64,000 nt of DNA, taken from assembly GCA_029834535.1 (NCBI GenBank), contig JAQMWT010000484.1, forward strand, positions 62,001 through 126,000, read 5' to 3'. The stretch's first letter is position 1. The number at the start of each line of letters is the position of its first letter. The position numbers were made by a program, and so were the translations under genes. The notes under the pieces were generated by a model. That model searched no databases and had not been told where the DNA came from. It saw only the letters and a list, made by a program, of their open reading frames with translations. The stretch comes from Chrysophaeum taylorii. Taxonomy: Eukaryota; Sar; Pelagophyceae; Pelagomonadales; Pelagomonadaceae. This document shows positions 1 to 64,000 of this stretch, piece by piece.

Positions 1-207
1 GCCCGCCCGGGGCGGCCGGCCTTGAGCGCTTGACTCTCACCTCGCAACCGCAATGCAGGTGGTAAGAGGAGATTCTTATGCGCGGGGGAAAAATGAGGTG
101 AGCGTTCTTGTTGGTCTGGGGTATGGGGCGGGGAAGGGGAGGGCGACGTGGGGCGAGGGTGGGTGCATCTTCTTGTTCTCTTTCTTCTCCTTGCTGCTGC
201 AAGACTG

Positions 208-530
208 CTAGAGGTCATCCTCATCTGTATCGTCGGCGGCAGCGACGCGCGTGGGCGGCGCGTCGACGATCTCAACGTCATCGTCGGCGGCGGCGTCGAA
301 ATCTTCTTTGATGCACTCCAAGAGCCAACCGCCTATCTCCGAAGTGCACTTGTTGATGAGGCGCAGATTGACGTAGGAGAAGAGGAGCTGGTGGGCGCTC
401 TGAGTCTGAAGAGAGTGGCGAGTGTGGATGAGGTACGCTCGACATCGGCAGATTGGACGGCCAGTACATCGAGGCGCTCAGCGATTGGAGCGAGCTTTGG
501 GAAACCGAGCTCTTACGGGGCCCGCCCTTC
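208..530 (-). pseudogene. hAT transposase C-terminal remnant, copy 1
   Basis: On the minus strand one frame reads FPKLAPIAERLDVLAVQSAD near 430-510 and, in the next segment, HQLLFSYVNLRLINKCTSE followed by a very acidic tail ending at a stop at 208-210. Two other stretches of this window (8180-8440 and 38700-39603) give clearly related peptides, including the LLF...NLRLxNQC block. This block resembles the C-terminal dimerisation region of hAT-family transposases. The two conserved pieces lie in different frames and no N-terminal half is visible, so it is a decayed fragment. The family name is by recalled resemblance; the kinship among the three copies is seen directly. Confidence 0.55.
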
Positions 531-1235
531 GACATCCGAGCAGCGCAACAAGCAGCTCGTCGACTTGCCCGCAGAGGTCGACACGCAGTTTGATGCTCGA
601 AGTTTGTGTGCCAAGGCGCTACTCGAATTGCATTATCCAGGCTTATCCATGTTGATCTCGTTCGAATCTCGGTCAATAACTAGTCATTAACTTGTCAAAA
701 ATCGAAAACCTAAACCCTCGAACTGTTTGATCGCGTAAATAGGTCCGCTACTGACCAAACGAAACTGACCGTTAGGTTCGCGCTTGGCCGTCCCCTACAA
801 TCGGCTTGCAATCGGCTTGCGCCAACGCCCTTCCTCCCACTCACCCCAGTTCTCCTTTCCGCTCGACGCTCGGGCCCCCGCCAATCTGAGCTGCTTTAAT
901 CAGCGCACGCTCCGCCATTTAACCTTTGAGTTTACTCCTAAACCAAAAGAAACGCAGGATGGGATCAAGTCGGATAGAATTAAGTCTTGTCTTCGCCCCA
1001 AGATGATTATGCACTACGACGCTCCGACGCTTCCTGGTCGCGCTCCAGCTTCTTGGCGCGCCGGACAGCGTGTGCGAGATGGACACCCTCGGCGCGACTC
1101 TCCGAGCGCTGATTCTACAGCCAGAAATGCCGCGCAGTCTTGGCGGCGAGCCCCTCGTTTGCCGGGTCACCGGGGTGTGGCGCGTGCTTGAGGACAACCA
1201 TCCGGGGAGGCTCTATATAGGCTACGGGAACTAGG
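531..1235. other. Intergenic, no gene recognised; holds a repeat shared with two other sites
   Basis: No convincing coding sequence. Positions about 838-955 (GCTCGACGCTC, CCAATCTGAGCTGCTTTAAT, then ACTCCTAAAC) recur in nearly the same order at 7969-8068 and more loosely at 16071-16205. The first two repeats lie close to hAT remnants, so they may be part of that element. A short CCTAAACCCT string near 708 is too short to call telomeric. Confidence 0.4.
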
Positions 1236-1565
1236 CTCGAAGTCTGGACTAACGTGCCCTTTCGTCGCCAGCTGCTGCTTCTTCTTCTTGAGAGCCTCGG
1301 TGCAGAGCGGTTCCGGGTCTGGTTTACCACGTTTCTTGAGGGCAGCCGACATTTGGCGGTATTCGCGAAAGCGTAAGCGGAACCAACCTTCGAACTTCTT
1401 GGATTTGAAATCGAATTCCGCTTTGGGGATGCCACTCTCGCGCACACTCACAACCTTCTTCCTGAGACCCAGGCAGTGGTGTGCAACCTCGACATCCTGA
1501 CGATCAACTCTGATCTCGACGTGTACGAGCTTTATTTGGGCAAGAGCTTTCCCCGCGTCTGAAGG
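1236..1565 (-). other. Coding-like stretch, unassigned
   Basis: One minus-strand frame stays open and looks protein-like. It reads EIRVDRQDVEVAHHCLGL, then GIPKAEFDFKSKKFEGWF, then REYRQMSAALKKRGKPDPEP, and ends in a lysine-rich run. No ATG was found in good position, and no splice pair that gives a complete protein. A related-looking tail (KHAPHPGDPANEGLAAK) continues in another frame to about 1115. I do not recognise it. It could be an exon of a broken or spliced gene, or part of a transposon protein, because it lies beside a hAT remnant. Confidence 0.25.
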
Positions 1566-1588
1566 ATGCTTGTGCCTTCTCGACGACG

Positions 1589-1975
1589 ATGACGACCAGC
1601 GGCGCAGCGACCATTACTAAGTTCGCCCTCCTCGGCATGACAGGCTTCTCCATAATTTTGTATGCCAACCCTGACGTGCGTGCTCGCGCTGGAAAAGCCA
1701 ATTGCGGATGTCAGCAACATGGGCATGTACGAGTTTGGTGACCGTGGCTACGTCGGTATGAGCACAGATATATTGCCACTCACACCGAACCAGACAGTCT
1801 ACGACGACCTCACTTCCAGGGCGATTGCCGGCGATTTCATCGCGCGTACCGGCACCTCGCAGGACGTCTTCGAGGTACGGCGAGTGCGGCTTCCTCCTTT
1901 TGGACACTCGATCACGCGCAGGCCTATTTTTGCCCGTACCCGACCACAACGACGTCAACGTACGACGAGCTTTGA
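1589..1975 (+). CDS. Small spliced gene, unknown product (about 94 aa)
   Basis: Three exons can be joined with GT-AG introns of the size seen elsewhere here: exon 1 1589-1659, intron 1660-1714 (55 nt, donor GTATGC), exon 2 1715-1874, intron 1875-1921 (47 nt, donor GTACGG, acceptor CGCAG), exon 3 1922-1975. The protein begins MTTSGAATITKFALLGMTGF, with a short hydrophobic segment near residues 9-23, followed by a polar region (YEFGDRGYVGMSTDILPL) and the end TTSTYDEL before a TGA. The reading frame after the TGA stays open and protein-like to 2208, so the stop may be a recent change or a missed splice. Function unknown. The exon joins are inferred from sequence alone. Confidence 0.4.
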
Positions 1976-2208
1976 GCCGAGGGCTGGTACCCCCAGGGTG
2001 CGATCGTGGAAGCATCCGAATACGGCGCATACGTGGTCGAGCGCGAGAGGCGTAAGCGAGAAGGTGAGCCCGCGACCCCCGCATACGGTTTCGACAATAC
2101 CTTCGGCGATCTCACCGCCAATCAGTTCAACCTCAACAAGCGTCTCTCGAGGTCGATTCTTCCGTTCTTGTCAATGAAGTTCGTCGCGGTCGACCTCTGC
2201 ACGTAACG
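1976..2208 (+). other. Open, coding-like continuation after the TGA of the small spliced gene
   Basis: In the frame of exon 3 the sequence continues AEGWYPQGAIVEASEYGAYV, then ERERRKREGEPATPAYGF, then DNTFGDLTANQFNLNKRL, and stops near 2206. The composition is much more protein-like than the surrounding DNA. It could be the true C-terminus reached by an alternative splice. A GAG/GTACGG donor at 1874 joined to the acceptor CCCAG near 1995 would keep the frame and skip the TGA. Otherwise the gene is a pseudogene. Confidence 0.3.
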
Positions 2209-2261
2209 AGTTTCGGCGCTCGACGCATCACCACCCGGCCAACCATGTGATTGCATTGGCC

Positions 2262-2316
2262 TTCTCCCGGACTCGAAACTTCCTCCCGGACTCGAAGCTT
2301 CCTCCCGGACTCGAAC
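2262..2316. repeat. Three tandem copies of an 18-bp unit
   Basis: The unit TTCCTCCCGGACTCGAA(G/A)C is repeated three times in a row with one or two changes. The rest of the gap (2317-2879) holds a T-rich, hydrophobic reading frame that I do not trust as a gene, and a CAA/GTT run that becomes the polyQ end of the sulfite oxidase gene. Confidence 0.7.
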
Positions 2317-2879
2317 CTGCCGTCAACGCCCAATAGACCAAACCCCTGACATGTGACCTTGTCTTCGCCCAACGAGAGCCACAGTTCACGGCGAGCTATT
2401 TTGTGGTTACGAGTAAATAGGTGGCGGCAGCGGTCGTGGCTACCTTTTCTCGTACTTGGGTTTCTTCTCCTCCGCGTTTTATGCCTCCGCTGCGATACGG
2501 TGACAACGTGGATCCCCAGCCTCTTGCTTCTATTTCTTCTGTCCTTTTGGCTTGTTGTTTGTTGCGTTCTCTCATTCGTGCTCCTCGAGCCTGGTGGTCG
2601 CTTGCTTTGTAATTATATAAGCCTAGGACACAATAGTGGTCATCACAGATATGTGGTCGAGCGCACGCGTAGCAGGCACCGAAAAGTCTGTTTGGTCCTT
2701 CTCATCGACGAACCGCACTAGTCGGCTGGATCGATCGACAGATGAGGCATATCCGATTTTGGCCGCGATTGTCGATCACCGCGCTTCTTCGGCGGAATGC
2801 CGTCCCTCACTAAGTCAACACAATAAGAGCCACGCGCAAGAGCACACACAAGACTATTAATTTAGGTGGCGACGGTTCC

Positions 2880-2889
2880 CTAGGGAGTA

Positions 2890-2924
<35 letters not shown>

Positions 2925-4658
2925 TTGGGGGAAAGTGGCAATCCGACCCGCGACACGCGTCGGAGCCCGATCCGAGAACGTCGACGAAGAGGATGCGAGG
3001 TGAGCGAAATGGTCTTCTTCTTCTTCTTCTTCTTCTTCGTCGTCGTCGTCGTCGGTTTGAGGTCGAAGGAGGTGGACGGTGACGCGGTGATAGGCGTTGT
3101 TGAGGATGCCGCGCATGTTCCAGATGGGCGCGACGCTTTCTGGCTGGGCGTTGTAGGACGAGTCGACGGCCTTGCAGACGAGGGTGAGGGTGGTGGCGTT
3201 GTCTGGGACATCGACGGTGAGTTCCCAGGGGGTCCAGGCCCAGGATCGGTTGTATTCTTGGGCGGTAGCTCGGGGGTCGAGGTCGGCCTGGGTCCAGGTA
3301 TGGCCGTCGTCGAGGCTGACGTCAACCCTAACGATGCCGCGGCCGCCGCCCGACCAGGCGTATCCCCTGATGGTGATGGTGTCGTCGACGTCGACGGGCG
3401 TGTCGGCCGCAGGTTCGGTGATGGCCGACTGCACGGGGAGTTCCTGGACGCTAGGTCCAGCGCGCGACCAATAGTCGGTCGTCGAGTAGTCGACGTTGGG
3501 GGGGAAGCCCTTGTAGTCTCGGGTCTGCCAGAAGCTGGGGCTCTCCGTGTTGGCGCAGATAATTTTGTCGAGGTACTTGACTTGTCGCGCCCCGACGGTG
3601 CCGGGGACAATGACGCGGAGCGGATGGCCGTGGTCGCGCGGTATGTCCCGGCCGTTCATCTCGTATGCGAGGAGGACGTCCTTGCGGGGGTCGAGGGCCG
3701 TCGCGAGGGGGATCGATGCGCCGTAGCGTTCGCCCGTGGCGTCGGCATCGCGGCCCTCGAACTGGACGTGGCGCATGGCGTCGTCGACGCCGTGCGCGCG
3801 CAGCACGTCGGCGAGGCGAGCGCCGCTCCACCTGGCAGTACCGATCGCCGTCTTGTCCCACGACAGACCTTTGACCGCCTTGACGCCGGCCATCTCGCGG
3901 CGTCGGTTTCCCGCGCACTGGAGGGTCGCCGTCACGGTCGCCTTGTCGAAGGTGCGCTTGAGGTCGTCCATCGAGACGTGGTGGCAGACGCTCGGACCGC
4001 GCGCGCAGATTTTGAGGTGCCACGCGCTCGGATCCTCGACGGGCGGCGGCACTGGCAGATGGTTCCGCACAAAAAATAAATCGTTGGGCGTGACGAAGTC
4101 GTTCATCAGCAGCTCGCTCGGGGGCTCGGCGTTGAAGGGTTCGGTCGAGTTAACGCGGAGCGCGGGGCTGCGATCGGGGTCGTTCGCGTAGGCGTCCGAG
4201 TGCGGCGGCGCCGTCGCCGCGAGCTCGGCCGCGCCCACCTCGTCGAGGTTTCCGATTCGGCACTCCTCCAGCATCTCGTACACGTCGGCTCGATGGTGCG
4301 CGGCGAACAGCTGCCAGAACGGCTCGATAGACTTGCCCGCGGCCAGCAGGATTTTCGTTCCGCCCGGATGCCGCGCGCAGAACTCGGTGATGTCGTACAC
4401 CCCGCGCTTGTACACGACCCAAATCCCCTTCTCCCGAGACACGTGCTTGCGGACCTCGGACAGACCCACCGTCGGCAGCTCGGGCCGCACCGAACCAGGC
4501 TCTTCGTCCTCGCACAACGCGCTCGTCCCTAATAACATGACCGCCGCCAACGCTGCCGCAGACAGGTCGTGCGTGGCGAGGGCAGCCCCAACAGCCCGCG
4601 CCGCGACCCTCGGTCTTGCGACGATTCTCCGCCGGAGAATACTAGCAAGACGCATCAT
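2880..4658 (-). CDS. SUOX: Sulfite oxidase (cytochrome b5 plus molybdopterin domains)
   Basis: Sulfite oxidase oxidises sulfite to sulfate, usually in the mitochondrial intermembrane space, passing electrons through its own b5 haem to cytochrome c. The 592-aa product starts at the ATG at 4656-4658 (MMRLASILRRR), giving an arginine-rich presequence and a hydrophobic stretch near residues 30-45. The cytochrome b5 domain (about 60-135) has the haem motif HPGG at 97-100 and a second His near 121. The Moco domain (about 170-400) carries the Mo-ligating Cys in CAGNRR near 248, and the dimerisation domain runs to about 525. Oddly, the C-terminus adds an acidic run (DDDDDEEEEEEEED) and a run of 11 Gln absent from the usual family. 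The ORF stays open upstream, but that part overlaps the RRP1 gene, which starts divergently 117 bp away. Confidence 0.93.
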
Positions 4659-4775
4659 CGACGACGTGTTCTGAACCGAAACGAACGGTCGGTCGTGTAG
4701 GAAACGAAGAGGGTTTCTTATTAAGTCACCACTGGTTGTTGTGACGATAACAATTACCCGCATCGTCGAGGGAAG

Positions 4776-5666
4776 ATGCCAACGCTGGTACAGCGAATGG
4801 TGGACTCGCAGGACGCGGGGGTGCGTGACCGCGCGATGGAGGCGATGCGGGAGTACCTGCGCGACAGCCTGGACGAGGTCGCGATGCGCAAGCTGTGGCG
4901 CGCTGTGTTCTTCGCGATGTGGCTGAGCGACCTCGCGCCCGTGCAGCAAGAGCTCGCGAAGCGCGTGGGGGGTTTAGTCCACTGCTTTTCGGCGCCCGAG
5001 GCCGCGTGCCGGTGGCTCGCGGCGTTCTGCGTGACCTTGGAGGCCGAGTGGGACCGGCTCGACAAGCACCGGCTCGACAAGTACTACAGCCTCGCGCGTC
5101 AAGTCGTGCGCGAGGCGATCGCGTTCGGCGCTTGGTCCGCGGAGAGCCTCGCCGCGATCGCGCGGACATTCGATTCCGGCGTGCTGAGGCGACGGCCCAA
5201 CGGCCCGCGGCTTCATTTCTGCGACGTTGTCATCGACGAAGTCCGCGCCGTGGCCACGTCGACGCCGTACGACGACGTCGGTCCCGTCCTAGCACTCCTC
5301 GAGCCCTTTCTCGCGCTCCTTGCCGCATCGGATCGCGCCGTCTTCTCGCGCGCGGTCGACCGCGTCGTTGGCGACATCCTCAAGCACGACGACCTCCCGC
5401 TCGTCGCCGACCTCCGCGCGGCCCTCCAGTCCCGACTCTACCGCGTTGCTGCCGACCCGTCGACCCCCGATTCCCACCGCGCCCCCCTCTACGCCGCGCT
5501 CAAGCACCTCGTCGCCCTCACGCGCATCCCCCTCGACGACGCGCCCCCCGTCGCCACCCTCAACAAACGACGACCTCGCCCTTTTTCCTCCGCCGCTTCT
5601 TCCCAGACGAAGAAACGCAAGAAGACCCTCGTCACTCGCCTGCGCGGCCGCCGCTCGAGCAGCTAG
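4776..5666 (+). CDS. RRP1: RRP1/Nop52-type ribosomal RNA processing protein
   Basis: RRP1 (NOP52) is a nucleolar protein needed to process the 27S/32S pre-rRNA of the large ribosomal subunit. The 296-aa product shows the family core: KLWRAVFFAMWLSD near residue 38, followed by QQELAKRVGGLV, and EWDRLDKHRLDKYYSLARQV near residue 90, the Trp-Asp-Arg-Leu-Asp-Lys block that defines Nop52. The C-terminus is Lys/Arg-rich (QTKKRKKTLVTRLRGRR), a likely nucleolar signal. The ATG at 4776 lies 117 bp from the divergent sulfite oxidase start. The 3' end overlaps the convergent PrmA gene by 35 bp, with the two stop regions interleaved. Length is at the short end for the family. Confidence 0.88.
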   Translation: MPTLVQRMVDSQDAGVRDRAMEAMREYLRDSLDEVAMRKLWRAVFFAMWLSDLAPVQQELAKRVGGLVHCFSAPEAACRWLAAFCVTLEAEWDRLDKHRLDKYYSLARQVVREAIAFGAWSAESLAAIARTFDSGVLRRRPNGPRLHFCDVVIDEVRAVATSTPYDDVGPVLALLEPFLALLAASDRAVFSRAVDRVVGDILKHDDLPLVADLRAALQSRLYRVAADPSTPDSHRAPLYAALKHLVALTRIPLDDAPPVATLNKRRPRPFSSAASSQTKKRKKTLVTRLRGRRSSS

Positions 5667-6846
5667 GCACGACACTCCGCTTACTCGCCACCACCACGAG
5701 CCAGCCGTCCGTCTCGTCGACGATCTCGACGGCCCCGTGGGGAAAGGAGGGCGCGTAGGCGTCGCGGACTTTGGCAAACTGGTCGCGGCGGATGCCGCTG
5801 ATGACGAGCTTACCGTCCTGCTCCTCGACAAACCCGCAGAGCGTGTCCTTGAGCGCGAGAAGTGGGTTGAGGAGGATGTTCGCCACGACGACGTCGTACG
5901 TAGCGCCGGCGAGGTTTTCCGGGAGCGGGGCCGTGGCGGCGGCGGTGTCGTCGTTTCTGAAGCGGGACTCGACGAGCGCGAGGGTGTGAGCGTCGGCGCC
6001 GGCGCCGACCGGCGGCAGGTGAAATGACACCTCGGGCGGCGCGAAATCGTTGAGCTCGGCGTTTCGTCTTGCGACGGCGATCGCGTCGACGTCGACGTCG
6101 ACGCCGACGGCGGTCGCCGCGCCCGCCTTGAGTGAAGCGAGCGCGAGGATGCCGCTCCCGGTGCCGTAGTCCATCACCGTCGCGAACGCCGGCATGTTGT
6201 CCTGGAGCCACAGCACGCACATCTTCGTGGTCGGGTGCTCGCCCGTCCCAAAGGCCGCGCCGCCCTCGAGCCGCAGGTCTCGCGGCTCGACGGAGTCGTG
6301 CCACGGGAGCACGACGCGCATCTTGCCGACAACGAGGGGCGGCCGAAGCGCCTCCTGCACAGCGACCCAATCCCTCTCCTCGACCGGACGCACCTCCGCG
6401 TGCAGCCCGGGGTATGTCTCGGCCACCGCCGCCTCGAGCCGCGCCGCGAGCCTCGACGGCGCGAGAGCTCGCACCACCGCTCTAGACCAAAACTCTTCCG
6501 ATCGCCACTGGTCGTCGACGAACACGTCGTACTCCGGAGGAGGCTCGCGGAAGATCGGCTCCTCCAACGCCGATCCGGCGTCGGCGTCGGTCGCGTCCAC
6601 GCTCGTCGCGCCCAACTCGAACAGCAACTCGGATAACTCGGACGCCGACGGCTGCGACTGCGTCCTATATACCAACTCCACCACTCCATCCTCCACGTTG
6701 CTCGCCCGCCGCACCCCACCGCACAACCGGACCGGCCTCACAAACGCCGCAGCCCCGAGCGGGCCAACGATACGAACAAGCGGCAACACTCGGTTCATCC
6801 TCAACAAACTACCCAGAACTCTTATTAGAGCATAGAGCAGAACCAT
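5632..6846 (-). CDS. prmA: PrmA-like ribosomal protein L11 methyltransferase, plastid-targeted
   Basis: PrmA trimethylates ribosomal protein L11 using S-adenosylmethionine. The 404-aa product from the ATG at 6846 has AFGTGEHPTTKMC near residues 197-209, the SAM-binding loop DYGTGSGILALAS at 226-238 and the substrate motif NILLNPLL near 325, in the family order. The N-terminus is a hydrophobic signal (MVLLYALIRVLGSLL) followed by GPLGAAAFVRP at about 28-38 and an Arg-rich stretch. This matches the ASAFAP-type cleavage site of ochrophyte plastid preproteins, so the likely site is the plastid ribosome. A second ATG (MNRVLPL) 16 codons later is possible but leaves a weaker signal peptide. The gene is convergent with RRP1 (35-bp overlap) and lies 143 bp downstream of the phosphatase gene on the same strand. 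Confidence 0.88.
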   Translation of the reverse strand: MVLLYALIRVLGSLLRMNRVLPLVRIVGPLGAAAFVRPVRLCGGVRRASNVEDGVVELVYRTQSQPSASELSELLFELGATSVDATDADAGSALEEPIFREPPPEYDVFVDDQWRSEEFWSRAVVRALAPSRLAARLEAAVAETYPGLHAEVRPVEERDWVAVQEALRPPLVVGKMRVVLPWHDSVEPRDLRLEGGAAFGTGEHPTTKMCVLWLQDNMPAFATVMDYGTGSGILALASLKAGAATAVGVDVDVDAIAVARRNAELNDFAPPEVSFHLPPVGAGADAHTLALVESRFRNDDTAAATAPLPENLAGATYDVVVANILLNPLLALKDTLCGFVEEQDGKLVISGIRRDQFAKVRDAYAPSFPHGAVEIVDETDGWLVVVASKRSVVPSCSSGGRAGE

Positions 6847-6989
6847 TGCGACGGCAGGCAGAGTGACACTGAGGGGGTACCGAGTTCGCGACGCTCGCAG
6901 TAGATGGCGTCCACCGCACGACACCGACTCTGTAGTTCTCCGGGGGATCCTCGCACGCGCCTCATTGACGACCCCACGAGCCATCTATT

Positions 6990-7466
6990 TCACGGCGTGC
7001 TCCTGGGAAGCCTTCGTTCTCGCGCCCACGCCGCAACAAACGCCTCTTGGTCACGGGTTTCGACGAGGTCAGGCAAGATATTCCGGAGCTCGATTATGGC
7101 GCTTGAGCCAGACAGGTTTCTGGTGTGAGCCAAGTAGCAAGCGAGCATCGTGCCAGTGCGCCCGAACCCCGCCATGCAGTGGACAGCGACTCGACCGCTC
7201 GGTTCTGCGAGTTCTCCGGCCACGATGTCAACGAAGGCGTCGGCCTGTTCAAATGTCGGGGTCCCCATGTCGCGAATAGGAATGTGTGAGGTCTTCACTT
7301 TAACGTCTCCTCGCAACCGATCTGCCAACGGTTCTTCTGTCAGCGTCACGATCATGGTGATTCCCAACTCGTCAACGAGCGTCCGAACCTCCTGCGTGTT
7401 GAGAGGCTGTCTCATTCGAGCCAGTTTCTGAGGTTCGATCCAATGGAACGGGGGCCTCGCAAACAT
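6990..7466 (-). CDS. DUSP23-like dual-specificity protein phosphatase
   Basis: A compact 158-aa cysteine phosphatase. The active-site loop HCMAGFGRTG spans residues 96-105 (Cys97, Arg103), the likely general acid is Asp66 in HIPIRDMGTP, and the N-terminal FHWIEP...LARM block plus TLTEEPL match human DUSP23 (VHZ) and related archaeal/plant enzymes, which hydrolyse Ser/Thr/Tyr phosphate. I chose the ATG at 7466 (MFARPPFHW) because it begins where DUSP23 begins. The frame stays open only four codons upstream to a GTG. There is no signal peptide, so it is probably cytosolic or nuclear. Family length is about 150 aa, so it is complete. Confidence 0.87.
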   Translation of the reverse strand: MFARPPFHWIEPQKLARMRQPLNTQEVRTLVDELGITMIVTLTEEPLADRLRGDVKVKTSHIPIRDMGTPTFEQADAFVDIVAGELAEPSGRVAVHCMAGFGRTGTMLACYLAHTRNLSGSSAIIELRNILPDLVETRDQEAFVAAWARERRLPRSTP

Positions 7467-8179
7467 TCCTGCGATCACCCTCGCAAGCTCGACCTCGATG
7501 GGGCTGAGAATTTACGAACAGGGCCTCAAGAAGGGGGGGAACTGAGGATGCGTCGTCGTAACGAGCGACGGGGTAGGCCAAGGCAAATATCAATGAGGCG
7601 CAGGCGATTAACTCGTCGAGATGATCTGCGATCAAGTTCGTGTTCAAGGCCACCTCGCTCAGGGCGCTCGAGGCATTTTCGTCGTCTTTCGGCTCCTGAA
7701 ATCTCCAGGGGGGGAGGTTAATAAGAACGCTGTATCCTTTGGTTCTTGGTTGAAAACATACGAAAAATACCGAACCTCTCGCTTTTCAACCGGTGTCGCT
7801 TTTCAACCGGGGTAGTTCACGACCGCTTTTTTTGAGTTTTAAAGGTAAAAAACTAAAACGCAAATTTGGGGGGTTTAGGTTTTTAACCGCCACGTCAGCT
7901 CACCCTCCCTCTTATGCTGCCGGCGCCCGGACGGTTAGGCTAATGCCTTGCCGCCCCCCGCACACCCACCCAGCCCACTCTCATTTCAGCTCGACGCTCT
8001 CACCCCCGCCAATCTAAGCTGCTTTGATCAGCGCACGTTCGCTAGCCGTTGAGTTACTCCTAAACGCCGAGTTGACCCGAGGAGCAAACGAAACTAGCGC
8101 CAGCCGAACCTCGGATTGGCGTGCGTGCGGGGTGCGGCGTGCGGGGGCTTCTGTGGTTTGCCACCGGCTTCGGTGCTGG
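7467..8179. other. Intergenic, no gene recognised
   Basis: The minus strand has a short protein-like frame (LNTNLIADHLDELIACASL, about 7530-7650) upstream of the phosphatase, but no intron joins it in frame. The stretch 7969-8068 is the second copy of the repeat seen at 838-955. Nothing else is evident. Confidence 0.35.
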
Positions 8180-8440
8180 CTAAACGTCGTCGGTGTCGTC
8201 AGCGGCGGCGACAGGGGCGGCAAGGGACTCGATGAGCAAAGGCTCGTCGTCGTCGGGTGAGTCGTCTTCATAGCCATCCACGCCCTCCAGGAGGAAGTCG
8301 CCAAGCTCCACGGTGCATTGGTTAAGGAGGCGAAGGTTGATGCAGGCGAAGAGGAGCTGGTGAACGGTCTTGTTGTGGAGGAAGTGTCGGGACTTGGTGC
8401 ACGCCCACTCAGCCCATTGAGCCGACTTGAATATTTTGCC
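8180..8440 (-). pseudogene. hAT transposase C-terminal remnant, copy 2
   Basis: The minus strand reads FKSAQWAEWACTKSRHFLHN, then KTVHQLLFACINLRLLNQC, then TVELGDFLLEGVDGYED and an Asp/Glu-rich end (AAADDTDDV) with a stop at 8180-8182. It aligns by eye with copy 1 and copy 3, is in one frame and has the cleanest C-terminus of the three. The upstream two thirds of a transposase are missing, so the element is a truncated relic. Confidence 0.6.
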
Positions 8441-8698
8441 CGTGCGTGAGTGCGTGCAGCCGCGTGCCGCGCATTTCCATTAGAACGTGCCGTCGCCCTT
8501 ATGCGTTGTGATCACGTAGTCGCCCACCATACTCCCCCCTCCCCCCTTGGAAATGGTCACCATAACGGTCACCGGCGTGTGCAACTTCAACAGGAGGCAG
8601 CGACCGTGTGGCACAGAAGAGAAAATGCTCCCTGACCGCAAAACTGACGTCCGGCACTGTTTTCTGAGCGTTTTTGTGTCTACTCAGACGCGAGAAAA

Positions 8699-8750
8699 TG
8701 TTTAAACCGGTAATAGCCCAGTAGAATCCGGTTGAAAACCGGTTTAAACA
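8699..8750. repeat. Perfect 13-bp inverted repeat, 26-bp loop
   Basis: TGTTTAAACCGGT at 8699-8711 is matched exactly by its reverse complement at 8738-8750. It could form a hairpin or be the inverted end of a small element. A looser TTTAAACTGGTTTAAA occurs near 39614, just after hAT copy 3, which suggests a link with that transposon family. Confidence 0.75.
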
Positions 8751-8805
8751 TATCGTAAAGTCTTAAACCTAAACCCTGACGAATAAGATAGGTCTTTTAG
8801 GTTCG

Positions 8806-9013
8806 GTAGTTGAAAAACCAGCCCTCTAGAAGAGAAGGTTTGACCGTGGGGATATCGATAACCCCATGGTTTGAAAAACTAACTCTCTCGAAGAGAAGGT
8901 TTGACCAAGTTCCTTCTCGAAGAGAAAGTTTGACCAACTTCGTCTGGTCACACCAAGGGGATATCGATATCCCCACGGTCAAGCCTTCTCTTCGAGAGGG
9001 CTAGTGTTTCAAC
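8806..9013. repeat. Long imperfect inverted repeat with inner direct repeats (MITE-like)
   Basis: The first about 57 bases (GTTGAAAAACCAGCCCTCT to ATCGATAACCCC) reappear as reverse complement at the end (GGGGATATCGATATCCCC to GAGGGCTAGTGTTTCAAC). The right arm contains the 18-bp perfect palindrome GGGGATATCGATATCCCC. Between the arms the block GAAGAGAA(G/A)GTTTGACC occurs twice more as direct repeats. The whole can fold into one large hairpin and has no coding capacity. It is compatible with a small non-autonomous DNA transposon, but flanking target duplications were not identified. Confidence 0.75.
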
Positions 9014-9589
9014 CAAAGGATTCTGGTTCTTAATCTACTTTAGTATATTTCACCTAATGTACGAAAAAAACCCCTGTAACCAAGGGCCTAATGAACATCC
9101 TTTTCTTCAAGTACCTGGTAACTAAAGAAGGCCGAACGCGTTGCGAACGTTTTCCATCCACATAAGGCCACGCGGCAAAAAAACTGAATGAGGAAGACCT
9201 CCTCCGCGGGAGGGAGGGCGTCGGCCCCTAGGCCGGGTCGACCCGCATCTGCGCCTCCAATCCTGGCCGAGAACCTGCACGTCTGGTAGTAGTAAGAGGT
9301 CGCCGCCGCGGGCCGCCGCTGGGCCCGTCCATTCCGCATATCGCGGAGTCGTCGAAGTGGGGTTCCGCGGGAAGCTCTGGGGCTCATGTTTGTGTGGATT
9401 TTGCGCTCCTTCTGATCTGTCTCGCACACGCGCGCGAGATAGTGAGAACAAAATCTATGGATTTATTAATTGCCCCTATCAAGTGCTTTTTGCCGCCGCG
9501 TGCCCACGCATCTGATCTCCAACCGTATGGTTGCGATGGAGGACGGCACCTAACACGCTTGCTCCCTGCGGCGGCCCCGGCCGTCCCGG
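9014..9589. other. Intergenic, nothing recognised
   Basis: No gene, RNA or clear repeat found. Short open frames on the minus strand are Ala/Arg-rich and look like chance. Confidence 0.3.
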
Positions 9590-9910
9590 AGTAAGACGGT
9601 GCCTGCTCGCCTCCCAGACTGGCCGGTTAGCACCCGGAAAGTCTGCGCTGGGATGGGGTTCGCTCGGTTGGGCAGAACGCGACGGACGGGTCGATTGTTC
9701 GTGGACCAAAACGTGCGCGGCCTGCGACGCGACGAGAAGAACACGACCTCGCATAAGACCGTGCGCAGTGGCGGTCTGCCATCAACTCGCACTCGTCCCT
9801 CGCACCCTCTACCCCAACTGTGTGATTCCTCCGTGATTCTGGACCGGCTCCTGTCGGCCCGTCCTGGCTCCCATGCTCAGGAGAGTTCTGAAGCTAGTTA
9901 GTTAGCTAGT
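9590..9910 (+). mobile_element. LINE 3' end, 5'-truncated (copy A)
   Basis: It shares sequence with copies B, C and E: TGGCCGGTTAGCAC, then GCGCTGGGATGGGGTT, then the coding end DLAxDRAQWRSAIN, a short 3' UTR (GGCTCCCATGCTCAGGAG) and a TTAG-type tail (AGTTAGTTAGCTAG). The peptide block is typical of the extreme C-terminus of LINE reverse-transcriptase ORFs of the CR1/RTE/jockey kind. The clade is uncertain because no RT motifs are present. An in-frame stop in the block shows that it is dead. Confidence 0.65.
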
Positions 9911-10618
9911 TGCCGCCGCGTGCTCGGGCGGACGACGAAGGTGGCAGTGATGTTCAGTAGCAAGCAGAGGGTGGCACAGACATCACTCTGGAAGAAAAAC
10001 TCGCGGAGCAGCGTGGGGAACGGCCAGGTGTTCCACAACCACGCGGTGCTCGTGGCGTTGTCGATATTCACCGGGTAGAAAAAGCTTACGAAGTTTCGAA
10101 CATCGGGGGTGCCGTCGTCGAGTTTGGGGACGTTGACCGTGGCGGCGATGCCCCCTACGTGGTAGCAAATGCCCATGGGCGCGGCGACGCGAGCGAGGAG
10201 TTGGCCGACGTCCGACTTGACGGACGGCAGGCTTTCACCGACCAGCCAGGCCGTGGTGAGGCTGTGGGTCAAGTCCATGGCCGCAAACTCGGTGGACATG
10301 TTGAGCGCGGGGCTCATTTGCCTTTGCCAAGATGTCAGCACGTGGATCCGCGTGTTCCAACAGAACGACGCGGCCAAAAATACCAGAACCGCCGCGTCGC
10401 GTTGGCCCCGCCAGCTGAGTGCGAGGGCGGACCTGCAGTCAACTGTCAGTCCAAACACGACGCGCGACTGACAAATGCGACATGGAAGCGACAAAGTGAA
10501 GCCGCCACCACAAGGGACTCGCATCCGGCTCGAGGTAGGTCTCCACCGTCAACGGAGACAACCACCAAGCAGTGGCCACTGCACAGACGGCCAGCGCTGC
10601 CCGGACGATCTTTTGCAT
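9898..10618 (-). CDS. Putative membrane protein, intron not resolved
   Basis: The first part begins at the ATG at 10618 (MQKIVRAALAVCAVATAWWL, an N-terminal membrane segment or signal) and runs in frame to about 10440. The second part, in another frame from about 10450, reads SALALSWRGQ, then DAAVLVFLAASFCW (membrane segment), GICYHVGGIAATVNVPKLDD and FFFQSDVCATLCLLLNITAT (membrane segment), ending at 9898. An intron in about 10430-10540 probably joins them, but no GT-AG pair of 40-55 nt that keeps the frame was clear. The final codons (QLAN, stop) lie in the TTAG tail of LINE copy A, so the original C-terminus may have been cut off by that insertion. I do not recognise the family. Confidence 0.4.
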
Positions 10619-10700
10619 TTCCTCCGATCCAAATGTTGACAGCGCGTCGAGCCCGAATTGAGGCAATGTTCCATCATGTTCCCCGTATTAAAAAGTAACT

Positions 10701-10768
10701 GGTTAACGTATGGTTGCCACGAAGTGATTGAAGTGGTTAACGTATGGTTGTCACGAAGTGTTTGAAGT
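10701..10768. repeat. Two tandem copies of a 34-bp unit
   Basis: GGTTAACGTATGGTTGCCAC plus 14 more bases is repeated at once with two changes, just upstream of the membrane protein start. It could be promoter-associated or a slippage product. Confidence 0.75.
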
Positions 10769-10924
10769 GCGTTCGTTCGCTCTAGACCGAAAAGGTCGTG
10801 CGCGAGTTCAATGCGCCGCGGGCCTGCGAGGACGGTTCTCGCCGTCTCTGCCGAAGCCGACCACTGGTCTCTGGACGAGGAGGACACGCGGGCCTAGGTG
10901 GAATGCTGTCGGTGGATGGATCAC

Positions 10925-11262
10925 ACCTGGAGAAGTTGAAATCTGGATCGCTCAGCGCGTAGGTGACAAGTGCGCTCCCACACTCCGAAGTACCCCCAAG
11001 GACGAGTGCGGTCTGCTGCGCCATCCGAAGGTCCCGTTTTTTCGCGCTTCGTACACCTCTCCCGACCGCCCGTTGGGAGAAGAAGAGCGATGTGGCCTCT
11101 CGCACCTGACGGCCGCATCCCTCACCCTCGACAAGACCAAAGCAACTCCGTAGGCGACGACGACGCAACCGACGGCGTCGACCGCGGCGAAATCGAACAC
11201 GACATTCACTACCGTTATCACAGCCCGCAAGAATAACCCACTGTCAACCTCCGTCGCCATAT
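10925..11262 (-). other. Coding-like region with a Rossmann-type motif, gene model unresolved
   Basis: The minus strand from an ATG at about 11262 reads MATEVDSGLFLRAVITVVNV, then a hydrophobic run ending VVAYGVALVLSR. In another frame it reads MAQQTALVLGGTSECGSALV, then TYALSDPDFNFSR. The second piece has a GxTSxxG pattern close to NAD(P)-binding Rossmann folds such as the HTATIP2/SDR group. The two frames would need an intron shorter than 40 nt (GTGAGG...GAG, 29 nt), which I do not trust. Downstream exons were not found. It may be the 5' end of a spliced oxidoreductase gene or a decayed one. Confidence 0.25.
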
Positions 11263-11732
11263 TTTTATGCGATCGAAGATGCAACCTTAATTCTCTTTTT
11301 TCTGTGTCGGCTTCGACCTCCTCTTGCTCCTCTGACACCGCAGGGCCCTGAACGTCGTCTTTTTTACTGGACAACAACAACATCAAGACAACTCGAGCGC
11401 AATACTCAGAAGTCTCGGCCATAGTCCCCCATCGCCCTTGTCGACTTTGCCGCCTGTTCGCGTTTGTTCGTAGTTTGGCACACGATGTGTGGGTTTTCGA
11501 AGAAGAAAGTACCAACTGTCAAATTCACATCATCGACCATTTTTTTTTAAACGGCGAGTACGAGGCTTGGCGACAGCTGCTCGCACGTTGGACTTGACTG
11601 CAAGGCACCGTTGCAGCTAGGCACGTGTTTGTTGTGGCACAGAACCCTGCCACACATCTTTAAGGGTTGCGAACTCGTGGACACCACGCCAGAATTCGTC
11701 ACACAACCTGTTTGAAGGTGCCGGTTTCAGCA

Positions 11733-12190
11733 CTAACTAACTATCTAACTAACTAACTAGAGGCATGAGGGGGTAGGCTAATCCCAGCGCTGTGGAGCGT
11801 GGAATCAGAGTCACCGGGCGTTCAGACGATGGGGGGGAGAATGGAGGGTTGCGGGCGAGATGATGGTCTCTCGCCATACTTGTCACGATCTTGAGCGAGG
11901 GAGTACCACGTCTTCGTTGGCATGAGGAATTTGCAGAGTGCCTTGTCGAGAACCCGGCCGTACGCGAATTATCTTTACCTCGTTTTTGAGTTCGAGACCT
12001 CGGCCGTATCTTGGCCTCGTTTTTGAGACCGCGGACATTCTAACTCACGATCAACTTCGTCGTCAACTTCCTTCTGCGCCGCCTGGCCATACCCCGTCCC
12101 GCTGCGAACGTCCCGGTTGCCAATCGGCCCGTTTGGGAGACAAGCAGGTGCCAACCTACGCTGGGAGGACCGAAGCCCTCGCAAGGCGCG
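11733..12190 (-). mobile_element. LINE 3' end, diverged (copy E)
   Basis: It starts on the plus strand with a CTAA array (11733-11759), the complement of a TTAG tail. It is followed by GCATGAGGGGGTAGGCTAAT and, further on, GCTGCGAACGTCCCGGTTGC and CAGGTGCCAACCTACGCTGG, which align with copy F at 50058-50345 and with copy A/B sequence. No intact coding sequence remains. The next 190 bases to 12380 have no clear feature. Confidence 0.5.
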
Positions 12191-12380
12191 GGTTCAGAAG
12201 GCACTGTCCTCTATCGCCACCATAACGGTGCGCGATCAGGGTCCCAGCACTACGGTGGCGTTACGCGCTGGCTGGCGTCAGTTAAAGAGAAGCGGGTCGA
12301 CAGCAGGAGTTGGTGCGCAAGCACATTTTGCTGTGGATGATAAAGTTTGTTGGTTAGTTGATAAAGACGGCGAATGCTAA

Positions 12381-12421
12381 ATAACTAACTTCAGACCTCT
12401 CCCGAGCATGGGAGGCAGGAC
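12381..12421 (-). mobile_element. LINE 3' terminal fragment (copy D)
   Basis: Only about 40 bases (AACTAACTTCAGACCTCTCC, then CGAGCATGGGAGGCAGG) match the 3' end of copies B and C, after a short CTAA tail. The following 12422-12700 has nothing recognised except two copies of a CCCCCTCAGGTTTT motif near 12701 and 12765. Confidence 0.5.
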
Positions 12422-12712
12422 GGTGAGCGCAACTCTCGAAATCGAAGAGCTCGAGCAGGTCGTCCACGCCGCCGAAAGGGCTGGGCTTCGTCATCTTTGT
12501 CGAACACATGAGATCGAGCACACCTTGCCGAGTCGGGCCCGAAGTTTAGGAAATACAACAGAGATTTAAAATCTCCAGCTGAAACGACGACAAAGTCGCC
12601 TGGCTGCGCATCACGCGGCTCACGGCCAGCATGGTCAGATGAGGTCTAGCGCCCGCGTCGACGATGGCAGAAAAATTACCCCAGTAAATACGGACCCCCC
12701 TCAGGTTTTTTG

Positions 12713-12770
12713 AGGTCGACTGCTAGCAAAGAGGGGGGGGGTGTTTGTGGGTGCTTGAAGGACCCCCTCA
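12713..12770 (+). repeat. Diverged copy of the GTCGACTGCTAAG element end
   Basis: GGTCGACTGCTAGCAAAGAG, then a G run, GTGTTTGTGGGTGCTTGAAG. This is close to the units at 60412-60470 and 61506-61790 (GTCGACTGCTAAGAGGGGGG, then GTGTGTGGGGAGCATGAAGG). It shows that the repeat family of the right end also occurs 48 kb away. Confidence 0.55.
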
Positions 12771-12908
12771 GGTTTTCCCCGCTTCAAACTTCCATAAACA
12801 CCATAAACACGGAGTCTCTTCGATCTCATAGTGGCTGACATGAACCCGAACTTGACATTTCTCGCGTTTCTGGCGAGCGTCTGACTAAAATTTAGTAGCT
12901 TCCAGTTT

Positions 12909-13195
12909 GATAATTAACTAACTTCAGACCTCTCCCGAGCATGGGAGCCAGGCCGGACCGGCAGGAGCCGGTGCGGAATCACAGAGGAAAATCACGCAGT
13001 TGGGGCAGAGGCGAGGGACGAGGACGGACTTGTTGATGGTGGACCGCCACTGCGCGCGGTCTTGTGCGAGGTCGAGCAAAAGCGTCGCAGGCCGCGGACG
13101 TGTTGGTCCACGAACAATCGACCTGTCCGTCGCGTTCTGCCCAACCGAGCCAACCCCATCCCAGCGCGGACTTTCCGCGTGCTAACCGGCCAGCA
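12909..13195 (-). mobile_element. LINE 3' end, 5'-truncated (copy B)
   Basis: The plus strand shows the complement of a TTAG-type tail at about 12911-12925, then CAGACCTCTCCCGAGCATGG and a coding end that on the minus strand reads LDLAQDRAQWRSTINKSVLV. The alignment with copy A is nearly complete from the tail to GGCCGGTTAGCAC (about 13190), where this copy stops. This is typical 5' truncation. Confidence 0.7.
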
Positions 13196-13203
13196 ATTTG
13201 ATA

Positions 13204-13590
13204 GTGCTAACTAACTAACTAACTTCGGACCTCTCCCGAGCATGGGAGCCAGGCTGGGCCGGCAGGAGCCGGTCCAGGATCACAGAGCAAAATCACACAG
13301 TTCGGGTAGAGGCTAGGGGTGAAAAGGCGTTGATGGCGGACCGCCACTGCGCGCGGTCTTGTGCGAGGTTGTGCCACGAGTTGAAGGTGATGTCGTATAT
13401 CCGGAGTGCCTTGGCGAGCGTCCTCCCGTACGTCATCTGCGGAGCCCCCGGTGGGCGCTTGGAGCGGACCCAAGACGAGAGCATCTTGCGAGGTAGTCGG
13501 GAGAAGGGCATGCGGGCGACGTGACCGGCCCAGCGGAGCTGGCGGCGCGTGACGTAGACGTCGATGGACTCGAGGCATTTGTGCTAACTA
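13204..13590 (-). mobile_element. LINE 3' end with best-preserved C-terminal ORF (copy C)
   Basis: The minus strand encodes RRQLRWAGHVARMPFSRLPR, then GAPQMTYGRTLAKALRIYDI, then NSWHNLAQDRAQWRSAINAF and a stop. This is the classic C-terminal block (RWxGHvxRMpxxRLPR ... LAQDRxxWR) of non-LTR retrotransposon ORF2 in CR1/RTE/jockey-type elements. It ends in a CTAA (TTAG on the coding strand) tail at 13208-13222. The decamer GTGCTAACTA lies at both ends (13204-13213 and 13581-13590), a possible target-site duplication that overlaps the tail. The RT and endonuclease are missing. Confidence 0.75.
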
Positions 13591-13701
13591 AATCTATCCG
13601 CGCACGACCCTCGATTTCTTATGTGACAAAAAAAGTTAGGGGATTATGAGTTCGTTCCAACCCTGTGGGCAGCACCGATTCGTCGTGACACGTAGAATGC
13701 C

Positions 13702-14019
13702 CCTGCGGATCCGTCACGGCGCTTGGTACGCGATTGGCAGCGATTTTCCGGCGAACTTAGGAACATTTTTCGTAGGCGACCGACGGTAGATTGCGTAGAG
13801 GACAAGCTGGGTGAGCGCGAGGAGCACGCCTCCGAAATTCGGAACGAATATAAAGAAGTCCCTGCGGATCCGTCACGGCGCTTGGTACGCGATTGGTAGC
13901 GATTTTCCGGCGAACTTGGGAACATTTTTTGTAGGCGACCGACGGTAGATTGCGTAGAGGACAAGCTGGGTGAGCGCGAGGAGCACGCCTCCGAAATTCG
14001 GAACGAATATAAAGAAGTC
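13702..14019. repeat. 159-bp tandem duplication covering the last exon of the SWEET gene
   Basis: Unit 1 (13702-13860) and unit 2 (13861-14019) begin CCTGCGGATCCGTCACGGCG and differ by only a handful of bases. Unit 2 contains the last 48 codons and stop of the SWEET gene. Unit 1 is a spare copy just downstream. The period is a multiple of three, and the frame would continue across the junction if the TGA were ignored. Confidence 0.95.
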
Positions 14020-14688
14020 GCCGACACTAAAGCCGAAGGCCGCCCAGCAAGAAGAGCAAATCAAGCTGCCGACGCTGAGGGCGAGGGGCATGAACTCGAC
14101 CGACTTCGTCTCGACGACACGCTTGGCAACGTTGAGCGGGCTAGCGTACATGGCGGCGGCGCTGATGGAGGCGAAGACACCGACGCACGAAGTGGCCGGA
14201 GAGCCACCGGCGAGTCTGGGAAACGGAGTGAGATGTGCGAGGAGCGCGGCGGCAGCGATGCAGGCGGCCGCATAGCCTAAGTCGCGCAATACCTCAACAC
14301 GCGATGGCGAGAACCGCAAAAACACGCCACAGTAGCCCAATTCGATGCCCGCCCCGACGGCGTTGGTGACCAATGGCATCAATCGTCCGGGCGTGATCAC
14401 CGAATACATCACCCACATAAAGCACTGCGAAGATAAGTTCTTTTCGCAGTGGCATCACACGAACTGACCTGTGTCGTTGTCACGACGTACGGCACCTGCA
14501 AGAGCGAGGCTCTTCGAAACTCTCGCAACGACAGGCCTTACGTGGTCAAAGCCTTGGGTGTGACGCTCGCGGATAACACGACGAAACGTGTTAATGGGCG
14601 AAAGGAACAAGGCCCACGCGCCCACGGCGCCGAACCAGCCGATGACGAAGACCACTGTGCTCGAGGGGTCCTGGGAGCCCCAAACCAT
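13873..14688 (-). CDS. SWEET-family sugar transporter
   Basis: SWEETs are seven-helix facilitators that move mono- or disaccharides across plasma or vacuole membranes. Joining three exons (14542-14688, 14469-14495, 13873-14424) across introns of 46 and 44 nt (donors GTAAGG and GTCAGT, acceptors TTGCAG and TTCGCAG) gives 241 aa, the normal family length. The first MtN3 repeat has SPINTFRRVIRERHTQGFDH (residues 30-49), continued by exon 2 as VPYVVTTTQ, which restores the usual LPYVxTL motif. The second repeat has SPLNVAKRVVETKSVEFMPL and ends FVPNFGGVLLALTQLVLYAI. I chose the ATG at 14688 because it is the first in the frame and fits the family start. The end of the gene is tandemly duplicated, so a longer product by read-through is conceivable but unsupported. 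Confidence 0.88.
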
Positions 14689-16521
14689 CGCGTCGGACGA
14701 AGAGAAATTAGGTCGCCGGCGTCGACTCGTTACGTTTTTACGGGCACGCACGACGGACCTGACTCATTTTTACGGACTGTGGCCGGCCGAACGTCATTTA
14801 ACTTAGTTTTGTCTTTTGACACAAAATCAAACCGACGCAGAACGTTTCTACGAAACAAGCCCTTAAGAACAAATCGCGCTGCGCTCCACACGCGCTTGTC
14901 CTTGTCGCGGGAGTCAGGCTGCGCTTGCGACGGCGGCAAATACGGTTAGGGTGCGATTCGAACCGCGCGAGGAGGATTACGGTTGCGACGACGGCAAAGG
15001 ACGTCAATTAAGGGCGTGACTCGAACCGCGCAAGGAGAATTCCGTGGCTGGCGCGAGCAGCCCGGAGCGGAAGATGCCGACGTGTCAGCAACTCGGGGAC
15101 AAACTGGTGATGACGAATGACGGTGGCGCCGAACGAAAGATACCGAGATCGAGCGTAGCGAGTGGAGGGCGACGTGGTTGTCATTTCGAAGGCGGCGCGC
15201 AGAGCGAGACCCGCGGCTCAAACCACGCACCGTGACGTCGCAAGCGAAATGAATGTCTTGCGGACGGAGATGCCCCGAGGCCCCTCCGTTGTCTCGATGG
15301 CGCGCAACGACGCGGAACGCGACGCCGGGCCAAAGGGTCATGAGGCTGCGGTCGCGCAACGATGCGGAACGCAACCCGCGATTTGTCGTCGAGAGCTACC
15401 TGCCACGGCCAAATCCAAAAACGACGATGTCCTAAGCACCACTGGTGGTGAAAGCGATGCGGCGGGTCAATCTGAGGATAACAAACAGGGTGTGGCGCGA
15501 TGAATAGTGTCAACGACAAATCAAAACGTGGCACAACCATCTTCTGAGTCGCGACGATCCTGCAAATGTCAATGCAACCTGACGCGAGAAGAGATACTCG
15601 CGCGATGCTGCGGATGCGAGAGCTGCAAAAAGACGCGCAGCTCAAGGCTGCGACTCGAAGAGCGCAACGTTACGTTGCGAACAGTAGAAAAGAAGGTCTC
15701 GGGTTGCAGCAAGAGGGTCCACGTACCACAACGCCCACGGCCCCCCGCCCTTCAATCGCATACAAAGACTCATTCAATGAAAATCGGTATGGACATACCA
15801 TAACGGGCGGATGTTCGGGTATCATGAGCCCCAATGCCGACCCTCCCCAGCGCATCTTCGAGCTGTCCTCGATGCGGATACCTTACGCAGCGCAGGATGC
15901 AGAGCGAGCCGATTCTCTGTGGACCTGCTCGGTGGTTAGCGCTCTGGTGATGGGCTTTAATAAGCCTAAGTGCGCCCTCAACCTTCCAGCCCCTCTCCCA
16001 TCCTGCCTTCTTCTTCTCTTTTCCTCCTTCGCTTTATGGATCCCATCTCTTTGTATCCATATTGTGCTTTCCTCTCCGCTCAACGCTCAGGCCTGCCTCC
16101 TGCTTCTCTTCTTCGCTGGTCCAACCCTTAGCCATTCTGGTCGACTGTTCTGAGCTGACGTCCCTTTCCGCGTTCGCTCTACCTTAACCTTTGAGTTTTG
16201 TACTCCTAAATAAATCCTTTTCCTGCTCCGCCATACTTCCTAGGACACCTTCGTTCTTCTTACGGGGGGGGCGGAGCCTACGTCGGACAAGTCGTCGGAA
16301 TAGTCCGCTGAGCGCGTTGCAAAGCTCTATTGGAGACATCGCACGCTCGAACATTACAGGTTGGATTACCGTTTACGATGGCGCCGACGTCTAGGATCGT
16401 CGTCGCGGTGTTCGCGGGCTCTCGGAGTAGGCGCACACGACGAGAACACCGCTACTCTCCTTCGCATTTCACACTGTCGTCGAGGAGCGCGCCGAAGAGT
16501 GGCACGCTAGCCCAGGTGACG
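14689..16521. other. 1.8-kb gene-poor stretch with scattered low-copy repeats
   Basis: No convincing gene. Near 14949-14965 and 15017-15035 two similar blocks (GATTCGAACCGCGCGAGGAG and GACTCGAACCGCGCAAGGAG) lie about 69 bp apart. A Cys-rich open frame (SCKCQCNLTREEILARCCGC, near 15555-15610) has no recognisable context. A pyrimidine-rich tract follows (about 16000-16130). The region 16071-16205 contains a loose third copy of the repeat at 838-955. Confidence 0.35.
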
Positions 16522-17303
16522 CTAGAGCGTGAGGTCTGCGCGACCTTCGAGGCGAGATATGGTCTTTTCGAGCGCAGGGCAAAGGCCGGGACTGGCGGCG
16601 AGACGCGCAGCCAGGCTCCGAACGTCGGTTTGGTCGTCGACATCCTCCCAAGGTTCGAAGCCAGCCGGCGAGACGGGGACGCCGCATTCGCGAATCCTCG
16701 CGCGCTGCGAGTCCGCGGTGTGATCGGTACTCCACTCAACATGAAAGAAAACATCGGACGGGCAGTGCGCAGGCAACGCCGCGAGCACGTAGCCTCCGTC
16801 GGTAGCGTCGAGGACGACGGCAGCGGCGTCGTCTCGGGCGACCCTCGCGGCCGCCAGGACGGCGTCGAGCGGAAGGTCGGGCGTATCCATGCCTATGAAT
16901 AGGGTCGAGCGGCGGTCATCGCGCACAACCTCGTAGCCCGCGCGCAGCACCGAACCGAGGTCCGAACTCCGAAGGTCGCCGGAGTGCGCGCGCATCGGCA
17001 GGCGCTCCCAAGCGTCTTCGGCCTCTACTTCCGCGAGGAGTCGACACAACTCGGGTTCGGCGTCGGTGGGAGCGAAGTAGACGATGCGTCGCCACGTCGA
17101 GGGCACCTCGAACGCGAATCTGCGACCACGATGTCGCCGTATGCACGCGACCGCGCTTACCGTCGCAGAGTGTCTTTGACCATAGCTCGGGCGAGCTCGA
17201 GCGCACCCTCGGGACCGTACGCCGGCACGAGCCGGGTTTTGCTCTTGTTCAGCGTCGGCACTTTCATCACCACCACGAGGACGGCGGCCGTGTCGTCGGT
17301 CAT
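16522..17303 (-). CDS. DUF2064 / TIGR04282-type glycosyltransferase-like protein
   Basis: Two exons (17161-17303 and 16522-17119) joined over a 41-nt GT-AG intron (GTAAGC ... CGCAG) give 246 aa. The N-terminus VVVMKVPTLNKSKTRLVPAY and the block GPEGALELARAMVKDT match the DUF2064 family of GT-A-fold nucleotidyl/glycosyl transferases. The central FIGMDTPDLPLDAVLAAARV carries the Asp-x-Pro-Asp metal/nucleotide region, and VVLDATDGGYVLAAL follows in the expected place. Bacterial members sit beside radical-SAM genes; the eukaryotic role is not known. No signal peptide. It shares a 164-bp divergent upstream region with the coiled-coil gene. Confidence 0.85.
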
Positions 17304-17467
17304 TTGCCCAGGGGTAAAGAGTTGAAGGTTATGATAGGATCAACCACGCGGATACATATCCATTCAAGATGCGAAACCACTATTGTCATCATCGCCTCAT
17401 TGTTGTGTAGACTGGGTGGAGACGTCGCCCGTGCTGGCGGGGTCGATCCCAAGAGAACAAATCTTTG

Positions 17468-18710
17468 ATGGCCACCACGAGCATGAGCACGGCAAACCTC
17501 GAATTGGAGGCTATCAACGCGGCGAGCATGGATTGCACGCAGAAGATCGAACGCGAACGGAGGCGCAATCACAAATTGCTCGAGCGGGCGAGAAGGACCA
17601 AGGAGTTGATAAGTGACCGGCGACAGGAGCTGTTGGGTGCGCGTCGGCGCAATAGGAACCACAAGCCCACCTCCAAGGCGCAGCTCGAAGTACGGCTGGC
17701 GTCGTTGCGAACCAAGTTTGGCGAGACGTCGTCGGCGAACGCGCAGCTGCGCGAGGCGATCAACAACTTACGGCTCGAGTTGAACCAGGGTCGACGTTTG
17801 AGCGAAACGTCGACCAAGGAGCTCGAGCGTGCCCGTGCGCGGTACCAAGACCTCAAGTCCGAGTTGCACGCGACGACTCAGCAGCTCAACGCGGTGACGA
17901 GCAAGCTCGAGGCCCTCAAGATAAAGACGCTCGAGGAGATCGAGGCCGATCAGGCCGAGATCAACAGTTTGAGCTACCAGCTTCTGCCGCACGACTTTCC
18001 GCCCACCAGGCGGACGGTGAGCGAGGGTCCGTCGGTAGCTTCGACGACGCAAAGTGCGCTCGACCACCAGGTTCGAACGCCGCCCACGTCGACGACTAAC
18101 GTCCACAAGGACCTCCTGTCGAGCCAGGTTTTGGTCAAACAGCGCGTCGACGACCTCGAGCGGCTCTACCATGACCGCGAAGCAGTGATCGACGCGATGG
18201 TCGCAATCCACGCGCTACGCGACGAGTACGGCATAAAGGACGACAGCGAACTGATAGCGGCGTTCGAGGCCCACGAGGAGGAAAACTACGACGAGTGTCA
18301 GGTGGTCAATCGCATGCTCGGCGATCTCGCCGTTGTCGAGCAGGAAAAAGTTGTGCTCGAGGAGATGCTCGACCAGGAGACGGCGTCGGCACGCGTCGAC
18401 GAAAGCCACGATTCAAACGCCTCGAACCTTCGCGAGATCGAGGACGCGACCCGCGCCTACGAGGACCAAGCGAGACATTACGATGGCATCGTCGACTCGT
18501 GTACGCGCCTCATCCTCAACATCCTCGTCACGCTTACTTCCAAGACCAAAACCAAGACGGAAGACACGCTCGGCCTCGCGAGCAAACCACTGACGGAAAT
18601 GCTCGCGTTTATTGAGAACGCCGTCGACACCTTCGTCCATCTCAGCGACGAGGCGTACGTCCACCGAATCTCCCATGGGCCCGCTCGACGGAACCTGCCG
18701 CCCATCAGAA

Positions 18711-18790
<80 letters not shown>

Positions 18791-19174
18791 AACGTCGTCG
18801 TCGACTCGTCCGCAGCGGGAGGGTCCGTGCAGTCGTCGTCGGCGGCCTCTCGGCTTAAGCGCACCGGCAGCCTCGTCGACAAACCTCCGCGATTTTCTTC
18901 TCCCTTCGCCTTTGGTGCGATGGGCCGTCCCCCCGCCCTCCCCTCGCCGCCCGACATCGACGACGAGAACGACGACGACGCCGGCTCGGCCAAGCCGCAG
19001 AGCGTCGAAGACCTCCGCCTCAAAACGAAACTGCGGCTCGAGCTCAACGCCATCGCGTCCTCCTACGCTGGCGGCGGCGGCGGCGGCGGCGGCGGCACAC
19101 GACGAGCCTCTCGGGCCTCGTGTGCTTCCGAGTTCGCGGGCGCGGGGAGGTGGAGTATCACGCGTAGTACGTAA
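17468..19174 (+). CDS. Coiled-coil protein, outer dynein arm docking-like, with polyQ tract
   Basis: The 568-aa product (ATG at 17468; a TTG just before is not used) is a long alpha-helical coiled coil to about residue 390. The segment SANAQLREAINNLRLELNQG near 95-115 resembles the LRxxIxxLRxER signature of ODA-docking complex proteins (Chlamydomonas DCC2/ODA1, human CCDC114/CCDC63), which anchor outer dynein arms to axonemal doublets. The later CDAR...-type helix (DDLERLYHDREAVIDAMVAI) fits the same group loosely. Residues 416-441 are 26 Gln, and a run of Gly (GGC repeats) lies near 540. The family call is from pattern only; another coiled-coil ciliary protein is possible. The stop is 3 bp from the convergent neighbour. 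Confidence 0.6.
18713..18790 (+). repeat. CAG trinucleotide repeat (26 codons) inside coding sequence
   Basis: Twenty-six consecutive Gln codons, 25 CAG and a final CAA, almost without interruption. Such pure tracts are prone to length change. A GGC run lies further on at about 19071-19095. Confidence 0.98.
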
Positions 19175-19177
19175 TTT

Positions 19178-19655
19178 TTACGGTAGTTTTAAGCCGAGCG
19201 CTCGCGCTTCGCGAGGGAAGGCGCGCACCAACATATCGACGAGTGGGTGCGTTTGGAGATCCTTGGCGTAGACCACCAAGAGGGCGAGGGCGGCGAAGGG
19301 CAGCAGAGAGAGCGCGACGCCGATGCCCGCCGGGACATCGTCGTCGCGACGAGTCTCTTCGTTTGCGTCGGCCGTCGCCTGTTCGACGGCCTCCTTGAAT
19401 GCGGCGCGGGGAATGCCGAGGACCTGTTCGGCCTTGCGACTCTTGGCCTCGAGCTTCTCCTGGTCGATCACGAGCGCGGTGGGCTTGTCGTCGTTCTCGT
19501 TCCTCTCGTCGTCAGCCTCGTAGTCGAAAGGCTCGCCGGGAAAGGCGCGGAGCACGACAATGATCAGGACGCCGAGGGCGACGCCGACGAGCAGCGCGAC
19601 CTAGGACGTGGTCCGCGCAAAGGGTTTTACTGCCACCACCAACCGACGTGTGCAT
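19178..19655 (-). CDS. Small protein with two membrane segments, unknown function
   Basis: The large exon (19178-19600) opens with VALLVGVALGVLIIVVL, a membrane segment lacking an ATG and preceded by an acceptor (TCCTAG). A 12-nt first exon (19644-19655, MHTS) joined across a 43-nt intron (donor GTTGGT) gives a 144-aa product. This join is plausible in size and frame, but the donor is weak. After the first segment come an acidic stretch (FDYEADDERNENDD), a helical region and a second membrane segment (VALSLLPFAALALLVVYAKD). Divergent from eIF3L with 71 bp between starts. I do not recognise the family; a plastid or mitochondrial inner-membrane factor is possible. Confidence 0.5.
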
Positions 19656-19726
19656 CAGTAAAAATAGCGTCGTCGTCGACTGCGCGCACGGATCGTTGAA
19701 CGGCATTCTTTCTTACTTTCTCGGCG

Positions 19727-21364
19727 ATGGACAGCGACTCCTTTCTCGTCAACTCGCAGATGAAGGACTTTTGCTTCGACCTGCACGATGCGACTCGGCG
19801 GTCCCACATCGTCGAAGACATCAAACGGCTGTACGACGTCGAGCTGCGTGAACTGAGCGACAAGTACTGCGACAAGCAGCCGTGGCCGCAGGCCGAGGCG
19901 ATCGCCCCGCAATGCTTGGGTCTCGATGGACGTCCAGACGAGTTCTTTCTGACGATTTACACCGAGATGGCCTACCGACACTTGTTCGCAAAGCTGAAAC
20001 CGTCGCTCGAGGACCGGCTGAGGGCGTGGGAGAACTATTGCGCGCTGTTCGACGGCTTGCTGCGCGCGGGAGACGTCGAGACGACGCTGACGCCGCAGTG
20101 GATCTTCGATATCCTGCACGAGTTTGTGTACCAGTTCCAAAGTTTCTGCCAGTACCGCACGATGCCCCGGACGATCGACGAGCGCCAAGTCCTCGAGGCG
20201 AACCGCTCGGCGTGGAGCGTCTCTGCCGTCTACTCTTACCTCCATGGAATCGTCGCCGTCTCCAAGATCGGCGGCGGCCAGGCGCCGAGCGTGCTTCACG
20301 CCCACGCTGGCTACTTTGCCGTGGCGGTGGCCTCGAGGTTGGATTGCCTGTTGTGCGACTACGAGGGCGCCGTTCGCGTTCTCGACCGCATTCCTGGCCT
20401 CGATAACGACCTCTTCGCGGAGGTGTTCGCGTGTCGTTTACACGTGTACTACCATCTGGGCTTCGCACTCCTCATGCTCCGCAAGTACGTCGAGGCGGCT
20501 CGGGTGCTGGACGCGATCGTCGCGCAGCTCGCTCGAATCCACAAGGCCGGCGGAGGCAACTTCGCCCGAGGCGGCTTGCCCCCGAACGCCCCCCCCGCCG
20601 AACAGGTCCAAAAAATATTCGACCGAATCCTTGCGCTCTTGACAGTGACCGTGGGCCTAGCGCCCTCGGGGGCCTACCGGGTCGACGACATCTCGACGCA
20701 GTACATGAAGGACAAGCACGCCGACAAACTCGCCCAGATGGATCGCGGCGACGCGTCCGTTTTCGAAACCCTCCTCACCTCCGCCTGCCCTAAAGTCGTC
20801 GTCCCGGCCGTCCCGGACTACCCCAACCTCGACCCCGTTCTCACGGCCGAGGGCCTCGCGGCGGCCGCGGCTCAGACCCCGACGACGGCCAAGCCCGCCA
20901 ATCCTAAGGGTGCCTCGCACGACGCCTACGACCTCCAAATTCGTCTCTTCACCCAGGAGGTCGACCGCCAGTGCACGCTTTCAAAAATACGCTCCTACCT
21001 CAAGCTCTACACCTCCATAGAAGTAGACAAGCTCGCGCGCTTCAACGACGTTCACGACGCTGCCGACTTTCGCGCTCTTTTAGCCGGATTGAAGCACAAA
21101 ATCCCCGCCGACACCACCGTCCACTTCTACGTCGACAAGGACATGATCTACGTCGACGAACCCACCTCCTCCTACGGCGACCAGCCCCCCGAGAATTTTT
21201 TCATGGACCACATCCACAAGTACGACGTCAACATTCAGGCCCTCCTCGACGGCAGCCCCATCCCCAAGAAAGAGCGAGACCACCACCAACACCGCAACCA
21301 CCACCACCACCAACAACAACACCACCACGGTCCCCAAGACATCATACCGTCGCTCGCCTATTAA
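19727..21364 (+). CDS. EIF3L: Eukaryotic translation initiation factor 3 subunit L
   Basis: eIF3L is a PCI-type subunit of the eIF3 complex that binds the 40S subunit and organises initiation. The 545-aa product shows the family N-terminus (LYDVELRELSDKYCDKQPWP), then PDEFFLTIYTEMAYRHLFAK, LEDRLRAWENYCALFDGLL and VYQFQSFCQYR. Later come YYHLGFALLMLRKYVEAARV and, in the C-terminal PCI/winged-helix part, TLSKIRSYLKLYTSIEVDKL and ENFFMDHIHKYDVNI. Length matches the family. The extreme C-terminus is His/Gln-rich (HHHHQQQHHHG), a local oddity. Single exon. Confidence 0.96.
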   Translation: MDSDSFLVNSQMKDFCFDLHDATRRSHIVEDIKRLYDVELRELSDKYCDKQPWPQAEAIAPQCLGLDGRPDEFFLTIYTEMAYRHLFAKLKPSLEDRLRAWENYCALFDGLLRAGDVETTLTPQWIFDILHEFVYQFQSFCQYRTMPRTIDERQVLEANRSAWSVSAVYSYLHGIVAVSKIGGGQAPSVLHAHAGYFAVAVASRLDCLLCDYEGAVRVLDRIPGLDNDLFAEVFACRLHVYYHLGFALLMLRKYVEAARVLDAIVAQLARIHKAGGGNFARGGLPPNAPPAEQVQKIFDRILALLTVTVGLAPSGAYRVDDISTQYMKDKHADKLAQMDRGDASVFETLLTSACPKVVVPAVPDYPNLDPVLTAEGLAAAAAQTPTTAKPANPKGASHDAYDLQIRLFTQEVDRQCTLSKIRSYLKLYTSIEVDKLARFNDVHDAADFRALLAGLKHKIPADTTVHFYVDKDMIYVDEPTSSYGDQPPENFFMDHIHKYDVNIQALLDGSPIPKKERDHHQHRNHHHHQQQHHHGPQDIIPSLAY

Positions 21365-22212
21365 GTTTTCCCTCATCATCCCGCTGGGCCTCTGGAATGA
21401 ATGCGCAACGACGATAGAGAAGAAGATAGACTCGTGCGCCCTTGGGAAATTGACCTTATTATTTATTAGTACCCTTGATATTACGGTAGTGAGGCCTTCT
21501 TCTTTCTAGGCCTACCTTCCTGCCTGTCTGTCTGGAGTAACTTCTAGCGAGAAAGCCAGATGGCTGTATGATATGATGTATATAGACTCGATTATTTAGT
21601 GGAGCGGCTACGTACGACTAGCAACAAACATGTCAGGGAGCCGCGGGGTCGCTGAGCACGACAACGACTTAACTTCGGCCTCCTAGATAGAACACGCGTC
21701 GCTGTGATTTTTTTTTTGCCTTCTTGGCTTTCGTGTCTGTCTCAGCTCTGTCCGCCGCCTGAAGACCCGGTCTCGAGATGCCACCCAAGCCAGCGGTTGG
21801 GACGAGCGGCCACGACAGGCCGCGACGATCGATCGATCCCCCTCAATTGAATGGGGAATTGCGCGGAAGGCGGTCAGCTACTTGTGTTCTCGGCTTTTTG
21901 AAAGTCGCAGCTCGAACCTCACGAGATGTGAAGATCGCTGCACTTCAAGTCCACCAAAAAATCGACCAAGACGTTCGCGCTGCGCGTGCCACTTTCTGCA
22001 ATCCGGAGCTGGGGGTCTATCTCAAATTATTCGCGCGGATGTGGATCTCGCTCGTACCGCCGCCAGCCACGCCGAAACAGAAAAACTTCAAGTCGGCGGC
22101 GCAATAGGAGTGAAACCTAAAAATCACTAGAAAATGATACCGCAAAAAAAAAAAAAGTATCCTTCGAGAGAAAAAGAGATCTTTCGAGTCAGACATACCC
22201 TCGACGACGACT
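21365..22212 (+). other. Intergenic with one doubtful small ORF
   Basis: The frame 21778-22107 (109 aa, MPPKPAVGTSGHDRPRR start; VLGFLKVAARTSRDVKIAAL in the middle) begins with an ATG and looks mildly protein-like and basic, but no family, domain or upstream signal supports it. The rest is AT-richer than the genes, with T and A runs near 21708 and 22145, and is probably 3' and 5' untranslated sequence. Confidence 0.3.
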
Positions 22213-25023
22213 ATGGGGCGCGTCAGGTCGCAGACCTTCTCGCGCCCCGCGACGTCGGGATGCTTTGAGCCCGAGATCCGGCTCTACCGCGACGGTCCGG
22301 AAGCGACCGAGTCCCTCGACAATGAGCTCCGTTCGCTCCACGGATTCTTCAATCACCTCGAGGAACGCCTCGTGCGGTTGGATCAGGCCGCGAGAGCGAC
22401 GATCCCCACCATAGAGGGGTATGAGCAGCCCCCGCACACGAGTCCCGTTCATGTTCCTGTCGCCGACTACAAGGAACATTATTCGGACCCCTCTGCGGCG
22501 GTGGATGATGACAACTACGAAGACTCGACGATCGCGACATATTTGGCTACGTACAAGTACGAGCGCCGCAAGAAGGCGCGCGTGCTCAAGTGTCAGGCAT
22601 TCGAGCGGATGCGCGTGCGGCGGAAAAAGTATGTCGCCTGGCGGAAACGCCAGCAGGTGCGGCTCCGGCATCATGTACGTGCTTGGCGCGCCGTCGCAAC
22701 GGCCGATACGTTTTTTGCCTCGCGCTTCAAGAGGGGCGTCCTTCGGATGTGGCTCGGGGCGGCGACCGAGGCGCGAGTGCTGCGGCGCGTGACGTGGACC
22801 CTGTTCGAACGGCGTCTCGGCCGCGAGCAGCTGTCGATATGCGCCGTCAACTTATTCTTCAACGCTCACGAGATCACGCCGCCCGACCAGAGTATCATCA
22901 AGTGTGTGCAGGTCGGGGTCCAGCGGAAGATTATGAGGCTACTGTGGAGCTCGTGGATTGAATACATGCGCGAGATGGCCAAAGGGCGCGCCGCCGCGGG
23001 ACTCGTGCTGCAGCGGTGCGTGCGCAAAGCGGCACGAAAGACAACGCTTGCCGTGGAGCTCGTCTTCAAGGGTTTCCACATGTGGTACCGCCACGTTGTT
23101 TTCAACCGCGCTCTAAGGCGCGGCGTCACGTTACCGAAATTCGAAGGTGTCAAACCCATCCTCAAGGAGTGGGATACCTATTTGCTCCTTTTCGCGCAGC
23201 GCCGCGTCCGAGTACGCCGTGCAGATGAGCGCGGCAAGAGAGCGTCGCAGTCTCGCTACTTTCTAGCGTGGCGAGACTTTGCCAAGAACCGCCGAATGAT
23301 AGAAGCCACAATCGACGTGGCACGACAAGAGGCGCTGCGGTCGTATGCCATGCGCGTGCTGCGAAGCTGGAACGCCTTCTGTCGGACTCGCGGTAAGACG
23401 TTGCGGCGCCTCAGGGTCTACTACGCCGCGTGGGCAGCGTGGGCACCGAGGAAAAAGCGGCTTCGTCAGGCCAAGAAGACGACTGCCGCCATCGCTCGTA
23501 AGGCCAAGCGAAGCCAGAACTTGCACCGCTGGCTTGCGCGCCTCAAGGTTGAGCGAGTCGTCTACGCCTTCCAGCTCGCGCGTGGTCTTGCCATCTCACG
23601 CAAACTCCAGATCCAACTTCGTTATGACCTCAAACCAAAAGACGACGACAGCACCGGCGGCAAATCAAAGACGCACCACGGAATAGTGTTGCTGTCCGAG
23701 CAAGAAGAAAAGATCGCAACTCGGCGGTATCAGGGTTCCCTAGCGGCGGCGTTTTTGTTACACGGACGCTCCGCGCACTGGCTCATGCTTGAGTGCTGGC
23801 GCGGCTGGGTCCAGCTTGTGGCAGCGCGCATACGATGGCGCAACTTTTCGTTTCTCCATAGAAACCACATGGTACGGCATTTGGCCTGGACTGTGCTCAC
23901 GGCGTGGCGTGCCGTCGCCACACGCGTGTCTCAGCCACTAATGCTCGCTAATGGCTGCCGGCTCAACTTGCAGCCGCTGATGGCGGTCGAGCGCGCAGCA
24001 ACCACATTCCAGCGCATCGCCCAAGGTTTCCGACCACTGTTGAGATCGGAGAAATATGCGGCAATGCTCGGCGGCCGCGACGTGTACGCGATGCTTCCGA
24101 AGCAACCTGACGAGGCGAGGCGGCTCTGCGACGCCGCCGACGCGGGAGACCTTGAGACCGTGGAGAAACTGCTCGAGGCCGGTGCTGACCCAAACGCGAC
24201 GGCGTCCAAAGAGCAGCAAGCAACCCCCTTGCACCTGGCGGCCGCGCACTACGACGACCGCTACGTTGGCGTCGTCGCGACGCTCCTCGAGTGCGGGGCG
24301 AGCCCGCTGATTCTCGACGCTACCGGCCGGACGGCGAGCGATGTGGCAACCAACCCCACAACCGCCAAGCTTCTGGTCGCCCGTGCGCGAAATCTCGAGC
24401 GGAGGGTCTTCTCCCAGCGTGAGAAGTCCAATTGCATAAGGCTCTTGAACTTCGAACTCGCCTCCTTTGACAACTCAAAAGTGATGTGGCGCTGGCTTGC
24501 GTACCACATGCTTGGCTCCACGGCGGCGAGGCTCGAGTCGAACCAGGAAATTGCCAAGCTCGCCGCGGAGCTGCCCAAGTCCCCGGACGAGAGCTTGGGT
24601 CGTCGCTCCAGGCGTCTCAGCCACCCTCACCAGCATGAGATTGTCCCGGACTTGACGCTGCGCATCAAGGCGACGCTGACCGCGCCGCTTCTCGTCATGG
24701 CCGAGCAGCGCACGCTGGGACGAAGCGAAGCCACATCCGCCTCTCTCGCCCGCGCGATCGCCGCCCGCCAGGCGTCAAAAAAAGCGGCAAAGCTCTCACG
24801 GGTGAATGCAACGAACCCGGACCTCGATCGACGTCTGAGACTTCTGTACGCACGCCGCATCCTCGAGGCCACTCAACGCCAGCCGACGTGCCCCGCCGAG
24901 GATGCACTCTGCGTCGACTTCACCGCGGACCTTTTGGCATCATCGGAGGATCTAGATGGTGATCGAAGTGCGCGGCGAATATGCGACAGCGAGGACAACA
25001 AAATTAACATTAACATTAACATT

Positions 25024-25061
<38 letters not shown>

Positions 25062-28000
25062 CCTCGAAAAAAAGCTTGTGAACGACGATGACACGCTGTC
25101 GCTTGCAGACTCAGGGTTGCTTGCTGCCGCGTTGTCGCTGGCCGTCAAGCATGACATGGTCAAGTACACCAAGACGGCCGTGAGCAGCGAGCAGGACGAC
25201 GAGGGCTCGGCAGCTGCCGATAACAGCAGGACGGCTGGAGAAAATCGCGCCTTCGCGTGGTTCGAAGACTGGCGTTTCCATGAGGAGGACGACGGCGGAG
25301 CCGACGAAACTTCGGAGAGCGGTGTGAGCTCGGCAGCCGCATCTGACGACCTTCGCCGCTGCATGTCGCTCCTCGAACAGGCGGCCGAGGGCATCACCAG
25401 GCTGTACACGCGATCTTTGGCGCGGGACGACGCTCGATTGCGGCGCGGGCTTCTTTTCGAAACACACGCCGCATGCGCCGAGCTCACCGGCGGTTCGGCA
25501 GCGGCGAAAAAGATGCCGCCGTTGCTGCGAAAGTGGGCAAAGCAGGATGTGCATCTTCTCAATCTCGCGACGAAAGGTATGCCGTCCGAGATCCTAGAGA
25601 TAGTGAACGTGGTACCCCTCGCTCGTCGGTCACACGTCAAACACGTTGTAGCGCGCTTGCGTGTTCATGCTGTGCATCAGCGACTAGTGCCGCGGGCCTC
25701 CGACGAGGAACTCCCTTCGTCGTGGTGGGAACGCGAACGCCTCGAGCGATGTCTGCGTCTCGAGGAAAGAGAGCTGGATGCGCAGCGCAAAATTGAGAAA
25801 CAGGGTCTCGCCGAGCTGCGGGCGCGCCTCAGGACCGCTGTCGACACGCTCGAGACGCTCAACCAGGCGCACCGTGTCGTGGCGGCGCAGCTGCGCGCTG
25901 TCGGCATCGTTGCTTATGACCGCAACGCAGAAACCAAGGGCCGCTTGCGCGCAATGCAGACGCACGTCTCCAATCTCGCCCAAGATGTCACTGATACCGA
26001 GGAGGACATCCTCAAGGCAATCAACAAGAAGTTGTTGAAGCTTTCATGCGGCACGTGTGAAAGCGAGCCGAAAGGGAGTGACACGGCAACAGCGGCGGCA
26101 GCAGCGGCAACGGCAGCGGTGTTGGAGACGGAGGCCGAATCACTGCGCAAAGCGAAAGAACGGCTCGAGCGTGCTCGACTCGTCTTCGATAGGTTTCGGG
26201 CCGATCGCGCCGCAAGCCTCGCCGCCCTCCACGGCACCAACCTGCACAGGATGCGCGTGCTGGAAACAATTGACGGCATGACTTCGGCAGTAGAAGCGGA
26301 GCGCGACCGCATGCGCACGGATTTGGGTGTTCACAAGCGACGATTGGCCAATGTTGCCGAAGAGCTGCGCACCGTCAGGCTTGTGCTCAATCCGGATCAC
26401 GGTGCGGACGACACTCCTGACTATCTGGCGGAGGACGACGAGGACTCGCAGCTTATAGATGCGGAAGACGAGCTGCATCAGGCCGGAGATGCGGAGGACA
26501 ACGAAGGGGCGGACCCAGACAATGACGATGCAGCCTCCGTCAGCTCAAATCTTTCGATGGATGCGGAGGAAGAGATGGACAGCGAAGATGAAAGCGAAGA
26601 TGAAGACTATGAGGACGGAGAAGACGGGAGATCCCGGAAGAAGCTGAAGAAAGCAAAGAAGCGTTCATCCAAGAAGCTCGCGGCTGTCAACGCGATAGGG
26701 CACAAGAAGCAAAAGAAAAGCAAAAGGAGGGGGGTGACGATGAGCGACGAGAACGCGCCCGAGGTGCTCCAGGCGGACAATCGTCCGTTGACGCTCGAGG
26801 AAAAGTACCAAGCTTCTCTTGATCTTCTTTTTGCGGAGGAGCGCGCCGCCATGGCTACTAATCCATTCACCGACCCCAACGACCCCGACGACGAGCTCCG
26901 TATACCCGAGGAGGAGAAGACGGAGCAAGCGAAGGACCTGAAAGCCGCAACATCGAAGGGCTCCTCGACACCAAAGATGTCAACCATGGCGACTCCATCC
27001 ACGAAGAAGAATGAGAGTAGTGGGGTCTTGCGGGAGCTGTGGAATCGCATATTAACATCGATGCGCCGTGAGAAAGAGCGGTGGGAGTTCAGCGTCCACA
27101 AGACATGCCTCGAGGACGCCGTTCTGTTCCACGAGGATGACACGCGGCCGCCACCGTCAGACTGGGAAACAATCAGTCGGATTGAGCGAATGGCAATGAG
27201 GTACACGTACGCCAACCTCGGTGAGGTTGACCCTGAGCTTCTGGAACGGCTCTACACGGAGGAGGTGCGCGAAGCCGAGCGCGAGGGCCTGCCAGTGCCC
27301 GTACATCCAACGCAGCTCCCGCCGACATTGCCGCCGTCACCGCCTGCGAAAGACGCGACAGTTCCTTGGAGGGTAAACTTGGTGGCACCCTTCCTCGCGG
27401 TTGGGGGCCCCGCCGCAGTCGCCGCTGCCGCAATCACCGCTCGGCTGGTGCGCCAAGATAGCATCGTACTCGATCGAAGCCTCGGAAACTCGATCTCAAT
27501 GGCCGACGATGTGGAGACGGTCGCGAACGCTGCCGACCATCTCAAGCACGGGGGGGCGCAAGAGACCGAGGCCGTTCGATTAAAGGCCTACGACGCCTTC
27601 ACCTGGCTCGGCGATTCGATGCGTGACGCAATTCTCACGGCCGATTTCGACCCCTACAAAGAGGATGCGCGGTTTGCCAAGATGCCTCTACCCTCGTTGA
27701 AGGAAGTTGGATCACAAGTAGACGAGCCACATTCGCCCCAGGACGACATCAACTTCGACTTTCAGTCCGTGTCATCTCCACGCGGGGACAAAGCGGCGAC
27801 AACTTCGTGTTGTTCTCAACCTGAGTTAGCGGAAGCCGAACGAGAAGTCGAATGCCCTTTGTCGGCGCCGTCTTCCAAAGAGGGGCCGTCTCCCAAAGAG
27901 GGGCCAGTAGTCGCCGAGACATTGATCAAGGCACAAGTGCGGCGGGTCGTGGAAAACGAGAGATCGCCATCACCGCAGCTCGTCTTCGCTGAGCCCACTC

Positions 28001-30486
28001 ACACAGAAGGACCGCAGATAGGGCAGGATGCAAGGCCAGAAACGTCGCCGCCTCGGCCCCACAAGCGTACGCGTGGCTCGAAGCTCGTGTGTATCGGAGC
28101 CAACAAGGCGCTTACCGACCGGCGGCCGGCGACGTCGCCGCACTTGGTGGCGAATATGAAGCCTAGTGAGGATACTTCGAGACACTTGGCGATCGATGCA
28201 GTGCGGCGACCGAATGCGCCGACCGATTTCGTGTCGCCTCCCGAGTCCTTGGCGAGTGTCGAGTCCGATGCCATCATCGCCATGCACTTCGAGGCGTCGT
28301 CGCCCGCGAACGCCGCACTCCGGCAGACGGTCGTGTGCGAGAGCTGTGGCGTTGAGAACACGATCGTCGACGTGTGCCAAAAAACGGCGGAACGCATGAA
28401 CGCGCGACGCCAAGTCGCCGCAAGTTGTGCTTTGGCACGTCCAGAGATCCGCAAGAGGCAGGTCGCGGCGGGGAAGCTCGGTCCACGCGGAGCAATGTCG
28501 TCGCTTGGCGCCCCAGCGGCACTTGCTATGCGCGTTCAGGGCGGGTGCCAAGCAGGGGCTTCGCGGCGGCTTGCACGAGCCGTTGTCAACACGGCTCGAT
28601 CGCGCCTCGCGCAGTCGCATTCGAGCCCTGAGTTTAGTCGTCGAGGCACGCTTGTCGCGCACGACGGGGGGCACACCTTCTACTCGTATGTCCCTCACTG
28701 CGACGACTCGCTCTCGGTCACCAGCACTAGCGAGCTGCCCGCGGCGACTGGAGTGAGATCATTCTCATTATTGTCGTCGTTGTCGGGGAATCACCACAAG
28801 CAACGTCCGGTTGATCCGAACGTGGATGTACGTCGGCGCGCGCTCGAGCGAAAGCCGTCGTGGGAGGCTGAGCTGGCATTGGCGGGGAGGCCCTGCCAGA
28901 CACCAAAGCAAAACAAGCGGCCATTGGTGCTCGAACGCGAGCCAATCCTCGGCCGTCACATGCACCGGCGCGCTGCGTTGCTAGCCAAGAGCTCGGTCAT
29001 CGGTCGCAAAGCACATAGCGACCTGCCACCGGTCGACGACTGCTTTGACGAAGCTGCCGTGGCGCTGCGGGCGCTGCCGATGGAGACGCGCGAATTCATG
29101 TTGTGCCAGGTCTTTGAGGCGCCAGACGCCGTCAGCCAGTCTGCCTACGACGAGCTAGAACGGGCACTCCGCGGGGAGGCGGAAGTCGATGCACAAGGGC
29201 CTTGTCACGATAATGCTGAGGGGACGGCCAACATCAGAAACGACCAGTGCGCGGAAGTCAAAGAAGAAGACCTTCAAGGTCAACAAGGCTCGATTACAGA
29301 AGACCTAAGTGAAGAAGTGCCCGAGTCTGAGGAGGCTGACGAGTCGTCGGGAAGTAGCGCCCTCGTAACACGTACTGGGTGCCACCTTCCCAGCGTTGAC
29401 GAGGAGATCGCGAGGGCTTTTCAAGACATTGTCACGGGGCTCACCAAGAGCCTGGCACAGGATGCCAAAAAAAGGCCTTTGAAAAAACAACGGCGTACCC
29501 CGACGCGGCGCGCCGCGACCGCGCCGTGCCCGCTCCCAGTTGTCGTCGAAGATTCTCTAGAGCCCGTCGTAGAAGTGGCGCCTCTAGCCTTCGTGGTTCC
29601 GCGTACTAGGACGGGTGCCAAGCGAGTGACAGAATGCGATTTGCGTGCCTCGCGCGCGGCCGCGGACGACCGGGTGCGGTGCCTCTCGACGAAGCGCCAC
29701 GCGTTCAAAAAGGCAACCGATGCTGCTCACCGCCGCCTGCGCGCGCCAGCTCCCGCGTCCCTGCAGCTTCCCGAGCTCATGCCCCTAGAAGCTGCATCGC
29801 AACCCTCGATGATGCTCGAAGCACCAGCTGTCGTCGTCCCGGAAACTGAATTCGTGCCTGTCGATAACAAATTCGTGCAGAAGTACGAAAAGAAGGACGA
29901 CGACAAAGAGTCGCTGGAGCAAGAGGAGTCTGATGAAGACTCATCGTTGTCGCGACCGACGACAGCGGCATCCATGACGTTGCCCGCGGCTGGCCAGCGT
30001 CGAATGGGGCGCCGGGCAGCCGTGAAGAAGAAGAAGAAGATCGCGCGAGCTGTCTCTGCCATCACGGCCGCCAATCGCCTTACGCAGCCGATCATACGCG
30101 TCCGCAAGCCCCCCAAGCAGCCGAAGAAACGTCTCGAACGGGCCGACTCGGTCGGCTTGGGCTCACAACGCGGCCTCCACTGCGAGTCATCGAGCGTAGG
30201 CGTAGTCGACCGCGATGCCCTCGCATGCATCCGCAAGGCACTCGGTCGCGACGACGAGTCAGTCTTCACTCGACGGTCGACTGCCGATGACGACGACTTT
30301 TTAACGCGCGACGACTTCGTAACGTTCGACGACGTTCCAACGTCCGAAGAGGACTTTGTTGTCCCTGCGAAGCAACACGCCTTCCACGGCCTGGGGGACA
30401 TCGCCGACTTCTCGCGACGCGTTGCCCAGATCCAGAGGGACCATATCATCCGTTCGAAATTCATGGCAAGCATTGGTGGCGATTGA
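22213..30486 (+). CDS. Giant ankyrin-repeat, SFI1-like protein (2757 aa)
   Basis: A single-exon 2757-aa protein. Residues about 110-520 contain many Trp-centred helical units such as KKYVAWRKRQQVRLRHHVRA and RAWRAVATADTFF, with the spacing of SFI1/centrin-binding repeats found in centriole and basal-body proteins. Residues about 626-725 hold ankyrin repeats (LCDAADAGDLETVEKLLEAG, ATPLHLAAAHYDDRYVGVVA). An Asn run follows at 938-950, then coiled-coil segments (about 1175-1400), an acidic block and a Lys-rich likely nuclear or microtubule-binding stretch (KKLKKAKKRSSKK, about 1476). The C-terminal 1200 residues are low in recognisable domains. A cytoskeletal or basal-body role is inferred from the SFI1-like units only. 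The 5' ATG is the first in a long clean frame. Confidence 0.7.
25001..25062 (+). repeat. Microsatellite in coding sequence: ATTAAC then AAC repeats
   Basis: Four ATTAAC units are followed by about 12 AAC units, giving an Ile-Asn then poly-Asn stretch within the giant ankyrin protein. Confidence 0.95.
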
Positions 30487-30717
30487 CACTGAGCTTTTTT
30501 CGGTCCGTTTGATAAGGAGCCGTTTGATAAGGAGCCGTTTGATGAGGAGCCGTTTTTGACGCTTGTTCCGTTGACATTGAAGTGCACAACATTCCTGTAT
30601 TGATCTTTGTCGGCAAAGAAGGGACCATGTGTTTAGTGTGCGATTCCGTCACAAGCCGTGCGCGCCCTGATCAAGCGCGCCGACGAATAGTTCGAGAGGG
30701 AGCTAGAAATAGAAGGG

Positions 30718-33603
30718 ATGTCCGGGAAGTTCTACGAGATGCAGTTTCGGCGCAAGCTCGATGCCGCAATGAGTCGCGCGTCCGAGGTGCTGGAGACGTC
30801 GATTCGGCCTGTGCGGTGCGACCTGGCGTCGCACGAGTACGAGGACAAGTTCGAGGTGGCGAACTGCGTGACGTCGCTGGCACTGGAAGCCGTGCTAGCG
30901 TTGTTGGAGGGCGAGCTCAAGGTCGAGGACGTCGCCAAGAAGCTCGATGGGTCCAGCAAGCTCAAGTTTGAGTCGAAGGAGACGTGCGTGTACGCGGGAG
31001 AGGAGACGCGCGAAGTGAAGGGGCCCAAGGTGACCGTGTCGCAGGAGACGAAGAGGCCGAGCCTTCTGGGGAGCGGTAAGAGTGCGCGCGAGGAGACGAT
31101 GCAGACGACGGTGACGGTCACCGAGCACGCGTGGACGCACTCGTTCGACTACTCGCTGCGGCTCGTCGGGGCGCGCGACGAGGAGGTCGTCGCTACGCTC
31201 GTGTCGCGGTCGCGGTCGCACAAGCTCAAGACGGTGGCGATGGAGCACGCGCCCAAGCCGGCCGAGAAGATAAACCAGCCCATCTCGCTGAGCCTCAAAC
31301 AGCTCGGAGACGTGCTCGGGAAGCCGATCGAGCGCGACACTGCCGCGTGCAAGACGCCTCGGCGCAACGAGCAGGTCGAGGACGTGCTCCGGGTGCTGCA
31401 CGAGCTCGCGGGGTGGTGCCGGAACGTTCTTCGTGCATTCCCGAACGACGACTTCTCGTCCGACTCGTCGCACGACTACTTCCATCAGGCCGTCGAGGGC
31501 GTGTTTTCTCCGCCAGCGTTCGCGTGCTTCGTGCGCGACGACGAAAACAAGGTCGCGGTCGTGAACCGCGCGGAGAGGTTGAATTTGGTGCGCGAGATGA
31601 AACGCTCCTTCGAGGAGCAAGCGACGATCGTTGTGGCCGCGACCAAGAAGACCGAGCTCCATTTGCTCGACGGCGAAGAAGCGAGGCTGTGTCTCGCGCT
31701 CCGCGTGCTCCAGACGCTCTCGTCGGACTACGCGTCGGCCGTCGGGTACCTCGAGAGCATGTTGCGCGCCCAGCTCGAGGACGCGGTCGGCAAGGAGCTC
31801 ACCGCCGCGGGCTTCGCCGAGTACGCGGCCTACCACGATCGCCTGCTGTTCTCGCCCGACTTCGAGCCGCGCCCGTTTTCGTTCTCCGTCAGGCGCTCCG
31901 CGGCGAGCTTCCCCGACGGCGAGGTGCGGGTCGACCTCGACGACCAGCCCGTTCAGACGATAGTGCGATGCGTCCCGGCGGGCGCAATGCGCTTCAAGAT
32001 TGGTGGCGCCTCGAGCGTCACGTTCCGCGGCGACCGCTACGCGCATGCCTACGTCGCGCGGACGTTCGGTAACCGCAAGCCGCCGCCGCCGACGCTGGCC
32101 GCGCGAGCGCGACAGTTCTCGTCTTTTATGCTGCTCGTCGGCAAAATCGTGGCCCCAGACGAATTCTCGCCGTCGCACGCCATCATCCTCAAAAACAAGG
32201 ACGAGATCGTGATCCCCCTGGTCCTCGATCCGCTCCCCACCCCCAAGGAGTTCGCCGACGCGATCGAGTCGCTCTCTCCCGAGCAACGAGCCTTCTGCGA
32301 AGCGTTCCGGGCGATGCAGCTCGCGTCCTCGCTCTTCGCCATCCTCGTCGTCCAGCTCAAGCCGCAGGTTGAGGCCGTGCTTAACCTCGCGCCGGGCGCG
32401 CTCACCAAGGAAATCGCGCTCACAGAATCCTTGATGCAGCTCTTTATCGAATATTCGATCCCGACCGACATGCTCTCGTACGACGGCGATGCGGACGCGC
32501 CGGCTTCCGTCAAAATCGCGGCGGTCAAGAGTCACGTCGAACAAATTCAGGCCATCATCGCCAAAGAGCGCGAAAATGACCTCAAGGCCACGGCTCAAGA
32601 AACGTTGCATGCTTCCCTCGCCACGCATAGGGCTCAACTCGGCTCCAAGGATTCCATGGAGGAGGACGAGGAGTGCGAGGACGGCGTCTTCGGCGGCCTC
32701 TTCGGCGGCGTCGCGGCTTTCGAGTGCGACAGCATGGACCTCAACTCTATTCAACCTACGGCGCACGTGGGCGCCGCGCCGGTCGCTACGAAGGGGGCGA
32801 TGACCTTTGGCGCATCAGCTCGAAGCGGTGGGTCTCGCGGCAGTGATCAGTCGATGCTCATGAGAAGCGTGGCAACGAAAGCTGCAGCACCGAGAGCGGC
32901 GGCTATGAAAATGAATAAAAAATCCGCGGCAGCTCCCCCACCGCCTGTCCAGATGGGTGTCACGCTCCAATCCGAGGTGGCTCAACATCAGCCGCCGAAG
33001 CCTTCCCGAGCGACGGCGCCGCCGCAGCCAGCGGAAGCGACCGAGCCGCAGCAGCCCCCGCGACACCAGGAGCAACAAGCCGCCCCGAGTGCCAGCTACG
33101 ACGTTACGACGCTGCCCAAGCGACTCGATGCCAATTTCAAGATCCTCGACACCGACTCGCAGCTCCGTCCGACGACGATCAAACTAGGTTCCCCGTGGAA
33201 GCGGACGGCCAACAAGTCCATCTTGGCCAAGTCGACCACGGAAACCCTCGGCGAATCAGACCTCGCCAAGGAGCGCGCGCGGGCTTTCGACCTCCTCGAC
33301 GCCTTGACTCGCTCGGGTGGTCTCGACCTTACCTCCACAACGCTCCACGTCGTAGTCGCCATCACCCACAGCTTCGACAAGTCTATTGTCGACACGCTCG
33401 TCGTCGACAACGTCGACCCCGTCCTCAAGGCCGAGCGCGCCTCGCTCATCATCGCCTCTACGTTGCACGATCGCCCCATCGCTTCCCTGGTCGCACCCAG
33501 CCGCCTTCCAAAAGTGGCTGCTGCGTCGCCGCTCCTTCTGCCGCCGCCCGAAGACGACGTCGTCGAGGAGCTCCGCGACGAAGCCATCGCCGCGGATTAC
33601 TGA
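30718..33603 (+). CDS. Conserved protein of unknown function (961 aa)
   Basis: A single-exon 961-aa protein, 231 bp after the giant gene on the same strand. Two parts look conserved in character: an N-terminal domain (about 1-180, FYEMQFRRKLDAAMSRASEV) and a central domain ending in SPEQRAFCEAFRAMQLASSL, then LKPQVEAVLNLAPGALTKEI and LMQLFIEYSIPTDMLSYDG (about 515-600). I have seen this block in uncharacterised proteins of other protists, but no function is attached to it. A Gly/Phe and Pro/Gln-rich linker (about 640-790) precedes a C-terminal helical domain (LAKERARAFDLLDALTRSGG, then TTLHVVVAITHSFDKSI). The last part resembles the C-terminal segment that follows VWA/VIT-type proteins, but that is only a hint. 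No signal peptide or membrane segment. Confidence 0.75.
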   Translation: MSGKFYEMQFRRKLDAAMSRASEVLETSIRPVRCDLASHEYEDKFEVANCVTSLALEAVLALLEGELKVEDVAKKLDGSSKLKFESKETCVYAGEETREVKGPKVTVSQETKRPSLLGSGKSAREETMQTTVTVTEHAWTHSFDYSLRLVGARDEEVVATLVSRSRSHKLKTVAMEHAPKPAEKINQPISLSLKQLGDVLGKPIERDTAACKTPRRNEQVEDVLRVLHELAGWCRNVLRAFPNDDFSSDSSHDYFHQAVEGVFSPPAFACFVRDDENKVAVVNRAERLNLVREMKRSFEEQATIVVAATKKTELHLLDGEEARLCLALRVLQTLSSDYASAVGYLESMLRAQLEDAVGKELTAAGFAEYAAYHDRLLFSPDFEPRPFSFSVRRSAASFPDGEVRVDLDDQPVQTIVRCVPAGAMRFKIGGASSVTFRGDRYAHAYVARTFGNRKPPPPTLAARARQFSSFMLLVGKIVAPDEFSPSHAIILKNKDEIVIPLVLDPLPTPKEFADAIESLSPEQRAFCEAFRAMQLASSLFAILVVQLKPQVEAVLNLAPGALTKEIALTESLMQLFIEYSIPTDMLSYDGDADAPASVKIAAVKSHVEQIQAIIAKERENDLKATAQETLHASLATHRAQLGSKDSMEEDEECEDGVFGGLFGGVAAFECDSMDLNSIQPTAHVGAAPVATKGAMTFGASARSGGSRGSDQSMLMRSVATKAAAPRAAAMKMNKKSAAAPPPPVQMGVTLQSEVAQHQPPKPSRATAPPQPAEATEPQQPPRHQEQQAAPSASYDVTTLPKRLDANFKILDTDSQLRPTTIKLGSPWKRTANKSILAKSTTETLGESDLAKERARAFDLLDALTRSGGLDLTSTTLHVVVAITHSFDKSIVDTLVVDNVDPVLKAERASLIIASTLHDRPIASLVAPSRLPKVAAASPLLLPPPEDDVVEELRDEAIAADY

Positions 33604-33944
33604 ATTAAGCGACGCTATTGTCTTTATTCGATGGCTTCTCCATCGTGCCGTTTCGCGTCGTAAGCTAAGAAGTACAATCTATGGCGCACCTTGCTGCGTC
33701 GTTCGTCCCCAAACACATCTTGGAGCAAGCAAGGAAGCCAGGGGAGTATCAATCGGCAAATAGGAGGTAGGAAAAAAATAAATACCATCTTATGTGCACC
33801 AAGCAGAAAGCATATTGTGGAAAAGGATGACCATTAGTTCGTCTGACGATACTCGGTCCGGAGCTTTTGATGTATCCACCACAACAGGGTCGTTGATTGA
33901 TTTGCCTCTCCGTGTCCGTCCTAAGGATCCGTTGAAAAGCTCCA

Positions 33945-34571
33945 ATGTTTCTGGTCCAGAGTATGGTGCAGAGTATGATCACGCTTTACGGAAATCGAAT
34001 GTGTCCCTACGCACAACGGTGCGTCATATCGTTGGAGTACGTGCAAGCGGCCTACGAGAACGTCGAAGTGAATTTGTATGGATCCGGCGGCTTCACCAAG
34101 GCTCAGCTGCAGCAAGTTGAGGCGCGGTCGGGGTTGGAGCCCAAAGGGTACGTTCCCGTGCTCCGTGTCGCGAGCGACGTGGTGCGCGAGTCGTCGATGT
34201 GCGTGCGACGAGTTGCGCGCGAGTTCGAGGCGCTCGAGCCCGGGGACGCGGCCGCCGCCGACCGGCTGATCGAGTTGTGCGACGGCAAATTGTCGACCGA
34301 AGGCAGGCGAGCGGTGGAGAAAGGTCAACGGAGAAGCGCGGGCCTCGACGAATGCCTGCGGGAGGTTGACGAGGCGCTAGAGGGACGTCCCTACCTCGCG
34401 GGACAAACGTTCTCGACGGCCGACGCCTGCCTCGTCCCCTTTTTGTTCCGCGTGGACCAGGGCCTCGAGATCCCGGCCGAGTACGATCGTCTCCGCGAGT
34501 ACCTCACCCGCGTCTTGGCCGAGCCGCACGTCAAGAGGACAATGCCTCGGACCTGGTGGTGGTGGTGGTGA
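33945..34571 (+). CDS. Glutathione S-transferase, Cys-type (omega/DHAR-like)
   Basis: A 208-aa thioredoxin-fold GST. The N-terminal ITLYGNRMCPYAQRCVISLE has a catalytic CPYA motif (Cys20), as in omega, lambda and DHAR classes that act as thiol transferases or dehydroascorbate reductases. The cis-Pro loop is GYVPVLRVASDVVRESSMC. The C-terminal helical domain has LEGRPYLAGQTFSTADACLV, the usual substrate-domain Asp block. A second ATG (MVQSMITLY) seven codons on may be the real start, as it gives the standard N-terminus. The protein ends in five Trp (a TGG repeat), which is unusual. Convergent with ClpC. Confidence 0.85.
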   Translation: MFLVQSMVQSMITLYGNRMCPYAQRCVISLEYVQAAYENVEVNLYGSGGFTKAQLQQVEARSGLEPKGYVPVLRVASDVVRESSMCVRRVAREFEALEPGDAAAADRLIELCDGKLSTEGRRAVEKGQRRSAGLDECLREVDEALEGRPYLAGQTFSTADACLVPFLFRVDQGLEIPAEYDRLREYLTRVLAEPHVKRTMPRTWWWWW

Positions 34572-34671
34572 TCGGAATTCTCCAACCTCCTCGAGCACTG
34601 CAGATTTTTTAAAAAAGTGTAGTATTCATCACGGCGCGACCGACCAATTACTACTACGTACATACACCGCG

Positions 34672-34858
34672 CGTCGTCGTCGTCGTCGTCGTCGTCATCG
34701 TCGGGAGGCGCTACCTACCTGCCCGCCTGCCTGCCTGCACAGGGAGCGTGTCCGCACGTGTTCAAAAACAAGAACACGGTTCTCCTTCTTCTACAGAAGA
34801 CGGTTGCGGCGGCGCAAGGACGACGACCAGCCAGCCAGCCAGCCAGCCAGCCTCCCTC
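34672..34858. repeat. Simple repeats in the GST/ClpC intergenic tail region
   Basis: A GTC run (34672-34702), a short CTGC run (about 34725-34738) and a CCAG run (about 34830-34852) lie between the two convergent 3' ends. Confidence 0.9.
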
Positions 34859-34878
34859 CCTCTCTCTCGCGAATAGAG

Positions 34879-37574
34879 TCAGGGGGACGCCGGGGGAAAG
34901 GGCATGAGGGAGTCGTCGTCGACGCGAGATTTCTTCTTCGGCAAGGGAGCCGGCGCGAAGGCTGGAGCGCCTCCTCCGGGATCTTGCCGACTACCGACGG
35001 CCTGGCGCACGAAGTCGAGACCACCCGCGGGGTCCACCGGAGATTTTTTCGAATTCGAGGTGTCTTCGATGCCGTCGGCGGCCATGTCGACGGGGACTCG
35101 CCACGTTTTTTTATCGGCCGTGCAGACGACGTCGTGGGTGATGGGGTCGAAGTCGAAGTGGAGGGAAGTGGCGTCGGCGGGGAGGTCGGTGGGGAGGCGG
35201 TCGGCGAGGACGCACTCGGCAACAGGATCCTCGACAAAGCGCTGGACCGCTCGCCGCAGAGGTCGGGCGCCGTAGTTACGGTCGGCAGCTGCACTCAAGA
35301 TGGCCGTCTTGAGGGCGTCGCCGACCTCGAGATTTCGCTTGAGCGAGACCCGGGCGCGACCGGCGACGTCGCCGAGCGAGAGATCGAGGATCTTGGCCAG
35401 GTCCGCGTCGGCGAGGGCGTCGAAGACGACGATCTCGTCGAGGCGGTTGAGAAACTCGGGTCGGAAGGTCTCCTTGAGTGCCTCGCTGACGACGCTCTTT
35501 TGGTTGCTCTTGGGGTTGGCCAAGATGGCCTGGCTGCCGACGTTGCTGGTGAATATGACGACGACGTTGGTGAAGTCGACCACGCGGCCCTTGGCATCCT
35601 GTACGCGACCGTCCTCGAGGAGGCCGAGGAGGACGTTGTATATGTCGGGGTGGGCCTTCTCGATCTCGTCGAAGAGGACAAGGGAGTGGGGGCGCGTGCG
35701 GACGGCGTTGGTGAGTTGGCCGCCCGAGTCGTAGCCGACGTATCCGGGGGGCGAGCCGAGGAGGCGAGCGACCGTGTGACGCTCGGAAAACTCGCCCATA
35801 TCGAAGCGGATCATGGCGTCGACCGAGCCGTAGTAGGTCTCGGCAAGCTGCTTGGCCACGAACGTCTTGCCGACGCCGGTAGGGCCTGCGAACAAGAAGG
35901 ACGCGACGGGCCGCTTGGAGCCGCGCATGCCGACGCGCGCTCGACGCACCGCGCGCGCGACCGCGCGAACGGCGACGTCCTGGCCGATTATGGTCTGATG
36001 GAGGCGGTCCTCGAGGTCGAGGAGGGCGAGGGACTCGGGACGGCTCAGCTTGTCGACGGGGATGCCGGTCCACATCGACACGACGCGCGCGACGTCGTCC
36101 TCGGTGACGGAGACGTCCGCGTCGGCGGGCTTTTCGTCCCGATCGTCGTCGTAAAAGCTCGTCGCGCGCACCTGGGCGTTGGCGCCGGCCTCGTCGAGCA
36201 AATCGATTGCCTTGTCGGGGAGGAAGCGGTCGTTGATGTAGCGTTTGCCGTAGGCTGCGGCGGCCTCGACGGCCTCGGGCGCGTAGGCGACGCCGTGGTG
36301 TTCCTCGTAGCTCGCGCGCAGGCCCTCGAGGATTTCCACCGTTTCTGATATCGACGACTCCGGGACGCTCACGGGCTGAAACCTCCTTTCCAAGGCGGCG
36401 TCCTTCTCGATGTACTTGCGGTACTCGGCCAATGTCGTCGCGCCGAGGCACTGGAGCGACGATCTCGCGAGAGCGGGCTTGAGGATGTTGGCCGCGTCGA
36501 TCGCGCCCTCGGCGGCGCCCGCGCCGACGAGCGTGTGGAGTTCGTCGATGAACAATATCGTGTTCTCGTCTTCGGCGGCCTCGCGGATCACGGCTTGGAG
36601 CCGTTCCTCGAACTCCCCACGATACTTGGTCCCCGCGACCAGCATCGAGATTTCGAGCGTGTGGAGACGTTTTCCTCGAAGCCGCCTCGGCACGCGTCCC
36701 TCGGAGATCCGCGCCGCGAGCCCCTCGGCGATCGCCTGTCGAGACTACACCTCACGCAAATCACAGCCTGCCGCACCGTCTTGCCGACGCCCGGGTCTCC
36801 GACGAGGCAGGGGTTACTCTTGCGGCGTCGGACGAGGATCTGGATGACGCGCTCGAGTTGCTCGTCGCGCCCGACGCACGGGTCGAGCTTGCCCTCGGCC
36901 GCGAGCGCCGTCAGGTCGCAACCGCACGACTCGAGGGTCGTCGTCCTCGTCTCGGCCCCGCCGACACCAACAAGCTCGAGGCTCCGCTTGGCGTCGCGCT
37001 CGACGGCGATCCGGAGAGTAGCGGGGTCGACCTCCAGCCGCTCGAGAGCCGCGACCGCCGCCGATTGGTCGTCTCGCAGCATCGCCAGCAACAGGTGTTC
37101 CGACCGCACCTCGTCGCTCCCGAGCGCCTCGGCCTCCTTCAGCGCAAGCCGGAACGTCGCTTTGGACTTGGCCGTGAACGGCAGCGGCTCCTGTTCCCGC
37201 TGAAACAACTCCTCGAGCTTAAAATCGCTCAAACGACCCTGCGCCGGAGGCGCGTTGCTCATCTCCGCGACCACCCTCTGCACGTCCCCGAGCTTCACCT
37301 TGGCGGCCTTCAACGCGGACTCGGCGTTTTCGGGATTGTGCACCACGCCCAAAAACAGCTGTTCGGTACCCACTTCCCCGACGCCCACGCGACGCGTTTC
37401 TTGCTGCGCGTACATCAGCACGTTCACGGCCTCGGCCCCAAACTTGTCGAACAGCATCGTCACGGTTGTTGTCCTTCGCGTCGCCCGACCTCCGACGTGC
37501 CGCGCCGGGTTCGTCACCACAACAAAGCCCCCGGCGCCGCCGAAGAGGACCGACGCCAATACCAACATCACCAT
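34879..37574 (-). CDS. clpC: ClpC-type Hsp100 chaperone, probably plastid-targeted
   Basis: ClpC unfolds proteins for the ClpP protease and helps plastid import. Exons 36777-37574 and 34879-36735 join over a 41-nt GT-AG intron exactly after the Walker A Thr (GDPGVGKT, residues 259-266), giving 884 aa. The Clp_N repeats begin FDKFGAEAVNVLMYAQQETR. The second AAA domain has GPTGVGKT (about 550-557), GYVGYDSGG and FRPEFLNRLDEIVVF. The leader MVMLVLASVLFGGAGGFVVV is a signal peptide with Phe after the likely cut site, as in ochrophyte plastid preproteins. I chose the ATG at 37574 for that reason; the frame is open further up. In many red-lineage algae clpC is plastid-encoded, so a nuclear gene is notable. 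The C-terminus is extended and Pro/Lys-rich. Confidence 0.92.
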
Positions 37575-37732
37575 CACCACACGTCGTGAGTCACACAACC
37601 ACCCACCACGCGAACCCGCGCGAACCAACGGATTTAAATAAACAAGAAACCCGAGCCACCACCAGCAACGGCCCGTGCAAGAACACTGCACCGTCCGCAC
37701 CAAGAAAAAGAAGAAAGAAGAACAACAGCCAT

Positions 37733-38359
37733 ATGGCCGCAGTAGTGGCCGTACGTGCAGTCTCGCGGCTCATGGAATCGCGGAACCTCCGATTCTTCTC
37801 GACCTCCAGCCTCCCCGAGGCCTACCCCTTGGCGATGAAACTGACGCACTGGGCCGTTGGGGGCGGCGTCATCGGCTGCTTTGGGACCGTCCAGGCCGCC
37901 ATGTACACGACCAAGGACTACCAGCCGATCCCGGGCATGGGCAAGGGTGAACTCATGGGCCTTCACAAGTCCTTCGGGTTGCTGGTCGGGGCGGCGGTCG
38001 TGCCGCGGGTGCTCCTCCGCCTCGCGTCGACGCTCCCCCCCGAGCTTCCAGGCCGCGCCCTCGAGCACATCCTCGCCAAGGCCGGCCACTACGCACTCTA
38101 CGCCGGCATGCTCTTCATGCCGGCCTCGGGCATTGCCATGGGCTACTACGGCGGAAAGGGTCTCCCTTTCTTTGGCTACCACATCCCTGGCGCTACGCCC
38201 GATAAGAAAAACCCCAAGATCGCCGGCAATGCCTTCAAGGCGCACAAGCTCGTGGGCCAGGGCTTCGAGATCGTCACTCTCGGACATTTCGGCGCCGTTG
38301 GCTGGCACATGCTCAAGGGCCAGGCCATCTGGAGGCGCATCATCCCTGGCATGTCTTAG
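37733..38359 (+). CDS. Cytochrome b561 (prokaryotic CybB type), probably mitochondrial
   Basis: A 208-aa four-helix dihaem-type membrane protein. After an Arg/Ser-rich presequence (MAAVVAVRAVSRLMESRNLR) come MKLTHWAVGGGVIGCFGTVQ (helix 1 with a His ligand), MGLHKSFGLLVGAAVVPRVL (helix 2), KAGHYALYAGMLFMPASGIA (helix 3) and TLGHFGAVGWHMLKGQAIWR (helix 4). The His pattern matches the bacterial cytochrome b561/Ni-hydrogenase b-subunit superfamily, members of which move electrons from quinol. The mitochondrial site is inferred from the presequence. The start at 37733 is 158 bp from the divergent ClpC start. Confidence 0.85.
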   Translation: MAAVVAVRAVSRLMESRNLRFFSTSSLPEAYPLAMKLTHWAVGGGVIGCFGTVQAAMYTTKDYQPIPGMGKGELMGLHKSFGLLVGAAVVPRVLLRLASTLPPELPGRALEHILAKAGHYALYAGMLFMPASGIAMGYYGGKGLPFFGYHIPGATPDKKNPKIAGNAFKAHKLVGQGFEIVTLGHFGAVGWHMLKGQAIWRRIIPGMS

Positions 38360-38699
38360 AAAGGCATGCGGACAGGCATCCCGCCCTTCCGCTCAAAGTC
38401 CACTTCATCTTCTTTCCGAAACCGTGCTGGTAGCGCGCGCTCTCGAGGCCGCTCCTTTATTTATCTATGATCTCGCTGGACGTTCCACGCACTAGGCGAC
38501 GACGCTTTCTTCTTCGCTTATTATTATCTTCTTCTTCTTCTTCTTCTTCTTCCCGGATCCCCGCGGTACGTGTTATAAATTCATAGGTGTGTGCGCTAAT
38601 GGCAGAAACAGTGCTCCTTTTATACCGAACCTAAACACCGCGCCGGATTAAACTCGGTTTTGGACCCGTTTTATTCCTGATCAAACTTTGCCAAAACTC
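38360..38699. other. 3' flanking sequence with a TTC run
   Basis: No gene. A TTC trinucleotide run lies at about 38527-38552. The end CCTAAACACCG near 38633 may mark the left edge of the following hAT remnant. Confidence 0.35.
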
Positions 38700-39603
38700 A
38701 AAAACGGTGGATAGGCAGCCAAGGCCACGACTTGCCGCAGCTTCGTCGAGGCGACGCGGGAGGCGGCCGAGGCAGCCGTCCTCTGCGGCTGGAGTGGCTC
38801 CGGCGCACGGCAGGTCGGCCTCAAGGACCCGGCGCACATCTTGGCCTGGTTTCTCGACTCCTCTAATACGCCGAAGTGTCTCTCTCTCACCCGGCTGGCA
38901 GGAGATGCGCCTCGAGGGCATCAAATAGTTCTACCCGGATCTCGCCGACCAGGACGCCGCCCTCCAGGATTTCAACGACCTTATCCTACGCCAAGCCCCC
39001 TGGGGCGACCTTATCCGCCGCAAGCAAGCCCTCGCTCATCCAACAGAAGACATCATCGCCCAAGTCAGTCTAACAAAAAGATCATCACGATCGTCAAGGT
39101 CGAGATCTGGAAGCAGACGTGGATGCACTCCACCACCTCCTACTGGGTCGTGACCAGCGCGGCGCAATTGATTCCCAAGCTTGCCCCCATCGCCATTCGC
39201 TTCGACGGGCTTGCCGTCCCCAGTCAACCGACGTCGAACTTGCCTGCAAGGCCCACAACTTCATCCACGCCAAGGCACGCAACTCCCTCCACGCCCGCAC
39301 CGTTCACATGCTCCTTTTCACGTGCTCCTTTTCACGTACATCATCCTGCGCCTCCTGAATCAGTGCTCAGAAGAACTCGACTATTTCCACCTCAAATGCA
39401 TCAGCGAGTATGCACGAGAAGACACGACCAACGACACCACCATCGACACTCCTCCTGGTGCTGACGACGACAACGATGAGCCTGTAATCATTGATCCCCC
39501 CTCAGCCGCCGCTACCCCATCGACGACCACAGAAGCAGAATCTCTCACGAGCATACGTGGCATGACGTGGTGGCGGTCCAAAACCAAAGCAGGAAAACGG
39601 CAC
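38700..39603 (+). pseudogene. hAT transposase remnant, copy 3 (longest)
   Basis: Pieces in all three plus-strand frames follow transposase order: AAVLCGWSGSGARQVGLKDP, then AHILAWFLDSSNTPKCLSLT, FYPDLADQDAALQDFNDLIL, then KVEIWKQTWMHSTTSYWVVT, SAAQLIPKLAPIAIRFDGLA, VELACKAHNFIHAKARNSLH, and finally HVLLFTYIILRLLNQCSEEL with an acidic tail. The AxxxIHAKARNSLH block is the usual hAT dimerisation motif (xxxxIHSKKRNRL). Several frameshifts separate the blocks, and a short duplicated stretch lies around 39305-39340. It is a decayed plain DNA transposon. Confidence 0.7.
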
Positions 39604-39766
39604 TGAGTATTGGACAGTTTTAAACTGGTTTAAAACCTTAAAATCTGGATTAAACTTTTGTCGGTGTTAATTATTACAGGTCAGGCAGAAATGAGAAGAG
39701 CTGCCCGCAAAAACGGGTAAGTGTCAAATCCGTCGCGGAAACATGGCGGCGTTCACGACGTGAACG

Positions 39767-42700
39767 ATGGAGGAGCTCGCGCGCAGCGTGGTCGAAGGAC
39801 GCGTGGCGTTTGAGCGAGCCGTGGATGTCAATGTCCGCGGTGGCGACGCGGTCGCGCGACGGGAGAGGTTTGCACGGCTCGTGTTGGCCGAGCTCGAGGA
39901 GGGGCGATCATCATGTCGCGCGGCGTCGGCGGCGACGGCGGCGTGCGTCGCGCTTTGCGTGTTGCAGGATGCGAAAAGCGGCGAGGCGACCCGGCTCGCG
40001 CGGCAGTTTGTGCAGCTCGCCGAGGCCGCGACGCGCGGTCCAGCGACCGATGCGAAAAAAATGAGTCGGCGCGCAATAGGCTTACTGCGGGCGCGGCCCC
40101 AAGCAAAGGAGGCGGTGTTGCGCGCGGCCGAGCAGAACGGGTCGGCAACTGTGGCGCCAGCGCTGGTGGGTGCGGTTGAACTCTTCGTCGACCGGTGGCT
40201 CTCGCGCACCGACAACAACATCGAGGGCGTCGTCGTCGCGGTTCACGACGCACTCAAGCCAATGCTCGGCGTGTTGACCGAGACCAGCGGCGGCAAGCGG
40301 CGACGACCTGTTGCGAGGACCTCGCAGTGGGTCGAGAGCGTCGCGATGGGTCGCGAGGGCGCGCTGCGGCAGGCGACGCCGGCACTCGGCCGCTCCCTCA
40401 AGCGGTCTCCGGCTTCTGCGTCGCGCGTCTCGTCGCTCGTCGCCGCCGCCGGCGGGTGCGCGCCCGAAGACGCGGCCTCGCTCGCCGCCGCCGCCGTGGC
40501 GTCCACGGGAAACACGTTGAGCGTCTTCGAGGCGCTCTCCAAGTTTGGCGAGGCGGCCGTCGCTGCCGCCGTCGGCGCGATCAAAGACGCGCGATGGCCG
40601 GGCCTCGCGGCGTCGCTGGGCGCGCTCGCGACCGACGACGCGAGCGTCGAGACGGCCGAAAAAGCGGTGGGCTGCTTGCTGAAGAACGACGAGGCCGCGC
40701 TCGAGGCCCTGTGTGCGTGGGCACCGCGGCTCGATCCGTCGTCCTCCCTCGCGGTCGACGTCGCCGCGCTCGCCACGAAAGAACTCGAGACGACGAAGAA
40801 GCTCGGACCCGCGCTGCGACTCGTCGCGAGCGTCGTCGAACCTTGGGCAGCGTTGTTCAAGCCGGCGGACCTGGATGTCGCGATGACCAAGGCGCGGAGG
40901 AAGGCGACAATGTCGTCGGCGACGGTCGAGAGCCGGAGGGACCACGGCCTCTGCCTCTACGCGCTCGCCGTCCTCGCCGACGGCAAGCTCGACTGGACCA
41001 AGGACGAGGCGCTCGCCTTCGACGACGCCGACGACGATGATCTCGCACTCGTCGCTGCTTGTGGCCTGGCGCGGCTCACCAAGCTAAAAAACTGCCCGGT
41101 CGTGGCTCGGCGGAGAGCTTGGGCGTGTGTCGCGACCGCGGCGGGGTCGGCCGCGCCGCGCGTCAAGCGAGCCGCCGAGCGCGCCGTCGACGCGATCTCG
41201 TCGTCTTCGGGGCTCGTTTGTTTCTACCAAGCGCTTTGGACGCTGCTGGGCGATCGCACCAAGCCATTGAACTACGCCGAGGCCCTTCGAAACTGTTCCA
41301 AAGGGACGAACCTGGCGGCCAAGGCCGAGCGCGAGTACGCGGCGCTCGTGTGCCACCATCCTAGAACGACGCGCGCGGCGGCCGCGTGCCAATCTCTCTG
41401 GCACCGCGTGGTCGTCCACCGCGCGCAGCGGCAAGCACCCTCGTCGGACAACAACGGGGAACCGCTGGTGGATGCGCTCACCTCGGGCAACCGCGACCAA
41501 ATCGAGGCGGCGGCGCTCTCGCTGGAGGTGCTCTTCCACACGGCGCACTATCTCGGCGCGACGAACTATCGTCCCAAGGCTGCTGCGCTCGAGGCGCTCG
41601 CGTCGCACCTCGAGGCGACGCGCAAGCTCGCCGCGGAGGATCTCAAGGCCTACCTGGGTCGCATCCAGAAGGAAGAAGACGCCCCGGGCCTCTTTCTCAA
41701 ACCGACCACCATCTCCAAGGCGGCGAGCTCGGGATCCAAGGGAAAAAACGCGGCGGGGTTAAAGAAAAAGAAAGACGACACGTCGATGCTCCTTCAGGCT
41801 GCTGGCTTGAGCAGCAGCAACAACAACAACAAGTCAAAGACTAAACAGCAGGCTGCTCCTCCGAAACCACAACAAGAGAAGCACGAGTCGTCGTCGTCGT
41901 CGTTCGAGGCGGTCGTGGCGGCGGCGGCGGCGCGCGTCGCGGCCAAGGCGGCCAAGGCAAAGTCGCTGCTGCGAGCCGCGGAGCGCGCGGCTAGCCTGGC
42001 CCCCGACGCCTGTACCGAAGTGTGGCCCGGGTTCCTTTCTTCGATCGCGGAGACGGCGGTGGCGACTGCCGTGGACCTCGACGCAGCACTCGAAACGTCC
42101 GAGTTCGACGATTTGGCGACGGGCACGTGCGCGGAGCTCTACCGCGCGGCCGCGAGACCGCGAGCGCCACGACATCCGCGACAGACGGGCCGTGCGGTGG
42201 CGCTGGCCTTTGCACCCGCCAACACTAGAAAAGTGCAGTGGTCCGCCGACGACGAAGTTGCGGTCGCTGCCGCCGTCGAGGACGTCGCGGCCAACTTGAA
42301 GGGCGTGAAATCCCTGACGCCGCTCGCGAGGCTGGGGTCGCGCGTCGCGTGCGCCGCGCTCGAGCACTCGGCCGCGGCCCGATCTCGGCGGCCCAAGGCG
42401 GCCGTCGAGGCGCTCGGCACGATGTCCCACGTGCTTGGCATCAAGGCGCGCGCGGCCGCTCTGAAGGCGTTGGTCGTGACGTCGGCACGGAGCGGCGACG
42501 ACAAGGAGCCCGCGGCGGTCATCTTGTCGCTCTGCTGCAACGCGCCCGAGACCGACGCGCACGTGCTCGTGCCGCCGCTGCTCGGCGTCGAGAAGGGCGC
42601 CGTCGCCCCGCTGGGCGTCTTCGACGCCAAAGCGCGCGTTCGGTGCGGCGTGCTCGCTGCGTGCTTGATTCTGGTGTCGCGATGCGGCGCCGTGCTCGAC

Positions 42701-45700
42701 GTCGACCAGATGGTGTGCGTGTGGATCGCCTCGTTTTTCCGCGCCGAAGACGACGCCGCCGCCGCCGCCGCCGCCGACGAGATCCCTGATGGCGCCAATC
42801 TTATGGATGAGCTCTCCGACGTGTTCGCCGACTCGCGGGACCTCCTGCCGCGCGACGTCTTTGGGTGCCGGGGAGTGACCAAGGGTTCGGGCGCGACGGT
42901 CGACGCCAAAGCGCGAATGCTCGCGCGCGCGGCGTGGGCGCGCATGCTCGAAGACGGGCACCACCGGTCGTCGAAGGAGGAGGACGACGACGCCGGAGTC
43001 GTGGTGTGGATCGACGACAATTTCAAGGCTCCGATCGCTTCGGTGACGCGCGTCGCCCTTGTCGAGAACGACGACCCGGATGCCGACGACGAGTACGAGC
43101 GCGTCCGATCTGCCGCTCGCCGCGCGCTCGCGTCGCTCGCGAGCTCCCGGTCGTCTTCCGAAAAAGATAACGCCGCCACGATCACCGCGCACTTGCGCGA
43201 GGACTTCGACGCCCACGCACCCGACCAGGCCAATAAGCTTACGAAGCAGAAAGCAGTCGTCGCGGACGACGCCGATCCCGAGGCGTACCTCTCGCGGCCG
43301 CCCGACTACGATCCGGTCGCCGAGGCACGCGAAATGCGGGCGCTGCGCGACGCCGAGCAGCGCAAGGTAACGACCGACGCGCGGCGGCGCGAGCGCGTGG
43401 CGAAAACGTTGGCCGAATGCGTGCGAAGGATCGGCCGCGCGCCGGCGGATCTCCTCGGGTGGGCGCGCGCTCGGCTCGGCGATCCTGACGCGGACGCGCG
43501 CCAGGCGGTGCTCGACGTCGGCGCGGCCATCGTCGACGCCGACGTCGACGCGGCGCTCGACACGCTGTTCGCGCTGTCGCAAAAGTCCGAAGAGAAAAAC
43601 TCGACCATCCGCCTCGGCGTGACGGCTTTGCTCGGGCGCGCGGCCAAGAGCCTGGGCGAGGGCGACGGTCGCGTCGCCGACGTCGCCGACCAGCTCATTT
43701 CGGCGCTCACCTCGGCGGCCTCGGACGCGCCGGTCGTCGACAAGAAGAACAATAACACCAAGAAGATGGAGCGGACGGAGCCGTCTTCGTCTCACCAGGT
43801 GAGACCGCAGCGCAAGGCCAACGCGACGACGACGACGACGACGACGACAAAGACGGCTTCTCGGGACTTGATGTCGAACAAAGCGACGCCGATGACAGGG
43901 GCGGCGGCGATTACTGGAATGGTCGGCGCGGCGCCGGGCACGGGCAAAAAGATGTCGATGATGAACGTCAAGGCGGCGCAGGCAAAGCGGCAGGCGACGG
44001 TGCTCCGCGCCTCGCTGACGGAGTCGACCAAACGCAAGGCGTCGGCCGCCGAGCTGCAGCGGCGCCAGGCCGAAGGCATCCTCTCGGAAGCGTCTTCTTC
44101 GGCGCCCGTAGCCGGAGTGCGGTCGTACGAGGCGCTCGCGGCGGCCGACGAGGCCGCGCAACGGTCGATCGCCGACGGCCTCGTCCCGGTTGCCAAGTCG
44201 CTCAAAAAACAGGGCGAGCGCGGGGGCGAGCTCGTCGACCGGCTCGCCGGGCTTTGCTTTGGGGGCGGACTCGAGGGCAGCGCGTTGCGACGCAAGGGCG
44301 CGGCGCGCGGGCTCGCGGCGGCCGTCAAGGGCCTCGGCATCACGGCGCTCAAGCAGCGTGGCGTCGTGGGGAAGATCGAGGCGGCGCTCGACGAGGCGTC
44401 GTCGATCGACGACAAGCACGGCGGCCTCGTCGCCGTCGAATGTCTGGCGGAGCGCCTCGGCGTGCTGTTCGAGCCGTACGAGATTGCGCTCCTGCCGTCG
44501 TTGTTGCGGTGCTTTGGGGACGGCACCGAACTCGTGCGCGAGGCGGCCAAGTCGGCCGCTCGCAAGGTGTTCGAGGGCCTCTCGGCCCACGGCGTCAAGC
44601 TCGCGCTCCCGACGGTCCTCGAGGCGGCCGCGGGCGGCGAGCACGGCGCGACGCACTGGCGGCCGCGCGTCGCCGCGATCGGCATGCTCGGGACGGCCGC
44701 GCATTGTGCTCCGAAGCAGCTCGGCGCCGTGCTGCCCAAGGCCGTGCCGGCGCTCGCGTCGGCGCTCGGCGACACGCACCCCAAGGTCCGGGAGGCGGCC
44801 AAGGACGCGTTGGCCGACGTCGGCTCGGTTGCCAAGAACCCAGAAATCAAAACGCTTCGTGCCGAGCTTCTCGAGGCGCTCTCGGATCCGGCGCACGCGA
44901 CGCGCGGCGCGCTCGACGCGCTCTTGGCGCGCGAGTTCGCGCACACGCTCGACGCCCCGTCGGTCGCGCTCGTCGCGCCCATTATCCAGCGCGGGCTACG
45001 GGATCGGCTCGCCGAAACAAAGCGGCGCGCGGCGGTGGTGCTCGGTAATCTCGCGGCCATGTCGAGCGCGGCGGCCGACACCGTCGGCCCGCATCTCGCG
45101 TCGTTGCAGCCACTGCTCGAGGCGGCCGCCGTCGCCGACGCGCACCCCGACGTCCGGTTTTCGGCGGCGATGGCCCTCGCGCAGGTCGTCGGGTCTCTAG
45201 GGATCGGGCGCGTCCCTTTCGCCGTCGAGCGGCTGTGCAACGCGGCGCTCGCGCGCAGGGCGTCGTCTCCCGAGATCGGCGACATCATCGCGGTCAAGTC
45301 AACCGGGGACGGCGGGAGCGACGGCGGGCTCCTGGCCGGCGCGGCGTCGGGGAGCTCGGAGCGCGCGGGCGCCGCGCAGGCGCTCGCCGCCGTGCTGCGC
45401 GAGCTCGGCGACGCGGCCATCGCCGAGACGCTGACGCGCGAGGTCATCCCCATCTCGAGGCATGCGTCGGCCGCGGGCCGCGAGGGCGCTCTGTGGGTCG
45501 TGCGGTACGCGACCCGCGACGAGCAGTTCGACTCGAGCCTGGTGCCCGAGGCGCTCGCGGCCGTCCTCGAGGGCCTCGCCGACGACGCCGACCCCGTGCG
45601 CGAGACGGCGCTCGTCGCCGGCAAGCAACTCGTGCGCGCGCACGGCGAGACCGAGCTCCCCGTGCTGCTGCCGTCGCTCGAGGGCCGGCTCTTGGCGCCG

Positions 45701-47860
45701 ACCTGGCGAATCCGCGCGGCCGCCGCGACGCTCATCGGCGAGCTCCTGTACGTCGTCGGCGACGCCAAGCCCGTCGGCTTCTCGGAGCGCGACGCCGAAG
45801 CCGACGACGCTCTCGGCGACGAGGCGACAGCCGCCGCGATCGAGCGCGCCGTCGGCAAGGCCGCGTGGCGCAACACGCTCGCCTCCCTCTACATCGCGCG
45901 CCTCGACGCCGTCGCGGCCGTCCGGGCGGCGGCCCTCGACGTCTGGAAGACGGTCGTCCCCAACACGCCGCGCGCGCTCCGCGAAATTCTCGCGACGCTC
46001 GTCAAGCGCCTCGTCTCGATGCTCGCGCCCGACGACGCCGCCCGGGGAGGAACTGCCGCCGCCGACACCGGCCGCCGCCGGCGCCAAGCCGCGAAGGCGG
46101 CGCGCCGCGCCAGCAAGGCGGACGAGGCTGCTCGCTCTTCGTCGGACGACGAGGAGTCGGACTCGGAGGACGACTTGGGCGACGACGCGACGGCCGAGGG
46201 GCAGTGGGTCGCGTCCAGGACGGCCGAGCGGCAGCGGGTCGCGTCCAGGACGCTGGGGGACGTCGTCAAGAAGATCGGGGACCGCGTGATCCCCGAGCTC
46301 ATCCCTTTGCTGCGCGAGTCGTTCGACGCGGGGGACGAGGCGACGCGCGTCGGGGTGTGCCTCGGCCTGGCCGAGGTCGCGGCAGCCGCCTCCAAGCAGC
46401 AGGCGCTCGAGCACCTCGACGCGCTCGCGCCCGCGATCGAGTCGGCGCTCCTGCGGCCGCACGGCGAGGGCGGCTTCAGCGAAATCGTCATTTCGCACGC
46501 GGCGGTCGCCTTCCACGAGCTCCACGGAACCGTCGGGTCCGCAGCCCTCGAGGCGATCGTCCCCAAGATCCTCGCGCGACTCGAGGACGACGACGAGGAG
46601 GCCGCGATCGTCGCCGCTCGAGAAATATCGCGCCGCCGCGCGCGCGAGCTCCTCGCCGTCGTCGTCCCAAAGCTCCTCGCGACGCGCCCGCTCTCGGCGA
46701 ACCGCGCGCGCGCGGCGAGCGCGATCGCCGACGTCGCGGGCGCGCTGCTCGGGCCCTACGTCGGCTCGGTCGCCCGCGCCGTCATCGCCGACCTATCCGA
46801 CGACTCTAATTCTGCCGCTGACCTCCTCGTCGCGTGCGCGGCCGACGTCGCCGCGAACGCGGCCGTTTCTGGCGACGCCTCGAGCGTCGTCAACCAGCTA
46901 GCCTCGCCCTTCGCCTCCTCGCACCTCGCGCGCTGCGCCGCGACCGTCGTCGCGGCCTTCTTCGCGAACCTCGAACCGCGCCTCGCTCGCAGAGAGGACA
47001 GGCGCGCGCCGATCAACGAGGCCGCGCCGCGGCTCCTCAAGGAGCTCGTCGTGCTCCTCGCCGACCCCGACCCGGCCGTCCGCGCGCCGGCCGTATCGGC
47101 GATCGCGGCCTACTCGACCTCGACCCCCGTCGATCTTCAGGTGGACCACCTCGAGTTCCTTCGCGTCGCGCTCTCCTCGACCTCCTCGGACGCGCGCCTC
47201 CGCCTCAAGCGCGAGGTCCCCGTGCCCGCCATCTCCGAAGATCCCGCGGCCCTCGCCGCCCTCTTGCCGCCCTACCTCCACGCGCTTCTTCACGGTACGC
47301 CCGAAAAACGAGAGTCGGCCGCCTCGGGCATCGCCGAGCTCGTCGACCTCGCGACCGAGACCTCCCTCAAGAAACACGCCGTCAAGATCGCCGGACCCCT
47401 CATCCGCGTCGTCGGCGACCGCTTCTCCGCCGAGGTCAGAGCAGCCATCCTCAACGCCCTCGCCGCGCTCCTCAGAAAATCACCCCTTCTCCTCAAAGCT
47501 TTCGTACCCCAGCTCCAGGCCTCATTCAGCAAGTCCCTCCGCGACCCCGCCTCGAGACCCGTCAGATTGCGCGCCCTCGCCGGCCTCAAGCTCCTCGTCC
47601 CGCTCTCGCCTCGCCTTGACCCCCTCGTCGGCGACCTCGTTTCGCACGCCCGTCCCGACGACGACCCTGACGTCGCCCTATCCATGCTCCACGGCCTCGC
47701 CGCGGTATTCGCCAATCTCGCGTCGGGCAAAACCATCGGTGACGATGCCACCTCGCGAGCGACACGTCTGGCCGACTCTTTGAGTGATCACGACCTTCCC
47801 GCCCTTGCCGACGCGGCCTCCGCGCTCAAAGCCGCGATCGAATCTCGTCGCTTCCCTTAA
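39767..47860 (+). CDS. GCN1: GCN1, eIF2-alpha kinase activator (2697 aa)
   Basis: GCN1 is a giant HEAT-repeat protein that binds stalled or collided ribosomes and passes the amino-acid starvation signal to the eIF2-alpha kinase GCN2. The single-exon 2697-aa product is made of helical repeats throughout. The eEF3-like central part has QRGLRDRLAETKRRAAVVLG, then NLAAMSSAAADTVGPHLASL. The GCN2-binding C-terminal part has KKHAVKIAGPLIRVVGDRFS, then LLRKSPLLLKAFVPQLQASF. Length agrees with the family (about 2600-2700). Low-complexity insertions (Thr run near residue 1357, Ser/Asn/Lys near 680) and a 30-bp in-frame tandem duplication (46191-46250) are local additions. The strong GC bias makes long antisense open frames, which I treat as shadows. 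Confidence 0.95.
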   Translation: MEELARSVVEGRVAFERAVDVNVRGGDAVARRERFARLVLAELEEGRSSCRAASAATAACVALCVLQDAKSGEATRLARQFVQLAEAATRGPATDAKKMSRRAIGLLRARPQAKEAVLRAAEQNGSATVAPALVGAVELFVDRWLSRTDNNIEGVVVAVHDALKPMLGVLTETSGGKRRRPVARTSQWVESVAMGREGALRQATPALGRSLKRSPASASRVSSLVAAAGGCAPEDAASLAAAAVASTGNTLSVFEALSKFGEAAVAAAVGAIKDARWPGLAASLGALATDDASVETAEKAVGCLLKNDEAALEALCAWAPRLDPSSSLAVDVAALATKELETTKKLGPALRLVASVVEPWAALFKPADLDVAMTKARRKATMSSATVESRRDHGLCLYALAVLADGKLDWTKDEALAFDDADDDDLALVAACGLARLTKLKNCPVVARRRAWACVATAAGSAAPRVKRAAERAVDAISSSSGLVCFYQALWTLLGDRTKPLNYAEALRNCSKGTNLAAKAEREYAALVCHHPRTTRAAAACQSLWHRVVVHRAQRQAPSSDNNGEPLVDALTSGNRDQIEAAALSLEVLFHTAHYLGATNYRPKAAALEALASHLEATRKLAAEDLKAYLGRIQKEEDAPGLFLKPTTISKAASSGSKGKNAAGLKKKKDDTSMLLQAAGLSSSNNNNKSKTKQQAAPPKPQQEKHESSSSSFEAVVAAAAARVAAKAAKAKSLLRAAERAASLAPDACTEVWPGFLSSIAETAVATAVDLDAALETSEFDDLATGTCAELYRAAARPRAPRHPRQTGRAVALAFAPANTRKVQWSADDEVAVAAAVEDVAANLKGVKSLTPLARLGSRVACAALEHSAAARSRRPKAAVEALGTMSHVLGIKARAAALKALVVTSARSGDDKEPAAVILSLCCNAPETDAHVLVPPLLGVEKGAVAPLGVFDAKARVRCGVLAACLILVSRCGAVLDVDQMVCVWIASFFRAEDDAAAAAAADEIPDGANLMDELSDVFADSRDLLPRDVFGCRGVTKGSGATVDAKARMLARAAWARMLEDGHHRSSKEEDDDAGVVVWIDDNFKAPIASVTRVALVENDDPDADDEYERVRSAARRALASLASSRSSSEKDNAATITAHLREDFDAHAPDQANKLTKQKAVVADDADPEAYLSRPPDYDPVAEAREMRALRDAEQRKVTTDARRRERVAKTLAECVRRIGRAPADLLGWARARLGDPDADARQAVLDVGAAIVDADVDAALDTLFALSQKSEEKNSTIRLGVTALLGRAAKSLGEGDGRVADVADQLISALTSAASDAPVVDKKNNNTKKMERTEPSSSHQVRPQRKANATTTTTTTTKTASRDLMSNKATPMTGAAAITGMVGAAPGTGKKMSMMNVKAAQAKRQATVLRASLTESTKRKASAAELQRRQAEGILSEASSSAPVAGVRSYEALAAADEAAQRSIADGLVPVAKSLKKQGERGGELVDRLAGLCFGGGLEGSALRRKGAARGLAAAVKGLGITALKQRGVVGKIEAALDEASSIDDKHGGLVAVECLAERLGVLFEPYEIALLPSLLRCFGDGTELVREAAKSAARKVFEGLSAHGVKLALPTVLEAAAGGEHGATHWRPRVAAIGMLGTAAHCAPKQLGAVLPKAVPALASALGDTHPKVREAAKDALADVGSVAKNPEIKTLRAELLEALSDPAHATRGALDALLAREFAHTLDAPSVALVAPIIQRGLRDRLAETKRRAAVVLGNLAAMSSAAADTVGPHLASLQPLLEAAAVADAHPDVRFSAAMALAQVVGSLGIGRVPFAVERLCNAALARRASSPEIGDIIAVKSTGDGGSDGGLLAGAASGSSERAGAAQALAAVLRELGDAAIAETLTREVIPISRHASAAGREGALWVVRYATRDEQFDSSLVPEALAAVLEGLADDADPVRETALVAGKQLVRAHGETELPVLLPSLEGRLLAPTWRIRAAAATLIGELLYVVGDAKPVGFSERDAEADDALGDEATAAAIERAVGKAAWRNTLASLYIARLDAVAAVRAAALDVWKTVVPNTPRALREILATLVKRLVSMLAPDDAARGGTAAADTGRRRRQAAKAARRASKADEAARSSSDDEESDSEDDLGDDATAEGQWVASRTAERQRVASRTLGDVVKKIGDRVIPELIPLLRESFDAGDEATRVGVCLGLAEVAAAASKQQALEHLDALAPAIESALLRPHGEGGFSEIVISHAAVAFHELHGTVGSAALEAIVPKILARLEDDDEEAAIVAAREISRRRARELLAVVVPKLLATRPLSANRARAASAIADVAGALLGPYVGSVARAVIADLSDDSNSAADLLVACAADVAANAAVSGDASSVVNQLASPFASSHLARCAATVVAAFFANLEPRLARREDRRAPINEAAPRLLKELVVLLADPDPAVRAPAVSAIAAYSTSTPVDLQVDHLEFLRVALSSTSSDARLRLKREVPVPAISEDPAALAALLPPYLHALLHGTPEKRESAASGIAELVDLATETSLKKHAVKIAGPLIRVVGDRFSAEVRAAILNALAALLRKSPLLLKAFVPQLQASFSKSLRDPASRPVRLRALAGLKLLVPLSPRLDPLVGDLVSHARPDDDPDVALSMLHGLAAVFANLASGKTIGDDATSRATRLADSLSDHDLPALADAASALKAAIESRRFP
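46191..46250 (+). repeat. 30-bp in-frame tandem duplication within GCN1
   Basis: GCCGAGGGGCAGTGGGTCGC and the next ten bases are repeated at once with two changes, adding ten residues (AEGQWVASRT, then AERQRVASRT) in a charged loop after an acidic stretch. Confidence 0.9.
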
Positions 47861-48471
<611 letters not shown>

Positions 48472-48579
48472 AGAGCCCTTGATGATGGGCGATTGCGCTT
48501 GAGGCGAAAACAACAGTTCACCAGGCGAGCATATCTAAAACCCGCATTAATTTGTGGAAAAAGTCTTAACTACTAATCG

Positions 48580-48683
48580 ACAGATGTTTGTCTGTCTGTC
48601 TGTCTGTTTGTCTGTTTGTTTGTCCCTCGATTTAGGGTAAGGATCAGGTAGGCGCGAGAGTAAGGATCAGGTAGGCGCGAGAG
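48580..48683. repeat. TCTG/TTTG run and a duplicated 23-mer
   Basis: TCTG repeats with some TTTG (about 48583-48622) are followed by two exact tandem copies of a 23-bp unit, TAAGGATCAGGTAGGCGCGA plus GAG (48638-48660 and 48661-48683). Confidence 0.9.
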
Positions 48684-48689
48684 CCAGAC

Positions 48690-49236
48690 AGTGATCCTCC
48701 AAGCCGTCTACGGCGACCTCGCAGACTATTTCCACGACCCGCGGCGGCTCTTTCAGCGCGCCATTCTCACGCCCCGTCGAAACGATGTTGTCGATGCTGA
48801 CAACGCGCGCATGACCGCGGCCTTTTTTTCCCGGAGACGAGGCGTCGGAGTTCTTTTCGGCTGACTAGGCTGGGTCGGAAGACGACGCCTCGCTCTTTAC
48901 AGTAGAGTTTTCAACTCCCTGACAACCAACGGCATGCTGACTTTGAGCGCGCGCTTAATGTCTTCGCAACCTCGACCCGTCGCACGGCCACTGCAACGGT
49001 ACCAGATACATGATCGATCGTGTCGTTGTCACCGATGCTCCTCCAACCTGTATCCCTTAAGGCCCGCCTACGCCGAACGATCAACAAGAGCCAGGGCCAG
49101 ACGCCCCGCGAGGTCGGCGTCCTCTTTCCCAAGCCCGTCTTCTGCCACGTCCAGCTCTACGTGGCTCTCTGTCGATCGGCATCCCCGACGACTCCACCCT
49201 ACCCCACACGTGCTGCGCAATACCGATAAGCCCCCT
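48690..49236 (+). pseudogene. Helitron Rep/helicase C-terminal remnant
   Basis: Pieces in shifting frames follow the order of the Pif1-like helicase of Helitron rolling-circle transposons. They are QAVYGDLADYFHDPRRLFQR, then AILTPRRNDVVDADNARM (the RAILaPxNxxVdxiN block), NLDPSHGHCNGTRYMIDRVV (the LrNLDpxxGLcNGTRl block) and TINKSQGQTPREVGVLFPKP, then VFCHVQLYVALCRS (the INKSQGQT...VFsHGQLYVAlSR block). Several frameshifts separate them and the Rep part is absent, so this is a dead end fragment. Helitron 3' hairpins and CTRR ends were not identified. Confidence 0.75.
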
Positions 49237-49249
49237 CCCGGAGTCTACA

Positions 49250-49560
49250 CGCGCACTTTAAGTGAACTTACTGGGACCACTTTGAGATTGGGACTAGGTG
49301 AACTGAGTGACCAGGTGAAACTGGGACCAGGTGAACATACTGGGGTTTTTAGAGTAAAGGGTTTTAGAGTAAACTCAAAGGTTGGCGGCGCGTGCGGATC
49401 AAAGCAGCTTAGATTGGCGGAGGCGAGAGCGACGAGCTCAAAGGAGTTGGTGTGAGCTATGTGAACTTACTGACCAGGTGAACTTATATGAAACTTACTG
49501 GGATTAGGTGAACTTACTGGGGTTAGAGATTGGGACTAGGCGAACTTACTGGCCTGCACT
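49250..49560 (+). repeat. Cluster of short GGTGAACTTACTGGGA-type repeats
   Basis: At least seven variants of the 16-mer GGTGAACTTACTGGG(A/G) lie here, two groups separated by about 110 unrelated bases (49350-49455). Spacing is irregular (15-36 bp). It has no coding sense and no CRISPR-like spacing, and resembles a degenerate minisatellite. Confidence 0.75.
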
Positions 49561-50057
49561 TGTAGTTTATTACACTGTACCGAAAACTACTTGTAACTCT
49601 GGCAGCGTCGTGCAAGAATCCGTGCGCACGACTACGAAACGACCGTGACGTGCGTCCTGTGCCGCAATTCAGGGATAGTGGGAGGGCGTGCGCCGTGCCG
49701 TGTAGTCGCCAGGTGCTTGGTCTTAAGACGGTCTCACTCCGCATCAACCGCGACTTCATCGAATTGGCCAGAGCGAAGTAGGGGCACCTCCTGCACGCGC
49801 GCCTCAAGGACACTTCGGAGTTCCCCGTGGAGGCGAATGGAGATTTTCCCGAAGATCTTCCCGACGAGATTTTCGAAGATCTCTGGGCAGCGCACGCGGG
49901 TGACCTATAGCTATTTTCGCACGCTACGTCCGTGTCTGTGCCGTGCAGCTTTTTTGAGGGTGGACGGCCTCGCCGATCCGTGCGGATGTTCCGTGCTTTT
50001 CCAAATGGCATGGGCACGAAATGTGCCGGGCAGATTTTTTCAGTGTACGGGCCAGCC
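49561..50057. other. Intergenic, unassigned coding-like fragment
   Basis: Around 49735-49905 a plus-strand frame reads VSLRINRDFIELARAK, stop, then LHARLKDTSEFPVEANGDFP and EDLPDEIFEDLWAAHAGDL. It may be a piece of a mobile-element or host protein, but I do not recognise it. Confidence 0.25.
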
Positions 50058-50345
50058 CAGTGCGAGGGGCATAGGGTAATCCCAACGCCGAAGCGCGCGG
50101 GATCAGAATTACAGGGCGATCAGACGAGGGGCGCCGAATGAGGAGTCTGCAGAGGGTGATCATCAGGCTTGTCACTGTACAATGCGTAGACTGCAAAGTG
50201 ATTGCAGCTGACAGTTGACTTCGTCGTTAACTTCACCCTGCGTTCCTCGGCAAGAACCTTTCCCAATGCGAACGTTCCGTCTTTTAACCGGCCCGCACGG
50301 GAGGCGAGCATGTACCAACATACGCCGGGAGAAACCGATGACGCA
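50058..50345 (-). mobile_element. LINE 3' end, diverged (copy F)
   Basis: GGGCATAGGGTAATCCCAAC and the later CTTCGTCGTTAACTTCACCC and ATGCGAACGTTCCGTC match copy E (11733-12190) with many substitutions, in the same order and orientation. No TTAG tail is left and the coding frame is broken. It shows that the LINE family is spread over the window. Confidence 0.5.
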
Positions 50346-50934
50346 ATGTTACAATGAAGAAAAGGAGAAGAAAAATAGATACGCCATAGGAAACCCAGCG
50401 CCTGTGAATCCCTGCGCCGAAGTCGACGTAAGAAACAGCCAACGTCGACAAAAAAAAAAACATGCTTCGTGCGTGGTGGGTCACATCTGACAAAGTGCCG
50501 CCAAATTACTAAGGAAACGAACACCGCGCCTTGAGTAGGGGTAGTAAGATGCCTTCGAGGACACACAACGACATACCACCACTCCTTCCGTTTGTGCGTA
50601 AAAGCCTTTAGGACGCCCGTCCTTACATGGGCCTGCATGCCCGCGTTTTGCACTCCCCCCCCCCCAACTCTCAGCCGTCGACGTTGAAATACGCAGTATT
50701 CACACACCCCTCACCCTTTTAGCAGTCGACCTTAAAAGCTAAGAGCGCGCGCCGCGCAGGGAGGGAGGGAGGGACGTGGGGGAAGGGGGGGGGTAAAGCA
50801 AGCTGAGCGCAGCTCCTGCGATGATGACGGTGATGATTGATGATGATGGGGATGATGACATAAGAGGGGCCCCGATCCGTATGTCGGACAGTGATGTTCC
50901 AAAGATGAGGAGGGACGTCCAGTCGCACGCGAGA
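50346..50934. other. Intergenic; holds a minus-strand copy of the GTCGACTGCTAA motif
   Basis: Near 50712-50735 the minus strand reads TTAAGGTCGACTGCTAAAAG, then GGGTGAGGGGTGTGTG, a relative of the right-end repeat units. A purine run (GGGA repeats) at 50757-50795 and AT-GATG repeats near 50820-50860 follow. No gene seen. Confidence 0.45.
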
Positions 50935-53007
50935 TCAATCGTAGTCCGCGTGGACAGTCGGCTCCTCGTCGGGAGGCGGCGACGAGGTGAAGTCGTCGTC
51001 GCCGCCGCCCGAGTAGGACGAGTCGGCCGCGTACGCACGTTCAATGATGGGTTTCGCAGTCGCCTCTAGGGTCTCTCGTTTTTCGTCGTAGTCCTCCTTT
51101 GTCGGCGCGTCGTCGCCCGTCGCGGAGTGGTGGTCGAGCCAGTCTATGACGTCGGCGACGGCGTCTTGGAGGGCCTTGGCGTCATCTTCGTTGAGCTTGT
51201 CTTTGAGAGCATCAGTGGCCGAGGCCTTGAGGGAGTAGGCATAGGTCTCGAGGCTGTTTCTGGCCTCGATCGTCGCGCGGTGCTTGGCGTCTTCCTGCGC
51301 ATACTGTTCGGCCTCGCGGATCATGCGTTCGATTTCCTCCTCGCTTAGCCTGCCCTTTTCGGACGTAATCGTGATTTGCTGTTGCTTGCCCGAAGCTTTG
51401 TCGACGGCGGAAACGCTCAGGATGCCGTTGGCGTCTACGTCGAACGCGACCTCAATCTGCGGGACGCCGCGCGGCGCGGGGGGAATACCCGCGAGCTCGA
51501 ACTTGCCGAGTTGGCGGTTGTCGCGGGTGAGGGACCTTTCGCCCTCGTAGACTTGGATAAGGACACCCGGCTGGTTGTCGCTGTAGGTGCTGAAGATTTG
51601 CGTCTTGCGCGCCGGGATCGTCGTGCCGCGGTCGATGAGCTTGGTCATGATGCCACCGGCCGTCTCGATACCAAGCGAGAGTGGCGTGACGTCCAACAAG
51701 AGCACGTCCTTGGTCGCATCGGCCGCCGCGCCCGACAAGATGCCTGCTTGCACGGCGGCGCCGTACGCGACGGCCTCGTCGGGGTTGACGCCGCGGTTGG
51801 GCTCCTTGCCGTCGAAGAAGTCGCTCAGGAGCTTCTGGACTTTGGGGATGCGCGTCGAGCCGCCGACAAGGACCACCTGGTCGACGTCGCTCTTGGCGAC
51901 TCCCGCGTCCTGCAGGACGCGTTGGACGGGCAAGAGCGTCCGCTGGAACAAGTCGTTGTTGAGTTCCTCGAACTTGGCGCGCGTCACGGTGAGCGCGAAA
52001 TCGATACCTTGGTGTAACGCCTCGATGTCGATGCTGGTCGACGTCGACGAGCTCAGCGCTCTTTTCGCAGCTTCGCACTGCTTGCGGATGCGCTGGAGGG
52101 CGCGCTTGTCGCTGGAGATGTCGATCTTGTTCTGGCGCTTGAACGCCTGGATGCAGTGGTCCATGAGGCGCTGGTCGAAATCCTCGCCGCCGAGGTGCGT
52201 GTCGCCCGCCGTCGCCCGCACCTCGAAGACCCCGTTGTCGATGGTCAAGAGCGTCACGTCGAAGGTGCCTCCCCCCAAATCGAAGACGAGCACGTGCTCC
52301 TCCTTGGCGCCAGACTTGTCGAGGCCGTACGCTATCGCCGCCGCCGTCGGCTCGTTGATCACGCGCTCGACCTTGAGCCCAGCGATCGCGCCCGCATCCT
52401 TCGTAGCTTGGCGCTGGGCGTCGTTGAAGTACGCCGGCACGGTCACCACGGCGCGCGTGATCTTCTCCCCCACGAACGCCTCGGCCGTCTCCTTCATCTT
52501 TCCGAGCACCATCGCGCTGATTTCCTCGGCCGTGAAGCCCTTTCGCTGCGCGCCGAGCATCACCTCGAACTTGGGCGCGCCGTGCGAGTCGCTCACCACC
52601 TTAAAGGCGAAGTGCTTGATGTCCTCCTTGACCGACGCGTCGGTGAATTTTCGGCCGATGAGTCTCTTGGCATCGTACACGGTGTTGGCCGGATTTTGTG
52701 CCGCCTGGTTCTTTGCCGCGTCCCCGACCAGCCGATTCCCGTCTTTCAGGAACGCCACGTACGACGGCGTGATGCGGTTCCCCTGGTCGTTCGGGCAAAT
52801 CTCGACGCGACCGTTCTGCCAAACCCCGACGCACGAGTACGTCGTCCCGAGGTCGATACCAATACAAGGACCCTCATCTTTCGCCGCGCTCTTAGCCCCG
52901 CCGCGCGAGGGCCGCAGCGGGCTGGGTGCGCCCCAGACGCTCCAGCTCAGCAGCCCCACCACAAACCACGCGGGCGCTCTTCGCCGTCGATTCATTCGAA
53001 CGAACAC
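50935..53007 (-). CDS. BiP-like Hsp70 with signal peptide but no HDEL/KDEL
   Basis: A complete 690-aa Hsp70 of the ER (BiP) type: [70 protein letters not shown] and the substrate domain [20 protein letters not shown]. The N-terminus is a signal peptide ([18 protein letters not shown]; the second Met at 52995 is the likelier start). BiP normally ends HDEL or KDEL, but this one ends EPTVHADYD, stop. Either retention works differently or the protein moves on. In algae with secondary plastids an Hsp70 with a signal peptide and no retention signal can serve the periplastidial compartment, and the Pro/Ser/Arg-rich stretch after the signal ([11 protein letters not shown]) would fit a transit-like region. 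Divergent from the hydrolase gene, starts 104-116 bp apart. Confidence 0.92.
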
Positions 53008-53111
53008 ACCACAGGGATCGCTGTGGGCTCACCCCCGCGTAAAAATCTTTCATCGGGGGGGGAGCGCAGGATACCTCTACTACTTTTCGAATACTTCGAA
53101 AAAAAACAACA

Positions 53112-53954
53112 ATGGCTCTATATCGCTCGACCGTGATTGGCGACATGGTCGGCCACGTGTGGGAGCCGTCCAGCCCAATAAAGGGCGTTGTAGTGATCTA
53201 CCACGGATATGCGGCGCACGGGCGGTACGGGACGATCTTGTTCGCCGCCGAGATGCTGGGGAAGAACGGCTACGCGGTCGTCAGCTGCGACTTTCATGGT
53301 TTCGGGAAAAGCCCTGGGACCCCGGGCTACATCGAGCTCGAGACGATCGTCCAGGACGCCGTCGATTTGACGACCTTTGCGCACGAGACGTTCCCCGGGC
53401 TCCCCGTCTTCGCGATGGGATCGTCGATGGGAGGAAACTTTGCGCTTCGAGTCACGTTCCAGCTCCCCTATGTCCGCGGCGCCGTGCTTCTCGGGCCCAT
53501 GATCCAGGTCCAAAACCCGCCACCCTGGTGGCAACTCCCCGTCCTCAGGTTCCTCGCCGCGACCCCTGGCATCCGTTCGATTGGTCTCTTGAGGCCGTCG
53601 GGTCTCGCCAGCGACAAGCAATATCGTGACCCCGAGCGCCGCCGAATCTGCGACGACGATCCCCTTGGCTTCCACGACCCCATGTGCCTCGCCACAGGCA
53701 AAGCACTCCTCGACGCCGCCCTCGATCTCGAACAGCGCCTCGACACCATCTCTGTCCCGTTCCTCGTAATCCACGGCGACGCCGACGAGATTGTCCCGCT
53801 CGAGGGCTCCAAACTCCTCATCGAGAAAGCCGCCTCCACGGACAAGACACTCTCCGTCTACCCCGACATGCTCCACTCCCCGCTTTGCGAGTTTCCGGAG
53901 GTCCGCGACAAGGTCGAAGCTGAGATTCTTGCTTGGCTCGATGCCCGCCGTTAA
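53112..53954 (+). CDS. Alpha/beta hydrolase, monoacylglycerol lipase-like
   Basis: A 280-aa serine hydrolase of the MGLL/lysophospholipase group. The oxyanion stretch is VIYHGYAAHGRYGTI, the nucleophile elbow GSSMGG has Ser105, the acid is in HGDADEIVPLEG (Asp225 or 227), and the base is His257 in MLHSPLCEFPEV. The CDFHGFGKSPGTPGYI block (about 59-74) is typical of plant and protist MGL-like enzymes that cleave monoacylglycerols or lysophospholipids. No signal peptide. The ATG at 53112 is the first in the frame and close to the divergent Hsp70 start. Confidence 0.88.
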   Translation: MALYRSTVIGDMVGHVWEPSSPIKGVVVIYHGYAAHGRYGTILFAAEMLGKNGYAVVSCDFHGFGKSPGTPGYIELETIVQDAVDLTTFAHETFPGLPVFAMGSSMGGNFALRVTFQLPYVRGAVLLGPMIQVQNPPPWWQLPVLRFLAATPGIRSIGLLRPSGLASDKQYRDPERRRICDDDPLGFHDPMCLATGKALLDAALDLEQRLDTISVPFLVIHGDADEIVPLEGSKLLIEKAASTDKTLSVYPDMLHSPLCEFPEVRDKVEAEILAWLDARR

Positions 53955-55151
53955 GCGCAGACCTCCATTCAGCGTAGACCCGAGACCGGAGGTTGGGTAT
54001 TCCGAACGATATACGCAGCGCCGAGGTTTCTTTTATTCTTGACTCTTGAGCGTCCTTTGGGTGCACGCCTTCTTCCAAGCTATAGCTCCACGACGACGAC
54101 GACGACGACGACGATCGTGTGCACGGTGGGTGTTGGTCCGCCGGTTTTTACGACAGCTAGTTCACCTTGCGGACCCAGCGCGATTCAGGCATAAAGGCAC
54201 TTCTTACCTGTCTTGGGAGACCGTCGACGAACGGAGGCGCCGGCAAAAGAAGGGCTCGCTCCTATGGGATTTGGCACTCGAATGTTGATGCGCACAATTC
54301 ATGCAGTGTTGGGAATTCCAGCGAGAGAGACGGCCGGCGATTGCCCGATGCTAGTATCACGAATGATGTTCGTCTCTTTTCAGAATCCTTCTCATTATAT
54401 CTCGTAGTTTCTTTCATCCATCCGAAGGTGCCTGTTGATCTGATCGATGGTACTCTACTACAGAGGGACGTGGGTGAATCCATAACTGGGACCGAGCTGC
54501 CGTAAGGCGCGCCGAAGGAATGAAGAGCACCTCGAGACGTCGAGCCGACCTGCTTCAATTCGCAGAAGGCTCTGTTTCCCGACCCGTTTTAGTCAATGGG
54601 CCCTACCAGGGAGAGATCTCCTTGTATTGCCGCTTTCTAACCAGGCGTAATTTGGGGCTTTGGCAAGGCTCGCCTCGCGCGCCGGACCTCCGCCCGGACC
54701 GCACCTGCGGACCTTCGTATATACCTCTACTCGGGAGTCCACCGTAGACAGCCACCCTACGTTATGCCTTATCTTCGTCCGCCTCCAGTCATTTATACGC
54801 TTCGGTCACTAGTTTATCACCAGTCAAAGTCATACAGGCGGGGCGACACCAAAAGTCCCGCTTCTCTTTTTTTTGCCAGGGGCATTTCGGACACCACAAG
54901 CCACGCGCGAGGTCGCCGACCAAGGACACCCCTGATCACCGCCCCCCGTACGGCCTGGAGCGGGTAGTAATCCGAGCTGGACGAGTTTTTCTGAAACTTG
55001 ACGACAGGAAGTCACGGACACCAAAAGTTCCTCAGCACGTGGGGAGCTCCACGAGAGGAGTCGCCGCCGGAGCAAAAGAACAGCGCCGCTAGGTCAAGTG
55101 GGCGTCTGAAAGCCGGCTGCACGAGGGCAAGCGTCGAGATATCTGGTCGAC
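53955..55151. other. 1.2-kb stretch without a recognisable gene
   Basis: An ACG run (about 54091-54114) lies in the first part. GACACCAAAAGT occurs at 54845 and again at 55018. Short open frames on both strands have no motif. Probably 3' untranslated sequence and old element debris. Confidence 0.3.
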
Positions 55152-55865
55152 CTAGTCGGCGTTCGCAGGCCCATCACCGACGTCGACGTCGACGGCGTCA
55201 CCAGGCCCGTCACCATCGACGTCGAAGTCGACGTCAGCAGCGGCGACCGCCTCGCGCTCGGCTCTGCACTTCTTCTTCCCGCAGGACTTCTTCTTCAAGT
55301 CGAAGCAGGTCTTGCACCTGATGAGGCGGCTGGCGTCGCGAGCGTCCATGTCCCGATCAGAACTTCCTCACAGATGCAGCCATTCTGGCATAGAGTCCAG
55401 GCGGCCAGGAGCTCCGCGAAAGCCGCGTCCTGTTTAGTGCGCTCTTGGGCGCGCTTCTCGGCTGGCGTTTGTCCTCGTCCTCCAGGCCGTGGGCAGCCTC
55501 CTGGGCTTTACACTTGCCCAGGACGTCCGACAGCTTGGCCAAACCATGCCCGTCCGTAATCACAACGCGGGAAACGTCACTCTTCCTGGTTGGCTTAGTC
55601 ACCTTCAGGATGCCCGTCTCCTTTAAATTTGACCTCACGCTCGGACTGCTGCTTGATGATGCACTGGGCCTGCTTCTCGAACTTGGACTACCTTGTGTAC
55701 ACCCGCCAGAGATGTGTAATCGGAGATCGTCTCCGACTCTCGCGCGAGACGCCGCCCACGCACATCATAGGCGTGGACGAGCCGGTGCAGCCACTTTTTC
55801 AACTTCAACACCGCGAGCGACGGCGTCGGCCTGGCGACGTGCGTTTCATGTTCAAATGCGCGCAC
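55152..55865 (-). other. Degraded transposon-like coding region with a Cys-rich end
   Basis: Minus-strand frames read VEKWLHRLVHAYDVRGRRL-like sequence (about 55770-55840), then KETGILKVTKPTRKSDVSRV, VITDGHGLAKLSDVLGKCKA, and after a frame change RLIRCKTCFDLKKKSCGKKK and an Asp/Val repeat end. The CxxC-x8-C end looks like the small zinc-binding tail found on some transposase or integrase-like proteins of algae, but I cannot name a family. At least two frame changes are needed, so the gene is broken or spliced in an unresolved way. Confidence 0.35.
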
Positions 55866-55918
55866 CGATATTTACCCTAGTTCGATGCGGCCCACCATAC
55901 TTACCCGGAGCAGAAGAA

Positions 55919-56155
55919 ATGTCCGCACGCGGCAAGTACGCGACGCTGGTTGCAGTGGTCGGGTTTGCTGGCGTCATGGGCGCGTTACCCTTCGTCATCG
56001 CAAAGCGCGCGACGCCTCTGGTCAACAAAGAGGGTCCGCTCACGGGCTCGCAGGTCCAGCGCGGCCAGTTCATGAACTCGGGGAGCAAAGACGTCGGACC
56101 AGACCCCGACTGGGACCGTGACACCATGACCTACAACCCGCAAAAGAGACATTAG
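55919..56155 (+). CDS. Small single-pass membrane protein (78 aa), unknown
   Basis: The ATG at 55919 gives MSARGKYATLVAVVGFAGVM, one membrane segment (about residues 8-28), followed by a polar tail containing GPLTGSQVQRGQFMNSGSKD and VGPDPDWDRDTMTYNP. The compact layout (basic start, one helix, conserved-looking tail) suggests a real small mitochondrial or plastid membrane subunit or assembly factor. The frame is open further upstream, but that part has no matching composition. I do not recognise the family with certainty. Confidence 0.55.
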   Translation: MSARGKYATLVAVVGFAGVMGALPFVIAKRATPLVNKEGPLTGSQVQRGQFMNSGSKDVGPDPDWDRDTMTYNPQKRH

Positions 56156-56508
56156 GTGCGAATATTTTGATACGGTTACCGAGAATTCTTACGACATAAG
56201 TTGATTCGGGCTAGACAACTGCTCGCGAAATACATGAGCTAATTTTGGGCAGTGACTGCGTGATAACAAGTCGCGCGGGCAGTGCGAGGCTGCGCCATAG
56301 CGTCTCATGAGCCCGAGCTGCGCGTGGTATGAGTGGACAGTATATCACCGAAGGTAGCCGCCGTCGCGATTCGTGCGGAACACACTAGCTGGCGAAATTA
56401 GGTGGTGGGGAGTTGCATCAGATTGGCGCGTGGATTTCGAAAGAGAAGCGGAAAGTCTCGGGCCGGCGCCACCGAGCAAGCCCAAGTTATGGTGAGTTAT
56501 TCGCCTCC
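56156..56508. other. Intergenic, nothing recognised
   Basis: Moderate AT content. It is the shared 3' region of the small membrane protein gene and the convergent photoreceptor gene. Confidence 0.3.
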
Positions 56509-59500
56509 TTAACCTACGACCGGCGCAGGCTGTGCTCGGATTCCGACGTCCGGTCCAGAGATTCGAACCGGAAGGACGTAAGTGACGTCTGCCATCCGGA
56601 GCAACGTAGAGACCATCTCCTGGGGAGTGCGTTCGGCCGTCATGTCAACCTGGAGGCCAATTTGAAAAATATAGCCGTCACTCTCGTCGTGGACCGGGTT
56701 GAGTGTGAAAAGGCACTGGAAAGCTTGTTGGGCCTGCGTGTAGTTGTGGAGCTTGCACACGAGCGGGTTCTCGCTTCGGAGCGCATCGACGATTTCCTGG
56801 ATGATGAAGCTTTCGCTTTTGGCCCCCTGCAGGAACGAGCACGGCAGCCCGATCTGGCCTTTGCCGTAGCCCGTGACGCGGGTGAAGCCGGCGTTGATAT
56901 AGATGAGTGGCCTGTAATCGACGAGGACACGAGTAGGTTTTTGTTGCTGTTATTGGACGACTCACAATCCTGGGACACGCATGTCGGAAGCCACGAGGCC
57001 GATGTCCTTGAGAGGCGAAGAGGCGCCGTGGAGCATATCGAGGAAGAGACTCTCGCGACTCGCGGGGTTGACAACTGCGGAGCACACAGTCAAAAGGCGC
57101 GACCAGGTTTTTTTTTCGAGTTCGCGCTTGCGGAGTGCGAGGAACATTTTGGCCCCGTGGATCGAATTCAGGAAAAGCGCGATGTGCGCTCGGGCGAACG
57201 TGCCAATCCACGTGTCGTACCAGCGGCTCATGTCCTGAAAGGTAACAAACCAATCGGCACGGTCCATCGCGCCGACGTCGATGTCGCTCGTGGTGAAGTA
57301 GAAGGCGGTATCGTTGTTCATCTGTGAATGTAGCTTGAGAACTTTATTCTTGCGCTCCGCCTCGTCGCTCGACTCGAGAATGTCGTGGAACATCTTGATA
57401 AATTGGAGCGCGCTATAGAGGATGGGTCCTGCGCGCTCCGACAGGTGACTTTCGAAGTGCGACATGCCGAGGTCGTCGCCAATGATGGTTCGCATGGTCT
57501 CGGGGGGTGTCAGCAGCCACCGCAGCCTGGTGAAGGCGAAGCGCTGCGGCAAAACGTCAACTCTCGTTTCAAAGCTCGCTGCGTCGAGGAGGCTGCCGTT
57601 GCTGTTTGATCCTTTCATCACCATCATTTGGTCTCTTCCCTTGGGCGACGACAACGGAGACGACGACGACTCCCTCCGTCGCGGCGACGACGGCCGGATC
57701 CGTGCAGGCGAGATGTCGGACGAAGCAACCGCCGACTGCGAGTGGTCGTATCCATCCCAAAACTCGGGGAGATGCTCGGGCCTAGGCAACACGCCCTGAA
57801 ACGGGAGATGGCGCGGTAGGAGTTGGAGTAATTTGTCCAACCGCCCGAGCTCGGTTGGTATGGTTCCGGTGTCGGTGATCTCGAACTGGACGCCGATGCA
57901 ATATCGGTAGATGCCGTCGGCGTCGATGATTGGGCGCATCGTGAGCAAGTTCGAGAACTTGGACCCGGACTTCTTGTAGTTGGTAATCAGGACGTGGCAG
58001 TCTTGAGCGGCAGCGAGAGTGCGAGAAATGACCTCTTTGGACTTTCGCTCGGTCGCCGGACCTTGCAAAAATCGACAGTTGCGGCCGACTGCTTCCTTGT
58101 ATTTGTACCCGGTCGTTTCGCAGAATTTTGGGTTGACATACACCATGGGCGCGCCGGCAATTGTCATGTCGGCGACGACGATGCAGGTCGGCCATGAGGT
58201 GATAGCGGCAATGAGCGCATGGAGCCACTGATCAATATTCCTTGGTAGGAGTGAGGCGCCCGCCCGCGAAAAGGCTTCGGCAGCCTTGCGTGCCTTGGCA
58301 TCGTCGGCGCCGGAGCGTGCTAAATTACTCAGCGCGCTCGAGTGTTGAGAGAGAAGATAGCGGGGGAAGCTGTCGATGGCAAGCATGCGCAACGTGTTAC
58401 GCGCGTCACAGACGATGAGGTTGTAGACATCAACTTCTGTGGTGACGCACGCACCATCGTAAAGTTGCCTCCAGACTTCAGCCGTCTCTGGCGTACGGTC
58501 GTGGTGTGCGAGGCCGCACGCATTAGCGATCTCCTCGCACTTCACCACGCTGGCGTCCTTCACGGTTCTCACCTTGGCCTGTGCCATCTTGGCGTTGTAG
58601 TCTTTTAGCAGTCGCCGTGCGTGTCCTTGAATCTCGCTGTTAGGGATTTTACCTGCGATGAAACGGCGCTTGAGTTCGATCGATTCGGTGTAAAAATCGA
58701 GAATGGGCCGATTGCCTTCCATATCTAGGAAAGCCCCGAAACTCGAGTAGCCCTCGGTTGTCTCGAGCATCAAACCGAGCGCCGTCTCGGCTTTGGTAAG
58801 CCACGACGAGTTCGCAAGTGCTGTCTTCAAATCTATCGCGGCCGTTGCTGAAAACGTCTCTGCAATTGGCCGCCCGTGATCGTCTAAATACGTGCCCGGC
58901 TGTATATTGGACACCACTTTGCTCGAATCCTTCTTCAAGTTTGCGTTGGCAGCCGCTTTGGAGATCTGAGCCTTGGCCACATCATCGTCGACTAGACGCG
59001 GCCACAGCGCACGAACCTCCACGTCGTGCGCGCAGTCGCACATCATCGTCCTTGGCAGTCCTGCAAAAAGCCCGTCGACTGACGTTAAAAGCTCGACGCG
59101 ATCGTCGGAACCTGCCGCTATCTCCATGTCAACGTAAGCCACGATTTGATATCGCTTGTTCTTTGGTGTGTCGCCGTCGACCGTCGCCGACACGTAGATA
59201 GGATGAAGCGCCACCAGGCAGTGGAATTCCTTGCCGTTCTTCTTGTGCTGGATAAGCTTCACTGCTTTCGGACTCTCGTCAGCCCACGCTGTGTCGAGCT
59301 TCTTGACGAGGGCTTCCGACGTCTTTGGGCCATTCAAAAATCCGAATTCCTGCCCGACCAGTGTAGTCCCGACGTGCCCAGTGACCTGCTCGAATCCAGG
59401 CACATTTGCGTGCACGACCTTCCGGCTGCTGCCCTCCTCCGCGCCCACAACCGCAATTGCCACGTTTTCGAGCGCAGAGAAAGCATTAGAGCAGAGCTCG

Positions 59501-60091
59501 AGAAAATATCCATCGTCGTCCGTCGGTGTCGTGCCCGCCGCGACCGTCCGCGCTGCGCTTGTCTCGACCATCTTGCCATCCAGCTCGAGCTCGCGAATCA
59601 ATCTCACCAGAGCAACGCCTATGCGCGCGCGAATTTGTTTGAATCAACGCGAAAACATCATCTTCACCCGAATTGGTGCGCATCAACCGCGGCATGAAAT
59701 ACTGCGCGAGGAAGGTAGCAGACACGACCGTCGCGGTGTCGAGATCGGCCTCGATTGGATCCCAGTCAAAGTCGTGCCGACGAAGCGTTCCATATGCGAT
59801 CTCGTTCTTCGTGCAGTAGAACATTGGATTTTGATGTTTGCGCCTATGCAGATCGAAAAGAGCAGAGATCCTCGCCTCGCCCTCGTAGGCCCGCAACTCG
59901 ACGGCCTCTTTGACGAACTGCACGTGCACGCGCACCAACGGATGACACATCGCATTTGCGAAGTCGGATATCACGCTGGCGGCCCCAGGTAACGCCAAAA
60001 GGTCTTCGACGACCTTGCGCCCTCTCTGCAGCCATGAGATCCGTGTTAACGCGAAAATCGTGGCAGACCAATCGCGTCGATTTGCCTCCAT
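56509..60091 (-). CDS. Triple RGS-LOV photoreceptor-like protein (1159 aa)
   Basis: Exons 59668-60091, 56966-59618 and 56509-56911 join over GT-AG introns of 49 and 54 nt (donors GTGAAG and GTGAGT) into 1159 aa. LOV domains bind flavin and form a light-driven cysteine adduct; RGS domains speed GTP hydrolysis by G-alpha proteins. The central LOV (about 605-725) is canonical: YVNPKFCETTGYKYKEAVGR, then NCRFLQGPATERKSKEV, Cys656. The C-terminal LOV (about 1000-1125; PLIYINAGFTRVTGYGKGQI, then GLPCSFLQG) keeps Cys1050 but changes the flanking Asn and Arg. The N-terminal PAS/LOV (about 185-310) reads GQEFGFLNGPKT, with no Cys. Helical RGS-like segments precede each: weak at about 25-145, good at about 420-500 (TALGLMLETTEGYSSFGAFL), fair at about 845-975. 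A pairing of RGS and LOV is known from fungi and some algae; three alternating pairs is what I infer here. Confidence 0.85.
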
Positions 60092-60411
60092 CGCGCTCCT
60101 GCAAGCGTTGCGTAGATAGTTTGGTCACAAAGAAAGGATCCCACAACCGCACACTGGTACGCGCGACGTCGACACGCGAGTGTTGCGTTGCTAAGTTCTC
60201 CGGAGCAAGTTGGCGAAGGCGTTAATTATTGGTGTCCACGACTGCTAGCCGATATCTTGCCTTCGTGCACTCTGAATATGACAGTCACGTACATTAGCCA
60301 ACAAGGCGATACACTCTTGCCACGTATGAAAGCAAACAGGAGTTACAGAGTACACTACAATTGTCCTGGAACTTTTTTTTTTCATTCTTCCTAACTTGTA
60401 AATAGGAAAGG
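60092..60411. other. Upstream region of the RGS-LOV gene, nothing specific seen
   Basis: AT-richer than the genes. No extra exon, tRNA or repeat found. It would contain the promoter of the photoreceptor gene on the minus strand. Confidence 0.3.
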
Positions 60412-60680
60412 TTTGTTTGTCTGTCTTTAAATGTCGACTGCTAAGAGGGGGGGGTGTGTGTGGGGAGCATGAAGGATGTGGGTGGGTTTGTGGGGTATGA
60501 GGGATGTGCCTGACGGGCGGAGATAAGTACGCGGGACCTAGTCGGGGTCATCGCCGAGGCGTGGGGCAGGCGAAGAGAGGACGGGCCCCGCCCGTAGGTC
60601 GTACGCATGCTGCCGCCGGACGTATGTGCGACGAAGGGTGACGTCCTGCTAGGATCGGGCGGCCTGGGCGGGGTTCCCCG
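60412..60680 (+). repeat. Right-end repeat, copy 1 (unit plus 200-bp body)
   Basis: It begins GTTTGTTTGTCTGTCTTTAA, then ATGTCGACTGCTAAGAGG, and continues for more than 200 bases (ending GGATCGGGCGGCCTGGGCGG) that recur almost unchanged at 61727-61989. In this copy the sequence runs on into the nuclease-like ORF, whose 3' end it contains. Confidence 0.9.
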
Positions 60681-61473
60681 AGGCGGCGACATGGGTGAGG
60701 GCGGTGAGGGCACAGCGAGCCCGGCCTAATGCGTTGGCGATCCCCCACTCACGGTAGATGCGGCGAGTTTGGGCCGCCTTTGCCTCTGTGAAGTTGGCGC
60801 AGCCGCTTGTCACCCAGGTTCGCGCAGCGATGCGCTCTGCGCATGTTTGGGCGAGAGCGTGGCACGCCGCGCTGGCCTCACCGAAGGCACCAAAGACGGG
60901 GCCGGCGACGGTGCCGTAGCTACGTAGCCGCTGTTCGACAGGGCCCAAGAAGCCAGGCGGTGGTGCTGTACCCGGCTGGGGGATGATGGCGTCGATGCCG
61001 CGGGCGTGAGCGAGGTATTCGGAGTGGACTTGCGCTGCGCGCCGATCGACAGGCGACGGGTGGGAGGGATGGAGGGCGTGGGCGGTGTACAACGAACCCC
61101 AAGCGAGGGTTTTGATGTCGTAGAGTTGCTCCTTGTTGTCGAGCGCGGTGAGGATGTCTGGGACGACTTGACGTCGGGCGAGATTGCCTCGGTACCGGCC
61201 GTAGAGGCGCGTGCGAATGGTAGGGGCGACGACGTCAGCAAAGATGCCGAAAACCTCGGACAGGGCTGGGATGCCGGCCTCTTTGACGCTGCCGTGGACG
61301 CAGTCGAGCTGGCCGTCGTGCCATGTGGTCCGCGCTCCTCCGCGGTTGACAAGGTTGGCCTGCGTGAGAAGCACCTTGCCGTGAGCGTCGAGAACGACGT
61401 CAGTGCCCAGAATGCGAGTGCCCACGAGGCCCAAACAAGCTGGAGAGGGGTAGCCAAAGTACTGGGCACACAT
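60649..61473 (-). CDS. PD-(D/E)XK nuclease-like protein of a repeat-borne element (274 aa)
   Basis: The 274-aa frame starts MCAQYFGYPSPACLGLVGTR. Residues about 95-125 read RYRGNLARRQVVPDILTALD, then NKEQLYDIKTLAWGS: a PD, eleven residues, then DIK, which is the spacing of the PD-(D/E)XK nuclease core. A following AAQVHSEYLAHARGID gives a QxxxY-like motif, as in RecB/lambda-exonuclease-type nucleases. The C-terminal part has PVEQRLRSYGTVAGPVFGAF, then GEASAACHALAQTCAERI. A fold of this kind also ends some early LINE proteins (R2/NeSL-type restriction-like endonuclease), so it may be the C-terminus of a LINE or part of another element. It sits inside tandem and dispersed copies of one repeat. 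The nuclease call rests on motif spacing only. Confidence 0.5.
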   Translation of the reverse strand: MCAQYFGYPSPACLGLVGTRILGTDVVLDAHGKVLLTQANLVNRGGARTTWHDGQLDCVHGSVKEAGIPALSEVFGIFADVVAPTIRTRLYGRYRGNLARRQVVPDILTALDNKEQLYDIKTLAWGSLYTAHALHPSHPSPVDRRAAQVHSEYLAHARGIDAIIPQPGTAPPPGFLGPVEQRLRSYGTVAGPVFGAFGEASAACHALAQTCAERIAARTWVTSGCANFTEAKAAQTRRIYREWGIANALGRARCALTALTHVAASGNPAQAARS

Positions 61474-61505
61474 CTCAGCCCAGCAGCGGTTGGGGATTTG
61501 AAGGC

Positions 61506-61989
61506 CTGTTTGTTTGTCTGTTTTTAAATGTCGACTGCTAAGAGGGGGGGGTGTGTGTTTGTTTGTCTGTCTTTAAATGTCGACTGCTAAGAGGGGGTTT
61601 GTTTGTCTGTCTTTAAAGGTCGACTGCTAAGCCTAAGAGGGGGGTGTGTGTGGGGTTTGTTTGTCTGTCTTTAAATGTCGACTGCTAAGAGGGGTGTGTG
61701 TGGGGAGCATGAAGGATGTGGGTGGGTTTGTTTGTCTGTCTTTAAATGTCGACTGCTAAGACGGGGGTGTGTGTGGGGAGCATGAAGGATGTGGGTGGGT
61801 TTGTGGGGTATGAGGGATGTGCCTGACGGGCGGAGATAAGTACGCGGGACCTAGTCGGGGTCATCGCCGAGGCGTGGGGCAGGCGAAGAGAGGACGGGCC
61901 CCGCCCGTAGGTCGTACGCATGCTGCCGCCGGACGTATGTGCGACGAAGGGTGGCGTCCTGCTGGGATCGGGCGGCCTGGGTGGGGTTC
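61506..61989 (+). repeat. Array of five GTTTGTTTGTCTGT...GTCGACTGCTAAG units, then repeat copy 2
   Basis: Units begin near 61506, 61557, 61598, 61658 and 61727. Each holds GTTTGTTTGTCTGT, TTTAAATGTCGACTGCTAAG (one has AAAGGTCGAC) and a G run with GTGTGTG, and they vary in length from 41 to 69 bp. The last continues as a full second copy of the body seen at 60412-60680 and is cut at 61989 by an LTR. Confidence 0.9.
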
Positions 61990-62226
61990 TGTAGTGGTTT
62001 TCGCCGATACCCGTCCCTCCTGGTCGGACCGGAGGCCTCAACAACCCTTTCTCCCTACCCGAACCACGGGTGAAACCACCACACGCCCGATCTCAGCGTA
62101 ATACCTCACGCCATCACGAAATCGGACAATCAAAAGAGGGTAATATCAAGAAGACAGCAAGAAAGCAATACAAATGCCCGGTACATTGGGTCCAGTGGAA
62201 GCGCAGGTGAAGGTGTCAAGATGACA
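61990..62226 (-). repeat. Long terminal repeat (3' LTR) of the Ty3-type element
   Basis: The left edge is exact: the host repeat matches copy 1 through GGGGTTC and then gives way to TGTAGTGGTTTTCGCC. On the minus strand the LTR would run TGTCATCTTGACACC ... CACTACA, with TG/CA ends. A run of eight G on the minus strand just outside its start (62227-62234) is a fitting polypurine tract. Length about 237 bp. The partner LTR lies outside the window, so no age can be given. Confidence 0.6.
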
Positions 62227-64000
62227 CCCCCCCCATAAACGCAAGGTCAATACCAGGGCAACAATCAGGGTAAGTCAGGTGGCAAGCAGGCAAGTGGGGG
62301 AAATGGGCATTACTGCCACAGGAGCCCCCTACTTGAGATGAAGTCGTCCTCGACTTCAAGGGTGACGAAGGTCACGCTCACGAATGGTACGATAAGCTCG
62401 TTCAGCTACATCAGCAGGGACTTTGTTGCTGTGGAGACCGAAGTTAGTGACGAGGACATCAATTTCATCCGGGCGAAAATCAGTCACACAGGGTTCACAG
62501 CCCTCCATGTTGGGTCGTAGGCGTGTGAAGCTACCTCCGTCAGGATCTTTGTATTCTGGTCTTGAGCGCCGCTCAGCCAGAGGCTTAGTAGGATCAAAGA
62601 CGCGAGGATCATCGCGTGGTCCCAAATCGGTATAATAGTGAAGCGCAACTGTATCATTGTCGTAGTCATATTCTTCGTAGACTTCGGCAACATAGATACG
62701 CTTCTTCCACGCATTGGATCGTCCTTTCACCCTGAAAATCACGAACCTACCATGTTTGAACCGGTTGCGGTCCGAGGGTAAATGTAGAGGGGCTGAAGAA
62801 GTGTCGATGGTTGGCACTTTCAAAGGCACAATCTGTTGGACAGAGACTACAACCGATTCAGCATCATCGTCGTTAACGTCTTGAATTTCATAAACGACGG
62901 GAGAGATCTTTCTAGTAATCATGTAAGGTCCGCGCCAAATGGGCCGTAGCTTGTGGCGTGTTTTAGGCACAAAACGCAGAACATAATCACCTGGGGAAAA
63001 CTGGATGTCAACTTGGTGGGCATCATAGTTGAGCTTTTGACTCTCCTGTGCTTTCTGATGAGCTCGTGTAACGAGTCGACTATAAAATTCAAACTTGTTC
63101 TTAAAATCCACCAAAATCTGATGACGTGATTGCGGTAGGTCACACTGTTCACTCAAAAGATTGTAATCGGGTGGCAACAGGGGTTGCTTGCCAGTACGCA
63201 TCATGAAAGGTGAAATCTTCGTTCCCGGAATGTACATCCTATTGTACATGAATGACACATATGGGAGGAAGTTCGACCAATCTGGCTGACGCTGTTCAGA
63301 GTCGAGTTTTCGTCTGATGCGCTTGCATGTTTCATCCTCAGCTTGTTCTTTCGCTATCTCATCGAGAGTGATCTCATCCTCCGCTTGATCCGCAAAAGGG
63401 AGACGCTCGACGGAGTCAACTGGCTCAGATTCGTACGAGAATTGAGGCGGTTGTACGTTCTGTCGCGTACTAACTGCTACCATAGCTGCGGTGGGTCCGC
63501 TGTCCGTCAGCATAGGTATCGTCACCGAAGAGAAGGTGAAGCAAGCGGTGCCAGGGACATCGGTGGGGATTTCTTGGAAAATCAAAAAAGCTTCATTGAT
63601 CGGTTCCCCGTCTTCATCTTTCTCGATCAATTTGTCGATAGGGTTGCGCGACAGACAATCCGGAATAAGCATGCCAGGGGAGCTTCCAGGCTTGTATCCG
63701 AGCTCCCGATCGAACGCGGCAAGCCGCATAGCCCATCGTGCTAACTGTCCAGACGTATGATTCGAATCCCGCAGAAACGTTAAGTTACGATGATCCGTCT
63801 CTAACTTTGTCTGAGGACCTTCGATATAAAATCGGAAATTTTCGAGAGCAGAGAGTACTGCGAGGAGTTCCAAGCGCCGAGGATCATACTTCCTCATCGA
63901 CTTAGGCACGGTTCGACTCCAGTACTCGATAGCTCTCTCTTCGGTTCTTTCTCTTCCATCGTCGTCAACGACTGGTACTTTTTGAAATAGGTAAGCACCC
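62227..64000 (-). mobile_element. Ty3/gypsy-type LTR retroelement, 3' part, fossil
   Basis: The minus strand codes for the end of a pol polyprotein running off the window edge. It shows the end of the reverse transcriptase/RNase H region (ELLAVLSALENFRFYIEGPQ, then TDHRNLTFLRDSN), an integrase-derived part and a C-terminal DNA/chromatin-binding-like segment (PGDYVLRFVPKTRHKLRPIW, then RGPYMITRKI). This order places it in Ty3/gypsy. The visible coding part looks incomplete compared with family norms, so I regard it as a broken copy. It entered the second copy of the right-end repeat after that repeat had been duplicated. Confidence 0.8.

Follow-up and report, generated by a model that had tools for sequence, protein, structure and literature searches.

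A probable helmchrome-type tandem RGS-LOV protein, shortened and diverged, in a stramenopile genome

The window analysed here (a stretch of genomic DNA of 64,000 nucleotides) contains on its minus strand (60091-56509) a gene of three exons, which after removal of two introns encodes a protein of 1159 amino acids followed by a stop codon. The protein consists of three modules, in which RGS-like and LOV-type domains alternate. We consider it probable that this gene belongs to the helmchrome type of blue-light receptors with tandem RGS and LOV domains, as a shortened and diverged member, and that its host is a photosynthetic stramenopile capable of forming flagella.

Gene structure and relatives in the same genome

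The exons and introns of the window gene are as follows:
59668..60091, minus strand: exon 1, amino acids 1-141 and the first base of codon 142
59619..59667, minus strand: intron 1, 49 bp, GT..AG
56966..59618, minus strand: exon 2, rest of codon 142 to the first two bases of codon 1026, inside an 893-aa open frame
56912..56965, minus strand: intron 2, 54 bp, GT..AG
56509..56911, minus strand: exon 3, end of codon 1026 to amino acid 1159, and the stop codon

An earlier note on this DNA had proposed two mini-introns and a product of 1159 amino acids, and this gene model held up. In addition to the GT..AG ends, both joins are free of gaps in an alignment with three intronless paralogue segments from the same genome (37-38% identity to the window protein); the nearest gap is a single residue, about 7 residues past the second join, in the rows of the window gene and of its paralogue on contig C594. 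Exon 1 was matched by the paralogues on contigs C524 and C594 at 38-41% identity (tblastn, window). The splicing as modelled rests on sequence and paralogues.

Upstream of the gene lie six copies of a 53-nt repeat (60410-60462 and five at 61507-61777) and a duplicated stretch of 227 nt (60450-60676 and 61763-61989, 99% identity). Other ORFs in the window encode, by Pfam, a molybdopterin oxidoreductase with a cytochrome b5 domain (2880-4973), an ODAD1-type coiled coil (17411-19174), a 2782-aa ankyrin protein (22138-30486), a 2698-aa protein with EF3/GCN1-type HEAT repeats (39764-47860), and an HSP70 (50935-53028).

When the 70.8-Mb genome was searched with exon 2, 31 matches came up, two of them being the window gene itself; the best of the others had an E value of 4.2e-107, so the repeat is not a chance resemblance. 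The matches fall on the window gene, on the five genes listed below (named by contig), and on other LOV- or PAS-type genes. The RGS-LOV family thus has at least six genes in this genome, window gene included:
C524:544125-555893: 3923 aa in a single intronless ORF, eight LOV motifs, C-terminal coiled coil
C594: 2172 aa, four LOV-type domains, all with the Cys; first module and C-terminal coil present
C493: 1570 aa, partial module order
C166:116884-121572: 1563 aa, partial module order
C5: 1313 aa plus an upstream exon, partial module order

The full alternating order is found in C524 and C594. In C524, RGS-A/LOV-A modules alternate with RGS-B/LOV-B modules, and the LOV motifs alternate between GRNCRFLQG and GKKC[ST]FLQG. 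Its third and seventh modules (A2 and A4) are identical over at least 573 consecutive bases (553355-552783 and 548732-548160), outside which the compared stretches of DNA are 33-87% identical between the two modules. This identity reflects either a recent gene conversion or an assembly effect, and we cannot tell which. No kinase domain was detected by Pfam in the family members scanned, and a single scan of viral contigs with exon 2 found no relatives there. In a further ORF of 521 aa (C122:115668-117230), the LOV motif is canonical, and ankyrin is matched only weakly, under the cut-off.

In module trees, all three window modules have their nearest relative in C594: module 1 groups with its B1 (support 96/97), module 2 with A2 (94/96), and module 3 with B2 (92/93). 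The support mark of 95/80 was passed by the grouping of module 1 only, and this module was flagged as a long branch. Because its modules group with B1, A2 and B2 of C594, the window protein resembles a four-module one that lacks the first module. A C-terminal coiled coil is present in C524, C594 and C5 (BLAST), and by iterated profile also in C493; BLAST found the coil at three places in the genome, none of them on the window contig (C484) and none near the gene in the window. The sibling genes point to a four-module ancestor (A1-B1-A2-B2) that carried a coiled coil at its C-terminus; of these parts the window gene keeps only B1-A2-B2.

The first module and the coil might instead lie on further exons, the gene model being incomplete. 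A possible splice acceptor (TTGCAG) does directly precede the start codon. However, elsewhere in the window no related sequence scored better than E 0.39, and genome searches, in which only the best candidates were scored, found no related sequence on C484 beyond the gene's own two matches to exon 2. We therefore regard an incomplete model as very unlikely.

The marker genes indicate a photosynthetic stramenopile host with flagellum genes. The genome contains three bZIP-LOV genes (aureochromes, called stramenopile-only in the abstract of one publication), 80 matches to light-harvesting proteins, two matches to IFT57 over the cut-off, and G-alpha genes in the form of two complete ORFs and a third in pieces. 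From these markers, the host would be capable of flagellum formation and of signalling through heterotrimeric G proteins. Matches to RGS domains number 16, of which 7 are in the RGS-LOV family.

The three LOV-type domains

The domains of the window protein, in order from the N-terminus, are:
59455..60061, minus strand: RGS-like domain 1, type B, aa 11-196, spanning intron 1; 209.1 bits with a family profile that was iterated within the family and shows family membership only
59050..59418, minus strand: LOV1, degenerate, aa 209-331; Phe at 59344-59346 in the place of the adduct Cys
58216..58818, minus strand: RGS domain 2, type A, aa 409-609; Pfam stretch aa 425-534
57811..58182, minus strand: LOV2, canonical, aa 621-744; adduct Cys656 at 58075-58077
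56992..57540, minus strand: RGS-like domain 3, type B, aa 835-1017
56569..57003, minus strand: LOV3, type B, aa 1014-1140, spanning intron 2; Cys1050 at 56839-56841, altered flavin pocket

LOV-type motifs occur at aa 230 (GQEFGFLNG), aa 653 (GRNCRFLQG) and aa 1047 (GLPCSFLQG). Pfam detects PAS_9 in two stretches of the protein (2.2e-30 overall), and in exon 3 alone at 1.3e-8. The domains were compared at nine flavin-contact positions, named and numbered as in oat LOV2. LOV2 agrees with the aureochrome row at eight of the nine, with Ser at the R467 position; its best PDB chain, named as a histidine kinase, matched at 2e-21, and phototropin-1 at 1.8e-20. LOV3 keeps the cysteine and is canonical at five of the nine positions, cysteine included. 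LOV1 lacks the adduct cysteine, is canonical at none of the nine, and has an end branch of 3.1 in the LOV tree, where its placement is unsure.

The count of three LOV domains in the earlier note is thus borne out as three LOV-type motifs, with the reservation that the first domain is PAS/LOV-like and has no LOV cysteine. The multi-step switch of three light sensors built on that count does not stand: three light steps is the wrong description, since LOV1 lacks both the reactive cysteine and all nine checked flavin contacts, and the pocket of LOV3 is altered. From these residues, LOV2 would absorb blue light and form a cysteinyl-flavin adduct, LOV3 may form the adduct weakly or with other kinetics, and LOV1 is predicted to be a structural PAS domain.

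Among 20 aligned LOV-type domains of the family, an alignment that leaves out the intron-split first LOV and a PAS remnant of C5, the cysteine is kept in 18; the exceptions are the window LOV1 and the A domain of C166 (its first LOV, GGNLGVLQG), which is far from the window LOV1 in the LOV tree. Of the 11 type-B rows, five share a non-canonical pocket, with Lys, Ser/Thr and Cys at three of the contact positions and the adduct Cys still in place; these are the four LOV-B domains of C524 and the first one of C594. The full Lys, Ser/Thr, Cys set is not present in the other six.

The state of LOV1 bears on a reading in which the window gene derives from a helmchrome-like gene with four modules and is a copy in decay, now functionless, that has lost both its ends and in which LOV1 has degenerated. 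The first module and the coil were indeed not found, and LOV1, on its very long branch, is without all the flavin contacts checked. Nevertheless, the reading frame has remained intact over a long period of divergence, as there is no internal stop in 1159 codons despite just 37-38% identity to the paralogues; both introns have kept GT..AG, and LOV2 retains eight of nine contact residues. Decay is on this evidence unlikely; a very recent inactivation of the gene is possible.

The RGS-like domains

The earlier note had placed an RGS-like domain before each LOV domain, and profile searches with PF00615 and PAS_9 separated the middle module from the outer two. PAS_9 was recovered as described above. 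RGS domain 2 is borderline with the Pfam RGS profile (PF00615), scoring 21.2 and 22.1 bits, and 24.5 bits in the genome search, around a cut-off of 23.9. All four RGS-A domains of C524 score above the cut-off, and a type-A profile (nine rows, two identical) matches solved RGS domains in the PDB, with a best E value of 2.5e-10. Neither RGS-like domain 1 nor domain 3 has a Pfam RGS match, and a type-B profile searched against the PDB gave no RGS domain, only five rows of Cas9 fragments (E 1.1-1.9).

The type-B profile aligned with the type-A profile over 160 columns with a score of 41.9. In 198 of 200 column shuffles the score was at most 20.2 (the best over 59 columns); the other two reached 133.0 and 131.9 in alignments of only 5 and 6 columns. 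Against a profile built from eight further RGS proteins encoded in the genome, type B scored only 22.9 over 32 columns; the best control was 17.1, among the 77 of 150 shuffles kept for having at least 15 columns. Both AlphaFold models made from the window sequence alone resemble RGS domains, each with a mean pLDDT below 50. For the exon 1 model (AF2, mean pLDDT 48.1), chains of RGS-homology domains occupy rows 1-30 of the 48 shown. A Foldseek search with the models gave no match under E 0.001.

Domains 1 and 3 could alternatively be helical linkers unrelated to RGS domains, as the missing Pfam and PDB sequence matches, the score of just 22.9 against the other RGS proteins, and the Foldseek result would allow. 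This is quite improbable given the match of type B to type A over 160 columns, and given that the 30 best aligned rows of the exon 1 model are RGS-homology domains. The RGS-like assignments of domains 1 and 3 are accordingly supported, by the profile match to type A and by models of low confidence, but not proved.

RGS domain 2 keeps an Asp-Ser-x-x-Arg stretch, and does not keep a Glu-Asn stretch that is present in RGS10. Residues of both stretches have roles in G-alpha contact, and GTPase acceleration by this domain is uncertain.

Proposed function and known systems

We propose that blue light absorbed by LOV2 would lead to a flavin adduct, that the adduct would alter the packing of the LOV domain on the adjoining RGS-like helices, and that the altered packing would change the contact of these helices with a G-alpha subunit or with the membrane. 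In siblings with the coil, this response would be linked to the flagellum. The window protein, which has no coil, may be a modulator that is soluble or sits elsewhere. Flagellar location and G-protein action are both predictions.

It is also conceivable, though a long shot, that the family forms a modular light meter, in which LOV A domains with a canonical pocket alternate with LOV B domains, whose fullest form has the Lys, Ser/Thr, Cys pocket, and in which modules have grown in number up to eight, widening the range of light read by flagellar G-protein signalling. That this pocket is complete in just five of the 11 type-B rows makes the idea less probable. With a single canonical sensor and without the coil, the product of the window gene would then modulate the response by competing against the long forms for a shared G-alpha. 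We find the eight-LOV sibling on C524 a greater surprise than the window gene. In the literature searched on RGS-LOV proteins and helmchrome, titles and openings of abstracts contained no protein with eight LOV domains.

Helmchrome is a candidate for the receptor through which blue light steers the swimming cells of stramenopiles. Since forms with eight, four and three modules occur beside complete G-alpha genes in one genome, the idea of a link from light to G protein can be tested directly, and natural truncations, including one with a blind LOV domain, would be useful for dissecting the role of each module.

Among known systems, aureochromes are likewise LOV proteins of stramenopiles, and differ from the window protein in having a bZIP effector and one LOV domain. 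The fungal protein BcLOV4 has a single RGS and LOV pair. As available descriptions have it, BcLOV4 shares with the window protein the presence of RGS and LOV in one chain, and a review lists it as binding lipid. By title and start of abstract, the papers found on an RGS domain with a LOV domain concern fungi or optical methods; the term RGS is absent from the main text of a 2025 review of algal photoreceptors.

A single RGS-LOV pair of the fungal type was considered for the window gene and rejected, as the gene has three modules, which group with multi-module genes. A further alternative is a soluble light-gated regulator of the membrane or of G proteins, similar to BcLOV4 and without a flagellar role. 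It would fit the lack of the coiled coil common to C524, C594 and C5, and the listed lipid binding of BcLOV4. We consider it rather unlikely, as the window protein has three RGS-like and three LOV-type domains against one of each, and its modules belong with the multi-module family. The parallel that the earlier note drew with fungal RGS-LOV pairs passes over a closer match, the stramenopile helmchrome.

Helmchrome has four LOV domains. In a 2024 commentary (PMC10967245), stramenopile proteins with RGS and LOV domains go by the name helmchromes, and a paper is cited whose title concerns their distribution in phototactic swarmers. Short descriptions present helmchrome as a putative photoreceptor of the posterior flagellum. 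The record of the brown-algal helmchrome (CBJ26132.1) is named as a hybrid histidine kinase, which counts somewhat against the assignment, as Pfam detected no kinase domain in the family members scanned. As helmchromes are already known in stramenopiles, the window protein does not represent a new kind of RGS-LOV chain. It differs from helmchrome in its three modules, its blind LOV1 and its lack of a coiled coil. It resembles helmchrome in combining several RGS and LOV domains in one chain (for RGS-like domains 1 and 3, on the basis of a profile match and of models of low confidence), and the hosts are alike in that, by its marker genes, this one too appears to be a photosynthetic stramenopile with flagellum genes. 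The putative link is drawn from architecture, host type and short descriptions; in architecture and host the fit to helmchrome is good.
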